A stretch of DNA of 44,952 bases, taken from positions 1 to 44,952 of the IMG/VR virus record IMGVR_UViG_3300047666_000403; one strand, given 5' to 3'. Numbering within the stretch: position 1 is the first letter of the stretch; each line of letters opens with the position of its first letter. The translations under genes and the position numbers were made by a program. The notes under the pieces were generated by a model. The model ran no database searches. It had not been told where the DNA came from and saw nothing but the letters and a program-made list of their open reading frames with translations. This DNA is from a virus. This document shows positions 1 through 44,952 of the stretch, piece after piece.

Positions 1-127
1 CCTCTTGGGATAACAAGTGCAGAATCATTTGGATTGGTAACAGTAGTAGGTGGTGACACATTAATAATACCTGTAGATGAGAGACAAACATGGAATAGAG
101 TAGCTAAGTACTTAAGGACGGTAGGAT
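1..127. repeat. Left copy of 127-bp terminal overlap
   Basis: These bases are identical to the last 127 bases of the window (offset 44,825). The coding frame of the spanning gene is kept across the joint, so the sequence is a closed circle or a circularly permuted molecule. A length of exactly 127 is a common assembler k-mer, so I infer an assembly overlap rather than a packaged direct terminal repeat. Confidence 0.97.
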
Positions 128-366
128 TTAAAGGGAGTGACAATGATGTAATAGTAGCTTGGCTTAGAAGTGAGGGTCTGCTAGAAGGCGCATACAATGA
201 TATGTGGAATGAATACTTACTAAATAACGGGTACTTTGCTTTAACCCTTACAGACAAGTACGCAGCTTGGAGACAGAATGTTATAACAGCAGCATTCAAT
301 TCCAGTGGTGTATTAACATGTGGTGGAACAATTCAGTGCTCAGAAATAATTCCTTGTGGAGAATAA
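1..366 (+). CDS. C-terminal part of lectin/repeat receptor-binding-type protein (joins 43443..44952)
   Basis: This is the 3' end of a gene that starts at 43443 and crosses the circle joint; the full protein is 582 residues. The codon phase at position 1 matches that at 44826, and the stop is TAA at 364-366. Here the last copy of a 23-residue repeat ends and is followed by a distinct tail domain of about 100 residues, with W-N-R-V-A-K-Y-L and a WRQ motif. That tail looks like a separate C-terminal virion module. A TTG at 34 could be read as a start only if the joint is ignored. Function as a virion surface protein is inferred from the LamG-like upstream part and from its place at the end of the structural operon. 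Confidence 0.85.
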   Translation, partial: PLGITSAESFGLVTVVGGDTLIIPVDERQTWNRVAKYLRTVGFKGSDNDVIVAWLRSEGLLEGAYNDMWNEYLLNNGYFALTLTDKYAAWRQNVITAAFNSSGVLTCGGTIQCSEIIPCGE

Positions 367-370
367 ATAA

Positions 371-937
371 ATGCCAATTGATAATGTAATATGTGGAGTG
401 AGTAATGGTTCTGAGCTTGCATCCATAATTAACCAAATAAAGAATCTAGCAGAGAGTTCTACTCAGACATACTGGTTTAACGCTAGTGATGTAGGGACAA
501 CAGCGTCACCTATAACACATGGTGCAGGTTCCTCCACCACCTTTCTAACTAATGACGCGGCTGGGGGTACAAGTGAGGCTTACAATCCAAATTCAAAAAC
601 AAACATATGGAACGCATCAACAAATAAGTTTGATTTTAGTAGCTTAAAGATTGGGGATACGATTGAGTTTAGAATAGATATTGATATTGCAAATGCAGCA
701 GCGCAAGAAATTAACTTAGTTATGGACTTAGCGGAAGGCACTTCAACACCTTATAGCCTAAACGTTAATCATACATATTTTAAAACAGCGTCAGCAGGTG
801 ACAGGATAACAGCAATGTTTAGGGTGTTTATAGGGAATGAGGAGACAAGGACGGGCACTGGGAGATTTAGGCTTACATCTATTACAGCAACTACAATAGT
901 AGTGAATGGTTGGTTTTATCAAATAACAGATGTATAA
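371..937 (+). CDS. Beta-rich virion-associated protein, last gene of late operon
   Basis: The protein has 188 residues, starts four bases after the preceding stop, and is the last plus-strand gene before the convergent hairpin. It is rich in Thr, Ser, Asn and Ala with alternating hydrophobic residues, as in beta-sandwich phage fibres. The C-terminal half contains NHTYFKTASAG and ends in GWFYQITDV, a pattern I recall from uncharacterised phage tail or fibre tip proteins. No catalytic motif is visible. I infer a virion surface or accessory fibre role from its place directly after the lectin/repeat protein; the specific role is unknown. Confidence 0.75.
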   Translation: MPIDNVICGVSNGSELASIINQIKNLAESSTQTYWFNASDVGTTASPITHGAGSSTTFLTNDAAGGTSEAYNPNSKTNIWNASTNKFDFSSLKIGDTIEFRIDIDIANAAAQEINLVMDLAEGTSTPYSLNVNHTYFKTASAGDRITAMFRVFIGNEETRTGTGRFRLTSITATTIVVNGWFYQITDV

Positions 938-950
938 GAGGGGACAACAA

Positions 951-967
951 GGGGCTAGGAAAGCCCC
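951..967. terminator. Hairpin between converging operons
   Basis: GGGGCT-AGGAA-AGCCCC forms a 6-bp GC-rich stem with a 5-base loop. It lies between the stops of the last plus gene (937) and the last minus gene (1003). Read on the minus strand it is followed by TTGTTGT, a weak U tract; on the plus strand the tail is not U-rich. It probably stops or slows transcription from both sides. Confidence 0.55.
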
Positions 968-1002
968 TGTATGCGTCTGTGAGAAGACTTAGGGAGGAAG
1001 GG

Positions 1003-1344
1003 CTAGAATGGCATTGGTGGGAAGGACTTAGCTCTCTCTAGGCTGTCTATGGCCTCTTGTAAGTCTGTCTCCCAATCCTTTGCTCCTCTACTACCTGTAC
1101 AAAGGAGTTTCTTAATAGCGTGGTCTATAGGAGGGCATCCTGAAGGGTAAGCATTCAGCACATCATATACATCTATAACTATTTCTACTTCACTCTCTCC
1201 CACAGTTTTCATAATAAAGCTATTTAATTTACGTTGATACTTATTCATGTAATGCTCTCCTGTTGGGCCATTCTGCCCTATGCTATCTATACGTTCTTCT
1301 GTAGGCCATGCTTGTTCTCTCTGCTCATCATAATGACTCATCAT
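1003..1344 (-). CDS. Small protein, DUF3310-like pattern
   Basis: The protein has 113 residues and is the last gene of the minus operon. The start overlaps the previous stop by 17 bases. The central segment DVYDVLNAY, followed by HAIKKLL and EDLQEAI-type residues (TDLQEAIDSLERA), resembles the arrangement D-V-x-D-x-L ... N-A-I-K-Y-L ... E-D-L-x-K-A seen in phage DUF3310 proteins. I can only call this a resemblance by pattern. The role is unknown; it may be soluble and cytoplasmic. Confidence 0.7.
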   Translation of the reverse strand: MMSHYDEQREQAWPTEERIDSIGQNGPTGEHYMNKYQRKLNSFIMKTVGESEVEIVIDVYDVLNAYPSGCPPIDHAIKKLLCTGSRGAKDWETDLQEAIDSLERAKSFPPMPF

Positions 1345-1573
1345 ACCCCTCCACTTTTATTCTCACACCAAACATCATCCCGTTGTGAACATCTAGGCAT
1401 TTACCCCGCATCGGACAGTAGTGTCCTATGAATATTGCCATAGAGTAGTCATACATTTCCACAGCTTCCTTCTCCGTAACTTCAATGTACTGAATCTTTT
1501 TATTATCCCTTTCACTTTTAAACTTAGCTTCCCGTATACGCTCTGTAATACTTTTCTCATATACAACTTTCAT
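1328..1573 (-). CDS. Hypothetical protein
   Basis: The 81-residue protein begins MKVVYEKSITERI, a start I have seen in uncharacterised proteins of T7-like phages, and ends with a GVRIKVEGY strand. Its start overlaps the stop of the lysozyme-like gene by one base (TAATG), so it is probably translated by re-initiation. It has two cysteines near residues 53-59 and no recognisable catalytic motif. The function is unknown. Confidence 0.75.
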   Translation of the reverse strand: MKVVYEKSITERIREAKFKSERDNKKIQYIEVTEKEAVEMYDYSMAIFIGHYCPMRGKCLDVHNGMMFGVRIKVEGYDESL

Positions 1574-2058
1574 TAACTATCCCTCCATTCTAAATAATCT
1601 GTTACGTACCTACTGCTTGTAGCTTTACCAAGATGTGTATTGTAATACTTTTTAGCATAGTCTCCTAGCTTAGACATGTACATAGTATCATCTTTACTAG
1701 GGAGAGCTTCTGGCACTCTCCAATAATGTACTCTTGCCATAGCTGTTGCGTATGCTAAGTCGGATATGAGTCTTGTGTAATCCTCATTTTGTTCCATAAT
1801 AAAACCTGTCCATCCCCGCCTGAAGTTAATAAAGTTTTCCCATATATCGTTATGTGTAGCCATCTCCATCTGATAAACACCAAATGCTCCCTCAGTGCCC
1901 GTCATGCCCTTCTGTCTTAAATATGTACCACCTCTACTCTCGTGAGCACAAGTTAGCATGAGGAGGTCTACAGCTTCTTCACTGTAAGGTATTTCACTGT
2001 CTAAGTACTTTAACGTAGGCACCACTACGTGTTCTTTGAATTGGTTAAAATCAATCAT
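1573..2058 (-). CDS. Lysozyme-like / lytic transglycosylase-type endolysin
   Basis: I place the start at 2058 (161 residues, MIDFNQFKEH) because AGAGGAAA lies a proper distance upstream. A longer in-frame reading to 2187 would run into the preceding gene. Residues 36-60 contain TCAHESRGGTYL followed by GAFGVYQM, the layout of soluble lytic transglycosylases: a catalytic Glu (E40) in an HES motif, then a G-x-x-G-x-x-Q-M loop. Such enzymes cut the glycan backbone of peptidoglycan. There is no signal peptide or membrane segment, so release should need a holin. The gene just upstream (2076..2258) encodes a small membrane protein, a likely lysis partner. It could instead be a muramidase of related fold. 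Confidence 0.72.
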   Translation of the reverse strand: MIDFNQFKEHVVVPTLKYLDSEIPYSEEAVDLLMLTCAHESRGGTYLRQKGMTGTEGAFGVYQMEMATHNDIWENFINFRRGWTGFIMEQNEDYTRLISDLAYATAMARVHYWRVPEALPSKDDTMYMSKLGDYAKKYYNTHLGKATSSRYVTDYLEWRDS

Positions 2059-2075
2059 TATTTTTCCTCTGTTTA

Positions 2076-2258
2076 TTAATAGAAGTGTAGAAATATAAAC
2101 ACATTCAGCACTTGTACGCCAGCTAGAAGCGCGTATATAGCAAATTGTCTTGCTTTGTACATAGACCGCCAAATCTTTTGCTTCCATGTAAGGGGAGCGG
2201 AAGTGGCAAGGGCTAACATCTCAGGTCTAAGGCATTCATATCCGTATCGAACAATCAT
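2076..2258 (-). CDS. Small membrane protein, possible lysis accessory
   Basis: The protein has 60 residues. Its ATG sits in an ATGA overlap with the preceding stop, which supports it as a real gene. Residues about 36-58 form one hydrophobic segment (FAIYALLAGVQVLNVFIFL) after a basic stretch, so the N-terminus is probably cytoplasmic. The stop lies only 17 bases before the lysozyme-like start. That position suggests a holin, pinholin or antiholin, but a separate three-helix holin is encoded at 20801, so this one may be a regulator. This is inference from context. Confidence 0.6.
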   Translation of the reverse strand: MIVRYGYECLRPEMLALATSAPLTWKQKIWRSMYKARQFAIYALLAGVQVLNVFIFLHFY

Positions 2259-2626
2259 AGTTTACAAGCTCCACCTTCACAATCATTATCTTCTACTTCA
2301 TACGCTACTACAGCATCAGGGCTTCCTAGAGGAATGTCCATTTGTTTCTCTGTAGGAGCAACTTCTTCTCTCTCGTAGTTCTCCAACCACCCATCCTCTG
2401 TTTGGAATGTAATGTTAATATACCCGAAGTCTGCTAAGGCTGTCAACTGCTGTTCTAAATATTGCACTCTGTCATCACTGATTTCATACATCCAACAGTC
2501 GTGTATCATTACATGTATATTACGAAAGCCTAGTAGGTTGTTATGACTCTCCACTCTCACCCACTTATGGGACTCTGCTTGGTATAGTTCTTCATATGTC
2601 TGTGTGCTACATAATACAAATTTCAT
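2255..2626 (-). CDS. Hypothetical protein
   Basis: The 123-residue acidic protein is coupled at both ends by 4-base overlaps (with 2623..2889 upstream and 2076..2258 downstream). It has a mixed alpha/beta pattern with an MIHDCWMYEIS stretch near residue 40 and a Cys-containing acidic tail ending CEGGACKL. I recognise no family, and no membrane segment is visible. Confidence 0.7.
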   Translation of the reverse strand: MKFVLCSTQTYEELYQAESHKWVRVESHNNLLGFRNIHVMIHDCWMYEISDDRVQYLEQQLTALADFGYINITFQTEDGWLENYEREEVAPTEKQMDIPLGSPDAVVAYEVEDNDCEGGACKL

Positions 2627-2889
2627 TTAGGCTCCTTTAGTGCATTAAAATCCTCACGACTCACTATGTAGTGCTTTACATAACCACTCATTTCAAATCC
2701 CTTTCTAACGGACAGTGTGTTTCTAGCGTCTGCTACTACTTCCTTTGCATTACTAGTAACGTTTGAAATTTTTCTCTCAAGCTCTGTAATACGTTCTGCC
2801 GCTGACTGGAAGATTTCTGCTATCCCATACGAACCACACTCTATATATTCCTTAGCCTCACCCTCCAACACCTGTACTAAGATACTCAT
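2623..2889 (-). CDS. Small coiled-coil protein (ELE family)
   Basis: The protein has 88 residues. Residues about 25-60 form a predicted coiled coil around AAERITELERKIS. The codons for ELE lie in an 11-base string (plus-strand CTCAAGCTCTG) found identically in three other small genes between 10.8 and 11.5 kb, which suggests shared ancestry. The C-terminal part (GYVKHYIVSREDFNALK) is distinct. The start overlaps the preceding gene by four bases. The function is unknown; oligomerisation or adaptor roles are possible. Confidence 0.68.
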   Translation of the reverse strand: MSILVQVLEGEAKEYIECGSYGIAEIFQSAAERITELERKISNVTSNAKEVVADARNTLSVRKGFEMSGYVKHYIVSREDFNALKEPK

Positions 2890-3056
2890 TTACTCACTCC
2901 ATATCTCTCTGCTGTTCTTACTCGTTCAGCTTCTACATCCGCTAGTTCATATAGCTCGTCTATTAAGCCTGACAGCACTTTGGGGTAATGCCCCATTAAA
3001 GCGTCTAATTCATTCCCTATAGCATCATACAGGTGGTCGGCTCTATTAGTACTCAT
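2886..3056 (-). CDS. Small alpha-helical protein
   Basis: The 56-residue protein begins MSTNRADHLYDAIG. I chose the ATG at 3056 because GAGGAG lies seven bases upstream; the TTG 15 bases further up overlaps that same SD. It is acidic and helical throughout (DELYELADVEAERVRTAERYG). It overlaps the 44-codon gene above it by 11 bases. No family is recognised. Confidence 0.65.
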   Translation of the reverse strand: MSTNRADHLYDAIGNELDALMGHYPKVLSGLIDELYELADVEAERVRTAERYGVSK

Positions 3057-3180
3057 CTTTACTCTCCTCAAAACGTACCTTGTTGTTGTGCATACGTGTT
3101 TCTATAATATCTTTCTTCCATTGAGGCCATGTTTCTATAATAGCACTCATCTTCTTTAAGTGTTCCACTAGACTGCTCAT
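3046..3180 (-). CDS. Small protein with WPQWKK motif
   Basis: The 44-residue gene starts in an ATGA overlap with the preceding stop, with AAAGGA about seven bases upstream, and its end overlaps the next start. The protein contains ETWPQWKKDI. This Trp-Pro-x-Trp-Lys motif recurs near the C-terminus of tiny proteins in T7-like phages as I recall them. It competes with a longer ORF in another frame (3068..3301), which has no SD and overlaps its upstream neighbour by 125 bases. The function is unknown. Confidence 0.7.
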   Translation of the reverse strand: MSSLVEHLKKMSAIIETWPQWKKDIIETRMHNNKVRFEESKDEY

Positions 3181-3467
3181 AAGTTATCCTTTTGAAGTTC
3201 TTCAACATAATAGAAAGCAAGACAAGCCCTGTAAAAACAACTGTATTCTTCAGGATGATTTGAGCCATAAAAGTCCCTGTCTGGTAAAAATATTCTGCCA
3301 TTCGTAGCGTAAAGCTCCGCAGCTAAACGGTTGATATCCCGCATACTACCTATGCTATATATTGTAAAATAGTGAGTATCTTCTTCTCCGTCTTCCAGAC
3401 TGTGTAGCTGAACATCAATTTCCATAGGGAAAGCATCTTCAGAGTAACTGTCATCTAATTTATTCAT
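3177..3467 (-). CDS. Hypothetical acidic protein
   Basis: The 96-residue protein starts in a 4-base overlap with the metallophosphoesterase stop. The N-terminal half is acidic (DSYSEDAFPMEIDV, EDGEEDTHYF) and looks like a beta domain; the C-terminal half is helical with several aromatics. No family or catalytic motif is recognised. Its place between a tiny gene and the phosphoesterase gives no firm clue. Confidence 0.68.
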   Translation of the reverse strand: MNKLDDSYSEDAFPMEIDVQLHSLEDGEEDTHYFTIYSIGSMRDINRLAAELYATNGRIFLPDRDFYGSNHPEEYSCFYRACLAFYYVEELQKDNL

Positions 3468-4285
3468 GCCTTACCCCCATATCTTCCTTTTAAGTACTCC
3501 AAACTAACAAACATAGGATTAAAGCTCCCATTTAGGGTGTTATGCTTAACAACTACACCTCTCCAGTGGTGATTGCCTTGATAGCCCTTGTACCCCTCGT
3601 CATGAGGATATGCTGCTCCAGCTATAATAGCCCATTGCTGCTTACCACTAGCAGGGAGAAAGCGTGTGGCTACGTCTAATGTCTGCTTGTGTCCCATACA
3701 GAAACTCTCCCCCACTTGCTTCAATATATTCAATGCAGCTCCACCATAAGGCTTACCCGTCATAGGATTAGCCATGAAGTGACAATACGTAACACCATTA
3801 ACAATAACAGGTTGTAAGTAGTCATACACTTCCCATCCTGATTCTTTGTACTTCAAACTGTCATAAGATATCCACCCATGCAACTCTGGATTAGAATTAA
3901 CATGTCTCATAATCCTCTCTTCATGATTACCTAATGTCATCACCATCTTAGGACGATAGAGCTTCTTCTTAGCTGCTTTCTGTTTCTGTTGTAGCTTGTA
4001 CAAAGGCTCTAGTAGGAGGTTCATACCTTGTATGCTTGCTTCTATATCCTTATGCACTGTCTTCCCTTCTGCACTCTTCTTGCCTCTGTCGTAGCTGCTG
4101 AGAGAGGGCATATCTGCATGGTCTCCTATGTGTACTATTACTTCTGGTCTCTTATCTGCTATGTAAGCTCCTATCCAAGATAAATAAGACATATCAATAT
4201 CAGGCTTTACTTGTGTGTCTGGTATCATAAGATGTGTACCACCACTCTTAGCTTTCAGTGTTGTTTCAATATTAAGTATCTTCAT
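3464..4285 (-). CDS. Calcineurin-like metallophosphoesterase
   Basis: The 273-residue enzyme is a member of the two-metal metallophosphoesterase fold. I placed the start at 4285 (MKILNIETTL), where GAGGGG is seven bases upstream. Motifs in order: D23-T-Q25 (the usual DxH with Gln at the third position), G54-D55-H56, G119-N-H-E122, then H169 and G198-H199. Such enzymes hydrolyse phosphomonoesters or phosphodiesters of nucleotides, nucleic acids or proteins; the substrate cannot be told. It has no signal peptide, so it acts in the cytoplasm. A Lys-rich helical insert at about residues 95-112 is unusual. Candidates are host nucleic-acid repair or turnover or nucleotide signal removal. Confidence 0.85.
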   Translation of the reverse strand: MKILNIETTLKAKSGGTHLMIPDTQVKPDIDMSYLSWIGAYIADKRPEVIVHIGDHADMPSLSSYDRGKKSAEGKTVHKDIEASIQGMNLLLEPLYKLQQKQKAAKKKLYRPKMVMTLGNHEERIMRHVNSNPELHGWISYDSLKYKESGWEVYDYLQPVIVNGVTYCHFMANPMTGKPYGGAALNILKQVGESFCMGHKQTLDVATRFLPASGKQQWAIIAGAAYPHDEGYKGYQGNHHWRGVVVKHNTLNGSFNPMFVSLEYLKGRYGGKA

Positions 4286-4454
4286 GTACATACCCCTCTG
4301 CTGCTTCAATAGCTTCTGCTTCTGTTATGTCAATGTCTTCTGCATCCATGTAAGGAATAAGCTTCCGTACTTCTTCCCTGATTTCTTCTTCTAGCTCATC
4401 AATATCATTGTTCTCAATATACATAAGCCAATTCTGGTATTTATCGTAAGTCAT
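4272..4454 (-). CDS. Small acidic protein
   Basis: The 60-residue protein is very acidic, with long Glu/Asp runs (DELEEEIREEVRK, DAEDIDITEAEAIEAAE). Its ATG shares one base with the stop of the upstream 35-codon gene and its 3' end overlaps the phosphoesterase start by 14 bases. High negative charge is a feature of some phage DNA-mimic inhibitors, but there is no direct evidence for that here. Confidence 0.65.
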   Translation of the reverse strand: MTYDKYQNWLMYIENNDIDELEEEIREEVRKLIPYMDAEDIDITEAEAIEAAEGYVHEDT

Positions 4455-4561
4455 TATTTATCATCTCCAAACATAAACCATACAAGCCCCTGTGCTAACA
4501 TAGTGCTTACAACAAGGGCGTACACACATGCCAAACTAAATAGTATAATATCTAAAATCAT
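4454..4561 (-). CDS. Tiny one-helix membrane protein
   Basis: This 35-codon gene is preceded by GGGAGG and ends in TAATG, coupling it to the next gene. The peptide is almost wholly hydrophobic (DIILFSLACVYALVVSTML) with a charged GDDK end, so it should span the inner membrane once. The function is unknown. Confidence 0.62.
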   Translation of the reverse strand: MILDIILFSLACVYALVVSTMLAQGLVWFMFGDDK

Positions 4562-4838
4562 TATTTACCACCTCCCCCATCAATTTGTATTCGGATTGAC
4601 CCGCCCTAGTCGTGTGCTCGTCTTTCTCGCCTTGTAACAGCAGGTCGAGATTACTGGGGTAGATGCCTGCAACTGTGTATGTCTCCCCCACAATGAAGTG
4701 TTTGCCATCTGAACATCCACCTACTTTCCTCCCTAGCCAAACAACCTTGTCACCTACAGTGATGATTCCATGTAATGCGGAAACATTGCCATTCTTATCA
4801 AATGTAGGGGCACCGTATTTTATATTTAAAACGTGCAT
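4536..4838 (-). CDS. Hypothetical beta-barrel-like protein
   Basis: The 100-residue protein holds a stretch GDKVVWLGRKVGG followed by VGETYTVAGI, the kind of alternating beta strands found in small SH3-like barrels in phages. No catalytic residues are apparent. It follows the HNH gene by one base, and its 3' end overlaps the tiny membrane protein gene by 26 bases. The function is unknown. Confidence 0.65.
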   Translation of the reverse strand: MHVLNIKYGAPTFDKNGNVSALHGIITVGDKVVWLGRKVGGCSDGKHFIVGETYTVAGIYPSNLDLLLQGEKDEHTTRAGQSEYKLMGEVVNNDFRYYTI

Positions 4839-5207
4839 CTATTTCTTCCTCTCTTCATCAGTTCTCTTCTTGTGGCAAGGCTTACACAGAACTCTAAGGT
4901 TGTCAGCTTCACAAAACAATCTCTCACAGAATCCAGCTAAGTCGCTGTAGTCCTTCAAGCTTCCTGCTCCTACAATGTGGTCTACTTCCACTTCCTTTGT
5001 CTTGAAGTCCTTAGAACAATCAGCACATTCATACAGCCATTTAGTTCTCTTATCTGTTCCTGTGTAGGGCTTCTGTGCCTCCTTCATCACTTGATAGCGG
5101 ACAGGGTATCTACTCCATGCTCTCCTTAGACAACTTCTTATGAAGCTCCAATACCTTGCTGTTGTCCATGTGCCTCCTGCCTTATTCTTTACTCCTCTGA
5201 GGCTCAT
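4839..5207 (-). CDS. HNH endonuclease
   Basis: The 122-residue protein has a basic N-terminal region (about residues 1-55) and a C-terminal HNH/zinc module: C61-x2-C64, then D76-H77 (VEVDHI), N103, and C108-x2-C111-H112. The two CxxC pairs would hold a structural zinc, while DH and the later N/H form the beta-beta-alpha-metal nuclease site. It is a single-domain enzyme without an obvious homing-type DNA-recognition extension, and it lies inside the replication operon with tight overlaps. That suggests a phage-use nuclease (recombination, host DNA breakdown or packaging) rather than a free-standing homing endonuclease; this is inference. Confidence 0.85.
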   Translation of the reverse strand: MSLRGVKNKAGGTWTTARYWSFIRSCLRRAWSRYPVRYQVMKEAQKPYTGTDKRTKWLYECADCSKDFKTKEVEVDHIVGAGSLKDYSDLAGFCERLFCEADNLRVLCKPCHKKRTDEERKK

Positions 5208-5452
5208 GTCTTAAGCACCATAGGGAAGTACAACGTGTCAACTACATAGAAGTGCCCCCCCAAAGGGACATAGCCTCTAGACATCCATCCATTAACAGAC
5301 TTACTCACGCTTAGTCCAAAACTAAGGTCTCCTTTTGAAAGAAACTCCAACATTACAAATTCCTTTAAAGGGGGTTTGGGATGAGGAACGACTGCTGCTC
5401 TGTCAAGTATGTTCTTTATCTCTTGTATCTTTTCAAGTGTTATATCAACCAT
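5204..5452 (-). CDS. Hypothetical protein
   Basis: The 82-residue protein starts one base after the stop of its upstream neighbour and overlaps the HNH gene start by four bases. It has an N-terminal helix (EKIQEIKNILDRA), a Pro-rich turn (PHPKPP) and a beta-rich second half. No family is recognised. Confidence 0.65.
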   Translation of the reverse strand: MVDITLEKIQEIKNILDRAAVVPHPKPPLKEFVMLEFLSKGDLSFGLSVSKSVNGWMSRGYVPLGGHFYVVDTLYFPMVLKT

Positions 5453-5926
5453 TTAATTCCCCATCACTTTATCAATACCACGTTCTACAGCATCCTGCTT
5501 GTGAAGGCTTAGTAACTCAGCCACTACTTCTTTAATACGTAGTTGTGTAGGTGTTAGCTTAGGCTTTACTCTGTACTTCTGAAGTAAAGACCATTCTGGC
5601 CTACAAGTATGCCATACAGAACTTTTCACTGTCTTAGTCTCAATCTCCTCCCCATTAGCCCAAGCAATAATTTCTTTCTGATGTACATGTGGGACAAGCT
5701 GTTCTTCTTCCTCTGCTCCTAAGAGGGAGAGCATTTCTTTGTATGTGATTATTTCATCAGTCAAACCCCTCCTCCATGTTCCTGCATTACCGTTATGACT
5801 GAATCCAATCAAAACTTCACTCTTGTTAAAATTAAAGTAATCAGCATAAGGCGCTAATCCCACTAACTTATCTATCTGTGTTTGTGTCAGTTCACTTAAC
5901 AGACAATATTTATTTTTAATATTCAT
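5453..5926 (-). CDS. Hypothetical phage protein with KYRVKP motif
   Basis: The 157-residue protein starts at an ATGA overlap (MNIKNKYCLL), with GGTGGA upstream. The segment HQKEIIAWANGEEIE followed about 25 residues later by PEWSLLQKYRVKP matches a pattern I recall in uncharacterised phage proteins: I-x-A-W-A-x-G ... W ... K-Y-R-I-K-P. A helical C-terminus follows. No catalytic residues are clear. The function is unknown. Confidence 0.7.
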   Translation of the reverse strand: MNIKNKYCLLSELTQTQIDKLVGLAPYADYFNFNKSEVLIGFSHNGNAGTWRRGLTDEIITYKEMLSLLGAEEEEQLVPHVHQKEIIAWANGEEIETKTVKSSVWHTCRPEWSLLQKYRVKPKLTPTQLRIKEVVAELLSLHKQDAVERGIDKVMGN

Positions 5927-6162
5927 ATAGATTCCACCCAATCATTTCTCAATTCAACTACACCTTCAAAGTCTGTAAAGCTAAGAGGATGCCAGCAGGA
6001 AGCCATATGCCCAAATCCATACTCCCCCCTTCCGTTGTCCTTAATAACGACCCCTTTCGTAGGTTCTGTGAAGAAAACAAGAAGGCCATCTGTAGCACGC
6101 ATCATCTTAGGGAATGGCTTTTCTAAGGATTCTGTCTTTGTATTTTTAATTACACTTATCAT
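5923..6162 (-). CDS. Hypothetical small beta protein
   Basis: I start this 79-residue protein at 6162 (MISVIKNTKT), where GGAAGA lies about eight bases upstream and which falls after the previous stop at 6180. The body is beta-rich with GVVIKDNGRGEYGFGHM. It resembles small phage-encoded proteins of unknown role that carry a KG-V-V pattern. Its stop overlaps the next start by four bases. Confidence 0.65.
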   Translation of the reverse strand: MISVIKNTKTESLEKPFPKMMRATDGLLVFFTEPTKGVVIKDNGRGEYGFGHMASCWHPLSFTDFEGVVELRNDWVESI

Positions 6163-6179
6163 ATAGGTTTCTTCCAATG

Positions 6180-6377
6180 TTAATTTAAAGTAATTGTTAG
6201 GGATGTAAATATGTAATACCAACTAATCCCAGCCAAGCAAGCCGCATTTAAACTCACAGCTTTCTCAGTAAACCCCATACCGCCTACTAAACTTGAGCCA
6301 AGAATAAGAACTACTGGCAGAGCAGTTAACCACAACGTAAATAAAATCCAAACTAAAAATCCAATAACTTCTAACAT
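6180..6377 (-). CDS. Small two-helix membrane protein
   Basis: The 65-residue protein is hydrophobic along most of its length: a first helix at about residues 3-30 (GFLVWILFTLWLTALPVVLI) and a second at about 42-62. It starts directly after the exonuclease stop. It may be an inner-membrane protein used in host takeover or superinfection exclusion; nothing in the sequence decides this. Confidence 0.65.
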   Translation of the reverse strand: MLEVIGFLVWILFTLWLTALPVVLILGSSLVGGMGFTEKAVSLNAACLAGISWYYIFTSLTITLN

Positions 6378-7157
6378 TTATTTATCTCCTTTAGGTTTTA
6401 CCCAATGTATTAGTTTATCATCTTCCCATCCTCTACACATGTAAAGGAGGTGCATATTCTCTTCTAGTCTTTCTTCTGGCTCCTCGAAGTGCAGGGAGTA
6501 TAACTCTTCCACTGCCTCATAAAGCTCAATCTCCGTTGTCTTATCCTGCAATAATTCAAATGCCGCCTTATCCCCCGCACCATGTATCCCTTTAATGTTA
6601 TCTGTGGAGTCTCCCATAATGGCTTGTGCATACAACCACATAACACCTTCACCATATAGCTTCTTCCCTCTCATCTCCAACATGCCCCACCTATCAACGT
6701 AGTGTAGCAAACGCTCTGCCTTGTTGTGTGTACCCCATCCGTAGTGCCACCCCTCCACTTGTAAGAGGTCTTTATCAATTGTACAACATATGGCATTGGT
6801 ATCATTAGTTATCTCTATGGCGAGTTGGTCATCAGCTTCCATGCCTTCCACTACTTTACAATCCCATTCATGTATTAAGTGCTGTTTAATACTGTTGTAC
6901 CACTTAGGCTTGTCCTTCTTCCTTGTTCCCTTGTATACATGGCTCACTGCCATTGTCTCTCTGAAATTACCCTTCCCTGTTAAGAACGCCTTGTAGTTGT
7001 ATGTCTCATGTGTAGCAAATAGTTTAGCAAAGAAATCATCTACACGTCTATGTACTTGGTCTTCGTCTGTTTCCTTCTCACATCCCCAACCAATACTATA
7101 GACAACAATATCAGCATCAATGCATAGAAGCTTCTTGTTCTTCTCTAATTCTCTCAT
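6378..7157 (-). CDS. 5'-3' exonuclease (FEN/T7 gp6-like)
   Basis: The 259-residue protein is a flap/5' nuclease. Acidic metal-binding residues are present in the usual order: D14-x-D16 near the N-terminus, E107-x-D109-D110, D128-x-D130 (TIDKDLLQ), then D183 and D186 in IMGDSTDN. The helix-hairpin-helix GIHGAGDKAA (190-199) follows, which binds the DNA backbone. In T7-like phages this enzyme removes RNA primers, degrades host DNA and helps recombination. It lies between the SSB gene and a small membrane protein gene, inside the replication operon. AAGGAG is the likely SD, and the start lies inside an upstream 37-codon gene. Confidence 0.93.
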   Translation of the reverse strand: MRELEKNKKLLCIDADIVVYSIGWGCEKETDEDQVHRRVDDFFAKLFATHETYNYKAFLTGKGNFRETMAVSHVYKGTRKKDKPKWYNSIKQHLIHEWDCKVVEGMEADDQLAIEITNDTNAICCTIDKDLLQVEGWHYGWGTHNKAERLLHYVDRWGMLEMRGKKLYGEGVMWLYAQAIMGDSTDNIKGIHGAGDKAAFELLQDKTTEIELYEAVEELYSLHFEEPEERLEENMHLLYMCRGWEDDKLIHWVKPKGDK

Positions 7158-7230
7158 ACTCCTCTTGCTCCTTCTTATCTTGTTCTGTTAGTGCATCAAA
7201 GGGATTGGTAAACCAATATGGGTAGCTCAT
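7117..7230 (-). CDS. Tiny acidic protein overlapping exonuclease start
   Basis: This 37-codon ORF begins MSYPYWFTNPFDAL with GAGGAA upstream and ends in a Glu-rich helix (EQDKKEQEEYERIREEQE). Its last 41 bases overlap the exonuclease gene in another frame and carry that gene's SD, so the two may be translationally coupled. The NPFDAL start looks like tiny phage proteins I have seen, but I cannot assign a role. Confidence 0.5.
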   Translation of the reverse strand: MSYPYWFTNPFDALTEQDKKEQEEYERIREEQEASMH

Positions 7231-7274
7231 CTCTCATTCCTCAAATTAAATGACATCCTTGTCATTGTTGTTAG

Positions 7275-7889
7275 TTAGATAGGGTCATCATCTGATAAAT
7301 CCATAGGCATCTGTTCTTCAGCTTTAGGTGTTCTGATTTTATCAAAATCAATTCCCTTCTTAGCTACCTTGACAGGCTTACTCACTTCCACTGTAGGATA
7401 CAACTCCGTAAACAACTCTCTCACTTCCTTGTACCACTTAATAGCTGCTGTCACCTGTGTGGTGTCAAGGAGGGCTTCTGCATCAAGGCCTAATACATCA
7501 GCAGCTAGATTCAAACACTGCCCCACTTCAGCAGGATTAACATTACTACTAACGTATGGCTTCTTGTAAGCTGGTGCAGCCTGTTGTTGTGCAGGAGCAC
7601 TAGGAGGAGGAGCAGCTTGAGCACCTTCTGTACTAATAACAGATAGGGTTGTCTTACTAATGTTCTTGAAGTCACCATTCTGCTTGTACATAAACTCCAC
7701 TTCCATCCCATTCTGAAGTGTTTTGTAGTCATCTCCTTCTTTGTAAGAGATTTCAGGCTTCTTAGTGGTTCCCCAACTTACCAAATCTTCTCCAATCTTA
7801 AAGCCGCATCTGTGTAAATTACCATAACGGTCTGGTTCGCTAAGTGATTTGATATAAATATTTTTTACTATTCCGCTAAGTGCTGGCAT
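7275..7889 (-). CDS. Single-stranded DNA-binding protein
   Basis: The 204-residue protein has an N-terminal OB-fold-like region (about 1-90: alternating strands with NIYIKSL, GFKIGEDLVSWGT, MEVEFMYKQNG), a flexible Ala/Pro/Gln linker (90-112), a helical segment, and an acidic tail ending DLSDDDPI. Cellular SSBs end in an acidic tip with DDDIPF that docks partner proteins, and T7 gp2.5 also has an acidic tail. It sits between the polymerase-side genes and the exonuclease. I infer that it coats ssDNA at the fork and contacts polymerase and primase-helicase. Its overall length and linker fit phage SSBs better than a bacterial one. Confidence 0.78.
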   Translation of the reverse strand: MPALSGIVKNIYIKSLSEPDRYGNLHRCGFKIGEDLVSWGTTKKPEISYKEGDDYKTLQNGMEVEFMYKQNGDFKNISKTTLSVISTEGAQAAPPPSAPAQQQAAPAYKKPYVSSNVNPAEVGQCLNLAADVLGLDAEALLDTTQVTAAIKWYKEVRELFTELYPTVEVSKPVKVAKKGIDFDKIRTPKAEEQMPMDLSDDDPI

Positions 7890-8167
7890 TATTCTTCACC
7901 TCCTAAAAATGTAATGTTAAAGTATTTATCTTCGTAGTCTGTTTGTTGCTGTTGTAAATCCTGCATCCCTTGTTCTATCTCCTCGGCTGTTAAATTTGTT
8001 TTCATTGTGTGTATCTGACTCCCTACGCTGTGTGTCACTGTAGTAAACCTCTCATCAAGGAAGAATCCATCCTCCAAGTACTCAATGTTCTGTGGTTTGA
8101 TACTCAATATCTCTTGTGTTGTTGACGGTATTCTAAGAAATGCTGGTGGTCTCTTTAAATTACTCAT
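7889..8167 (-). CDS. Hypothetical protein upstream of SSB
   Basis: The 92-residue protein shares one base of its stop with the SSB start. The N-terminal half is beta-like (RPPAFLRIPSTTQE); a helical Gln-rich stretch follows (EEIEQGMQDLQQQQTDYEDK), and it ends acidic. No family is recognised. Its position between the DUF2493 and SSB genes suggests a replication accessory, by context only. Confidence 0.68.
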   Translation of the reverse strand: MSNLKRPPAFLRIPSTTQEILSIKPQNIEYLEDGFFLDERFTTVTHSVGSQIHTMKTNLTAEEIEQGMQDLQQQQTDYEDKYFNITFLGGEE

Positions 8168-8513
8168 ACCGTACCACCTTCACAATTAAACCCTTATCTA
8201 ATGCAATATCAATCATATGCTTTGTTCCTTTTGATTTACCATCCCAGAAAGCAATCAAGGCTTCAGCGTAGCCTGCCATTTCCACATTGCGTCTATACCC
8301 TGCACTCTTTCCGTACTCATCCCACTTTGCGGGAAACCTTTTAATCTTCACTGCATTGGTTGTTGCCCACTGCTCCCCACATTTGTCTGCCCCATTTGCT
8401 GTTCCACTTACTATGGTGAGCTGTGTTGTAAGGGACAGCATCCACTCATCTAATACCCTTGAAAGTAAGAGCGCATCTGTAAAATACCTACCACCTGCTA
8501 CTATCGTTTTCAT
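8160..8513 (-). CDS. DUF2493 / SLOG-superfamily protein
   Basis: The 117-residue protein begins MKTIVAGGRYFTD and has SGTANGADKCGEQWA followed by KWDEYGKSAGYRRNVEMAGYAE and AFWDGKSKGT. This is the DUF2493 (YpsA/YspA-like) pattern within the SLOG Rossmann-like superfamily. The GG-R-x-F/Y, SG-x-A-x-G-A-D and G-x-x-R-N residues form the expected nucleotide-binding pocket. SLOG proteins bind nucleotide-derived ligands and are linked to NAD/ADP-ribose-type metabolism or defence; the exact phage role is not known. It overlaps both neighbours by 4-8 bases, between the polymerase and SSB genes. Confidence 0.87.
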   Translation of the reverse strand: MKTIVAGGRYFTDALLLSRVLDEWMLSLTTQLTIVSGTANGADKCGEQWATTNAVKIKRFPAKWDEYGKSAGYRRNVEMAGYAEALIAFWDGKSKGTKHMIDIALDKGLIVKVVRYE

Positions 8514-8665
8514 ACTTCCTCCTTTAATTCTGCTTTAAAAGATGCTATTAATTCCCCATCTTTCATAAACTCATAACTCCTATTAAGTGTATTGAGGAAC
8601 ACCTCATCGTAATCAAAAGGGATGAGAAGTTCATTCAGTATATCGTTAAGTCTTGTAACTCTCAT
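8510..8665 (-). CDS. Small protein between polymerase and SLOG gene
   Basis: This 51-codon gene has a near-perfect AGGAGG SD seven bases before its ATG, and ends in an ATGA overlap with the DUF2493 gene. The peptide (MRVTRLNDILNELLIPFDYD..., ending KAELKEEV) is amphipathic and acidic. The clean SD and coupling make it real; the function is unknown. Confidence 0.72.
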   Translation of the reverse strand: MRVTRLNDILNELLIPFDYDEVFLNTLNRSYEFMKDGELIASFKAELKEEV

Positions 8666-8673
8666 ACTTCCTC

Positions 8674-10794
8674 CTAGTGGACTTCTGCCCAGTTTAAACC
8701 AATAGCACCATCACCTGTCTGCTCTATTGATAAGTTAAAATGTTTACCTGCATAGTTTATTGCTCTTTCCATAATACCTTTCACATCCTCTGCTATCTCT
8801 GGCCTACATTCAAACGTAGTTTCGTCATGGTACATACACACTTGCTTGAAGTCAACCCCATCTACATATTTATTTCTAAGTTCTATGTCTTGCAATACTG
8901 TTGCTTTCTGCATTGTTAGAGCCTCATCTGCTTGTAACATGAATACTAATATGTCCTTCTCATTACGTATTAATATCATTCTCCCATCTAAGCCCTTAAT
9001 CTTCCCGTTAAAGAACTCTGTCTTCTCTTGCTTACGTCCCTTCCATGTGTACGACACCTGTCTCCTACGTGCTGTCTTCTTCCACTCAATCTTCAAGTGT
9101 TCTTCCAGCTTAACCTGCGCTTGGAATACTTCATCTAAGGCAAGCCTGAGCTTTGTTCCTAAGTTCTTAGCAGCCGTCTCATTAACAACTCCTGCCATAC
9201 TACCCAACTTCTTATTACCAGCATTGAACTTATAAGCGTAGTTGAAGTTTTTAGCACCGCCTCTTGTAATGAGAGGATAGCCTTCAGCTTCAAACACTTT
9301 GTTAAGCTCATCCCTAGCTCTTGTGTGGCTGTCTGTGCCCTTCTTCTTATCTCCATTTAATATCATGTCCTCGAATACTTTGTCTTCTATACCAGCATCC
9401 CTAGCCCTTGAGATAAGCATTCTATCTTGACAACTAGCAGCATCCGCACTAACTAATATCATTCCTTTCTCAGCTATGAAACAACTACGCATTTGTGTCC
9501 CATAGAAGCTCTCTGTGTTAGGAACATTAGCTATATTAGCATGTCGTACTCTGTATGTGTCAGCAAAGCCACTCACCCTGCTCTCTAAGCGGCCATCGTC
9601 CCTCACCCTATCCAACCACCCCTGTATGTTAGAACGTCTGTGTACGCACTGTACACGCTTACATATGAGCCTCCCCATCTTTCCATCAACACCAATGAAA
9701 CTATCATCAGAGGAAAGCTTAGGAGATGTCCTTACAGGGTTTCCATCCTCATCTACTTCTTTCTTGCTGTAGTTGTATTCTTCTGGTTGCCATCCGAGGT
9801 CAAGCAGAAACTCTTTAACTTCTTTATCCGAGGCCAGATTAACCCTCCGAAAATCCACCCTACAAAAAGGCCCACCCACATTACTGCCAAAATTATCCAA
9901 AGCATTCTTATCTATCCATTTCTGTAGTCTTAAAGCCATTGTCCCTGCTTTAGTGAAGGGAGCTTGTACACCCTCACTCACACCATCTTCCATGCGGTCT
10001 TCTTTGATGGTTGGTATCATAGGAAGTTGTGGATGTAACACGTTATCTATCCTCTCCACCCATGTACTAAGCTGTCTTATGTATCGTTCACATCTAGGAA
10101 TATCAAGCTTCCATCCATGCTTCTCTTGTCTACTAATACAATCCATGAAGTCCATTGTAAGCCATACAGCTCTAGGAGGAAATGCTCCACTCTTAAGCTT
10201 CTCTTGCATACGCAGGTATACTAAGTACGTAATCTCTACATCCTCTACACATCTATGCATCATAGCAGGTGTGTACTGGCTCCAGTCCTCATGCTCCACC
10301 TTACCCCTACCTAACCTATAGCCCCAAGCTGCAAGGCTGTGAGGGCCATCTAGCTTCTTACCTCTGTTACTAAGCTTCTTCACCATTCCATTGTGGTATT
10401 CGATAACTGTATAACCATTACCATCATCTGATATATCTTTTACGTAGTCTTTCCCTATGTACTGCTTCGCATTTTCCTTGTGAGGTATAGCTGCGTAGTC
10501 AAGCTTCATCTGTTCAGGGACAGGCTGGTTCTTATACAACTCCCTAGACAGCAACACTGTGTCTATTACACGTCCCTTGTACTCATAGCCCCATATCTTC
10601 TTCATCAAAGGCTTATCGTATCCAATACCGTTGTGCATAATAAGCACTGTTGCCTTGTCAAGCATAGCCTCTATCTTAGCTTGTGTTCTAAACCTCCACA
10701 CTTGTTTTGTTTCTGTACATTTAAACACAGCACACCATATCTGCGTAGCCTCTTGGTATAAACCATCAGCCTCTAAATCACATACTAATTTCAT
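8674..10794 (-). CDS. Family A DNA polymerase with 3'-5' exonuclease (T7 gp5-like)
   Basis: The 706-residue replicative polymerase has proofreading and polymerase domains. The exonuclease has D6-x-E8 (Exo I), N55...D60 (Exo II) and an Exo III-like HRCVEDVEITY at 180-190. The polymerase has the T motif RVRHANIANVPN (415-426), motif A SADAASCQDR with catalytic D451, motif B R511...K515...Y519 (RGGAKNFNYAYKFNAG) and motif C YHDE (H656, D657, E658). Motif A carries Gln where T7 has Glu480, a variant known in some podophage polymerases. Tyr519 corresponds to T7 Tyr526. The length equals T7 gp5 (704), so a host processivity factor such as thioredoxin may be used, though that loop cannot be confirmed here. 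Confidence 0.97.
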   Translation of the reverse strand: MKLVCDLEADGLYQEATQIWCAVFKCTETKQVWRFRTQAKIEAMLDKATVLIMHNGIGYDKPLMKKIWGYEYKGRVIDTVLLSRELYKNQPVPEQMKLDYAAIPHKENAKQYIGKDYVKDISDDGNGYTVIEYHNGMVKKLSNRGKKLDGPHSLAAWGYRLGRGKVEHEDWSQYTPAMMHRCVEDVEITYLVYLRMQEKLKSGAFPPRAVWLTMDFMDCISRQEKHGWKLDIPRCERYIRQLSTWVERIDNVLHPQLPMIPTIKEDRMEDGVSEGVQAPFTKAGTMALRLQKWIDKNALDNFGSNVGGPFCRVDFRRVNLASDKEVKEFLLDLGWQPEEYNYSKKEVDEDGNPVRTSPKLSSDDSFIGVDGKMGRLICKRVQCVHRRSNIQGWLDRVRDDGRLESRVSGFADTYRVRHANIANVPNTESFYGTQMRSCFIAEKGMILVSADAASCQDRMLISRARDAGIEDKVFEDMILNGDKKKGTDSHTRARDELNKVFEAEGYPLITRGGAKNFNYAYKFNAGNKKLGSMAGVVNETAAKNLGTKLRLALDEVFQAQVKLEEHLKIEWKKTARRRQVSYTWKGRKQEKTEFFNGKIKGLDGRMILIRNEKDILVFMLQADEALTMQKATVLQDIELRNKYVDGVDFKQVCMYHDETTFECRPEIAEDVKGIMERAINYAGKHFNLSIEQTGDGAIGLNWAEVH

Positions 10795-10841
10795 TCTGCT
10801 CTCCTGTATCCAAATACAATATCGAATGTCACTTATCTATC

Positions 10842-11024
10842 TCAGTCATAACGACAAGGAAACTCCTCCCTCGCACGTCTATGTTCTTCTGTATGTTCAG
10901 CATAGAAACACAAATCACACCCTGCTTGAATCAAAACACCCTTTTCTTTCTCAAGCTCTGCTATTTTCTTGTACAAGTTATCTACATGTGCTTGCGGTAT
11001 ACTTGTGTATTTCTGTTTACTCAT
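10842..11024 (-). CDS. Small coiled-coil protein with Cys motif (ELE family)
   Basis: The 60-residue protein is read from 11024 (MSKQKYTSIP), where GGAGAGGTGG lies just upstream. A coiled coil (LYKKIAELEKEKG) is followed by AGCDLCFYAEHTEEH and a final FPCRYD, a possible Cys/His metal site (C-x2-C ... C). It shares the ELE-coding 11-mer at 10950-10960 with neighbours. The function is unknown. Confidence 0.63.
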   Translation of the reverse strand: MSKQKYTSIPQAHVDNLYKKIAELEKEKGVLIQAGCDLCFYAEHTEEHRRAREEFPCRYD

Positions 11025-11202
11025 CTTCCACCTCTCCTTTTCTATATTCTTTCTTGTCATAGTCGTAGTTGGGGTCTGCTAGTGTTCCTCTCATTGACAG
11101 TTGTTTCTCAAGCTCTGCAATGCGTTTGTCATCAACCCTTGATTTTGCCTCAAGATATTTTACTTTTTCCATTATGGGTGTATTAAAAGCGGGTATATTC
11201 AT
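11017..11202 (-). CDS. Small coiled-coil protein (ELE family)
   Basis: The 61-residue protein starts MNIPAFNTPI at 11202, eight bases after GGGGGAG; an ATG at 11208 is too close to that SD. The coiled coil VDDKRIAELEKQLS is in the middle, followed by a charged, Tyr/Lys/Glu-rich tail. It carries the identical ELE 11-mer at 11107-11117. The function is unknown. Confidence 0.63.
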   Translation of the reverse strand: MNIPAFNTPIMEKVKYLEAKSRVDDKRIAELEKQLSMRGTLADPNYDYDKKEYRKGEVEDE

Positions 11203-11479
11203 TTTCATTACTCCCCCTTAGATACTCTTCACGGCCCGCACAGGACTCAGCATGTTCGTCTCGTTCAGCAAACTTAGTTGATGAGAAGTCACAGTGATTA
11301 CAACAATAAGACGCTGGATTGTATGTCCCATTTTTAAACATCCAAAACTGAGGCTTTGCAATACCCCTGATATGCCTCTCAAGCTCTGTAATCTTGCTTT
11401 CTAAGTATGTTGCGTAATCCCCCATTAGGGCATACAAATCCTGTTTATTTAATACGTGGGACATCGTAGGTCTAATCAT
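11183..11479 (-). CDS. Coiled-coil and zinc-finger-like protein (ELE family)
   Basis: The 98-residue protein starts at 11479, one base overlapping the previous stop (TGATG), with AAGGGG upstream. Residues about 15-45 form a coiled coil (YLESKITELERHI), then SYCCNHCDF...DEHAESC gives a C-x2-C ... H-x3-C arrangement like a small zinc finger. The ELE 11-mer is at 11378-11388. A DNA- or protein-binding role is possible but unproven. Confidence 0.66.
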   Translation of the reverse strand: MIRPTMSHVLNKQDLYALMGDYATYLESKITELERHIRGIAKPQFWMFKNGTYNPASYCCNHCDFSSTKFAERDEHAESCAGREEYLRGSNENEYTRF

Positions 11480-11787
11480 CACACAGTCCCCTTCCAACAT
11501 GATATATAATATTTATTAGCAAACTCTCTAATAATATTTTCCCTAAACATCTCTGTAGCGTAAATTGGAATTTCGTATGCAGCAATAATTATATGCATGT
11601 ATGCCCTATACTCCTGCTCCTCTTCTGCCCCTTCACCCACTGATTGAACAGCATGTTCAGCCCCCATCCCTGATTGTCTTGCAGCCATTATTAATGTAGC
11701 TGTCTCTTTAACGTGTAAACATACATCTGGTCTAGCTGCTTGCACGAAGAATGGTATCATTAATGCTGTTAGTATTAGTTTTTTCAT
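11479..11787 (-). CDS. Secreted or periplasmic protein with signal peptide
   Basis: The 102-residue protein begins with a classic Sec signal peptide: MKK, a hydrophobic core LILTALMIPFFV, then cleavage probably after VQA (residue 17). The mature part of about 85 residues is helical with Cys at residues 23 and 97, suited to a disulphide bond in the periplasm. I recall similar short exported proteins in podophages, with a conserved E-T-A-x-L-I-M-x-A-R-Q stretch. The export of a protein made early in infection suggests superinfection exclusion, envelope change or lysis control; this is inference. The gene sits between the sigma-like and coiled-coil genes with 1-4 base overlaps. Confidence 0.77.
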   Translation of the reverse strand: MKKLILTALMIPFFVQAARPDVCLHVKETATLIMAARQSGMGAEHAVQSVGEGAEEEQEYRAYMHIIIAAYEIPIYATEMFRENIIREFANKYYISCWKGTV

Positions 11788-12263
11788 ATCTTACTCCCTC
11801 GTTGAAAGACCGTTCTTTTATTCCGAATATAATCAACACTTAGTCCTAGCATTGCTGCTGTCTCTTTACATGTGTATCCTAATGCAAGCATCTGTTGTGT
11901 CTCTGGTAGTTTATCAAATTCTTGTTCAGCATATATCTGCTCAGTTATGTCCTCCTCAAACAAAGGGAGGAAACCACCAGCATCCTGCATGGAGATGTGT
12001 TGATTGTTAAGCCTCCCTGCTCTACTCACTGTCATTCCATACCCTAGCTCTTGTGTCACTAAGAGGTCTATGTATCTTGATTTAGTACTCCTCTTAGAAT
12101 CATACGCAGGTATGTGCTGCAAGACACGACAAAGAATATCCTGAACTTTGTCTTCGTACTCTGGATACCAATCATCTCGTATCCCTCTCTTCCTTAATAA
12201 GAAATGTATGAGCTTCATGTTGTCTGCCACCCATTCAGGTGTTAAGGGTGATTCATCTTTCAT
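11784..12263 (-). CDS. Sigma-70-like factor (region 2 and region 4)
   Basis: The 159-residue protein has the layout of a minimal sigma factor. Residues about 10-75 look like region 2: a long helical block with VQDILCRVLQHIPAYDS and a basic RSTKSRYIDLLVTQEL segment that would bind core polymerase and the -10 box. Residues about 115-155 look like region 4: LPETQQMLALGYTCKETAAMLGLSVDYIRNKR, a helix-turn-helix for the -35 box. The linker is acidic. No phage RNA polymerase is encoded, so redirecting host polymerase is a reasonable role. It could instead be a distant helix-turn-helix regulator. It overlaps both neighbours by four bases. Confidence 0.72.
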   Translation of the reverse strand: MKDESPLTPEWVADNMKLIHFLLRKRGIRDDWYPEYEDKVQDILCRVLQHIPAYDSKRSTKSRYIDLLVTQELGYGMTVSRAGRLNNQHISMQDAGGFLPLFEEDITEQIYAEQEFDKLPETQQMLALGYTCKETAAMLGLSVDYIRNKRTVFQRGSKI

Positions 12264-12451
12264 ATTTCCTCCAATTCATTAATATACACTACCCAAGAGC
12301 GTCTGTTAGATTCAGGGTCGGCTAATTGAAGGGCAGTCTGCTTGGCTTCCGTCTCATCATCTGCTTCCACCTCTAAACGGTAAGTAGCGTAGCCCAGCAC
12401 AGGTAAAGGATACGTCAAGGATGTTTTTACTGTTATATCATACGTCTTCAT
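12260..12451 (-). CDS. Small hypothetical protein
   Basis: The 63-residue protein starts MKTYDITVKT at 12451, with GGAG eight bases upstream. It has a beta-strand start and then ATYRLEVEADDETEAKQTALQLAD, a ferredoxin-like beta-alpha pattern of small phage proteins. It overlaps the sigma-like gene by four bases. The function is unknown. Confidence 0.66.
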   Translation of the reverse strand: MKTYDITVKTSLTYPLPVLGYATYRLEVEADDETEAKQTALQLADPESNRRSWVVYINELEEI

Positions 12452-12668
12452 AAGTAGGCTCCAATTCTGTATCAATTACATGCAGCCTGTGTAGCTCCTT
12501 ATCAATAGCATTGAACTCCCTATCAATAGCTGCAATCTCTTCTTTGAGTTCTGCCACTTGCGCCTTGTATCCTGCTCTATTGTACTCCAGAAGCTCTGCT
12601 CTTTGAATCAAAGAGCTACGTCTGGTATCACTAAGAGTTAATATAGAGTGTCTTAGTATGTCATTCAT
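12438..12668 (-). CDS. Small coiled-coil protein
   Basis: The 76-residue protein is helical with a long coiled coil over about residues 20-65 (AELKEEIAAIDREFNAIDKEL). It overlaps its neighbours by 4 and 14 bases. No enzyme motif is present. It could form a dimer and act as an adaptor. Confidence 0.66.
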   Translation of the reverse strand: MNDILRHSILTLSDTRRSSLIQRAELLEYNRAGYKAQVAELKEEIAAIDREFNAIDKELHRLHVIDTELEPTYEDV

Positions 12669-12952
12669 GTGTCACATCTCCCTGTAGCTAAGAGTGCAAA
12701 TTCTTTTAAACAATCCCAACACTCATTCATTTCATCGGAATCTTGTTCGCAATTATCCGCCTCAATTATGTTATTAGCTGTTTTTATAATGATTGACTCT
12801 GCTGTATTTAAATCTTTCTCTAGCTCGACAATGCGCTTAATGTCTGCTAGTGAGCGATAATCAGTCGGCCCCCATGTAATAGCGTGATGTTGGGTTAGTA
12901 CGGATTTGAAATTGCCCTCAGGCACTTTAGATAAAATCTCTTGGTTATTCAT
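12665..12952 (-). CDS. Coiled-coil protein with Cys-rich end
   Basis: The 95-residue protein begins at the third of three ATG codons (12952), which sits seven bases after AGGAG. DIKRIVELEKDLN in the middle is a variant of the ELE coiled coil found in neighbouring small genes, followed by a region with C-x-x-C (ECWDC) and a final Cys. The function is unknown. Confidence 0.65.
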   Translation of the reverse strand: MNNQEILSKVPEGNFKSVLTQHHAITWGPTDYRSLADIKRIVELEKDLNTAESIIIKTANNIIEADNCEQDSDEMNECWDCLKEFALLATGRCDT

Positions 12953-12954
12953 CA

Positions 12955-13155
12955 TCATGCTCCTTTAGGTGTATTTAATTTAAGCTCTCTTGCTGAAGAT
13001 TTAAAATCATCAATAGCATCCATAACTGTGTCCCCAAAGCCACAGGGCATTGTCCTGAAATCAGAATCTTTCAGCATTACACAGTATTGATTACCTTCAA
13101 CACAGACTACACATTTTAAGGTTACACCTGAGTTACCCATTTTAATATCAATCAT
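12955..13155 (-). CDS. Small beta-rich protein
   Basis: The 66-residue protein starts at 13155 (MIDIKMGNSG), seven bases after AGGAG; a closer ATG lies at 13161. Strands VTLKCVVCVEGNQYCVML precede GDTVMDAIDDFKSSAREL, a beta-beta-beta-alpha layout reminiscent of HicB-like folds, but that link is weak. It overlaps the primase-helicase stop. Confidence 0.62.
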   Translation of the reverse strand: MIDIKMGNSGVTLKCVVCVEGNQYCVMLKDSDFRTMPCGFGDTVMDAIDDFKSSARELKLNTPKGA

Positions 13156-14812
13156 CGTCATGCTCCTGTTGTTTAAGTTTACCCTTACTAGGGTGCCACA
13201 CTAATCCAATACTGTCACTAACACCGTACTCTCTCTCTTCTAGTATGTGTAGCACACGTTGAGAGTTGAAATAGTCCTTGTCTTCTCCACTTGTAAGCTT
13301 CCATCCCTGTATACCAATCATCATGTTACAAGCCTGAGCCATAGCACTAGAGCCTTGAAAGTCATCTGTACTAGGTACACGCCCTTCATTCCATTGCTTA
13401 TCCCCTCTAGGTGCTTTGTTGAAGTGACAGAACACATGAGCTGTATACCCGTAGTTGGCTACATCTTCTGCTAATTCCCTTGTCATGCTAATTAAGAAGT
13501 CATTACGCTCTCCACCACTCATACCTACAGTGAAGTTTGTTAAGGGGTCAAGGAATACATCTTTAACACCTTGCGTAAGCACTGCTATACGTATCAACTG
13601 CCTTGTCTCATCCCATCGAGGAGTCTGCCACTTATCAAAGATGATGCACTTACCACCTATCAATGCTTGAGCCTTGTCCACATCATCAGGATTGATAACT
13701 ATCTCAGGGTCGTGGAACACTTTCCCTACAATACTACCTGATATACGTCTTAATGTATTCTTAGCCTGCTCTTCTGGCTTGATAAGCAGGACAGGCAGTT
13801 GATGTTCAAGCATTATCCATGATGCAAGTTCATTAACAATAGTACTCTTACCCATCTTAGGAGGAGCGCCCCAGTATATAACCTCACCTCTCCTCATTCC
13901 TCTTGTGAGCTTTGTAAGCTTAGGCCAAGGATAGGACAGGCCATACTCAGGAGGCTTCTTTAGCTCATCATACATATCCTTATCAGGGATAATCAAGCCT
14001 TGTGTAAGAGGTACACCAGCATTGTAACAACTGCTTACCAATTCAGCTTCCTTCCCCATCAACACCATGTCATTACTATCTTTCTCAGAGTACTTAGCTA
14101 TCTTCACTGTATAATCTTCTGGAAAGAGAGCGATAATATCCTTAACAGCCGTTGCTCCTGCGTCCCCATCATAATCAGGACAGAATACAACTTGCTTCCA
14201 CTTGTCTGTTATGTCCTTTAAGACAGGCTGTAAAGTTTTAATTACACTACTAGCCCCTTGACCAAGAGAAATAACAGCTACCTTCTGCTTCTTATGCCGC
14301 ATCCATGCTGTGTACAGAGCCATAGCATCCTCTTCACCCTCTGTCACATACAAAGCATACCCACCTACTTCAAGGGCTTCCTTCCACCCGAATGGGTCAG
14401 CACTACGCACACTCCCCATCGTGTAAAACTTCTTTGGGTCATGAATTCGTACTTTATATCCAGTGGTATCATGTTTAATTCTACGTGGGTAGTACGTCTC
14501 TGTTAATGTCTTCCCATCCCTTGTGCTTAATCCATGCTTAACACCAAACCTCCTGTATACGCCCCTGAGAAGCCCTCTCGCGGGATGGTCGAACACCCCT
14601 AGGCCATCCACCCAAGAAATGTCTTTAGGCTCTTGTGGGGTGTACTCAACGTCACTATCAGGCAATGATGAGAGAGCTTGTGTGTTGTAGTATGTTTTAC
14701 ATGTAGGTTGGAAACAATATCCCGTACGTACACCATCTTCTTCAAACACTTGTAAGCTGTTCTCATCCCCACATGTAGGACAAGCTATGCGAGCTACGCA
14801 ACTGCCACTCAT
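13148..14812 (-). CDS. Primase-helicase (T7 gp4-like)
   Basis: The 554-residue bifunctional replication protein has three parts. A zinc-binding domain carries C11-x2-C14 and C33-x4-C38. A TOPRIM primase domain carries Glu158 and Glu160 in VTEGEED and D213-Y-D215-G-D217 in FCPDYDGDAG. A DnaB/RecA-type helicase has a Walker A G315-APPKM-GKST324 and a Walker B around VFLDP (D422), then a distal HVFCHFNKAPRGDKQW and DDFQGSSAMAQ with a sensor Gln. It unwinds the fork and lays RNA primers. Its length matches T7 gp4A (566). It begins after AAAGGAATCAAA and is the first large gene of the replication cluster. Confidence 0.96.
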   Translation of the reverse strand: MSGSCVARIACPTCGDENSLQVFEEDGVRTGYCFQPTCKTYYNTQALSSLPDSDVEYTPQEPKDISWVDGLGVFDHPARGLLRGVYRRFGVKHGLSTRDGKTLTETYYPRRIKHDTTGYKVRIHDPKKFYTMGSVRSADPFGWKEALEVGGYALYVTEGEEDAMALYTAWMRHKKQKVAVISLGQGASSVIKTLQPVLKDITDKWKQVVFCPDYDGDAGATAVKDIIALFPEDYTVKIAKYSEKDSNDMVLMGKEAELVSSCYNAGVPLTQGLIIPDKDMYDELKKPPEYGLSYPWPKLTKLTRGMRRGEVIYWGAPPKMGKSTIVNELASWIMLEHQLPVLLIKPEEQAKNTLRRISGSIVGKVFHDPEIVINPDDVDKAQALIGGKCIIFDKWQTPRWDETRQLIRIAVLTQGVKDVFLDPLTNFTVGMSGGERNDFLISMTRELAEDVANYGYTAHVFCHFNKAPRGDKQWNEGRVPSTDDFQGSSAMAQACNMMIGIQGWKLTSGEDKDYFNSQRVLHILEEREYGVSDSIGLVWHPSKGKLKQQEHDDD

Positions 14813-15015
14813 TTTGATTCCTTTGGTGGTGGGGGTAGGGGTATCCAGTGCGTAACATCCTCTACAAAATAATAATCACATGTGTACTCCGTCTCAAATG
14901 TCTTACAACCAGCAAGCCAGATGCCTTTATCCGTCTTTGGCCTGTTAAGAAGCCTAAATAATACTAGCTCTGCATCATCTGGCAATCTATCATCAACACT
15001 AATCCAGTCATTCAT
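14809..15015 (-). CDS. DUF551-domain protein
   Basis: The 68-residue protein starts at 15015 (MNDWISVDDRLP), seven bases after GAGGAAG. WISVDDRLPDD...YYFVEDVTHWIPLPPPP is the DUF551 signature: a W-I-S-V start and an H-W-x-P-L-P-P-P-P end. DUF551 proteins are short and common in phages and prophages, and their function is not known. Its 3' end overlaps the primase-helicase start by four bases. Confidence 0.88.
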   Translation of the reverse strand: MNDWISVDDRLPDDAELVLFRLLNRPKTDKGIWLAGCKTFETEYTCDYYFVEDVTHWIPLPPPPKESK

Positions 15016-15109
15016 CATCGTCTTCCTCTTGTTCTTCTTCGCCTTCAAAATGAGGGCTACGTGGGTCAGTGGTATCACCATAATAATTTATGTTATCTGG
15101 ATAGTTCAT
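15008..15109 (-). CDS. Tiny acidic protein with DPRSP motif
   Basis: This 33-codon gene starts inside the end of its upstream neighbour and its stop overlaps the DUF551 start. The peptide has NYYGDTTDPRSPHFEG followed by EEEQEEDDDE. D-P-R-S-P with an acidic tail recurs in tiny phage proteins as I recall. The function is unknown. Confidence 0.6.
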   Translation of the reverse strand: MNYPDNINYYGDTTDPRSPHFEGEEEQEEDDDE

Positions 15110-15293
15110 TCTGTATCTTCTCCCAGTTGTCTAAGAATCTATCTTTGTCTGGATGATATACATTACCTACATGCACATCCCCTCTCATTAATAAGAGTAC
15201 AGCACCATTAACAACAACACCATCAAAAAATACAAAGTTACTAACATTAACTACGTATTGATACGAATACGCTCCAAGTTTAGATATTTGCAT
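15093..15293 (-). CDS. Hypothetical beta-rich protein
   Basis: The 66-residue protein is read from 15293 (MQISKLGAYS), nine or ten bases after GGGGAG. Two further in-frame ATGs (15344, 15329) have weaker SDs. The body is strongly hydrophobic beta (VNVSNFVFFDGVVVNGAVLLL) and ends with a charged helix. Just upstream a 14-codon ORF (15293..15337) links this start to the previous stop. The function is unknown. Confidence 0.55.
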   Translation of the reverse strand: MQISKLGAYSYQYVVNVSNFVFFDGVVVNGAVLLLMRGDVHVGNVYHPDKDRFLDNWEKIQNELSR

Positions 15294-15333
15294 TACAATT
15301 CTCTCCCCTTTGTTAATCCCTTGATACATATTT

Positions 15334-15591
15334 TCATAGCCCATTAAGCCAATTAAGCCCTTCTTCGTATACCTTGTCGTATACATTTAGCTCCCAATCA
15401 ACAGCATCGACTTTTATTTCGAACTGCCGCTGGTTTATTAAGTCTAATATATTCGCTACACCATTTTCCACATGCAAAACCTCACAAAGCCCTTCATCCA
15501 CTCGACCCACAACTCTATCCCAATAGAAGTATTCCCTGTTAGATTTTGGGTTTTTTGTAAAATTAGATGGTACACACAATCTTTTAGTCAT
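15334..15591 (-). CDS. Hypothetical protein
   Basis: The 85-residue protein starts at 15591 (MTKRLCVPSN) in a TAATG overlap, with AAGGGG upstream. It is beta-rich with YFYWDRVVGRVDEGLCEVL and an acidic end. A longer frame up to 15696 is the antisense-type continuation of the overlapping 178-residue gene and lacks an SD. No family is recognised. Confidence 0.65.
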   Translation of the reverse strand: MTKRLCVPSNFTKNPKSNREYFYWDRVVGRVDEGLCEVLHVENGVANILDLINQRQFEIKVDAVDWELNVYDKVYEEGLNWLNGL

Positions 15592-16127
15592 TACAGCGCC
15601 CCTTGTAGCTTTGTTATCTGCTCTTGTAGTGCCTTTGCCTGAGCCTGTAGCACTTCCATTTCTTTCTGTGCCTCTGTCTGCTCTGTTCGTTCCCATATTA
15701 GGGTGAGGTGTTGACCCTCTAATTGATATACGAGAGGGGTTAATGGGTTGGAAGTGTAAACAGCTACAACATCCATCCTCCCAATAGCTTTAGACTTTAA
15801 ATCATCAGAAAAATCATCCATTGTAGCCCACCCCACCCCATTAAATACTCCATTAATCAAAACTCTATAGCTTTCATCTCTGTACTTAACAAACACAGTA
15901 TTAGATTGTGCTAACTTGATTAAATCTGATTTAGTAAATTGCATTGTCTTTCCTTTTTTAATTAATGTTAAGTCTTTAAAATCTACCCATGCGTTATAGT
16001 AATCCCATGATATTTTGTATGTGCCATTACCGCCAAAGCGTATATCAATGCAAACACCTCCCGCACCTTTATTAATACCCACACTGGATTCAACAGTATC
16101 CCCTATCTCTATCTCTAATGAATTCAT
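15591..16127 (-). CDS. Two-domain hypothetical protein with C-terminal coiled coil
   Basis: The 178-residue protein has an N-terminal SH3/KOW-like beta region (IGDTVESSVGINKGAGGVCI, then GTYKISWDYYNAWV). A second domain starts near residue 62 and a Gln-rich coiled coil covers about 150-178 (QAQAKALQEQITKLQG). Met62 (base 15944) is preceded by AAAAAAGGAAAGACA, so the second domain may also be translated on its own. It is linked to the preceding gene by an ATGA overlap. A nucleic-acid or ribosome-binding role is conceivable from the KOW-like start but not shown. Confidence 0.65.
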   Translation of the reverse strand: MNSLEIEIGDTVESSVGINKGAGGVCIDIRFGGNGTYKISWDYYNAWVDFKDLTLIKKGKTMQFTKSDLIKLAQSNTVFVKYRDESYRVLINGVFNGVGWATMDDFSDDLKSKAIGRMDVVAVYTSNPLTPLVYQLEGQHLTLIWERTEQTEAQKEMEVLQAQAKALQEQITKLQGAL

Positions 16128-16465
16128 ACTAACAACCCCTGTGGCTCACTCTCTATAAAATCAGCTATGTGTGCGAATGTGGAATGTGACATATCATTTA
16201 TCTCAGATAATGGGGCCTTGTTATCACTTGTCCCAAGGTTACCCCGCAATCCCACCCAATTCCTTACAACACCGTGGCTAGAGAGGCTACCCCCATTAAA
16301 GAAACCACTTGGTGTTCTCTCTAGCACATTCCCTGTTTCTTTTTCGTACACGTCACACATAACACCAAGACAACAATACCCACCTGTATTCTGTAATGTA
16401 CCCCTAGCTTGCTTGTACTCTCCACTCCTAAGAGCCACTAATACTTTTCTCATATTATCGTTCAT
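16124..16465 (-). CDS. Conserved phage protein with YCCLGVMCD motif
   Basis: The 113-residue protein contains ALRSGEYKQARGTL, then YCCLGVMCDVY, and later LSEINDMSHSTFAHIADFIE. This combination (Y-C-C-L-G-V-x-C-D and L-x-E-L/I-N-D) marks a widespread uncharacterised family in phages and bacteria. The Cys pair may bind metal. It has AGAGAGG before its ATG and no overlapping upstream gene, so it begins a co-translated set. The region upstream holds an inverted repeat that may be its control site. Confidence 0.8.
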   Translation of the reverse strand: MNDNMRKVLVALRSGEYKQARGTLQNTGGYCCLGVMCDVYEKETGNVLERTPSGFFNGGSLSSHGVVRNWVGLRGNLGTSDNKAPLSEINDMSHSTFAHIADFIESEPQGLLV

Positions 16466-16498
16466 TATAAAGCCTCTCTGGTATCATGTACCGATATT

Positions 16499-16513
16499 GA
16501 TACACGTTGTATC
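16499..16513. promoter_or_regulatory. Perfect inverted repeat, possible operator
   Basis: GATACA-CGT-TGTATC is a perfect 6-bp dyad with a 3-base centre, about 35 bases upstream of the start at 16465. A second partial dyad, GGTA-TCATG-TACC, lies at 16480-16492. Paired dyads in this position suggest a repressor or activator site. Confidence 0.4.
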
Positions 16514-16536
16514 TATTTTATTTACTTATACATCTA

Positions 16537-16638
16537 CTACGTAGGTTGCAAAGATTGCACTAAAACCCTATACTGAATAGTATATTCATCTTCTTTAAAA
16601 AGAAGTCTTAATAAATACTTAAACAACATAAACATCAT
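16537..16638 (-). CDS. Possible 33-codon hydrophobic peptide
   Basis: This ORF runs MMFMLFKYLLRLLFKEDEY and then a short polar end. Only a weak AGG precedes the ATG and no overlap links it to a neighbour. It is listed because the gap is otherwise empty and the peptide has a membrane-type start. It may be chance. Confidence 0.25.
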   Translation of the reverse strand: MMFMLFKYLLRLLFKEDEYTIQYRVLVQSLQPT

Positions 16639-16734
16639 AACCTATATAAATATCTTTTACTTCTTTTATTAATAACAATATTACTAAAGCAATATTATTA
16701 CCCTTCGGGTATTTAGATTTTAATTCTTTTACTG

Positions 16735-16964
16735 CTACTTAATTATATTATTGTTTAATGTTTCTACCAGTTTATCTAATATGGATTCAAGTCTACTTAA
16801 CCTCTCTCCCATACTATATTGCATCCTACTCGACCTAGCAGCTATTGCCTGATTGTGTAGTCTTTTAATTGCTACTTTATGCAGCCTTTCTTTTTCCCCT
16901 CAATCCAATCTAGGTTATCAAGTCTCTTTAACTCACTATCAATCCAACTTTCTAGCTCACTCAT
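16735..16964 (-). CDS. Coiled-coil gene read through a -1 frameshift
   Basis: The gene starts at 16964 in an ATGA overlap with its neighbour, and frame 0 stops after 30 codons at 16872 (MSELESWIDSELKRLDNLDW...). The frame one base back is open from the GGGGAAAAAG run to 16735 and encodes a matching helical, basic coiled coil (KVAIKRLHNQAIAARSSRMQ, then GERLSRLESILDKLVETL) that has no start of its own. Joining the two gives a 76-residue protein. The run G-GGG-AAA-AAG is a plausible slippery site; an indel in the assembly or a true mutation are the alternatives. The function is unknown. Confidence 0.5.
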
Positions 16965-17110
16965 TCTTCTATACTTCTATCTATCCAAATATGGAATGTA
17001 GGATAAGCATTAAAGAGGTGTTCTTCATGCTCTCTTGCATCATCCTCATCCACATGTTCTCCCATCACTGATACATTCCCTTTACTGTCTCTTGCTACGA
17101 CGTAGTACAT
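16961..17110 (-). CDS. Small hypothetical protein
   Basis: The 49-residue protein starts at 17110 (MYYVVARDSKGN), with AGGAG eight bases upstream. It has a short beta hairpin and then an acidic helical part (DEDDAREHEEHLFNAYPTFHIW). It overlaps its neighbours by 4-16 bases. The function is unknown. Confidence 0.62.
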   Translation of the reverse strand: MYYVVARDSKGNVSVMGEHVDEDDAREHEEHLFNAYPTFHIWIDRSIEE

Positions 17111-17382
17111 GTTGTCTCTCCTGTGGCTATGTATAGAGCCTGTGCGCGGGTTAGTAAAGTTCGTACCCCACTCCCCCACCAGTAGTCTGCCATGCCGTCC
17201 AAGACACCCATATATGTTTCATTTGAGTCACATGTTATATCAACTGTAAAATACCTACTATTCCTCAAACTATCCTCAACTAATGCCTTCTCATAATCAC
17301 ATTCAAGACTATCAAGCATGACATACATACCATCTTCCCATTGCAAGTATTTAGTTGATTCAATATATTGTTCAATGCTCAT
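17095..17382 (-). CDS. Hypothetical protein
   Basis: The 95-residue acidic protein is coupled by a 4-base overlap to the upstream gene. It begins with a helix (MSIEQYIESTKYLQW) followed by strands (RYFTVDITCDSNE) and a Trp pair (DYWWGSG). No family is recognised. Confidence 0.65.
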   Translation of the reverse strand: MSIEQYIESTKYLQWEDGMYVMLDSLECDYEKALVEDSLRNSRYFTVDITCDSNETYMGVLDGMADYWWGSGVRTLLTRAQALYIATGETTCTTS

Positions 17383-17690
17383 ACAGCCTCCTTCAATTCA
17401 TTCATTACATATTCTAAGCAGTGTTTAGCTAAGGATAATCTAAGCTTCCCGTATTTAGTACGTCTGTCATGTTTATCTTCGTTGCGGTTATATGTAAAAG
17501 AATCGCCTTCAATCGGGAAAAAATAGTCCCCTGAGCAAGAAGGCCAAGATTCAAACATAGTACCCCAATCCACCTCAAGGTCAAAGAGGAGAACATTCGC
17601 ACACAAACCCCAGTCTTTCCTTTTACACTCACCTGTTTTAATATAATCCTCAAGCATTCCTGCCTGTTTTAGTAGTTGATGTGCATTCAT
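17379..17690 (-). CDS. Hypothetical protein
   Basis: The 103-residue protein has an N-terminal helix (HQLLKQAGMLEDYI) and an aromatic beta region (SGDYFFPIEGDSFTYN). A basic helical end (GKLRLSLAKHCLEYVMNEL) follows. A pattern of F-P-I-E-G followed by Y-G-x-x-R-x-x-L is seen in uncharacterised phage proteins. The start is joined by ATGA to a membrane gene. Confidence 0.66.
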   Translation of the reverse strand: MNAHQLLKQAGMLEDYIKTGECKRKDWGLCANVLLFDLEVDWGTMFESWPSCSGDYFFPIEGDSFTYNRNEDKHDRRTKYGKLRLSLAKHCLEYVMNELKEAV

Positions 17691-17848
17691 CGTTCATCCC
17701 TCAGTGCTAGGCTACATACAGCAAGCAATACAGAAGTGAGGATAATATACACAAACCACCCTATAGAGAATTGTTCAAAGATTGTGTCAGCTATATCAGT
17801 GTTTAAAAAGCTGGCTATAACTATAAATAGTATTTGTTTAGTGTTCAT
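17687..17848 (-). CDS. Small two-helix membrane protein
   Basis: This 53-codon gene has ATGA overlaps at both ends. The peptide has two hydrophobic stretches, about residues 5-15 and 31-49 (WFVYIILTSVLLAVCSLAL), with an acidic loop between and a charged end (RDER). It probably sits in the inner membrane. The function is unknown. Confidence 0.68.
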   Translation of the reverse strand: MNTKQILFIVIASFLNTDIADTIFEQFSIGWFVYIILTSVLLAVCSLALRDER

Positions 17849-18099
17849 CGTTCTAGCTCCTGTATTGTAGCTTCAAGCTGTTTAATTGTCTCACGTAGTT
17901 GATTGGTAGTCTTTGCTTTAATAGGTGTTACACGACCCCAATAGCAAACTCTTTCTGCCCCATCCATGAGCCTTGTAAAGAATGCGAATTTACGCCCCTC
18001 ATCTCGGTATAAAACAACAATCCCTTGTTCCACATGTTCAAACTCATCCCCTATCTTATAATCTGTACTCCAACTACCATCTGCTAATTCATAACTCAT
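17845..18099 (-). CDS. Small protein, beta domain plus coiled coil
   Basis: The 84-residue protein begins with a beta-rich part (YKIGDEFEHVEQGIVVLYRDEGRKF) and ends with a coiled coil (NQLRETIKQLEATIQELER). AAAGGATAAGACA precedes the ATG. It is the first gene after the conserved promoter-like element at 18159-18187, so it is probably the first of a transcript. The function is unknown. Confidence 0.66.
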   Translation of the reverse strand: MSYELADGSWSTDYKIGDEFEHVEQGIVVLYRDEGRKFAFFTRLMDGAERVCYWGRVTPIKAKTTNQLRETIKQLEATIQELER

Positions 18100-18122
18100 T
18101 GTCTTATCCTTTAATGTTTGTT

Positions 18123-18153
18123 AAACGCTCTGTATGCAACACACAGGCGTTTT
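18123..18153 (-). promoter_or_regulatory. Long leader hairpin
   Basis: Read on the minus strand, AAACGC-CTGTGTG-TTG-CATACAG-A-GCGTTT folds into a stem of 6 plus 7 pairs (one G-U) with one bulged A and a 3-base loop. It lies just after the predicted promoter and before the start at 18099, in the 5' leader. It may stabilise the mRNA, attenuate transcription or be a processing site. The tail TTTAACA is weak for a terminator. Confidence 0.5.
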
Positions 18154-18158
18154 AATGT

Positions 18159-18187
18159 AATGATGCTACCAATGCCCTAGTATTATA
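18159..18187 (-). promoter_or_regulatory. -10 box plus conserved ATTGGTAGCATCATT element (copy 1)
   Basis: On the minus strand TATAAT (18187-18182) is followed 8 bases later by ATTGGTAGCATCATT (18173-18159). The same 15-mer follows a TATACT box at 19369-19343. No consensus -35 sits at the usual distance. It would start a transcript into 18099 and below. Conservation downstream of the -10 points to an operator, initial-transcribed element or sigma-specific site. Confidence 0.6.
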
Positions 18188-18257
18188 TCCCACACTCTTC
18201 CAGATGCTGTACAAGCTCATCCAATGTGTAATACTCACCATGATGTAGAAAACTCAT
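18183..18257 (-). CDS. Tiny 24-codon protein
   Basis: The peptide MSFLHHGEYYTLDELVQHLE... has a strong GGGAGGGG before its ATG and begins one base after the previous stop. An upstream extension to 18365 is the wrong frame of the 57-codon gene. It is a short amphipathic helix; the gene end overlaps the -10 box of the next transcript. Confidence 0.5.
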   Translation of the reverse strand: MSFLHHGEYYTLDELVQHLEECGI

Positions 18258-18258
18258 G

Positions 18259-18432
18259 TTATCCCCTCCCTTTGTTCTTGGCTTTCTTTGAATCACGCTT
18301 TTGTTGAGCATGTGACGGTGAGTGCTTAGATAATCCCGCATATTGGAACTTTGTGTACCCTCCACTCAATCCCCCGTGAAAATCACTTACTGACCCCGCG
18401 AGGGCTGTTACTAATACTTTTTTCATATTCAT
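18259..18432 (-). CDS. Small basic protein
   Basis: This 57-codon gene starts in an ATGA overlap with GGGG seven bases upstream. The C-terminal half is basic (AGLSKHSPSHAQQKRDSKKAKNKG) and resembles small phage proteins ending in a K-H-x-P-S-x-x-Q-Q-K-R-D-S-x-K motif. It may bind nucleic acid. The function is unknown. Confidence 0.6.
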   Translation of the reverse strand: MNMKKVLVTALAGSVSDFHGGLSGGYTKFQYAGLSKHSPSHAQQKRDSKKAKNKGRG

Positions 18433-18599
18433 ACTGCTGCCCCTATGTAGTCTCTAACTGCTCGTTTATGTCTGAATAACACACCATTTGTACTGTTATT
18501 CTCTTTTAGTATGTACTCTGTACCCTTGTTCATGTGACGTATAACGATAATCATGCTACCAGTCACACGCAATACACGTTCATTGATTAGTTTAGTCAT
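18429..18599 (-). CDS. Small hypothetical protein
   Basis: This 56-codon gene starts inside the 3' end of its upstream neighbour (8-base overlap) and ends in an ATGA overlap. The peptide is beta-rich (RVLRVTGSMIIVIRHM) followed by a polar helix (LFRHKRAVRDYIG). The function is unknown. Confidence 0.62.
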   Translation of the reverse strand: MTKLINERVLRVTGSMIIVIRHMNKGTEYILKENNSTNGVLFRHKRAVRDYIGAAV

Positions 18600-18936
18600 T
18601 ACATAGCTCCTCTAGTTCTTCTAGTGTATCAATGCCAGCCATTAGCTCTTCACCTTGAATATACACATACATGTTTACAACAGAAATGGCGTTGTCTAGC
18701 TTTGTATTCACTTCTCCGAAGTTGTCTTGTTCGTACTCAACTATTGTATCAATTGCCTCGAATGCACTTACATCGTGCTTGATAAGCCACTGTTCGCAGT
18801 TGTAATAGCCAATTAGATAATAGTCTTCATTGAAGGAGTGAAAGTGCCATTCATCCTGATTATCAGGTGTTAATACACCATCTTCGATGCGGCTAAGGAT
18901 GTGTGCTTTTAGTTCTGTTTTGATTGAATTGTTCAT
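18592..18936 (-). CDS. Conserved hypothetical phage protein
   Basis: The 114-residue acidic protein contains FNEDYYLIGYYNCEQWL followed by FEAIDTIVEYEQDNFGE. This N-E-D-Y-Y-x-I-G-Y-Y-x-x-E-x-W-L pattern occurs in uncharacterised proteins of many phages. GGAGTAACAAC precedes the ATG. It is soluble with no catalytic motif; the function is unknown. Confidence 0.75.
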   Translation of the reverse strand: MNNSIKTELKAHILSRIEDGVLTPDNQDEWHFHSFNEDYYLIGYYNCEQWLIKHDVSAFEAIDTIVEYEQDNFGEVNTKLDNAISVVNMYVYIQGEELMAGIDTLEELEELCND

Positions 18937-18940
18937 GTTG

Positions 18941-19318
18941 TTACTCCGCTATGTAATATGTAAGTGTGAGAGGGTTGAATGTATAGGCATCTTTAGCCTT
19001 CGCATGAGCTTCGCTAACACCTTTGAATAAGCCTAAACTAACCATGTTGTCCATACTATAGATTAATGTAGCAAGGCGCTGATTGTCTAGGTACAGGATG
19101 GATTCTTGATTGTACTCTTTAGCAAAGGCTAAGATACTGAATAGGTTTCCATCTACTTCAAGTATATAACTACGTTCAACCTCTCCTTTGTAACAGCCAT
19201 CAAGTGCTGGCCTCTCGTAATCATACCCTAAGAATTTACTTATAGCATTGTGTTCAGCCTCCACACTGTCTAAGTTAAGAGCTAAGATTACTAGTGATGT
19301 CAATGTATTGTCTCGCAT
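18941..19318 (-). CDS. Hypothetical protein, first gene after promoter-like element
   Basis: The 125-residue protein starts after AAAGGTAACACT. It is helical at the start (LTSLVILALNLDSVEAEHNA), with beta strands in the middle. It follows copy 2 of the conserved promoter-like element, so it is probably the first gene of its own transcript. No family is recognised. Confidence 0.68.
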   Translation of the reverse strand: MRDNTLTSLVILALNLDSVEAEHNAISKFLGYDYERPALDGCYKGEVERSYILEVDGNLFSILAFAKEYNQESILYLDNQRLATLIYSMDNMVSLGLFKGVSEAHAKAKDAYTFNPLTLTYYIAE

Positions 19319-19342
19319 AGTGTTACCTTTTGTTGTTAATTA

Positions 19343-19369
19343 AATGATGCTACCAATCGACATAGTATA
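19343..19369 (-). promoter_or_regulatory. -10 box plus conserved ATTGGTAGCATCATT element (copy 2)
   Basis: On the minus strand TATACT (19369-19364) is followed 6 bases later by ATTGGTAGCATCATT (19357-19343), then TTAATTAA and the SD of the gene starting at 19318. Copy 1 is at 18159-18187. No good -35 is found, so a phage or activator-dependent promoter is possible. Confidence 0.6.
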
Positions 19370-19383
19370 AGAATATATATTAA

Positions 19384-19578
19384 TTACTTACGGCCAGTGT
19401 GGTATACACGATATTGTGATACATGCTGACTAACATATTCAAAGTCTTTTGTATCTACTTGATACCAAAATTCTCTCCCATTCTCCCCCTTTATAATACC
19501 GTTAAAATCCTCATTAATTAAAGGGTCATTTTTAGATTCTTTTAATGCTTTAATGTAGACACTTTCTGTTATTCTCAT
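19384..19578 (-). CDS. Small hypothetical protein
   Basis: The 64-residue protein begins MRITESVYIKALKESKND and has a beta-rich second half (REFWYQVDTKDFEYVSQHV). It follows the WAGY gene by one base. No family is recognised. Confidence 0.62.
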   Translation of the reverse strand: MRITESVYIKALKESKNDPLINEDFNGIIKGENGREFWYQVDTKDFEYVSQHVSQYRVYHTGRK

Positions 19579-19579
19579 A

Positions 19580-19747
19580 TTAATATCCTGCCCATTGTTG
19601 AAGCTTTATAAAACTGTTGAATACCAGTACATTACCTTCAAGCATGTCATCTTTTACAAATGCTCTTAGCCTGCCTGTCAATTTAGAAGGGATAGCTTCA
19701 ATAAACCAATCATGCTTACTTGCCCATTCTATTTGTTGTTTAGTCAT
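19580..19747 (-). CDS. Small conserved phage protein ending WAGY
   Basis: This 55-codon gene has AGGAATAAG upstream. The peptide starts MTKQQIEWASKHDWF and ends FNSFIKLQQWAGY. The pattern W-x-x-x-H-D-W near the start and a final F-x-x-L-x-x-W-A-G-Y recurs in small proteins of T7-like phages as I recall. The function is unknown, but the match to a known phage pattern supports it as real. Confidence 0.75.
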   Translation of the reverse strand: MTKQQIEWASKHDWFIEAIPSKLTGRLRAFVKDDMLEGNVLVFNSFIKLQQWAGY

Positions 19748-19771
19748 TATCTTATTCCTGTTAGTTAGCTA

Positions 19772-19954
19772 TTACATCCACATCACATTTGCATAACTTG
19801 AATTAGTGTACGCGAGACCCGTATTATAGCGCATTGCTCTCACTTTGATATAAGATAAAACCCTCCCCGCTTGCTCTTCCTTATCCGTGCCGTCATAATC
19901 CCAAATCTTATTACGCATTCTTCTTAAAAGTTTATCGCTGGTCAATTTGCTCAT
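19772..19954 (-). CDS. Small basic protein
   Basis: The 60-residue protein has a basic helical start (MSKLTSDKLLRRMRNKIWDY) and an aromatic end (LAYTNSSYANVMWM). AAGAGAATAAC precedes the ATG. It is among the first genes of the minus operon, so an early host-interaction role is plausible. No family is recognised. Confidence 0.6.
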   Translation of the reverse strand: MSKLTSDKLLRRMRNKIWDYDGTDKEEQAGRVLSYIKVRAMRYNTGLAYTNSSYANVMWM

Positions 19955-20048
19955 GTTATTCTCTTAGTTAGTTAGTTTAATGATAGACACTAGCTGTTAA
20001 CTAATGCCTACGGTTAAACTCACTGGTATTTAGTGCCAGTTCGTTTCG

Positions 20049-20234
20049 TTACCAAGTTGTTAAAGAACATGTCGTTATCTCTTCGACACCAATAAGACTA
20101 CAGCATACAATTATTAATGCAACTATAAATATCAATATAAATACAATTAAATGATAAGGCATTGAAACATAACGAATTATATATGCAAATAAACATACAA
20201 CTAATACATACCCAATAAGGTATATACAATGCAC
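20049..20234 (-). CDS. Possible two-helix membrane protein, first early gene
   Basis: The ORF encodes 61 residues with two hydrophobic helices (IYLIGYVLVVCLFAYII and LIVFILIFIVALIIVCCSLI). The only early start is GTG at 20234, with AAAGGA too close (two bases), so the start is uncertain; an internal Met at residue 25 has no SD. It may be the first gene of the operon or a leader-region chance ORF. Confidence 0.4.
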   Translation of the reverse strand: MHCIYLIGYVLVVCLFAYIIRYVSMPYHLIVFILIFIVALIIVCCSLIGVEEITTCSLTTW

Positions 20235-20800
20235 TATCCTTTATAAGGTATACAACATACATAAGTATATATGTATAGGTAGTAAGAGCTAGTCAGAGTA
20301 ACAACACTGATAAGTGTAGACGTACTAGCTTGCTGGTATGGCTAACTATATACAACTCAACTACTTAGCCATTGTGTTCGTGTTAGAACGCTAGGCTACA
20401 CTCGTACCTCATTCCACCCGTAATTACTTAATGAAGGCCCCCATAGGGGGGAATTGCTTTGACGAGGGTGTATATGCATAGCACTCTACAAATTTCTACA
20501 AAAAGTATTTCTTTAGGAGTTATATACACTCAGTGGTTGCTGGATAAATCACAGCTCCCTTGCTCATAAGGTCTAAAGACCACATTCGCATAGTAGCAGC
20601 CTGAGTATTCTACTGCTATTCTAGTTAGTATGCTTGTATGCTAATAGTATTACTAGATTGCATTCTTATTTTTAATCGCTATACTAGATTGTATGGTTTG
20701 CTTAGATGCAGATAAACAATTTAAAGTGTACTCCTAGACAATAGTGACATAAGAACAGTTCATTGGCAGATACGGTACACAATTATTCTAAAGGGGATGT
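20235..20800. promoter_or_regulatory. Divergent control region between early and late operons
   Basis: This 566-bp AT-rich region has no convincing gene. It contains several dyads: CCTTTATAAGG near 20238, ACACT-GATA-AGTGT (20304-20317), GGCTAA...TTAGCC (20340-20370), CCCCC-ATA-GGGGG near 20438-20450 and GGTCT-AA-AGACC (20570-20581). It also has a 13-bp direct repeat at 20651 and 20682. It must hold the start sites for both operons and could also be the replication origin. Exact promoters for the minus direction are unclear; TATACT and TATAAA boxes occur near 20250-20270. Confidence 0.7.
20651..20694 (+). promoter_or_regulatory. Direct repeats with embedded late-promoter candidate
   Basis: TACTAGATTGYAT occurs at 20651-20663 and 20682-20694, spaced by 31 bp (about three helical turns). 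Between and within them, TTGCAT (20658-20663) and TATACT (20680-20685) are separated by 16 bp. This is a plausible plus-strand promoter for the late operon starting at 20801. The repeat overlapping both boxes suggests regulated binding. Confidence 0.45.
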
Positions 20801-21193
20801 ATGAGTTGGTTTGCAAGTTTGTTTAGCAGCGCAGCAGCAGAGCCTATTACAGCTATTGGTAATGTTGTTGACTCCTTATTTACAAGTGATGATGAAAGAC
20901 TTGATAAGGCTATTATTAAACAACGACTAGCGCAGCAACCTGCATTAGTACAAGCGGAGATTGGTAAAGTACAAGCATCACACAGAAGTACATTTGTAGC
21001 AGGAGCAAGACCTTTCCTTATGTGGGTGTGTGGTGTTGGATTCTTAATGGCTTTTGTTGTCAATCCTATTATGCAGTGGTTTGGTTTAGCATTAGTAGTC
21101 CTGCCTGTAGAAGTAATGATGGAACTTACATTAGCAATGCTTGGCTTATCTGGCCTTAGAACAATAGAAAAACTTAAAGGCGTAACTAAGTAG
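20801..21193 (+). CDS. Holin of the GTA 3TM type
   Basis: The 130-residue protein is the first gene of the late operon, with AAGGGG before its ATG. A helical N-terminal half (SLFTSDDERLDKAIIKQRL) precedes GARPFLMWVCGVGFLMAFVVNPIM and a second hydrophobic helix (about 70-88 and 92-115). The G-A-R-P-F-x-M-W-x-C-G start of the membrane region is the mark of the 3TM holin family of gene transfer agents and phages. It should form inner-membrane lesions that release the lysozyme-like enzyme (1573..2058). Placing the holin at the head of the late operon, far from the endolysin, is unusual. Confidence 0.85.
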   Translation: MSWFASLFSSAAAEPITAIGNVVDSLFTSDDERLDKAIIKQRLAQQPALVQAEIGKVQASHRSTFVAGARPFLMWVCGVGFLMAFVVNPIMQWFGLALVVLPVEVMMELTLAMLGLSGLRTIEKLKGVTK

Positions 21194-21417
21194 TGAGAAA
21201 TTCACGTACAGATAATAAAATTAAAAGAATGGGATGGAAAAGCTCTAGGTCAACTGTTGGTAAAGTGGACTCTGTTGTTGCAGGTACAAATATATCTGTA
21301 GATGCTACGAATGCAATCAATCCTATTATCAATACTACAGGTGCTACAGGTTCTTTTACCACGGTAGACAGCAAGACAGTTACAGTTGTTAGCGGTATTA
21401 TTACAGACATAACATAA
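21193..21417 (+). CDS. Small fibre-type protein
   Basis: The 74-residue ORF begins with GTG overlapping the holin stop by one base; an ATG at 21229 is the alternative. It contains VAGTNISVDATNAINPIINT followed by TGSFTTVDSKTVTVVSGII. This G-I-S-V-D ... F-T-T-x-D-x-K-T-V-T-V pattern is a beta module common at the ends of phage fibres and accessory virion proteins. It precedes the tailspike and probably ends up in or assembles with it. Confidence 0.65.
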   Translation: MRNSRTDNKIKRMGWKSSRSTVGKVDSVVAGTNISVDATNAINPIINTTGATGSFTTVDSKTVTVVSGIITDIT

Positions 21418-21437
21418 CAGATTAAAGGTAAGAGTTA

Positions 21438-24197
21438 ATGGCAAGGTACACAAAAACAGGCACTCCTAATACAATAGGTGAGTTAAACTCGCAATTGGAT
21501 TTAATAGCAGTAGCTATAGCTGACACGCTCTCACGGGTAGGTGACACTCCTAATCAGTTAGAAACACAGTTGGATATGAATAGCAATCGTGTTTTAAATC
21601 TGCCTGCTCCTGCATTCCCTACAGACCCCGTTAGGTTGTCTGACCTTACTGGTACATTTGATATTACATCTATAGGTGTTGTATACACATCTTTTGCATC
21701 CCTTATTGCATCTGACCTTTCTACTTCTTTCTTTGCAGCCACATCAGGATACAGCAGTACAACGCCTTCTATTGGAGCTGCTTTCTATTCCAGAACATCT
21801 TTAACTGGAACAGCAGGAGATACAGATGGAGGTGGTTACTTTATAGATACGAATGGGAATAGATGGGAAATAGTTCCAGACAATTCAATTTCTTATTCTC
21901 AATTTGGAGCAGACACTACAGGTTTAGTGGATTCTTGGAGTGCTATGTATGCTTGTAATGTGTATGCTAATACAAAGGGACTAACGGTAAAGCAAAACTC
22001 AGGAACGTTTTTGATGGAAGCTAGGGCTTCTAGTCCGTACAGCATACCTGTTAAGACTAATTGGAATATGGCTGGTGCCAATATAAGACTAAATGGTAAT
22101 AGTGGTTATCCAGCAGCCGACTTCCGCTATTTATTTGAAATAGAATCTTACACAACACCAGTAGTATTGGATGCTGCTGCTCTTACTGAATTAAACACAA
22201 CGTACTCCGACTCATTAAAGAAAGACAGTACAAAACTACCAACCTCCATATTCTCTGCTTATAAGAATGCAGGTGTAAGGCTAGATGGACAGGCTGATAT
22301 TACTCGCTCAACAGGTGTAGTTTTAAACAAAATAGAATTACTAGTTATAGCAGACAATGGTGGCTTACAAACTCCCATTGCTAAAGACTTTAGTGACGGG
22401 CTTACTGCCTGTACTATATATCCTCAAGATGATTCTAGATTGGTTATAGATAGTCCTGCATGGATATTAGATGGTGTAGCAGATGTTCGCGCTCTTGTAA
22501 TTAGAAATAGACACAACGTAACAGTTCAAAATAGTGTAGTTAAAGAGATTGTGGCTCAACCTGCAACTACATTTAGCAGAACATTCTTTGCAGCTATTGG
22601 TAGTTATGATATTGAATGGAACAACATCCGCGGTGAAGCATGGACTCAGACAACTGTACCAGAAGGGCTATATTTATTTGGTGGGAATGTAGGAGCTAAC
22701 TGGCGCTATATTAACTGTGTTGGTACACATGGGTGGGGTGCATCGGGTCTTAACTATCTTAAGAATGTTACGTTTAGAGAATGCTCACTAAACAGATATG
22801 ACATTCATTGGGCTGGTTTTGATATACTGCTTGAGAATTGTGACCTTCATAACTGGGGTGCATTGATGTCAGGTGGTAATCAGCTAACTATTAAGAAATG
22901 TAGATACTTCTTAGCTAATTCTTCAAGTGTGGTAGGTGACTCGCCACAGTATTCTGTAATGCAGACTAGAATTGATTACGGTTCGGAATGGGATGGTGAC
23001 ATTCTAGTGGATGGTATAGAAATAATTGTTGGTTCTGACTTTACAGACACTTGGGATAAAGATTTTTCTGTTGTTAAGTTTCCCTTTACAGGCGGTAATA
23101 CTAATTATGGTAGAGCAACAATACTTGGACGAAGTGTTACAGTTAAGAATGTTACGATACAATTAGAAGACACCTCTCGTTACGCAACAATAAATAAACA
23201 ATGGATAATGGTTAACTATGAGTTTGGTGAAAACATAAACAACGACTACTACATTGCTCATACTATTAATGTAGAAGATTGTGGATTTTCAAAGCCAACT
23301 TCCGAGATGGCTGTATTAGCTTACTTACCTCCTAAGCACTATGGAGATAGAATTAAGGCGCTTTATAGTGCCACTGATGTGTCAGACGGTGATTACAACC
23401 AGATTGTTAACATTAAAAATATTAATAACTGTATTAATTTAAGAACATCCATTGCGAATACTACTAAAGAAATAGTTAAGTTTGGAGGTGATTTAGCAGA
23501 TGCAGATGCAGGATGGGCTACAAGAGTTGATGCTTTAAGGCCACAAATCAATATAGATAATTGTAATGGTGTCTCAGCTTCTATTGCAGTAAATGGTAAT
23601 GTTAACATAACAGACAGTGAAGTATTGATACTTGATGATGTTTCTGGCACACGACCTACTGATTTGTTTGTAAGACTAAGCAACTGTAGAGTTAGAATGC
23701 TAGATAACGGTTCTGCTGATTACTTACTACCTATGAACCTTAACATTGATGATTCTTTGTTTTACAAGTCACGCACAGCAGCAGCAGCAGTACACACTTT
23801 AGACTTTGCAAAGTGGTCTGCAACATCTGGCTATCAAGCTGTAAGTGGTACGGGTAATAAAAGAGTTTCAGGTTTCTTATCTAGTAATGACCCTAGCGGT
23901 TTCTTTGGAATAGAGGCAGGCACTGTTGTTTACAGTGGTGTAGTAGCTGCAAATGGTTCTGCTATAAGGCTACCTACGGGGTGGAGTTCTTCACGAATAT
24001 CTCTTGGTAAATATCAAATTACATTCGATACAGCTAGAGCTAATACCAATTATTCGGCTGTAGTTACTCCTATTGGATTTGTAAACTACACTATAGCAAC
24101 ATCTTCAAAAGCAACAACAGGGTTTACAATTGATGTAAGAAATTCAACAAGTGCGTTTGTTGATATAGATACTAACTTCTTAATGTCAGAAGGGTAG
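21438..24197 (+). CDS. Tailspike / tail fibre with beta-helix
   Basis: The 919-residue virion protein has an N-terminal attachment segment (about 1-75) with LDMNSNRVLNLPAPAFPTDP, a motif common where podophage tail fibres join the tail. Near residue 150 comes SQFGADTTGLVDSWSAMYAC, the typical start of a right-handed beta-helix (pectate-lyase-like) spike. Long beta-rich repeats full of Asn, Thr and Gly follow to about 800, and the C-terminal domain may trimerise. Such spikes bind and often cleave host surface polysaccharide; no clear catalytic residues can be picked out by eye. AAAGGTAAGAG precedes the ATG. Confidence 0.85.
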   Translation: MARYTKTGTPNTIGELNSQLDLIAVAIADTLSRVGDTPNQLETQLDMNSNRVLNLPAPAFPTDPVRLSDLTGTFDITSIGVVYTSFASLIASDLSTSFFAATSGYSSTTPSIGAAFYSRTSLTGTAGDTDGGGYFIDTNGNRWEIVPDNSISYSQFGADTTGLVDSWSAMYACNVYANTKGLTVKQNSGTFLMEARASSPYSIPVKTNWNMAGANIRLNGNSGYPAADFRYLFEIESYTTPVVLDAAALTELNTTYSDSLKKDSTKLPTSIFSAYKNAGVRLDGQADITRSTGVVLNKIELLVIADNGGLQTPIAKDFSDGLTACTIYPQDDSRLVIDSPAWILDGVADVRALVIRNRHNVTVQNSVVKEIVAQPATTFSRTFFAAIGSYDIEWNNIRGEAWTQTTVPEGLYLFGGNVGANWRYINCVGTHGWGASGLNYLKNVTFRECSLNRYDIHWAGFDILLENCDLHNWGALMSGGNQLTIKKCRYFLANSSSVVGDSPQYSVMQTRIDYGSEWDGDILVDGIEIIVGSDFTDTWDKDFSVVKFPFTGGNTNYGRATILGRSVTVKNVTIQLEDTSRYATINKQWIMVNYEFGENINNDYYIAHTINVEDCGFSKPTSEMAVLAYLPPKHYGDRIKALYSATDVSDGDYNQIVNIKNINNCINLRTSIANTTKEIVKFGGDLADADAGWATRVDALRPQINIDNCNGVSASIAVNGNVNITDSEVLILDDVSGTRPTDLFVRLSNCRVRMLDNGSADYLLPMNLNIDDSLFYKSRTAAAAVHTLDFAKWSATSGYQAVSGTGNKRVSGFLSSNDPSGFFGIEAGTVVYSGVVAANGSAIRLPTGWSSSRISLGKYQITFDTARANTNYSAVVTPIGFVNYTIATSSKATTGFTIDVRNSTSAFVDIDTNFLMSEG

Positions 24198-24210
24198 GGC
24201 TTAACACACT

Positions 24211-24696
24211 ATGTCAAATTACAAAGCAGATAACGGAATACAACTAACACAAGGTTTGTTCTACGAGTTTAACAAGCCAGATGCGCCCTACACTCTTCGC
24301 TCAGAAGACTACGTATCTAAAAAAGGGATAGAGTACAAAAGTGTTAGTGCTTTGTATAGAGGCTGTGACAGTGAGTATGAAGCAGCCATAAGGGTAGTAG
24401 AGAGCTGGGAGCATTGGAAGAAGCTATGCTCTCTTGATTGGTTTGTTAACGGACATGAGACAAGTGCTGGTTTAAAGTATCAAGGCTTGAATGATTGGAA
24501 AGAAGAACAAGAACTCCGTAAGAAAGCAGAGAGTGAAGATGTATTAATGAGAATGGTTAAGGATGGCAATGTTACTGCTGCTAAATTTATGTTTGAACAA
24601 AGTGGTAAGCAGACAACTAAAGGTAGACCCGAAACTAAGAAGCCTAAAGAAAAAAGCAGTAATGTAGAAGACTTATATAAAAGGTTAAAGAAATGA
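24211..24696 (+). CDS. Terminase small subunit (DNA maturase A-like)
   Basis: The 161-residue protein lies two genes before the large terminase. It has a helical core (VSALYRGCDSEYEAAIRVV), a coiled stretch (DWKEEQELRKKAESEDVLMRM) and AAKFMFEQSGK, then a Lys-rich tail ending DLYKRLKK. The order and the A-x-F-x-L/F-E-x-x-G-K pattern fit the small subunits of T7-like phages that recognise the packaging site. It acts as an oligomer with the large subunit. The assignment rests on context plus pattern rather than a diagnostic motif. Confidence 0.68.
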   Translation: MSNYKADNGIQLTQGLFYEFNKPDAPYTLRSEDYVSKKGIEYKSVSALYRGCDSEYEAAIRVVESWEHWKKLCSLDWFVNGHETSAGLKYQGLNDWKEEQELRKKAESEDVLMRMVKDGNVTAAKFMFEQSGKQTTKGRPETKKPKEKSSNVEDLYKRLKK

Positions 24697-25022
24697 GTAT
24701 TGAAGCTGGAGGATTAGACCTTCTGTTAAAATACGTATGGATTCCAACTATAGGTTTATTAGGTTGGTTTGTTAAAGGATATTTAAACAGACTCGATAAT
24801 AGACAATTATCTTTTGCAGATAAACTAGCAACACTAGAATTAAAGCTTAATAAAGAGTACTACGATAAGTTAGAGATACAGCAACAGATTGTACTCCCTT
24901 TACAAAAGAGTATCTCAGAAACAAGACAAGATTTTAAAGCTATTAGTGAACTTCTTGTTGAAATGCATGGTGACATGAAAGTATTGAAATCTAAGATACT
25001 AGGAGAGGTAGATAGTAAATGA
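24693..25022 (+). CDS. Membrane coiled-coil protein, possible spanin or holin-like
   Basis: The 109-residue protein has one hydrophobic helix (about 9-29: LLKYVWIPTIGLLGWFVKG) and then a long charged coiled coil (DKLATLELKLNKEYYDKLEIQ...). Both ends overlap the terminase genes by four bases. In T7-like phages a small membrane gene (gp17.5 or gp18.5 Rz-type) lies beside the terminase genes, so a lysis role such as i-spanin or class II holin is plausible. No lipobox partner was found nearby, so this is inference from place and topology. Confidence 0.62.
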   Translation: MSIEAGGLDLLLKYVWIPTIGLLGWFVKGYLNRLDNRQLSFADKLATLELKLNKEYYDKLEIQQQIVLPLQKSISETRQDFKAISELLVEMHGDMKVLKSKILGEVDSK

Positions 25023-26626
25023 GTATTGAGGGAATAAGACAAGAGTGTGAGGATAGCTTATACACCTACGCACAAATGATGTTCCCTAATAGGTACTTTG
25101 GTGATGTTCACAGAGATATGTTTATGTTTTTTGAGGATTCACTTAGAAAGGGTTTAGAAGGGGGAGAAGGTGATAACTCCGCAGCTCTAATACCCCGTGA
25201 CCACCAGAAAAGCTTTTGTATTGCTGTAGCGTGTAGCTGGGCTATTACTAAGTTTCCTTGGTTTACTGTTACATATGTTTCTTCTAACCCTAAATTGTCA
25301 CAAAGACAGCTAAGTGTTATTAAGAATATATTTAAGAGTAGAAACCATAGAGACTTATGGCCTGAAATGCTTAACTATGAAGTACATCAAAAGACTAAGC
25401 AGTTTGAGCACAAGCCAACAGGGACATGGACACTGGACGAAATAGCAGTTGACCACCCTAAGAGACCAGATAGTGAGAAAGACCCCACAATAGCCGCTAC
25501 AAGCGCAAAGAGTACTAACACAGGGGCACACTACAAGGTTTGTATATTTGATGACTTAGTTACTAACGAAAACTACCGAAGTGCAGCAGAAAGAGAGGAC
25601 ATTAAAGAGGTTTATCAGTCTTATGCTTCTATCGCTACAACAGGTAGTATTAAATGGTTAGTAGGTACTAGGTACGGTGATAATGACTTATATTCGGACT
25701 TAAAAGAGAAAGAATATGAAGTATTTGATGATGAAGGTAATTGTGTAGAAACAAAGCCATTATGGACTTGGTTTGAAAGAACAGTCGAAGACAGCAAGAA
25801 CAAAGATGGTAGTGGTCATTTCCTTTGGCCTAGAATGAAGATGGAAGATGGTAGTTGGTATGGCTTTAACAGAACAGAATTAAGTAAGAAGCGTAGTGAA
25901 GCCTTTAACTTAGTATTGTACTACTGCCAATACTACAACGACCCTAATGCTGCTGATGTAGACAAGATTACTAACAACTGCTTTATGTATATGCAGCCTA
26001 AGATGCTAGAACAACGACAAGGTAAGTGGTGGTATGGGAATAAAGAGCTTAAGGTGTTTTGTGGTATGGATTTGGCTTTCAGTGAAGGAAGTGGAGCCAA
26101 GAAAGTTAAAAGAGACTATACAGCTATTGCGGTTGTTGCATGGGATGCAGACGGATACTTGTATATCCTCGATTTGCAACGATTCCAAACAGACAGAGCA
26201 GAAGTATATTACCAAAAAGCTATAGAGCTTCATCAGTATTGGGACTTCAGGGAAATGACTGTAGAAACTAATGCTGGTGGTAATGTAATAGCTAATTTTA
26301 TACAGGACGAAGTACGTAAAGCAGGACAAACATTAGTAGTTAAACATCAAACTAAGAACCAGAGAGAAGGTAGTAAAGAAGAACGTAATGCTCAACTCTT
26401 TGAACCCCTTTATAGAGGGAAAAGTGTTTATCATACTAAGGGTGGGTATACGAGGTTGTTAGAAGAAGAACTAAGACTTAGTAAGCCTCCACATGATGAT
26501 TTAAAAGATGCTTTATGGATAGCCGTTACAAACAGCACACGAATAAAGAAGCCCAAGTTTGCTACTAATAGAAATGTAGTTAAAGCAGAGAGTAGGTTTT
26601 TAAATAGAGGAAGAAAGAGAGCTTAA
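25019..26626 (+). CDS. Terminase large subunit
   Basis: The 535-residue packaging motor starts in an ATGA overlap. The ATPase has a deviant Walker A PRDHQKS (59-65), where Q replaces the last Gly, and a Walker B VCIFDD (D178, D179). Nuclease residues are in the C-terminal half: GMDLAFSEG (D351), VETNAGG (E416) and PPHDDLKDALW near 495-505. Such enzymes pump DNA into proheads and cut concatemers. The gene order TerS-membrane protein-TerL-portal matches a T7-like packaging module, but the gene lies at the start of the late operon rather than at its end as in T7. Confidence 0.95.
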   Translation: MSIEGIRQECEDSLYTYAQMMFPNRYFGDVHRDMFMFFEDSLRKGLEGGEGDNSAALIPRDHQKSFCIAVACSWAITKFPWFTVTYVSSNPKLSQRQLSVIKNIFKSRNHRDLWPEMLNYEVHQKTKQFEHKPTGTWTLDEIAVDHPKRPDSEKDPTIAATSAKSTNTGAHYKVCIFDDLVTNENYRSAAEREDIKEVYQSYASIATTGSIKWLVGTRYGDNDLYSDLKEKEYEVFDDEGNCVETKPLWTWFERTVEDSKNKDGSGHFLWPRMKMEDGSWYGFNRTELSKKRSEAFNLVLYYCQYYNDPNAADVDKITNNCFMYMQPKMLEQRQGKWWYGNKELKVFCGMDLAFSEGSGAKKVKRDYTAIAVVAWDADGYLYILDLQRFQTDRAEVYYQKAIELHQYWDFREMTVETNAGGNVIANFIQDEVRKAGQTLVVKHQTKNQREGSKEERNAQLFEPLYRGKSVYHTKGGYTRLLEEELRLSKPPHDDLKDALWIAVTNSTRIKKPKFATNRNVVKAESRFLNRGRKRA

Positions 26627-28383
26627 TGATTACACTCACTTATGACGATAAACCAAAATTAGCAGCAGAGATTGCAGGCTACAAGCACCAGTGGAATAGT
26701 GCTCGTATTGAGTCACGTAATATGTGGGCTGAGATAGATGGCTACATCCATGCAACAGATACATCAATGCTTGAGGGTGGAGACTTCTTTGACCACAAAA
26801 CATTTATCCCTGTTATTTCTGAAATACACGAAGACCTCATAGCTATTATATACAGTACAGTGTTTCCACATGAAGACTGGCTTGGTTGGAAAGGTTTTGA
26901 TGTTAAGGCTATTGCTAAAGAGAAACGTGCTAAATTACTTTCTTTTATTAAACAAGTACATTCTCTTAATGCATTCAGCACTACATTCCGTAAAGTAATA
27001 GATGATTTAGTACGCTATGGTAATTGCTTTACTAAGGTAGGGTACGTTAATGAAACACAAACAGAAGATGATGAGTCGGTTAGTGGTTATGTTGGCCCAA
27101 AGCCTCTTCGTATCAGCCCTTATGATATTGTTTTCAATCCATCTGTTTCAGACTTTACTAAGACACCGAAAATCATTACAAGCCTCATCTCAACAGGAGA
27201 ATTCAAAGAATTTATAGAGAGTCTAGGTGATAAGAGCGAGATAGACAGTGAGCAATTAAGACTCCTTCTTAACAGGAGGTCTGGTGGTGATTCAGATAAC
27301 TCAGATATTGATAAAGAGCCACAGTACATAGCAGCAGGCTTTGGTAGTATTAAAGAATATTACACAAGCGGTATGGTTGAATTGTTATGGTTCTATGGGG
27401 ATATATTTGATTCAGTAGGGCACGATATATACAAAGGTAGATGTGTAATTGTTGTTGATGGTAATACTGTTATCTATGACGAGTATGAACCTAAGAGTAA
27501 AATCTTTAAAGGTAGTTGGAAGCCTCGTCCAGACAACTTGTGGAGTCAGGGGCCGCTAGATAATCTAGTTGGTATTAACTACATGATTAACCACAGAGAG
27601 AACTCTAAGAATGATTCGATAGATAGCTTTGCTAATCCTGATAGAGCTTATGTAGGTGACGTAGAGGAGATATACGATGAAGTAACAGGTCAGACTAAGT
27701 ACATTATGCCTGAAGGTGGTAGTGTTACAGACATCGTTCCTGATGCATCTGTATTGACGTATGACAATCAAATATCAATGCACATAGAGATGGCTCGTAG
27801 AGCAGCTAGGATTCCACAACAGCTTACAGGCTTTAAGACTTCAGGAGAGAAGACAGCCTTTGAAGTACAGAATTTAAATGATGGAGCTTTTAGAGGTTTT
27901 ATTAACAAAGCAACACAGTTTGAAGAAGATGTTATTGAGCCTACTATTACTGCTGAGATTAGAGTAGCTAAAGACAACTTCAGTAGTGTTATTAAAGTAT
28001 TAGAAGAAGATGAAGAAGGTATTGTTAGTGTCTTAGAAGTGACAGAGGATGACTTGAGTAGTAATGGTAAGCTTATACCTTTCGGAGCTAGACGCTTTGC
28101 TCGTAACCTACAACAACTAGCAGCTATGCAAAACCTAATACAGAGTGGTATATACGAAGTAGCAGGTAAGCATTTTAATACATACGACTTAGCTAAGGTA
28201 TGGGAAGCTGTTAATGGATTTGATAAGTATGAAGTGATTAGGAAGTTTGCTGCTATAGATGAAACACTAGAAGAACAAGAAGCTACAATGCTTGCTGAAC
28301 AAGAACTGGAGAAAACAATGTCACAACCAACAGCTACAGAAATGGAAATGGATGCTGAGATGGAGGTAGAAGATGAGCTTTAA
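26626..28383 (+). CDS. Portal (head-tail connector, T7 gp8-like)
   Basis: The 585-residue protein shares one base with the terminase stop (TAATG). The early segment (SRNMWAEIDGYIHATDTSM), helical middle parts (MARRAARIPQQLTGFKTSG) and a long acidic C-terminus (EATMLAEQELEKT... EMEVEDEL) match large podophage portals. Its length is close to the T7 connector (536). Twelve copies form the ring at the DNA entry vertex, where the terminase docks and the adaptor ring attaches. I infer function from position, size and these patterns. Confidence 0.85.
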   Translation: MITLTYDDKPKLAAEIAGYKHQWNSARIESRNMWAEIDGYIHATDTSMLEGGDFFDHKTFIPVISEIHEDLIAIIYSTVFPHEDWLGWKGFDVKAIAKEKRAKLLSFIKQVHSLNAFSTTFRKVIDDLVRYGNCFTKVGYVNETQTEDDESVSGYVGPKPLRISPYDIVFNPSVSDFTKTPKIITSLISTGEFKEFIESLGDKSEIDSEQLRLLLNRRSGGDSDNSDIDKEPQYIAAGFGSIKEYYTSGMVELLWFYGDIFDSVGHDIYKGRCVIVVDGNTVIYDEYEPKSKIFKGSWKPRPDNLWSQGPLDNLVGINYMINHRENSKNDSIDSFANPDRAYVGDVEEIYDEVTGQTKYIMPEGGSVTDIVPDASVLTYDNQISMHIEMARRAARIPQQLTGFKTSGEKTAFEVQNLNDGAFRGFINKATQFEEDVIEPTITAEIRVAKDNFSSVIKVLEEDEEGIVSVLEVTEDDLSSNGKLIPFGARRFARNLQQLAAMQNLIQSGIYEVAGKHFNTYDLAKVWEAVNGFDKYEVIRKFAAIDETLEEQEATMLAEQELEKTMSQPTATEMEMDAEMEVEDEL

Positions 28384-28648
28384 AATACCTCAGTTTATTT
28401 CAAAGAAGTCCGCATCAAAGGATGCAGAAGAAAGGGCTAAGTACGTAGCTAAGTATAAAGAGTGGTACGACCAAGAGATTACACAGGATTGGATAGAAGG
28501 CTTTAAGGCTCGTATTGAGATTCGTATGCGAGAGGAAGAGAAGTCTAAACCTAGTACAGAGTTTGAATTCAACCATCATCTTATTTCTAATAGAGCAGAA
28601 CGATTAATACTACGTTCCTTAATCAAAGAAATGGATTACAGAGTATAA
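28373..28648 (+). CDS. Small helical protein next to portal
   Basis: The 91-residue basic, helical protein (DAEERAKYVAKYKEWYDQEI ... ARIEIRMREEEKSKP) overlaps the portal end by 11 bases. No family is recognised. Its place among head genes suggests a head or assembly protein. Confidence 0.68.
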   Translation: MSFKIPQFISKKSASKDAEERAKYVAKYKEWYDQEITQDWIEGFKARIEIRMREEEKSKPSTEFEFNHHLISNRAERLILRSLIKEMDYRV

Positions 28649-28650
28649 TT

Positions 28651-28932
28651 ATGGCAGATAAAGATTCCAGACTAAAGAGAGCAGGCGTTAGTGGTTTTAA
28701 CAAACCAAAGCGTACTCCCTCTCACCCTAAGAAGTCTCATGTTGTTGTTGCTAAAGTAGGCGATAAAGTAAAGACAATACGTTTTGGACAACAAGGAGTA
28801 AGTGGCGCAGGGAAGTCTCCTAAGAGTGCTTCAGAGAAGGCTCGAAAGAAATCTTTTAAAGCACGTCATGCAAGTAACATATCTAAAGGTAAGATGAGTG
28901 CTGCTTACTGGGCTAATAAGGAAAAGTGGTAA
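28651..28932 (+). CDS. Conserved basic phage protein (MADKDSRLKRAGVSGFNKPK family)
   Basis: The 93-residue protein is extremely basic, with MADKDSRLKRAGVSGFNKPK at the start, HVVVAKVGDKVKTIRFGQQG in the middle and KSFKARHASNISKGKMSAAY at the end. I recognise this as a highly conserved phage family often annotated only as a DUF (DUF6321, from memory). It may bind DNA or be a minor head protein. It is followed by two more Lys-rich small genes with the same spacing. Confidence 0.85.
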   Translation: MADKDSRLKRAGVSGFNKPKRTPSHPKKSHVVVAKVGDKVKTIRFGQQGVSGAGKSPKSASEKARKKSFKARHASNISKGKMSAAYWANKEKW

Positions 28933-29078
28933 TGAGTAAAGGCTTATACGCAAATATTAATGCAAAGAAGAAAAGAATTGCTGCTGGTAGCGGTGAGAAG
29001 ATGAAGAAGAAAGGAGCTAAAGGCGCTCCCACCGATAAACAATTTACTAGGGCTGCTAAAACAGCTAAGAAGAAATAA
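28932..29078 (+). CDS. Small Lys-rich protein (KGLYANIN family)
   Basis: This 48-codon gene shares one base with the previous stop (TAATG). The peptide MSKGLYANINAKKKRIAAGS and then GEKMKKKGAKGAPT matches a tiny conserved phage family (K-G-L-Y-A-N-I-x-A-K-x-x-R-I-x-A-G-S-G-E-K-M). It is very basic and probably binds nucleic acid or the capsid interior. The function is unknown. Confidence 0.78.
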   Translation: MSKGLYANINAKKKRIAAGSGEKMKKKGAKGAPTDKQFTRAAKTAKKK

Positions 29079-29080
29079 TT

Positions 29081-29179
29081 ATGATGAGTAAAAAGACTAC
29101 ATATAAAGCAGCTAAGAAGGCTCCTGCTCCTACGAGTAAGAAGCCAGCTATGACTAAAACTAAGATGAAAAAGAAATAG
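29081..29179 (+). CDS. Tiny histone-tail-like Lys/Ala/Pro peptide
   Basis: This 32-codon gene starts two bases after the previous stop. The peptide is almost only Lys, Ala, Pro and Thr (SKKTTYKAAKKAPAPTSKKP), like a bacterial histone H1-type tail. It may neutralise packaged DNA or regulate. GAAATAATT gives a weak SD, so translational coupling is likely. Confidence 0.55.
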   Translation: MMSKKTTYKAAKKAPAPTSKKPAMTKTKMKKK

Positions 29180-29188
29180 GAATTATTA

Positions 29189-29905
29189 ATGTCTGACCAA
29201 GACTTGAAAACAGAAGACAATGCTGACAAAGCAACAGTAGTAGAACCATTATTTACTATAGGTGATAGAAACTTTAGTAAGGATGATGCAGTGAATAAAA
29301 TCACTAATGCTGATTCTTTTATTGAACAACTTAAAGCTGAAGGTAAAACTAAAGACGATGAACTTGTTCAACTCAGAGCGCAGATAGACCAATCTACGAA
29401 ACTCGACGATGCACTAGCACGTATGAATTCTCAGGGAGCAAGTGAAACGCCAAGTCAAGACGCATCGACCAATGCCATTGATATAGAAGCTCTCAAGAAA
29501 GAACTATTAGGTACAATGTCCGAATCCCTTTCACAGAAAGAAAAGGATGGTGTATCTCAGAAGAACCAAGAGGATAGCATTAGTGCTGCTCAGGCGGTTT
29601 ATGGTGATGCTTATGAGAGCAAATTGAGGGAGAAAGCCAAGCAACTAGGTATGTCCGATAAAGACATCATCTCTGAAGCTAGTGCCAACCCCGCAAAGTT
29701 TAAAGCCTTATTTGGCTTAAACAAAACTAATCAGTCAAACCCATCCCCTAGCTTTGGAAACAATGGCTCTCGTACAGAAACGGAAGCAACTGTTCTTAAA
29801 TTAGGTGGTTTTAGCACTACAGATAGGGTGAATAACTTAAAAGAAACATTCACTTCGTTTGCTAAGAAGCATGGTGTTGACCCTGAATCAATGTTTAAAT
29901 TCTAA
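29189..29905 (+). CDS. Capsid assembly scaffolding protein
   Basis: The 238-residue protein lies just before the major capsid gene. It is acidic at the start (SDQDLKTEDNADKATV) and has a coiled coil (IEQLKAEGKTKDDELVQLRAQ), a polar linker, and a short helical C-terminal end (KETFTSFAKKHGVDPESMF) suited to bind capsid subunits. Those features and its position match podophage scaffolds, which guide prohead assembly and are then released. AGGAATTATTA precedes the ATG. Confidence 0.8.
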   Translation: MSDQDLKTEDNADKATVVEPLFTIGDRNFSKDDAVNKITNADSFIEQLKAEGKTKDDELVQLRAQIDQSTKLDDALARMNSQGASETPSQDASTNAIDIEALKKELLGTMSESLSQKEKDGVSQKNQEDSISAAQAVYGDAYESKLREKAKQLGMSDKDIISEASANPAKFKALFGLNKTNQSNPSPSFGNNGSRTETEATVLKLGGFSTTDRVNNLKETFTSFAKKHGVDPESMFKF

Positions 29906-29914
29906 GGAATAAAT

Positions 29915-30880
29915 ATGTCTTACGTATCTTCACAAAATCCCAATATAATCCGTCAAGAAGTCTATGATGCGGCCCTTGCCAAATCATTAGATGACTGGCT
30001 AGTAGGTCGCCCACTGTTTGATGACAAAACAGGCATCTTTGGTGATGGTGACACATTAAAAATTACAAAAACTGGTGACAGAGCACTATCTAACTACTCT
30101 GAAGACACAGCGGTAGATTTCAGTAAAATGGCTACTAGTCGTGTAGAACTTGCTGTTACAGACTACAAGCAAGATGGCTGGTACATGACTGACAAGCAGA
30201 AGCAAGATGGTCATCAAGCTATGGCTTTCTTTGCTGAGAACGTCCGTAAAAGCTCTATTGCATTTGAGCGTGATATTGAGCAAGCAGTATTTGCAGTTGC
30301 CAACCAACAGACTCTAGGAGACCGTAACTTAATTAATGGTCAGCCTCACCGTTTTGCTGGTAGTGGTACTTCAGGTAATATTGCTTTACAAGATATTGCT
30401 AACTTAAAGCTATCGTTTGATTTGGCTTTGGTTCCTATTGCTAATCGTGTATTAGTTATTAACCCTCAACAGGAATTTGAGATTAACAAACTATTGAACA
30501 TTGTTGAGAGTACTGATGGTAGTACATTTAACAACAACTTTGATGGTTTGATTCAAACAGGCTTTGGTGACAGACTTAACTTTGTTCGTAACATCTACGG
30601 CTTCAACATTATGATTAGTCATAACTTGCCAGCGATTACAGCAGAGACACTTGTTAAAGCTGATGGTACAGGTAGTGCAACATACACAGGTCAAGCAATG
30701 GTTGCTATGTCTATGGCTTCTAGTGATGATATGCCTTTCATGGGTGTTATGCGTCAACGTCCACAGTCGGAGTTCTTCCGTAACACTAACATGAAGCGTG
30801 ATGAGTACTCAACTACTTGTCGTTATGGTTTTGCATTAAAACGTGCTGAAACTCTTTGCGTAATCGCAACTCCAACTTAA
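29915..30880 (+). CDS. Major capsid protein (HK97-fold)
   Basis: The 321-residue protein follows the scaffold and has AAGGAATAAAT upstream. MSYVSSQNPNIIRQEVYDAA at the start and a long spine-helix-like region (AMAFFAENVRKSSIAFERDI) fit an HK97-type shell protein. A beta-rich part (RVLVINPQQEFEINKLL) and RNIYGFNIMISHNLP near residue 225-245 follow. The length is near T7 gp10A (345). It forms the icosahedral head. The assignment relies on the scaffold-capsid gene order and on these patterns. Confidence 0.88.
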   Translation: MSYVSSQNPNIIRQEVYDAALAKSLDDWLVGRPLFDDKTGIFGDGDTLKITKTGDRALSNYSEDTAVDFSKMATSRVELAVTDYKQDGWYMTDKQKQDGHQAMAFFAENVRKSSIAFERDIEQAVFAVANQQTLGDRNLINGQPHRFAGSGTSGNIALQDIANLKLSFDLALVPIANRVLVINPQQEFEINKLLNIVESTDGSTFNNNFDGLIQTGFGDRLNFVRNIYGFNIMISHNLPAITAETLVKADGTGSATYTGQAMVAMSMASSDDMPFMGVMRQRPQSEFFRNTNMKRDEYSTTCRYGFALKRAETLCVIATPT

Positions 30881-30892
30881 GGAATATAAAAT

Positions 30893-31318
30893 ATGTCTGC
30901 ACAACCTTTAAATCTATATGATGTTAATCAATATACATCTTCTGTCAACGGTGGACAAGTATCTCAAGTAGGTACTACCCGCACTGTTGAGTATCGCTTC
31001 CCTGTAACTACCTTGCCTACTACTGGCGCTAGTGGTCAACAGATTACAATTCCTGTAGGAGCTGTAATTCGTAGTGGTAGTCTTATTGTTGAGTCTACTC
31101 TGTCTGGTGGTACTAACATTACTCTAGGTGTTTCTACACCTGCTGGTGCTGTTACAAATGCGGATGGCTTACTAGAAGCTAACACTGGCACTACAGGTGT
31201 TATTGCTTTTGATGGTGCTTTGTTAGGCACAGCTCTCGCGGCTGAGGGGCAGCTAACAGCAGCTACTTCACGTACTGCTGGTGTTGTTAAAGTTGTTATT
31301 GTTTACGACTTGTACTAA
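30893..31318 (+). CDS. Small beta-rich head-associated protein
   Basis: The 141-residue protein comes directly after the capsid gene with AAGGAATATAAAAT before its ATG. It is almost all beta (YRFPVTTLPTTGASGQQITIPV, IRSGSLIVESTLSGGTNITL) and ends VKVVIVYDLY. Its position suggests a head decoration or head-completion protein. It is followed by a terminator hairpin. No family is recognised. Confidence 0.65.
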   Translation: MSAQPLNLYDVNQYTSSVNGGQVSQVGTTRTVEYRFPVTTLPTTGASGQQITIPVGAVIRSGSLIVESTLSGGTNITLGVSTPAGAVTNADGLLEANTGTTGVIAFDGALLGTALAAEGQLTAATSRTAGVVKVVIVYDLY

Positions 31319-31334
31319 TAGTTGATATTTCATG

Positions 31335-31350
31335 GGGAGGTTCTCCTCCC
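31335..31350 (+). terminator. Rho-independent terminator after head genes
   Basis: GGGAGG-TTCT-CCTCCC is a perfect 6-bp GC-rich stem with a 4-base loop, followed by TATTATAATATTTATT. It lies in the 58-bp gap between the head gene and the adaptor gene. The T/A-rich tail holds TATAAT (31354-31359), which might be a -10 box for downstream genes. Partial termination here would give more capsid mRNA than tail mRNA, as in T7. Confidence 0.8.
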
Positions 31351-31376
31351 TATTATAATATTTATTGGAGAGAATA

Positions 31377-32156
31377 ATGCAATTAACACTTCTACAAGTT
31401 GTCCAACAATACTTAGATGCTACAAGTGGCTTCTACGTAGATAGTATTTTTGATACAGATGAGAGTCAACAAGTAGCAAACATATCAGAACGTATTTATT
31501 ATGAGATGGTACAAGAATTTCCTCATCTCTTATTTGTACAAAAGGATGTAACACTAGATGCAGTAGGTGATACAACTAAACCCAACTTCCTTCTAATCCC
31601 TTCTACTGTGCAGAACATTAAAGACAGTGAGCTTTATTACAACATATCTGAAACAGGAGACTTACAGTACAAGCCTTTAACATACGTTACACCTTTAGAG
31701 TTTATGGCTATTACAGGTGAATACAGTTCTAAGGATACAAGTGTTGATATTATTAATGGATTTGATAATCAAAAGATTCCTGTTATTAATGATGAGTGGC
31801 CTACGTACTTCACTTCTTTTGATGGAGAGTACATTGTAACTAACGCATATAACAGTGCATATGATACAACAATGCAAGCCAGTAAGACAAGAGTGTTAGT
31901 ATCGCAGATGCCTGTATTCTTACAACAAGACGCTTTTCTAATACCTATCCCTCAACATCTAAGTACTACGTATTTGGCTATGGTGTTGGATGAATGTTTT
32001 AACTTAGTATACCAACAGCCTAATGCAAAGATAAGCCAGAAGGCTCGTAAGCTTCGTATTAAATTACAGCAAACAAGTGCAGTGGTAGGCAGTGGTGGTA
32101 GAACTAAACAATCACGTGGTAGACGTGGCAATGTAAGTAGCAGGAGCAGACGATGA
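31377..32156 (+). CDS. Tail tubular protein A / adaptor (T7 gp11-like)
   Basis: The 259-residue protein starts at 31377 after TTGGAGAGAATA. QYLDATSGFYVDSIFDTDES followed by QVANISERIYYEMVQEFPHL is the start typical of podophage adaptor proteins, and the rest is beta-rich. It ends in a very basic tail (RTKQSRGRRGNVSSRSRR), which is unusual and may touch DNA. It forms the ring below the portal and joins head to nozzle. The stop overlaps the next start by four bases. Confidence 0.8.
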   Translation: MQLTLLQVVQQYLDATSGFYVDSIFDTDESQQVANISERIYYEMVQEFPHLLFVQKDVTLDAVGDTTKPNFLLIPSTVQNIKDSELYYNISETGDLQYKPLTYVTPLEFMAITGEYSSKDTSVDIINGFDNQKIPVINDEWPTYFTSFDGEYIVTNAYNSAYDTTMQASKTRVLVSQMPVFLQQDAFLIPIPQHLSTTYLAMVLDECFNLVYQQPNAKISQKARKLRIKLQQTSAVVGSGGRTKQSRGRRGNVSSRSRR

Positions 32157-32515
32157 GTGATGATATATTTAAAAGAGACATGGTGACGGTGGAGGGTTCT
32201 AAGTATTCGCTTGTGTACTCACCCACAGAGCTATATCACTTCAGTAGTAAGGGCAATACCCCTCTTGAACTAATGGGGGGCTTTACGGGCCTTACAGAAG
32301 CTTTGGTGCAGTTTGATAGGTATGACAGACGACTTGCTTTAAGTACAGAAGTAAAACGTGTTGAAATGACAGAGCATGTTCTCCTTGAAGACTTAACAAC
32401 AAAGACAGAACTTCTAAGCTATGCAGATATGTACAACATAGACGTACCAGAAGGCTTGTCACATCCAAAACAAATAAAGAAATTATTACAAGCTAGTCTA
32501 TTAGGAGATAATTAG
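32153..32515 (+). CDS. Small protein with HeH/SAP-like end
   Basis: The 120-residue protein lies between adaptor and nozzle genes. Its C-terminal part (TELLSYADMYNIDVPEGLSH, then KQIKKLL) resembles a helix-extension-helix, SAP or Rho-N-like module, a small DNA-binding fold. The first part is beta-rich and the protein is soluble. It may be a minor virion or assembly protein. Confidence 0.62.
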   Translation: MSDDIFKRDMVTVEGSKYSLVYSPTELYHFSSKGNTPLELMGGFTGLTEALVQFDRYDRRLALSTEVKRVEMTEHVLLEDLTTKTELLSYADMYNIDVPEGLSHPKQIKKLLQASLLGDN

Positions 32516-32517
32516 AA

Positions 32518-33504
32518 ATGAGGGCTGCTGGTCAGAAGGAATATGTTAATTTAGCTAAGGGCCTCTTAACAGAAGTGAGTCCTTTGTCCTTTCCTGATGG
32601 AGCAACAAGTAATGAATTAAACTTCACTATTAATAAAGATGGATTGGTAAGAGAGCGTAGAAAAGGGTTTAGTTACATATACCCTCTTAATACATTTGCG
32701 GGTGCTGCAAGTAAGCTTGAAAACCTGTTCTACTGGAGAGGGAGTAAGTATGCAATTGCTATACTAACTAATGATGTTCCAGAAACTTTCTTAAGAGTTC
32801 ATGCAATAGATGCAAACTTCACGGCTGTAGCTGATGTTAAAATAGCGGATGCTGTAGTAAGTACACAGATAGCAGAACTAACAAACTTCTTAGTGATTAC
32901 TCTTTCTAACAATGACAAACCTGTACTCCTTGAGTATTTTGATGCTACAGATACAATAGTTGTTAATACAATTAGTTTACATGTAAGAGATTTTGAATTA
33001 GTCAATGACGAACTATCTGCTTCAGAGAATCCCGCAGCATTAACAGACAATCATAAATATAATTTATATAATGCAGGTTGGTTTATTAGTAAGAAAGACC
33101 AAGACCAAAGTGGATATCCTTTAACTAACACAGTGACAACTTACTTCAACGCATTTTCTAACTACCCTAGTAATGCCGATAGTGTGGGTGTAGGGATGAT
33201 AACTAACTCTGATGGGGAACTTACATTTGACCCTGAGTACGTAAGAGATGCAGGTTTGGGAAATAGTCTTTCACCTAGAGGTCATTATGTTTTTCCTATT
33301 GATACTTATAACAGAGGAAGTAAACTTGCTTCCCCTTCTTTAGATGGAGCACCTAGTACAACACTAACTGTTCTAGGAACAATTACATTGTCAGGAACAC
33401 CTTCTTATGACCCTGAGACACCAAATACAGGTGGTGGTGGGGGAACACTCCCATTTAACCCTTACCCTGAACCAACAGCTCCAGAAGGAGGCGCGATACC
33501 GTAA
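32518..33504 (+). CDS. Nozzle (T7 gp12-like) N-terminal half
   Basis: The 328-residue ORF begins KEYVNLAKGLLTEVSPLSFP followed by ATSNELNFTINKDGLVRERR, the start typical of tail tubular protein B (nozzle), where residues near 30-60 read G-L-V-R-R. It is beta-rich and ends in a Pro/Gly linker (DPETPNTGGGGGTLPFNPYP). The stop TAA overlaps the ATG of 33504..34724 by one base. Together the two give 734 residues, near T7 gp12 (794), so they form one nozzle split into two chains. GGAG precedes this ATG. Confidence 0.75.
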   Translation: MRAAGQKEYVNLAKGLLTEVSPLSFPDGATSNELNFTINKDGLVRERRKGFSYIYPLNTFAGAASKLENLFYWRGSKYAIAILTNDVPETFLRVHAIDANFTAVADVKIADAVVSTQIAELTNFLVITLSNNDKPVLLEYFDATDTIVVNTISLHVRDFELVNDELSASENPAALTDNHKYNLYNAGWFISKKDQDQSGYPLTNTVTTYFNAFSNYPSNADSVGVGMITNSDGELTFDPEYVRDAGLGNSLSPRGHYVFPIDTYNRGSKLASPSLDGAPSTTLTVLGTITLSGTPSYDPETPNTGGGGGTLPFNPYPEPTAPEGGAIP

Positions 33505-34724
33505 TGGCAGTTTTAGACCCCACAACAAATACTAAAAACCCTAATTGCTGTGCTTCTGGTTTTGGAAGAATCTTCTATGGTGTAGATAGTACTCTATCTT
33601 ATTCACAAGTATTAATTTCTTCTAAGCAAGCAGGAAACTGTTACCAGAACAACGACCCAACAAGTGAAACAATACCTGATTTATTAGATACGGATGGTGG
33701 TGTTATACCCTTAGAAGACTGTGTAGGGATTAAAGCTCTTAAGACATTTAAGAGTGGTGTTATTGTCTTTGCTACTAATGGTGTGTGGTATATCTACAAC
33801 GCTGATGGTGGATTTAAAGCTACTGGTTTTAACATAGCTAAGGTGAGTGAAAGAGGGCTAGCCAGTGTACGCAGTATTGTAGAAGCTGAAGGTAGTGTAT
33901 TCTACTTTAGCAGTAATGGCATTATGCAAATACAGGGAAGTGAGTTTCAAGTATTAAATGCAACAGACATAACAGCTCAAACTATTCGCTCTTATTTCCT
34001 TACTTCTTTTGCTGGCAGAAATGCTAATGGTGTTTACAACGAAGCTGATAAACAGATTGTGTGGTGGACTCCTGATAACACAAGTGATGGGTTAATACTT
34101 GATTTAGAAGTACAGGGTTTTTACCCACAGAAACAAGTAAATGCTTTATACACAGCCAGTAGACCTTTTAGAGTGAACAACGCAACTCTTTATCCTTTCT
34201 ATACAGCAGGGGCAACAACTATAAGCTACAGCCTAGCTCAGTTAAATAATGAGCTGTTCCAAGACTTTACTACAGATATACCTGCTTATTTAGTTTCAGG
34301 ATGGGAAACACTTGGAAAGTTTGCTAACAAGAAAAGTATACAACAAGCTAAAATATTTTTTAATAAAACAGAAACACAGATAACAGGCTTTACAGATGGA
34401 GCTTATGTATTTGATAAGCCAAGTAGTTGTTTGTTTCAGGCTCGTTGGGATTTTGATAACGGAAATGAATATAAGAAATGGGTGGGAATAACACCTCTTG
34501 CTGGTGGTAGTGGTAAGGCTATGCAATTGTACAAGCCATTACAAAGAGGCTTTATACCTGATGCTTATCCTTATACATTTAAGACAGGTGAGAATTTGAT
34601 TAGTAAGAAATTTAATATCCGTGGTAATGGGGATGCTGTTCAGTTTGTATTTGAAGCAGAACCTTTAAAAGATATGAAGATGCTAGGATACAGTGTCAAC
34701 TTTACAATGAGGGGAAGAATGTGA
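33504..34724 (+). CDS. Nozzle (T7 gp12-like) C-terminal half
   Basis: The 406-residue ORF starts MAVLDPTTNTKNPNCC in a TAATG overlap; AAGGAGG lies about 12 bases upstream, a rather long spacing. It holds the beta-propeller-like segments of nozzle proteins (FGRIFYGVDSTLSYSQVL, GVIVFATNGVWYIYNADGG, SVFYFSSNGIMQI) and ends with a beta domain. It would form the distal tube of the tail. Either the split is natural, with both chains assembling together, or it arose by a mutation that made a stop and start. The reading frame moves by -1 relative to the first half. Confidence 0.75.
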   Translation: MAVLDPTTNTKNPNCCASGFGRIFYGVDSTLSYSQVLISSKQAGNCYQNNDPTSETIPDLLDTDGGVIPLEDCVGIKALKTFKSGVIVFATNGVWYIYNADGGFKATGFNIAKVSERGLASVRSIVEAEGSVFYFSSNGIMQIQGSEFQVLNATDITAQTIRSYFLTSFAGRNANGVYNEADKQIVWWTPDNTSDGLILDLEVQGFYPQKQVNALYTASRPFRVNNATLYPFYTAGATTISYSLAQLNNELFQDFTTDIPAYLVSGWETLGKFANKKSIQQAKIFFNKTETQITGFTDGAYVFDKPSSCLFQARWDFDNGNEYKKWVGITPLAGGSGKAMQLYKPLQRGFIPDAYPYTFKTGENLISKKFNIRGNGDAVQFVFEAEPLKDMKMLGYSVNFTMRGRM

Positions 34725-35158
34725 TTGAGAATATGCTTTCTGAAATAGACGGAACGGATTACTTAACTAAAGCTTACACTTTGCAAGAAATAATGTTATC
34801 TCAACCTGAAGAACTTCAAATTGATTTAGAGCCTATACACTATTTTACAGAAGGTATGTATCTCCGTTCTTTGTTTATTCCTGAAGGTATTGTTGTTGTA
34901 GGGGAAGTCCACAGGCACCCGCACTTTACAATCCTTGCAGAAGGGAAGAGTACGATAGTAAGCCAAGATGGAAAAATGGATGTAGAAGCGCCTTTTGTTT
35001 TTATATCTACACCTTTTGCTAAAAGGTCTGTTTATTCGACTACAGATTGCACTTGGATAACAGTTCATAAAAATCCTGATAATGAAACAGATATAGATAC
35101 AGTTGAAAACCAACATGTTATTAAAGACAAACAAGAATTATTGGAGTTAATAAAATGA
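34721..35158 (+). CDS. Cupin-like virion or assembly protein
   Basis: The 145-residue ORF starts at GTG (34721), overlapping the previous stop, with AGGGGAAGA five bases upstream; an ATG at 34733 is an alternative. GEVHRHPHFTILAEGKSTIV and then VFISTPFAKRSVYST fits a small double-stranded beta-helix (cupin) with H-R-H-P-H as a possible metal site. Similar proteins lie among virion genes of podophages, and their function is not known. Confidence 0.68.
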   Translation: MIENMLSEIDGTDYLTKAYTLQEIMLSQPEELQIDLEPIHYFTEGMYLRSLFIPEGIVVVGEVHRHPHFTILAEGKSTIVSQDGKMDVEAPFVFISTPFAKRSVYSTTDCTWITVHKNPDNETDIDTVENQHVIKDKQELLELIK

Positions 35159-35628
35159 CTTTTGGAGTAACGGCTTTAGTTGTGGCATCTGTTGCAACTG
35201 TAGGTTCTGTTGTTGCAAGTGAGAAATCACGTAGTCAACAAAAGAAAGCAAATAGAATACAAGAGCGTGTAAGACAAACACAAGATGCACGGGCGCGTTT
35301 AGCACAAGTAAGGCAGGCACGTATGGCTCAAGCCCAAGTGCTTCAAGGTGGAGCTACACAAGGCGCTCTAGGAAGCAGTGCTGTACAAGGGGGATATAGT
35401 GCTATTGGTAGTAATGCAGAAAACAACATTCAATTCATTAACCAAGTGGATACAATGCAACAAAGAATAGCAAAAAGAATGGAGAGTGCTGGTAATTGGA
35501 GTGGAGCTGCTAGTGCTTTTAGTGGTGTAGCTTCTATTGCAGGCAGTTTTTCTGGAGGCGCTAAACCGAAAGGGGCAGCTCCCGATACAGGTGGGACACC
35601 TACTAATAGCAACATAGGTATTACGTAA
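35155..35628 (+). CDS. Internal virion protein A (T7 gp14-like)
   Basis: The 157-residue protein starts in an ATGA overlap. An N-terminal hydrophobic helix (TALVVASVATVGSVVA) precedes a basic coiled region (SRSQQKKANRIQERVRQTQD) and Gly/Ala/Ser-rich stretches (GALGSSAVQGGYSAIGS). This layout and place before the two larger proteins match gp14, which inserts into the outer membrane during DNA ejection. Confidence 0.78.
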   Translation: MTFGVTALVVASVATVGSVVASEKSRSQQKKANRIQERVRQTQDARARLAQVRQARMAQAQVLQGGATQGALGSSAVQGGYSAIGSNAENNIQFINQVDTMQQRIAKRMESAGNWSGAASAFSGVASIAGSFSGGAKPKGAAPDTGGTPTNSNIGIT

Positions 35629-38600
35629 TGGCTGAACCTATAGTACAAGAGCAGGAAGAGCTATTAGATGTAGCCCCTGTAGAAGCTCCAAAAGCTCCAG
35701 TGGTTGAACAAACAATTCCTGCACCTGTTGTAGACACTTCTTTTGCTACTAACTTTCAAGAAGATATACAGGAAGCAGGATACATTGGCAGTGCTGGTAT
35801 TTCTGTACAAAGGACAGATAGTAGCAATAAAGAACTTTCTAAGCTCAGTGCTGTAACATTAGAAATAGACAGTTTACTAATAGAGCAAGATTTAGAAAGC
35901 GGTAGTGATGACTACCTGAACCAAACATATGCAAAGATACAAGAAGAGATGGATAAGTTTGTATTCGATAGAGCTAATCAATCTATTGTAGAGGCTCAAA
36001 CACCAGATGAAGTTGTAACAATACTAGAGCAAATAAAAGCAGAAGGTAAGACAACAGTTAATCTAGGTACGCTTAGAACATATGCTTTAAGTAAATTAGA
36101 AACTATCAACCCTGACAGGATGGGATATGTAGCACAACATGTAGCTCGTAATATTGTGTTTGCTCAAGAGATACAGAAACGCAGTACAGAGCTAAGTGCA
36201 AGTACTCCTTTTCTTAGTATGATGGGTGATGTGGGTGAATACTTCCTACCTACAGGCACAGCCAGTGAGCAAATGGTAAAGTATAAAAACAGTATACCAG
36301 AGGCACTTACTGCTATTAAGAGTGCTCCTCCTGAAAAACAAATAGAAATGCTTAATGCTTTAATGGATGGATGGGAAGAACAAGAAACACTGTTAATAGA
36401 AAATAACAACTCATTAATGACACTAGGTCAGTTTGATGCTCTACGTAAAGCTGTATTACAAGGTGGATTGGATGTTATTGATGGTAGAACAGATTCAGAA
36501 ATAGAACAGTATTTAGAAACAGGTTTAGATGCAGGCTTGTCCTTAATGGGGGCTAAAGGTGTATTTAAGAGCGTGGAGAGTGTATTTGGTTTCTTAAGCA
36601 AGAGAGTGTTTGCTTCTGACAGTGTAGAAATAGACCCAAGACTTATGGCTCAATTGTTTGACCCTAATATCTCTAGCCCTAACAAAATGCAAGTTCCAAC
36701 TACAACTAGAATTAACTCCCATACAATTGATACTGAGTACTTAGAAACCCCTGTAAGTAAATTAAAAGTGGAGCAGGAAGGTGGGCTACAGAAAATAGTA
36801 GAAGACACAGGTATGTCTAAAGAGGATGTAGCTTCTCGTCAAGTGTTTACTCCTACAGAAGATACTTCTATTGGCTTTCCTAACATGTTAGACAACATAA
36901 CATCTATGAATGAGCTTATCCTTGCTGATAAGTCTGTTACAAACATTGGTATGCAAAGAGCACGTACACTGGAAACACAAGCTGGTACATCTCTTACAGT
37001 TCAAGATAGTGCTACAGGTTTTAAAGGTATAGATTTTAAATTCAACGACAATGAAGACAGTTTAGGTACGTTTACATTCCTATTAGGAGATGGAACAAAA
37101 GGCTTTGATACAGCAGAGGATGCGCTTAGTGCTTCAAAGGTAGGCTTGGCAGGTATGGATGCTAAGATTGTCCAGAAGGACGGGAAGTGGTATGCAGAAA
37201 CAAGTATTGAACATAAGTTTGACCCTGATAATGATGTAGGTGGGTTGTACCTTGACCCCAATAAAGCTACTGGCCCTATTGGAAGAATGTTACTTAACCC
37301 TTTACGCATCCTAGGTGATGATGTAATGAAAGGATTGTTTGCTTTAAAAGGTAAGAATCGCTCCACTGTACAGAAACTAGAAGATAGATTTAAAAACAGT
37401 GTGCGAAAGTTAGGTGCTAAACAAGGCTTGTCTCTTTCTAAGATATTAGAGAAAGGGGATTCTGAGTCCCTAGATTGGACTACAAGAGCTTCTTTTAGAA
37501 AGGCAACAGGTGAGCAGGATGATAAGGTTTGGGAAGCGTACAGAGCCATACGGGACGTATATGAGGATGTTTACCAAATAAGAAACAAAGTATTTCATCA
37601 GAAGCTTAATAGTAAGAACACAAAGTTTATAGATGATGGAGCTGATGGCAACTTAGGCACGATACTTGACCCTAAAAAAGATATTGATACAGCAGATGGT
37701 TTAGTATGGGATATGGAAACTAAACGATTGATACCTGCTACACCTGATGATGGGTTTAACTATGTTAAGCTTACTAACGCTATAGATGGTGGTGAGGGTA
37801 TAGGTTTTAGAAGTGTTGTACGTATTAAACCTGAAAAGATTTCAAGACTTCCTGAGAATGTTCTTAACAAAAGAGCAGGACACATTGATAGATTCTATAG
37901 AGAAACAGGCTGGCTTGTAAAAACTCTTGGTACAAAAACAGTAGACGGCAAAGAAGTACCTTCTAATAGCATTACACATATTGTTTCTTCTCAAAAAGAA
38001 GCTAAGAAAATTGCAGAACAAGAAGGTGGTGTTGCTATACGTTCAAGAGAGAATGATGACATAGATGGGATATTTGGCTCAGATAATGATGTGCAATTCT
38101 CTTATGGCAGTAGTCATACAAAGAAAAGGGGAGAGCAGCTTAAAGGTAGTGATGGATTAAATGCTCCTGTACTTAATGCTTTTGAGACTATGGGTAAGAG
38201 TATTACTAGTACACAAAGTGCATTAGACTACAACATGCTTAAGAGTGTAGAGACTCGTTTCTTTAATGAGTTTGATGACATGCTTGTTAAGGACAGGGGA
38301 CAAGTTTCTTTTAGTCCTCGCGCTGGCAGTATGATTAGAAAGCAAAAGGATGATGAAGTACTATTTTCTGATAAGAGACTGAATGATTTTAAAAACTGGC
38401 ATGGATATTTAAAGACACTCCGTACACATACAAATGGCGAGGCTTACAAAGCTGTTGATAGTGCTATATCCCCTGTATTTGACCCTATACTGGGATTAAT
38501 AGGTAAAATTCCTTTTACTAATAAAAGGTATATTGATAAAAGAGGTACAGACACACAAGCTGCTGTAATGGAGCTAAAAGGACTTGTATCAAACTTATTC

Positions 38601-40331
38601 GTTGTACTTAACCCATTGTATCAAGTACCCCAGAACATGGCTATAGGAATCTATATAGCGGGTACAAAGGGGACTAGTGGTTTTAAATCTGTGTTACAAC
38701 TACCTGCTCTCATAGCTGCACGTAGTACAGGTAACTACAGACTCCTTACTTCTTTAGTTGGAGGAGATGAAAAGCTTGCTAGGGAACTTGTTCAAGAATT
38801 AGATAACAACGGTTTAGTAGATGCTATAGGTAGGAGTAATGACTTCCTTGATATGGCTAGAGGTAACTTAGATGTGGGTGCTACGAATGTAGTAAAAAGT
38901 GGCATTAATGCTGTTAAGAGAAAGACTACAGGGTTGGCTTACAATGCTGCAAGAGGGAGTCAAGAGGCTTCTTTAGCTGCAATGAATATGATGTCCTACC
39001 TTACAGAGTTTAACACTCTTATGAAGGCTGGCAAGAAGTTTGATGGGAAGGGTAAAGCAGAGATAAGCTTTCAAGCACAGAAGAATGTACAGACACAGAA
39101 CTCTCTTGATATGTTTAAGTACCAAGACAACAGTAGTTTACTAAGTGTTCCTTTGCAATTCTTCCAGCATGTTAACAAATTGTTCTTAGATATTATTGTA
39201 GACCCACAGTACAGAGTTATTACTGGAGCTGTAGAAACTATTATAAAGAGAGAGATTAATTCAGGTAGGAGTATTGGTAAAGAAGCAGGTGCGTATTCAA
39301 GTACATATGCTAAAGCCCTAACTACTACTATGCTTACTTACGCTACATTTGGAATGCAAGGTGGACTGGGACAGTCGTTAGGCAGCGAAGTTGAGGCTAA
39401 GATAAGAAAGGATTTCCCTGATTTAGCTGATACGCCTGTCTTTGAAATAATGATGAATGGTGCTATTAATGAAACATTTAATAGTACAGTAGAACACTTA
39501 GGTGGTAAAGGTGCTATTGATATTACAGCCACATACGGCCCTGCTGCTTTCTTAGATATGGTTAAGAGCTTTATGCTTGATGGCTTTCCTTCTTTCAATG
39601 TACTGGGTGTATCAGGTGCTGCTGTAGGAACAATCTTTGAGAGTGCTACAAGCATAAATGCACTACGTAAAGCACCAAACATAGATACTTTTGATAAGGC
39701 TACAATGATGGCTAGTGAGGTTATGGAGCCTATATCTGGTTATAGAAACATTGAGAAAGCTGTAATTGGATATCTCTTTCAAGAACTACCCTTTGCAAAG
39801 AGTCTTTCTAGTGGAATGAAGATAGAGAAAATAGAAGCTATTATGTTGGCTGCTAATATACAACCAGCTCTTGTTACAGACTACTTCAATGGGAGTAGCT
39901 TTGATAAAAAGAATGAAGGTATCTTTAGTCTGATGAATGATGAGAAGACAGCCTTACGTAATGCAGAGACAATGCTACAAGCCATGGTGAGGGATATGTC
40001 CTACCACAAGCTAAGAGGAACGCTTGACTTAGCTAAAGGTAATGAACTACTTGAGAAGTGGAGTACAGCAGCTAAGGCTATATCTAACCCTAAGTATGAG
40101 GATGAAATAGCTAAAGCCTTTGCACAGAATGCTTTAACAAGTGGCAGTAGTACATATGAACAATACTTACGCCCTTATGAAACAAGTGGTCAAATAGATA
40201 ATAGAGCAGAAGGCTTAAGGCTGTTAGCTCAAAAAGCACAGAGTCCTGAGTCTCAGGCTTTGTTTGATGCAGCATTGAAAGTAGCAGAATCCACAGACAG
40301 TATGCAAAAGATATTAGAGGATAAAGAATAA
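35628..40331 (+). CDS. Large internal virion (ejection) protein
   Basis: The 1567-residue protein shares one base with both neighbouring genes. It begins with an acidic Pro/Val/Glu-rich region (EQEELLDVAPVEAPKAPV), then is mostly helical. Its size and place correspond to T7 gp16 (1318), which with gp14 and gp15 forms the channel through the cell envelope that moves DNA in. I do not see a lytic transglycosylase motif at the N-terminus, unlike gp16, so a cell-wall cutting activity may lie elsewhere or be absent. Function is assigned by size and gene order. Confidence 0.8.
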   Translation: MAEPIVQEQEELLDVAPVEAPKAPVVEQTIPAPVVDTSFATNFQEDIQEAGYIGSAGISVQRTDSSNKELSKLSAVTLEIDSLLIEQDLESGSDDYLNQTYAKIQEEMDKFVFDRANQSIVEAQTPDEVVTILEQIKAEGKTTVNLGTLRTYALSKLETINPDRMGYVAQHVARNIVFAQEIQKRSTELSASTPFLSMMGDVGEYFLPTGTASEQMVKYKNSIPEALTAIKSAPPEKQIEMLNALMDGWEEQETLLIENNNSLMTLGQFDALRKAVLQGGLDVIDGRTDSEIEQYLETGLDAGLSLMGAKGVFKSVESVFGFLSKRVFASDSVEIDPRLMAQLFDPNISSPNKMQVPTTTRINSHTIDTEYLETPVSKLKVEQEGGLQKIVEDTGMSKEDVASRQVFTPTEDTSIGFPNMLDNITSMNELILADKSVTNIGMQRARTLETQAGTSLTVQDSATGFKGIDFKFNDNEDSLGTFTFLLGDGTKGFDTAEDALSASKVGLAGMDAKIVQKDGKWYAETSIEHKFDPDNDVGGLYLDPNKATGPIGRMLLNPLRILGDDVMKGLFALKGKNRSTVQKLEDRFKNSVRKLGAKQGLSLSKILEKGDSESLDWTTRASFRKATGEQDDKVWEAYRAIRDVYEDVYQIRNKVFHQKLNSKNTKFIDDGADGNLGTILDPKKDIDTADGLVWDMETKRLIPATPDDGFNYVKLTNAIDGGEGIGFRSVVRIKPEKISRLPENVLNKRAGHIDRFYRETGWLVKTLGTKTVDGKEVPSNSITHIVSSQKEAKKIAEQEGGVAIRSRENDDIDGIFGSDNDVQFSYGSSHTKKRGEQLKGSDGLNAPVLNAFETMGKSITSTQSALDYNMLKSVETRFFNEFDDMLVKDRGQVSFSPRAGSMIRKQKDDEVLFSDKRLNDFKNWHGYLKTLRTHTNGEAYKAVDSAISPVFDPILGLIGKIPFTNKRYIDKRGTDTQAAVMELKGLVSNLFVVLNPLYQVPQNMAIGIYIAGTKGTSGFKSVLQLPALIAARSTGNYRLLTSLVGGDEKLARELVQELDNNGLVDAIGRSNDFLDMARGNLDVGATNVVKSGINAVKRKTTGLAYNAARGSQEASLAAMNMMSYLTEFNTLMKAGKKFDGKGKAEISFQAQKNVQTQNSLDMFKYQDNSSLLSVPLQFFQHVNKLFLDIIVDPQYRVITGAVETIIKREINSGRSIGKEAGAYSSTYAKALTTTMLTYATFGMQGGLGQSLGSEVEAKIRKDFPDLADTPVFEIMMNGAINETFNSTVEHLGGKGAIDITATYGPAAFLDMVKSFMLDGFPSFNVLGVSGAAVGTIFESATSINALRKAPNIDTFDKATMMASEVMEPISGYRNIEKAVIGYLFQELPFAKSLSSGMKIEKIEAIMLAANIQPALVTDYFNGSSFDKKNEGIFSLMNDEKTALRNAETMLQAMVRDMSYHKLRGTLDLAKGNELLEKWSTAAKAISNPKYEDEIAKAFAQNALTSGSSTYEQYLRPYETSGQIDNRAEGLRLLAQKAQSPESQALFDAALKVAESTDSMQKILEDKE

Positions 40332-42004
40332 TGGCTGAGTTTACAAAAGACATCCAAACGCTTACACAGCAAGCAGGAACAAGTCCCCAGTTACAAACAA
40401 ACACAGGGAGTCTTGCTACAGACGTTATAAGTGCTGCAAGCTTTGGTCTTGGGTTGTATAGGCAGAATAAAGCACAAGAGGCTCTAGGGGCTGCTAAACA
40501 ACAACAAGTAGAGTACAACACACGTATTGCTGAAGGCACTCTTAAGATGAGAGAGTGGAGGCAGATGCAGAAGGACAATGGTGTAACAGGTAATGCTTTT
40601 CGTAGAGCTGAGAAAAGGGAGTTGGATAAGATAGGTGGTGCTGAAGTTCAGATGGAAGTATTGAGTGGTTTGAATAAGCTCACTAGAGAGACTAGTGGTG
40701 AGGCTATGGATAGTATTACTAAGGCTGAACTAACAGAAGCTAAACGTGTAGAAGAACTACAACTTGTAAGGCAAGAACAAGAAATTAGTGTTACAACTGC
40801 TGCATACACATCAGGTATAGCTATAGGTAATCCTGCTGATATGACAGAGGATGAGATGAAGAAAGTGGAGGTAGAAGCTGCAAGAGTTCAAGCTATAACT
40901 GCTGCTACTAATGCTGAGATGCAAAGAGATAGGGACGCATTAACAAATGAGACTGCTCGACAGAATCAAGATAATAGGATGTGGTCTTTTAATGTAGGAA
41001 ATGAGTTAGGGAGGGTTGGTGCTTCGGATATGGGTTCTTTTGCTAAACAATTAGGGGGTGTTTCTTTAGAGAACGTGCCTTTAATTATAGATAAACTTAA
41101 CTCATACAAGCAGAACATAACACAGGTTGTTAATGCAAAAGCACGTCAATCAAAAACATACGTATCGCCTGAGGCTATAAGTACTATGATTAGTAATTTA
41201 GAGCAGGGTGTTAACAACACAATAGACCTCTTTACTAGAACAGAATCTTTAAAGGCACTTCAAAACAACACAGACATCTTATATCAAGGTTCTCTAGCAG
41301 GTATGTTTTATGGAACAGGGGATGAGAGAACAGCAGTAAATTCTTTGTTTGCTGCCAAGCTTGTAGGTGCGCCACAAGAGTTAGGTTCTTTTAATATAAT
41401 GTCAAAGTTTCTAGCAGGAAGTATTGGAGGTAATGTAGACCCTAATCAAGATAACTTTGATGTTGTATTAAGAAACCTACCTAATGTAATGCAGACTCTA
41501 GGCGCTCCTACAGATGATAGTCAATTAACGAATCAGAAGATTATAGATGGTATGTTTAACAACTCCCCTGCTAAGGTTAAGCTTGCTGTAATTAAAGGAG
41601 CACTTGATGCTACCACTAAGGCTATAGTTGCTCAAGGGAAGGGAGTAGTGAGTGCAGAGAAGGCTACAGAGACAGCAGACTTATTATACAAAGCAGCCGT
41701 ACCTTCTTTAGCAGGGAATATTCAGAAGTTAATGATGCAAGAAACATCTGACAACAGTACTACTTCTGAATTTGGTGGTATGGGTTTAAATCAGGATGTT
41801 AGAAGGAATTATATTTTTGATACTAAGACGATGCAGTTCAACAGAACAAACAGACTAGCAGGAAGGAATACTCAGATAGAACAAGTTAACTTATTAATAA
41901 AGAACACTAGACAGTCTTTTATTGAGTTAGGTATGGATAGTCCTTATGTTAAAGGATTTGATGAGGATATTGTTTTTGCTTTAGGACTTACTCCTACTGA
42001 GTAG
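40331..42004 (+). CDS. Internal virion (ejection) protein, gp15-like
   Basis: The 557-residue protein is mostly helical, with charged coiled stretches (KAQEALGAAKQQQVEYNTRI, KKVEVEAARVQAITAATNAE) and a Gln/Asn-rich body. It starts in a TAATG overlap. It fits the third ejection protein (T7 gp15 is 747). In T7 the order is gp14-gp15-gp16; here the largest gene comes before it, so the order is swapped. The role is inferred from position and composition. Confidence 0.7.
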   Translation: MAEFTKDIQTLTQQAGTSPQLQTNTGSLATDVISAASFGLGLYRQNKAQEALGAAKQQQVEYNTRIAEGTLKMREWRQMQKDNGVTGNAFRRAEKRELDKIGGAEVQMEVLSGLNKLTRETSGEAMDSITKAELTEAKRVEELQLVRQEQEISVTTAAYTSGIAIGNPADMTEDEMKKVEVEAARVQAITAATNAEMQRDRDALTNETARQNQDNRMWSFNVGNELGRVGASDMGSFAKQLGGVSLENVPLIIDKLNSYKQNITQVVNAKARQSKTYVSPEAISTMISNLEQGVNNTIDLFTRTESLKALQNNTDILYQGSLAGMFYGTGDERTAVNSLFAAKLVGAPQELGSFNIMSKFLAGSIGGNVDPNQDNFDVVLRNLPNVMQTLGAPTDDSQLTNQKIIDGMFNNSPAKVKLAVIKGALDATTKAIVAQGKGVVSAEKATETADLLYKAAVPSLAGNIQKLMMQETSDNSTTSEFGGMGLNQDVRRNYIFDTKTMQFNRTNRLAGRNTQIEQVNLLIKNTRQSFIELGMDSPYVKGFDEDIVFALGLTPTE

Positions 42005-42010
42005 TTAGAT

Positions 42011-42204
42011 ATGATTATGATGTTTAAAAGATTATTTAAAACCCTGAAGAGAAAGAAAACTTCTTAAGAAGAAGTAAAAGAAAGATACTACTTAGTATAG
42101 TTAACTTAACAAATTATGCAACTACGTATTTAGTATATTTGAGACGAGTAGCAGATAAACGGGGCAAACGACATAAGATTGAAAGTTTAGTCAGTAACCA
42201 CTAA
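42011..42204 (+). CDS. Possible basic peptide gene with a -1 shift
   Basis: An 18-codon ORF (MIMMFKRLFKTLKRKKTS, stop at 42065-42067) is followed in the -1 frame by an open stretch to 42204 that encodes KRKILLSIVNLTNYATTYLV and RRVADKRGKRHKIESLVSNH. The shift would occur near AAGAAAACTTCTTAAGAAG, where ACTTCTT-AAG-AAGAAGT forms a 7-bp hairpin. This fills a 220-bp gap in a dense operon. It may be a frameshifted small gene, a degenerate gene or chance; a 64-residue basic product would result. Confidence 0.35.
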
Positions 42205-42224
42205 CACAAATGAGAGAGAAATAT

Positions 42225-42512
42225 ATGCCTAAGAAAGGTGAAACAAAGGCCAATGCGAAGCCTGCTAGTAAGGCTAAAAGAGCTTACAACAGGAAGACAC
42301 AAGACAATCGTGTAAAAAGGAATCAAGCACGTAGGGTTGCTGAGAAGGAAGGGAGAGTTAAGAAGGGGGATGGTAAGGAGATAGACCACAAGAAGCCTCT
42401 TAGGAACGGTGGCAGCAATGCTAAGTCCAATCAAAGAGTAGTAAGTAGTAAAACAAATAAAGCCAAGAACGGTAGTTTCAAAGGTATGACTAGAAAAGGT
42501 AAGAGGTCTTAA
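42225..42512 (+). CDS. HNH-like basic protein
   Basis: The 95-residue protein starts at 42225 (MPKKGETKAN) after GAGAGAG. It is very basic and contains GDGKEIDHKKPLRNGGSNAK and then NQRVVSSKTNKAKN. This E-I-D-H-x-x-P-L-x-x-G-G-S-N ... N-x-x-V-x-x-x-x-x-N-x-x-K pattern is a compact HNH nuclease of phages. The DH pair and the last N/K form the core. It may nick host or phage DNA in packaging. It lies in the late operon among virion genes. Confidence 0.78.
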   Translation: MPKKGETKANAKPASKAKRAYNRKTQDNRVKRNQARRVAEKEGRVKKGDGKEIDHKKPLRNGGSNAKSNQRVVSSKTNKAKNGSFKGMTRKGKRS

Positions 42513-42513
42513 T

Positions 42514-42924
42514 ATGGCAAATGCATTATACGATTTAGCAAGAGAATCTTTCTTAAAGAGTGAGATTAGTTGGAGTGGGAATAACATCAAAGTGGCATTA
42601 GTAGACAGTGCTGTCTATACCCCTGATTTAGCCACTGACCAATACATAACAGATGTAACAGCAGGTGGTGCGGTTATTGCAACAAGTGCCAACTTAGGCT
42701 CTAAGACTACAGCAGCAGGTGTAGCTGATGCAGCTAATGTAACCTTCAGTAGTGTCAGTGGTGCTATAAGTGAGTTCCTTGTTATATATCAAGACACAGG
42801 CACTCCTGCTTCATCACGATTGATTGCTAGGATTGATACAGCTACAGGTATTCCTGTAACACCTAATGGTGGTGACATAACTGTTGCTTGGGCTACTGGT
42901 ACAGATAGAATATTTAAACTATAA
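42514..42924 (+). CDS. Conserved beta-rich virion protein
   Basis: The 136-residue protein starts MANALYDLARESFLKSEISW and has NIKVALVDSAVYTPDL, then SEFLVIYQDTGTPASSRLIA, and ends NGGDITVAWATGTDRIFKL. I recognise this as a very common phage structural family, typically next to fibre or decoration genes. It probably decorates the virion surface; the exact role is unknown. Confidence 0.82.
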   Translation: MANALYDLARESFLKSEISWSGNNIKVALVDSAVYTPDLATDQYITDVTAGGAVIATSANLGSKTTAAGVADAANVTFSSVSGAISEFLVIYQDTGTPASSRLIARIDTATGIPVTPNGGDITVAWATGTDRIFKL

Positions 42925-42933
42925 GGAACACTC

Positions 42934-43098
42934 ATGTTAGGATTTACTAAATTAACACCTGAAGAAAAAACAGAACACACACGTATTAAAAGAGTTGCTG
43001 AATTAATCTCTCTTATCAATAAAGAAGGCTTAGTGAGGAGTAAATCCCTTGCTAAAGCAGAAGCATACACAAAAGAACTTGATGTAATAACTAAGTAG
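42934..43098 (+). CDS. Small helical virion-operon protein
   Basis: This 54-codon gene has AAGGA seven bases before its ATG. The peptide is charged and helical (LTPEEKTEHTRIKRVAELIS, SKSLAKAEAYTKELDVI). It fills the gap between two virion genes with normal spacing. The function is unknown. Confidence 0.65.
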   Translation: MLGFTKLTPEEKTEHTRIKRVAELISLINKEGLVRSKSLAKAEAYTKELDVITK

Positions 43099-43106
43099 GA
43101 AATGAA

Positions 43107-43439
43107 ATGAATAAACTACAAGCAGTAAAATTTGATAAGTTCTTCGTAAACCAAGCTCAAACAATGAAAGTAGTAGCGGATGCTGTTTCTAAGCTCAACG
43201 CTGCTATTCCTGCTGCAATAAAACATCAAGCATACGTACTAAAGAATCCAGATGTCAACATGGATGAGTCAATAAAAGAGAGTATGTCTAAGAGGGTGGC
43301 AGAATTAGAAGGGCAGTTTATGCAAGTTGTAAGCATGGTGGGGGATATTGCAGCTACAAGGGCAAAGGGGATGACGGCTGATGAATTGATTGCTAAGTAT
43401 AATGTTGATTTAGTCCAATATTCTAACGACCTAGAGTAA
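43107..43439 (+). CDS. Helical protein upstream of receptor-binding protein
   Basis: The 110-residue protein has AGGAAATGAA upstream and is helical (FFVNQAQTMKVVADAVSKLN, RVAELEGQFMQVVSMVGDI). It may be a chaperone or small tail protein acting with the large fibre-type gene that follows. No family is recognised. Confidence 0.62.
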   Translation: MNKLQAVKFDKFFVNQAQTMKVVADAVSKLNAAIPAAIKHQAYVLKNPDVNMDESIKESMSKRVAELEGQFMQVVSMVGDIAATRAKGMTADELIAKYNVDLVQYSNDLE

Positions 43440-43442
43440 ACT

Positions 43443-44952
43443 ATGGCTAGGTATGGTTGTACGATAACAGTAGCAACGGGGAAAGTACCCTCTGCGCAAA
43501 CGGATTTTACTTGGGTAGCTGTCACGGCAAACTTTCCAAGTGCTGCAATTGATGGTGGCAGTACTTCCATAAACAATGGAGGTGGCAATCTTAAGTGTTA
43601 TACAGACAGTGGGAAAGGAACACGCCTACCTGTAGAAGTTGTTACGTTTGTTACTGGTGGCTCTCCTAGTATACTCATATGGGGTCTATCCTCAAGCCTG
43701 AATGTAGGTAGTACAGTCTATATTGAAGCGGATACTGTCGCTACTTCACTTCCTGCTAATGGAGCAGCTTTTGGTAGGGATGCGGTGTGGGCTGACCACC
43801 TTGCTGCCTTGCACTTGTATGGGGGTAGCCTTACAGACTCATCTGGAAACGGATACAATGGAACGTTAGGTGGTACATCCCCTACCTCCCTATCAGGACA
43901 AGGGTATTCATTTAGTAATGGATACATCTCTCTTGGAGCAGTACCTTTAAATGGTAGGTCAACGGTCAGCGTTCATTGCACATTTAAAAATGCAGCGGCA
44001 TCAGCAGATAAAGGAATATGGTATTTAAACAATGATGAAGGCGCTGGTGATGAACCATTTGGCCTTCGCCAAGATTCAACTGTCTCAGGCTCTTCAGAAA
44101 CAGTAACCTTCCAATCTGCATTTTCTCAAGCGGTTGGTGGATATAGGATAGGGCATCAAACAAACTCAAGTACAACATCAGTGCAACGGTCTTGTAATGT
44201 GTTTGATAACCAAGCCGCCACAGTGTATATGGATGGCGCAAATGATTTAGGCACCCTTCTTTCAAGTGATACATCAACAACGCTAAACGTAGGCACAGGT
44301 GATTTACGAATAGGAACGGGGGCGAAGGACAGGTACACAGGCGAAATATACTCTTTCTACGTTAAGGAGACAGCGGATAGTGCAGACTTTTGTGCGTCAA
44401 GAGATAACAACCAAAGCGACCCGTCAACATTCTGGTCTACTGGTGCTTGGGAAGACCAAGATACTGGACTCACAATATCACCACCATCCATAGCCTCTAC
44501 GGAAGCCTTTGGAACAGCAGAGATTACTACAGGGTCTGTAACCCTCTCTCCTAGTGGAATTGCTTCATTAGAGGCATTCGGTACAGCAGAGGTAACAACG
44601 GGGGTTGAAATTGTATCCCCTTCTTCTATTGCGTCTGAGGAGAGCGTACCCACCCCTGAAATAACAACTGGTGTTGTAACATTAAGCCCTTCTGGTATCA
44701 CTTCTCAGGAGTCTGTACCTAGTCCCACAGTGGAGTCTTTAGGTGTTATTCTAACGCCTTTAAGCATAGCCTCTTTAGAAGCATTTGGTAATGCTGTAGT
44801 AGAAAGGCTATTAGCTATCCTCTCGCCTCTTGGGATAACAAGTGCAGAATCATTTGGATTGGTAACAGTAGTAGGTGGTGACACATTAATAATACCTGTA
44901 GATGAGAGACAAACATGGAATAGAGTAGCTAAGTACTTAAGGACGGTAGGAT
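43443..44952 (+). CDS. Lectin-like receptor-binding/virion protein with 23-residue repeats (continues at 1..366)
   Basis: The gene runs off the window and continues at position 1, giving 582 residues. Residues about 1-110 are beta-rich. About 115-300 resemble a LamG/concanavalin-like lectin (LHLYGGSLTDSSGNGYNGTL, YSFSNGYISLG, AATVYMDGAND, GDLRIGTGAKDRYTGEIYSF). Six exact-length 23-residue repeats (S-P-x-x-I-A/T-S-x-E-x) follow, then a C-terminal module. Such a layout fits a host-binding protein held out on a repeat stalk. It may also be a head fibre. No catalytic site is visible. Confidence 0.8.
   Translation, partial: MARYGCTITVATGKVPSAQTDFTWVAVTANFPSAAIDGGSTSINNGGGNLKCYTDSGKGTRLPVEVVTFVTGGSPSILIWGLSSSLNVGSTVYIEADTVATSLPANGAAFGRDAVWADHLAALHLYGGSLTDSSGNGYNGTLGGTSPTSLSGQGYSFSNGYISLGAVPLNGRSTVSVHCTFKNAAASADKGIWYLNNDEGAGDEPFGLRQDSTVSGSSETVTFQSAFSQAVGGYRIGHQTNSSTTSVQRSCNVFDNQAATVYMDGANDLGTLLSSDTSTTLNVGTGDLRIGTGAKDRYTGEIYSFYVKETADSADFCASRDNNQSDPSTFWSTGAWEDQDTGLTISPPSIASTEAFGTAEITTGSVTLSPSGIASLEAFGTAEVTTGVEIVSPSSIASEESVPTPEITTGVVTLSPSGITSQESVPSPTVESLGVILTPLSIASLEAFGNAVVERLLAILSPLGITSAESFGLVTVVGGDTLIIPVDERQTWNRVAKYLRTVG
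44469..44882 (+). repeat. Six tandem 69-bp coding repeats
   Basis: Six copies start at 44469, 44538, 44607, 44676, 44745 and 44814; each encodes 23 residues. The shared core is S-P-x-x-I-x-S-x-E-(A-F-G or S-V-P). Copies 1 and 2 are most alike, the last ones most diverged. The length never varies, which implies that the spacing matters for the fold. The assembly joint lies in copy 6. Confidence 0.85.
44826..44952. repeat. Right copy of 127-bp terminal overlap
   Basis: This stretch is identical to bases 1-127 and lies inside the same gene. The true unit should end at 44825. Confidence 0.97.

Follow-up and report, generated by a model that had tools for sequence, protein, structure and literature searches.

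A highly diverged, probable ECF-like sigma factor in an uncultivated podovirus at or beside the Zobellviridae

Podovirus phiEco32 has no RNA polymerase of its own, encodes a phage sigma factor instead, and carries its structural genes on the strand opposite to its replication genes (PMC9960094). The holoenzyme containing this sigma factor, gp36, transcribes all late genes and some of the middle ones (PMC9965538), and gp36 promoters carry the motif tAATGTATAtA (PMC4281155). A comparison of phiEco32 with the Zobellviridae is already in print, in the paper describing phage Klyazma (PMC9960094). Within that family, an annotated sigma gene lies between the primase/helicase and DNA polymerase genes of RIO-1, CW02, PA11, CVT22, Klyazma, and several oyster metagenome phages, and the record for RIO-1 gp19 remarks that related phages have a clear sigma factor at that position. 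As far as we could find, the literature holds no mapped promoters for the sigma factors of Zobellviridae phages; the family is a direct place for mapping phage sigma promoters.

Here, we describe a gene at the same position in an uncultivated virus, IMG/VR record IMGVR_UViG_3300047666_000403, analyzed over its full 44,952 nucleotides (hereafter, the window). A first-pass annotation had read its product as a sigma-70-like protein in a T7-like phage lacking an RNA polymerase and had considered this an unusual regulatory plan. The sigma-70 family assignment is upheld by PHROG_1740, profile, and fold matches and by orthologs. The plan itself turns out to be ordinary, as the combination of no RNA polymerase and a sigma gene at that position is usual in Zobellviridae.

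Genome setting and position of the gene

The features discussed below are collected in Table 1. The genome looks complete based on its 127-nt direct terminal repeat, and the absence of an RNA polymerase gene is therefore meaningful. PF00940 (single-subunit RNA polymerase) was not found in the window genome or in four named Zobellviridae, with T7 as a positive control (E = 9.9e-110), which agrees with the earlier statement that a T7-type enzyme is missing. We also considered a 1567-aa ORF as a virion RNA polymerase; this candidate was ruled out by its match to an internal virion protein family.

Table 1. Positions of the features discussed, numbered from the first nucleotide of the window.
Feature	Position	Strand	Basis
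Direct terminal repeat, 127 nt, identical to 44826-44952	1..127	.	Terminal sequence identity; complete genome
Family A DNA polymerase, downstream landmark	8674..10794	-	phrog_17, E = 9e-82
Gene for a diverged sigma factor of ECF type (regions 2 and 4), 159 aa	11784..12263	-	PHROG_1740, Sigma70_r2, profile match, Foldseek
Region 4-like helix-turn-helix, residues ~119-153	11805..11907	-	AlphaFold helices; PHROG_1740 alignment reaching residue 148
Region 2, residues ~13-60, with EDxVQD motif at residues 37-42	12084..12227	-	Sigma70_r2 match; ortholog invariance
DNA primase/helicase, marking the upstream side of the conserved sigma position	13148..14812	-	phrog_239, E = 1.8e-117; 39% identity to Zobellviridae phage
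Undescribed structured RNA, four hairpins	20298-20464	+	Covariation, six sequences
Large terminase, structural (presumed late) block	25019..26626	+	phrog_38, E = 5.8e-71

The minus strand encodes the replication genes and the plus strand the structural genes, and the two blocks are read outwards from about 19955-20800. The terminase is 47-48% identical to those of the RIO-1, HP1, and Melvirus records; the nearest matches of the terminase and the primase/helicase place the phage, as far as sequence relationships go, within or beside Zobellviridae. RIO-1, CW02, and other members of the family carry an amidotransferase/amidoligase/ATP-grasp (peptide-ligase) cluster ahead of the primase, whereas the window phage does not: the cluster was not found in 14812-20000, where all ORFs are shorter than 190 aa. 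This cluster is common in Zobellviridae but not necessarily a defining trait.

The sigma gene sits in the minus-strand early/replication block, between the primase/helicase and DNA polymerase genes, a position conserved in about ten relatives. The syntenic Vibrio ORFs of two further relatives (L015 and L016) gave no detectable sigma match, so the position is best described as usual rather than proven universal. Its reading frame runs from 12263 to 11784 over 159 codons. The coordinates and length first given for the ORF are thus correct, but the strand is minus; the plus strand of this interval is full of stops.

Domains, predicted fold, and orthologs

The predicted protein combines two regions typical of sigma factors, both recognizable at low similarity. 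The helical block first likened to region 2 matches Sigma70_r2 over residues 13-60 (E = 1.7e-3), at 18.5 bits against a curated Pfam cut-off of 24 bits. For the proposed region 4-like helix-turn-helix (ETAAMLGLSVDYIRNKR), the evidence consists of weak HTH_28/HTH_23 matches at residues 124-147 and helices in the AlphaFold model; no Pfam Sigma70 region 4 model matches, and the generic helix-turn-helix models do so at E of about 0.1. A single match to PHROG_1740, annotated "RNA polymerase sigma factor" in PHROGs, covers both regions (residues 36-148, E = 1.5e-5). The short acidic linker described earlier is present (residues ~76-111), although its acidity is only mild (5 D/E versus 2 K/R). Divergence is strong in regions 2.3-2.4, and region 4 appears short, so that promoter recognition by this protein may be altered.

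AlphaFold predicts two helical domains, at residues of about 9-75 and 112-153, with pLDDT of about 70-90 (mean of the whole model, 69.6), joined by an unordered, low-confidence linker; the C-terminal helices span residues 121-127, 132-139, and 143-157. The model thus shows a two-domain region 2 and region 4 fold. Of the 50 PDB matches listed by Foldseek, almost every one is a sigma factor or a sigma-containing complex, with ECF sigmas among the first, but the matches are weak in absolute terms: the best E-value is 0.029, TM scores are 0.3-0.4, and none listed reaches 0.001. These weak values are explained in part by the uncertain domain arrangement in the model. Structure matches in a viral library include many phage sigma factors, those of CW02 and RIO-1 among them.

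A tblastn search of the protein against 50,697 phage records returned only chance matches to tail genes, and relatives were therefore reached through the DNA polymerase and synteny. Two uncultivated relatives, L018 and L021, encode orthologs at 49-50% identity. Both genes lie upstream of DNA polymerase, and in L018 the primase/helicase is visible as well. The orthologs match PHROG_1740 (L018, E = 7.9e-8; L021, E = 3.4e-6) and Sigma70_r2 (L018, E = 2.1e-4, 21.4 bits; L021, E = 0.01), and residues E37, D38, V40, and Q41 of region 2 are invariant across the orthologs of the window protein. As the two orthologs share the gene position and both matches, the ORF and its sigma similarity are more than chance.

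Profile comparison, a check suggested in the first-pass annotation along with AlphaFold modeling, points the same way as the fold matches. A three-sequence profile (window, L018, and L021) matches sigma-H (3mzy; E = 2.4e-5) across both regions. It likewise matches, over both regions, six syntenic sigma factors of named Zobellviridae (E = 2e-6, probability 89.5%), whose own six-sequence profile matches the ECF sigma SigW at E = 7.4e-16. Iterative growth of the profile drew in same-position ORFs of other contigs; beyond L018 and L021, these were used for structure alignment only and not as proof.

Several relatives depart from a single, intact sigma gene. Two different sigma-like ORFs stand next to each other upstream of DNA polymerase in L022 (1858-2319 and 2761-3234) and L032 (4965-5327 and 5527-5946). 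Both ORFs of L022 match Sigma70_r2 below threshold; in L032, one matches PHROG_1740 (E = 2.5e-5) and the other Sigma70_r2 weakly. PQ867850 also contains two PHROG_1740 matches. In Vibrio phage 521E56-1 (L011), the region 2 ORF (7846-8103) and the region 4 ORF (8100-8405) overlap by 4 bases and both match PHROG_1740; either the sigma factor is split there or a frameshift is present. Finally, the product name "RNA polymerase sigma factor" in PQ867853 (L008) is attached to a DNA polymerase-sized ORF of 2,028 bases (8260-10287), where the annotation is probably shifted by one gene.

Proposed role, promoter search, and a structured RNA

We propose that the gene product is very likely a compact sigma factor of ECF-like build, that it belongs, though highly diverged, to the PHROG_1740 family, and that it would redirect the host core polymerase to middle and late promoters. 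There is good support for a sigma factor taking the place of an RNA polymerase in this phage. The protein would be made in the early-to-middle phase, together with the replication genes, from transcripts initiated by host sigma70, and region 2 may serve as its contact with the host core RNA polymerase. By analogy with phiEco32, the bound polymerase would then be directed to middle and late promoters of the phage, most of all to those in the structural block on the plus strand, and it is in this sense that the sigma factor may steer late genes.

Alternatively, the protein could be a true sigma factor for middle and replication genes, with the late structural block read by the host sigma70 holoenzyme. 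The gene does lie in the replication block, and the promoters used by phiEco32 gp36 include middle ones in addition to late ones (PMC9965538, PMC4281155); nevertheless, gp36 serves all late genes, and we regard this division of labor as unlikely. Sigma70-like sites do not occur in the plus-strand block more often than in shuffled sequence, a result that speaks against it without deciding the matter.

A still less likely reading is that of a regulator of sigma descent, which has lost the ability to initiate transcription itself and still binds core, host sigma, or DNA as a blocker, anti-sigma, or activator. The strong divergence of regions 2.3-2.4 and region 4 is consistent with such a protein, as is the outcome of our promoter search, in which a repeated late-promoter motif was looked for in the window and none was found. 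Against it, the orthologs keep both domains and the EDxVQ motif of region 2.2, well-formed sigmas such as PA11 gp12 occur among the syntenic relatives, and PHROG_1740 includes an active sigma factor, phiEco32 gp36. Finally, an unrelated small helix-turn-helix DNA-binding protein with N-terminal helices that resemble region 2 by chance would fit the weak generic helix-turn-helix matches and poor absolute Foldseek E-values, but it is highly improbable given that three diverged orthologs each have a single PHROG_1740 match over both regions, that the listed fold matches are nearly all sigma factors, two-domain ECF sigmas included, and that the gene occupies the conserved sigma position.

If the protein is an ECF-like sigma factor, as we favor, a further and more tentative suggestion concerns its promoters. 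With its short region 4 and diverged regions 2.3-2.4, it might be a minimal sigma with its own promoter class. The clade of uncultivated podoviruses using it would include members (L022 and L032) whose two different sigma-like genes, lying side by side, may each serve a separate expression phase; we consider this whole reading doubtful.

The search for promoter elements also led to the region between the two gene blocks. An invariant TAACTATATACA at 20343-20354 was rejected as a promoter element on account of the covariation of both flanking hairpins, which favors a structured RNA in which this conserved segment stays mostly single-stranded. Likewise, GTGTATATGCATA at 20468 was set aside as a repeated promoter motif, as its recurrence in the window does not clearly exceed chance.

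The structured RNA was aligned from six sequences: the window (plus strand), L018 5140-5306 (minus strand), L043 1242-1409, L044 20-186, L045 5391-5560, and L042 148-317 (minus strand). Among its four hairpins, one has a GAUA loop, one an invariant CUUG loop, and one is terminator-like; an invariant unpaired segment, ACTATATACA, separates the second and third. Compensatory changes on both sides affect 17 of the 32 pairs across the six sequences, a count that neither shuffled controls nor slid copies of the structure approach. G-U pairs, for example at columns 25-42 and 78-93, point to the plus strand as the RNA strand. The RNA has no Rfam match and, among the records searched, was found only in this clade; it may deserve more attention than the sigma gene. 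Conserved blocks also lie on its 3' side (window 20465-20504 and 20519-20620, plus strand). First comes GGGTGTATATGCATAGCACTCTACAAATTTCTACAAAAA, shared with distant relatives, followed by a conserved block that includes a small hairpin with covariation (GGTCTAAAGACC / TGACTGAAGTCA).

Comparison with known systems

The window protein shares the layout of bacterial ECF (group IV) sigmas, such as SigW, SigK, CnrH, and E. coli sigma-E, in having region 2, a linker, and region 4, and it matches them in fold. Unlike these proteins, it has a shorter region 4 that Pfam region 4 models do not match. No anti-sigma partner was recognized for it.

The phage and its sigma gene resemble phiEco32 in the lack of an RNA polymerase, in the division of replication and structural genes between the two strands (PMC9960094), and in PHROG_1740, to which gp36 belongs at E = 1.9e-45. 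The two sigma factors differ in length (214 aa for gp36, 159 aa here) and in gene position, as gp36 is encoded away from the primase/helicase gene, whereas the window gene stands between the primase/helicase and DNA polymerase genes. A direct comparison of the window protein with gp36 alone is not significant (E = 0.13), and no homolog of gp79, the gp36 partner and sigma70 inhibitor, was found within the window.

The closest counterparts are the sigma factors of Zobellviridae, namely Salinivibrio CW02 gp21, Pseudomonas PA11 gp12 (a well-formed sigma; Sigma70_r2, E = 4.1e-14), Citrobacter CVT22 gp45, Klebsiella Klyazma orf044, and Pseudoalteromonas RIO-1 gp19. These are alike in size (mostly 159-221 aa), in gene position, in PHROG_1740 membership for most, and in belonging to phages without an RNA polymerase, but the window protein is only about 11-18% identical to them. 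Its departures are a weak region 2, a short region 4, and no sequence-level match in named phages. Overall, the window protein is a new, very diverged member of an already known phage sigma family. It extends the family of phiEco32 gp36 by a branch that sequence searches of named phages missed, and it supports the redirection of host polymerase by a phage sigma factor as the common transcription plan of T7-related podoviruses that lack an RNA polymerase.

Follow-up and report, generated by a model that had tools for sequence, protein, structure and literature searches.

The stretch of DNA analysed here, referred to as the window, covers all 44,952 bases of a virus record from a marine-type phage, the terminase of which is 47% identical to those of Pseudoalteromonas phages RIO-1 and HP1, both placed in the Zobellviridae by their records. 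Structural genes lie on the plus strand, and the replication genes, together with many small genes, read along the minus strand, beginning at about 20 kb and running towards lower coordinates. The phage is a lytic podophage in which no RNA polymerase of its own has been recognised. Small genes lie in the initial 5 kb of the minus arm (20 to 15 kb), a segment called the early region on the basis of its place and content. The ends of the record (1-127 and 44826-44952) are identical over 127 nt; since 127 is a common assembler k-mer length, they may reflect a contig that closed on itself with overlapping ends, and not a true terminal repeat. The terminal repeats of RIO-1 adjoin the holin, which suggests that the true end of the window genome may lie near 20-20.8 kb. 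Between the two arms there are also about 550 nt of conserved noncoding DNA (20254-20800), and the stretch around ATGCATAGCACTCTACAAATTT within it is kept in the more distant relatives L131 and L136.

Two short leaders of the early region share the 15-mer ATTGGTAGCATCATT, which is found at 18159-18173 (copy 1) and 19343-19357 (copy 2), both on the minus strand, with no other exact copy in the whole record. This search confirmed the initial annotation, which had reported an identical 15-mer in two minus-strand leaders. Copy 1 lies 59 nt before the start codon of an 84-aa gene (17845-18099, minus strand) and copy 2 lies 24 nt before that of a 125-aa gene (18941-19318, minus strand), as counted from the ORF starts. 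The product of the latter matches the S-adenosylmethionine (SAM) lyase family PF23780 (E 3.3e-13; 50.2 bits against a cut-off of 28). SAM-lyase-type enzymes include the T3 anti-restriction protein, and 18941-19318 is a candidate early-region anti-restriction gene of putative function. Among six stretches in viral_contigs, no relative of this protein was confirmed. The 84-aa gene gave a single partial match of 20 residues, in L153, where the leader, read by eye, is without the element.

Upstream of copy 1 is a 24-codon mini-gene (18183-18257, minus strand) that ends 9 nt before the element, and copy 2 is preceded by the gene 19384-19578. The initial annotation had named two hexamers as -10 boxes, and their positions were verified: on the minus strand, TATAAT (18182-18187) stands 8 bases before copy 1, where it contains the TAA stop of the mini-gene (18183-18185), and TATACT (19364-19369) stands 6 bases before copy 2, and neither is preceded by a good -35 at the usual distance. 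Between copy 1 and the ribosome-binding region, an RNA hairpin is predicted (18123-18152, minus strand). The fold of the whole 18.17 kb leader has a z of -2.20 in the window versus +0.59 in the related contig L126, and conservation of the hairpin by covariation is unsupported, the minimum-energy fold of L126 being without it.

Looser relatives of the 15-mer also occur in the window. One that had been reported inside the gene 18429-18599 was located at 18549-18563, with two mismatches and in coding DNA, where it encodes TGSM in a protein that is 88-95% identical across three phages; this match is read as a coincidence because the DNA of the related contig L125 is altered at that place (ACTGGTAGTATGATT). 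An antisense relative, TGGTATCAT, lies on the plus strand at 16479-16487 in the leader of the gene 16124-16465, and L126 has ACTGGTAGCATCATA at the matching place. Antisense occurrences of TGGTATCAT within coding DNA (five places) were dropped, as this is not among the most over-represented 9-mers. A conserved leader at 16486-16540 contains the near-palindrome TGTATCAATATCGGTACA and stands ahead of different genes in the window and in L126.

Shared 15-mers are ordinary across the window, which holds 13 direct and 7 inverted pairs, so the repeat of ATTGGTAGCATCATT is by itself weak proof of a signal and comparison with relatives is needed. In the noncoding pool (3,564 nt), however, only 0.03 shared 15-mer pairs are expected and 5 of 200 simulated sets reach one, a rarity that makes the repeat suggestive. 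With up to three mismatches to the 15-mer allowed, the whole record contains nine matches against 2.23 expected, and none of 100 shuffles reaches nine.

A terminase scan provided 30 loci, and the same early region was recognised in three contigs, namely L125 (G001), L126 (G002) and L127 (G003), the last two of which look like one phage because they show the same identities when aligned to the window. In the 18.17 kb leader, all 15 bases of the element are kept in L126 and 13 of 15 in L125, and a conserved alignment block surrounds it, with the stop codon of the mini-gene, itself kept in sequence in L126, shortly upstream. The fixed relation to an upstream -10 box that the initial annotation had put forward did not hold, in that the hexamer at the place of TATAAT, which overlaps the mini-gene stop in the window, is CATAAA in L126 and TTGTAA in L125. 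Conservation of the leader reaches as far as the ATG, and the gene behind it is unrelated between the window and L126: window 17845-18099 and L126 2190-2411 gave no local alignment. The contigs L127 and L125 break off within this leader or close to it, and the gene-swap comparison is between the window and L126.

The search of the whole genome and its relatives that had been proposed beforehand yielded further noncoding copies in L126 and L125. At up to three mismatches, the early noncoding DNA holds two copies in the window (null 0.09; 1 of 300 randomisations reaching two), three in L126 (null 0.14; 0 of 300) and three in L125 (null 0.07; 0 of 300), counts that include the orthologous 18.17 kb copies and leave out coding matches (one in L126, one in L125 and two in the window). 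The copies at L126 3532 and L125 2195 occupy matching places behind the same terminator-like sequence. In a scan of the wider collection, at least 120 stretches matched the 15-mer, which by estimate is about the chance level; among the matches listed, only L077, which belongs to the same contig as L126, aligned to the early region of the window (L071 aligned elsewhere), and the matches other than L077 were left out of the comparison.

Comparison of the sites gave the core TGSTAKCA, which is also seen in the leaders of G005, G015, G012 and G013. Under one fixed noncoding rule, six phage records carry the core in their early leaders, with 13 copies in the sense and two in the antisense orientation, the sense copies being distributed as two in the window, one in G002, three in G001, two in G005, four in G015 and one in G012 (a second G012 stretch has none); permuted patterns (n = 2000) average 0.47 copies and none reaches 13. 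These 13 copies overstate independence, because the core was trimmed after viewing sites in the same genomes, the records are related (G005 and G015 closely) and tandem units are counted twice. The window 15-mer at up to three mismatches misses the G005 and G015 leaders, which are found by the trimmed core alone, and three of eight copy-bearing regions are unremarkable singly (for example, 40 of 300 shuffles reach the count in G002 and 56 of 300 in G012). One leader copy of the core, for example, directly follows the stop codon that ends L208 3094-3294, and this gene matches window 19384-19578 over a short stretch (11 residues, E 8e-5). No core copy was found in the early noncoding DNA of RIO-1 or HP1. 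Tandem repeats of TAGCCTTAG/CCTTAGGTG at L145 952-1041 (G010), probably in a coding region, were set aside as coding-like.

Taken as a whole, the element recurs, mostly in the sense orientation, in the early leaders of several related phages, and it stays in place while the downstream gene is exchanged. This recurrence before unrelated early genes indicates that the element is probably a signal controlling the expression of early genes, as opposed to a repeat that arose by chance, and the comparison with related phages supports the recurrent, conserved leader signal foreseen in the initial annotation.

The best explanation, which we hold tentatively and at somewhat less than even confidence, is that early units are driven separately, the SAM-lyase gene among them, and that the element is their directional promoter element. 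The 15-mer would then be one form of a directional DNA element, with the core TGSTAKCA(t), placed in individual early-gene leaders of these podophages. Extended -10 promoters of sigma-70 have a TGnTATAAT-type layout. The element reads TGG-TA(G/T)CAT within ATTGGTA(G/T)CAT, i.e., TG-N-TA-K-CAT, which is near that box, and we infer that it constitutes a promoter core. TGnTANNNT is present at all eight sites compared, seven of which are oriented along the early genes; the five key positions (T, G, T, A and T) are invariant, an invariance that is biased because the sites were chosen by similarity, and the free position is G or C. At L126 3532, TTGCCT stands 16 nt before TATCAT. From the closeness to the extended -10 box, the predicted transcription starts would lie some 7 nt behind the hexamer, at about 18156 and about 19340, leaving short 5' leaders ahead of each start codon, so that the SAM-lyase gene and others like it would get their own transcription start during infection. 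The element would be read by a host sigma factor or a phage sigma-like protein.

Several observations speak against a promoter. The element differs from extended -10 promoters in having TAGCAT or TATCAT in place of TATAAT and an invariant C, and its start sites are predictions; TAGCAT is a weak -10 (4 of 6 positions) and a -35 is absent at most sites. The last T of the -10 is missing from several core units of G005, G015 and G001, which run TATCAG or TATCAC. One of the L125 sites is preceded by a better promoter of the ordinary kind (TTGACA-16-TATATT), and the early noncoding DNA of RIO-1 and HP1 is without a copy.

In addition, TGNTANCA is a short palindrome, and two units stand 12 bp apart in L125 (807-826), G005 and G015 (L181 2639-2658 and L208 3073-3092), an arrangement that is operator-like. 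A phage or host DNA-binding protein might accordingly sit on TGNTANCA units near the early start and repress or activate the early genes from a promoter lying upstream, such as TATAAT, TATACT or TTGACA-16-TATATT. Besides the self-complementarity and the spaced tandem units, such an operator would account for further tandem units with one mismatch and a gap of 3 in G012 and G013, and for the variable distance to -10-like hexamers (4, 7, 8 and 10 nt). We consider it possible but on the unlikely side, as the copies of the window and of L126 each consist of one unit and no regulator or repressor was recognised among the scanned proteins except the sigma-like one described below. The strong orientation bias of the core (13 to 2) is better fitted by a promoter or an RNA element than by a symmetric operator. 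In an RNA leader element, the motif would act in the 5' region of the mRNA, for example by binding a translation regulator or by affecting RNA stability. Its position 24-59 nt ahead of the start codon in the window and the hairpins in the window 18.17 kb leader and the L125 leader agree with such a role, which is nevertheless unlikely: the motif is in a stem in one leader and mostly unpaired in another, the L126 leader folds no better than its shuffled versions, the motif also has antisense copies, and there is no Rfam match in the window.

It is also conceivable, but quite unlikely, that the element has no regulatory role and marks a cassette boundary, a short shared leader kept by the recombination that shuffles small early genes. 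The early region is indeed mosaic, the window and L126 have different genes behind the same leader with the break at the ATG, and contigs G001 and G003 end near the 18.17 kb leader. Outside this leader, however, the flanks differ for the most part, which leaves about 15 bp in common, a short length for homologous exchange. The version taken from the initial annotation, in which an initial-transcribed signal stands at a set distance behind a -10 box, drew on the hexamers 8 and 6 bases upstream in the window. It now appears very improbable, given that the hexamers are unconserved in L126 and L125 and that the -10 association is weak overall: the best -10 match 3-11 nt upstream of 14 noncoding units averages 4.07 of 6 versus 3.66 for background, with a p of 0.04 that is inflated because second tandem units count the first unit as a -10. 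Finally, the 13 direct 15-mer pairs of the window leave some room for a chance repeat, which the recurrence in noncoding leaders of related phages renders extremely improbable.

A possible reader of the element, if it is a promoter, is encoded between the helicase and DNA polymerase genes, where a small sigma-70-family-like protein of 159 aa (11784-12263, minus strand) is found. It matches phrog_1740 (E 1.5e-5) and, below the cut-off of 24, Pfam Sigma70_r2 (E 0.0017; 18.5 bits), and a profile of three orthologues matches sigma-H 3mzy over profile positions 35-144 (E 2.4e-5). Its low-confidence structural model (pLDDT 53.7) has sigma region 4 as its top matches (Z 7.0), and the orthologues in G001 and G002 are 49-50% identical. 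RIO-1 (NC_021300) similarly has a sigma-like gene between primase/helicase and DNA polymerase, RIO-1_19, annotated as a putative sigma factor; unlike the window protein, to which it shows no detectable similarity, it accompanies early noncoding DNA without the element. An argument from co-occurrence of the sigma-like protein and the element in the same three phages was dropped, because the syntenic sigma factor annotated in RIO-1 was missed by these profiles and because the syntenic protein of G005 (173 aa) has a weak region-2-like match and no Pfam match. A small protein of L126 (814-1128, minus strand) matches HNH endonuclease and Srd anti-sigma/sigma70-decoy PHROG families. In a further, doubtful extension of the promoter reading, the element would serve the phage's own sigma-70-like factor, which would redirect the host RNA polymerase to single early genes, including the anti-restriction-type SAM lyase, and TGSTAKCAT would be a single-block box that travels with exchangeable cassettes.

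Among known systems, stoperators, which are repressor-bound sites of temperate phages, resemble the element as short repeated sites in a phage genome but differ in that no repressor was recognised here among the scanned proteins. The nearest kind found is the Start-Associated Sequence (SAS) of cluster K mycobacteriophages (PMC3203893, 2011; PMC12699233). According to PMC3203893, which also names the stoperators of cluster A mycobacteriophages, the SAS is GGGATAGGAGCCC and has 93 listed sites; it lies at a distance of 3-7 bp from the start codon, in overlap with the ribosome-binding site, and its function was left unresolved. The SAS is, like the present element, a short asymmetric sequence in a non-structural arm, mostly in one orientation (here 13 sense and 2 antisense) and ahead of unrelated genes, as seen here behind the same leader. 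The element, by contrast, is TGSTAKCAt, with few copies per phage, and stands 59 and 24 nt before the start codon in the window; compared by reading, ATTGGTAGCATCATT/TGSTAKCA does not fit the SAS consensus given there within two deviations. The differing sequence and place relative to the start codon argue that it is not an SAS member, and we rate it as belonging with recurrent phage leader elements while being itself new. Titles and abstracts on Zobellviridae/cobavirus promoters, VpV262/RIO-1 sigma factors and podovirus phage-encoded sigma factors held no such element, and the literature matches listed for the last 12 bases of the 15-mer look, by title, unrelated to phages.

Much of the counter-defence of lytic phages is encoded among their early genes, and the way in which such genes are driven in podophages without a recognised polymerase of their own is little described in the literature found. 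A signal that stays while genes swap would flag the early transcription units of metagenomic phages and aid the discovery of takeover genes, and through the element the sigma-like gene of this phage group can be put to a concrete test.
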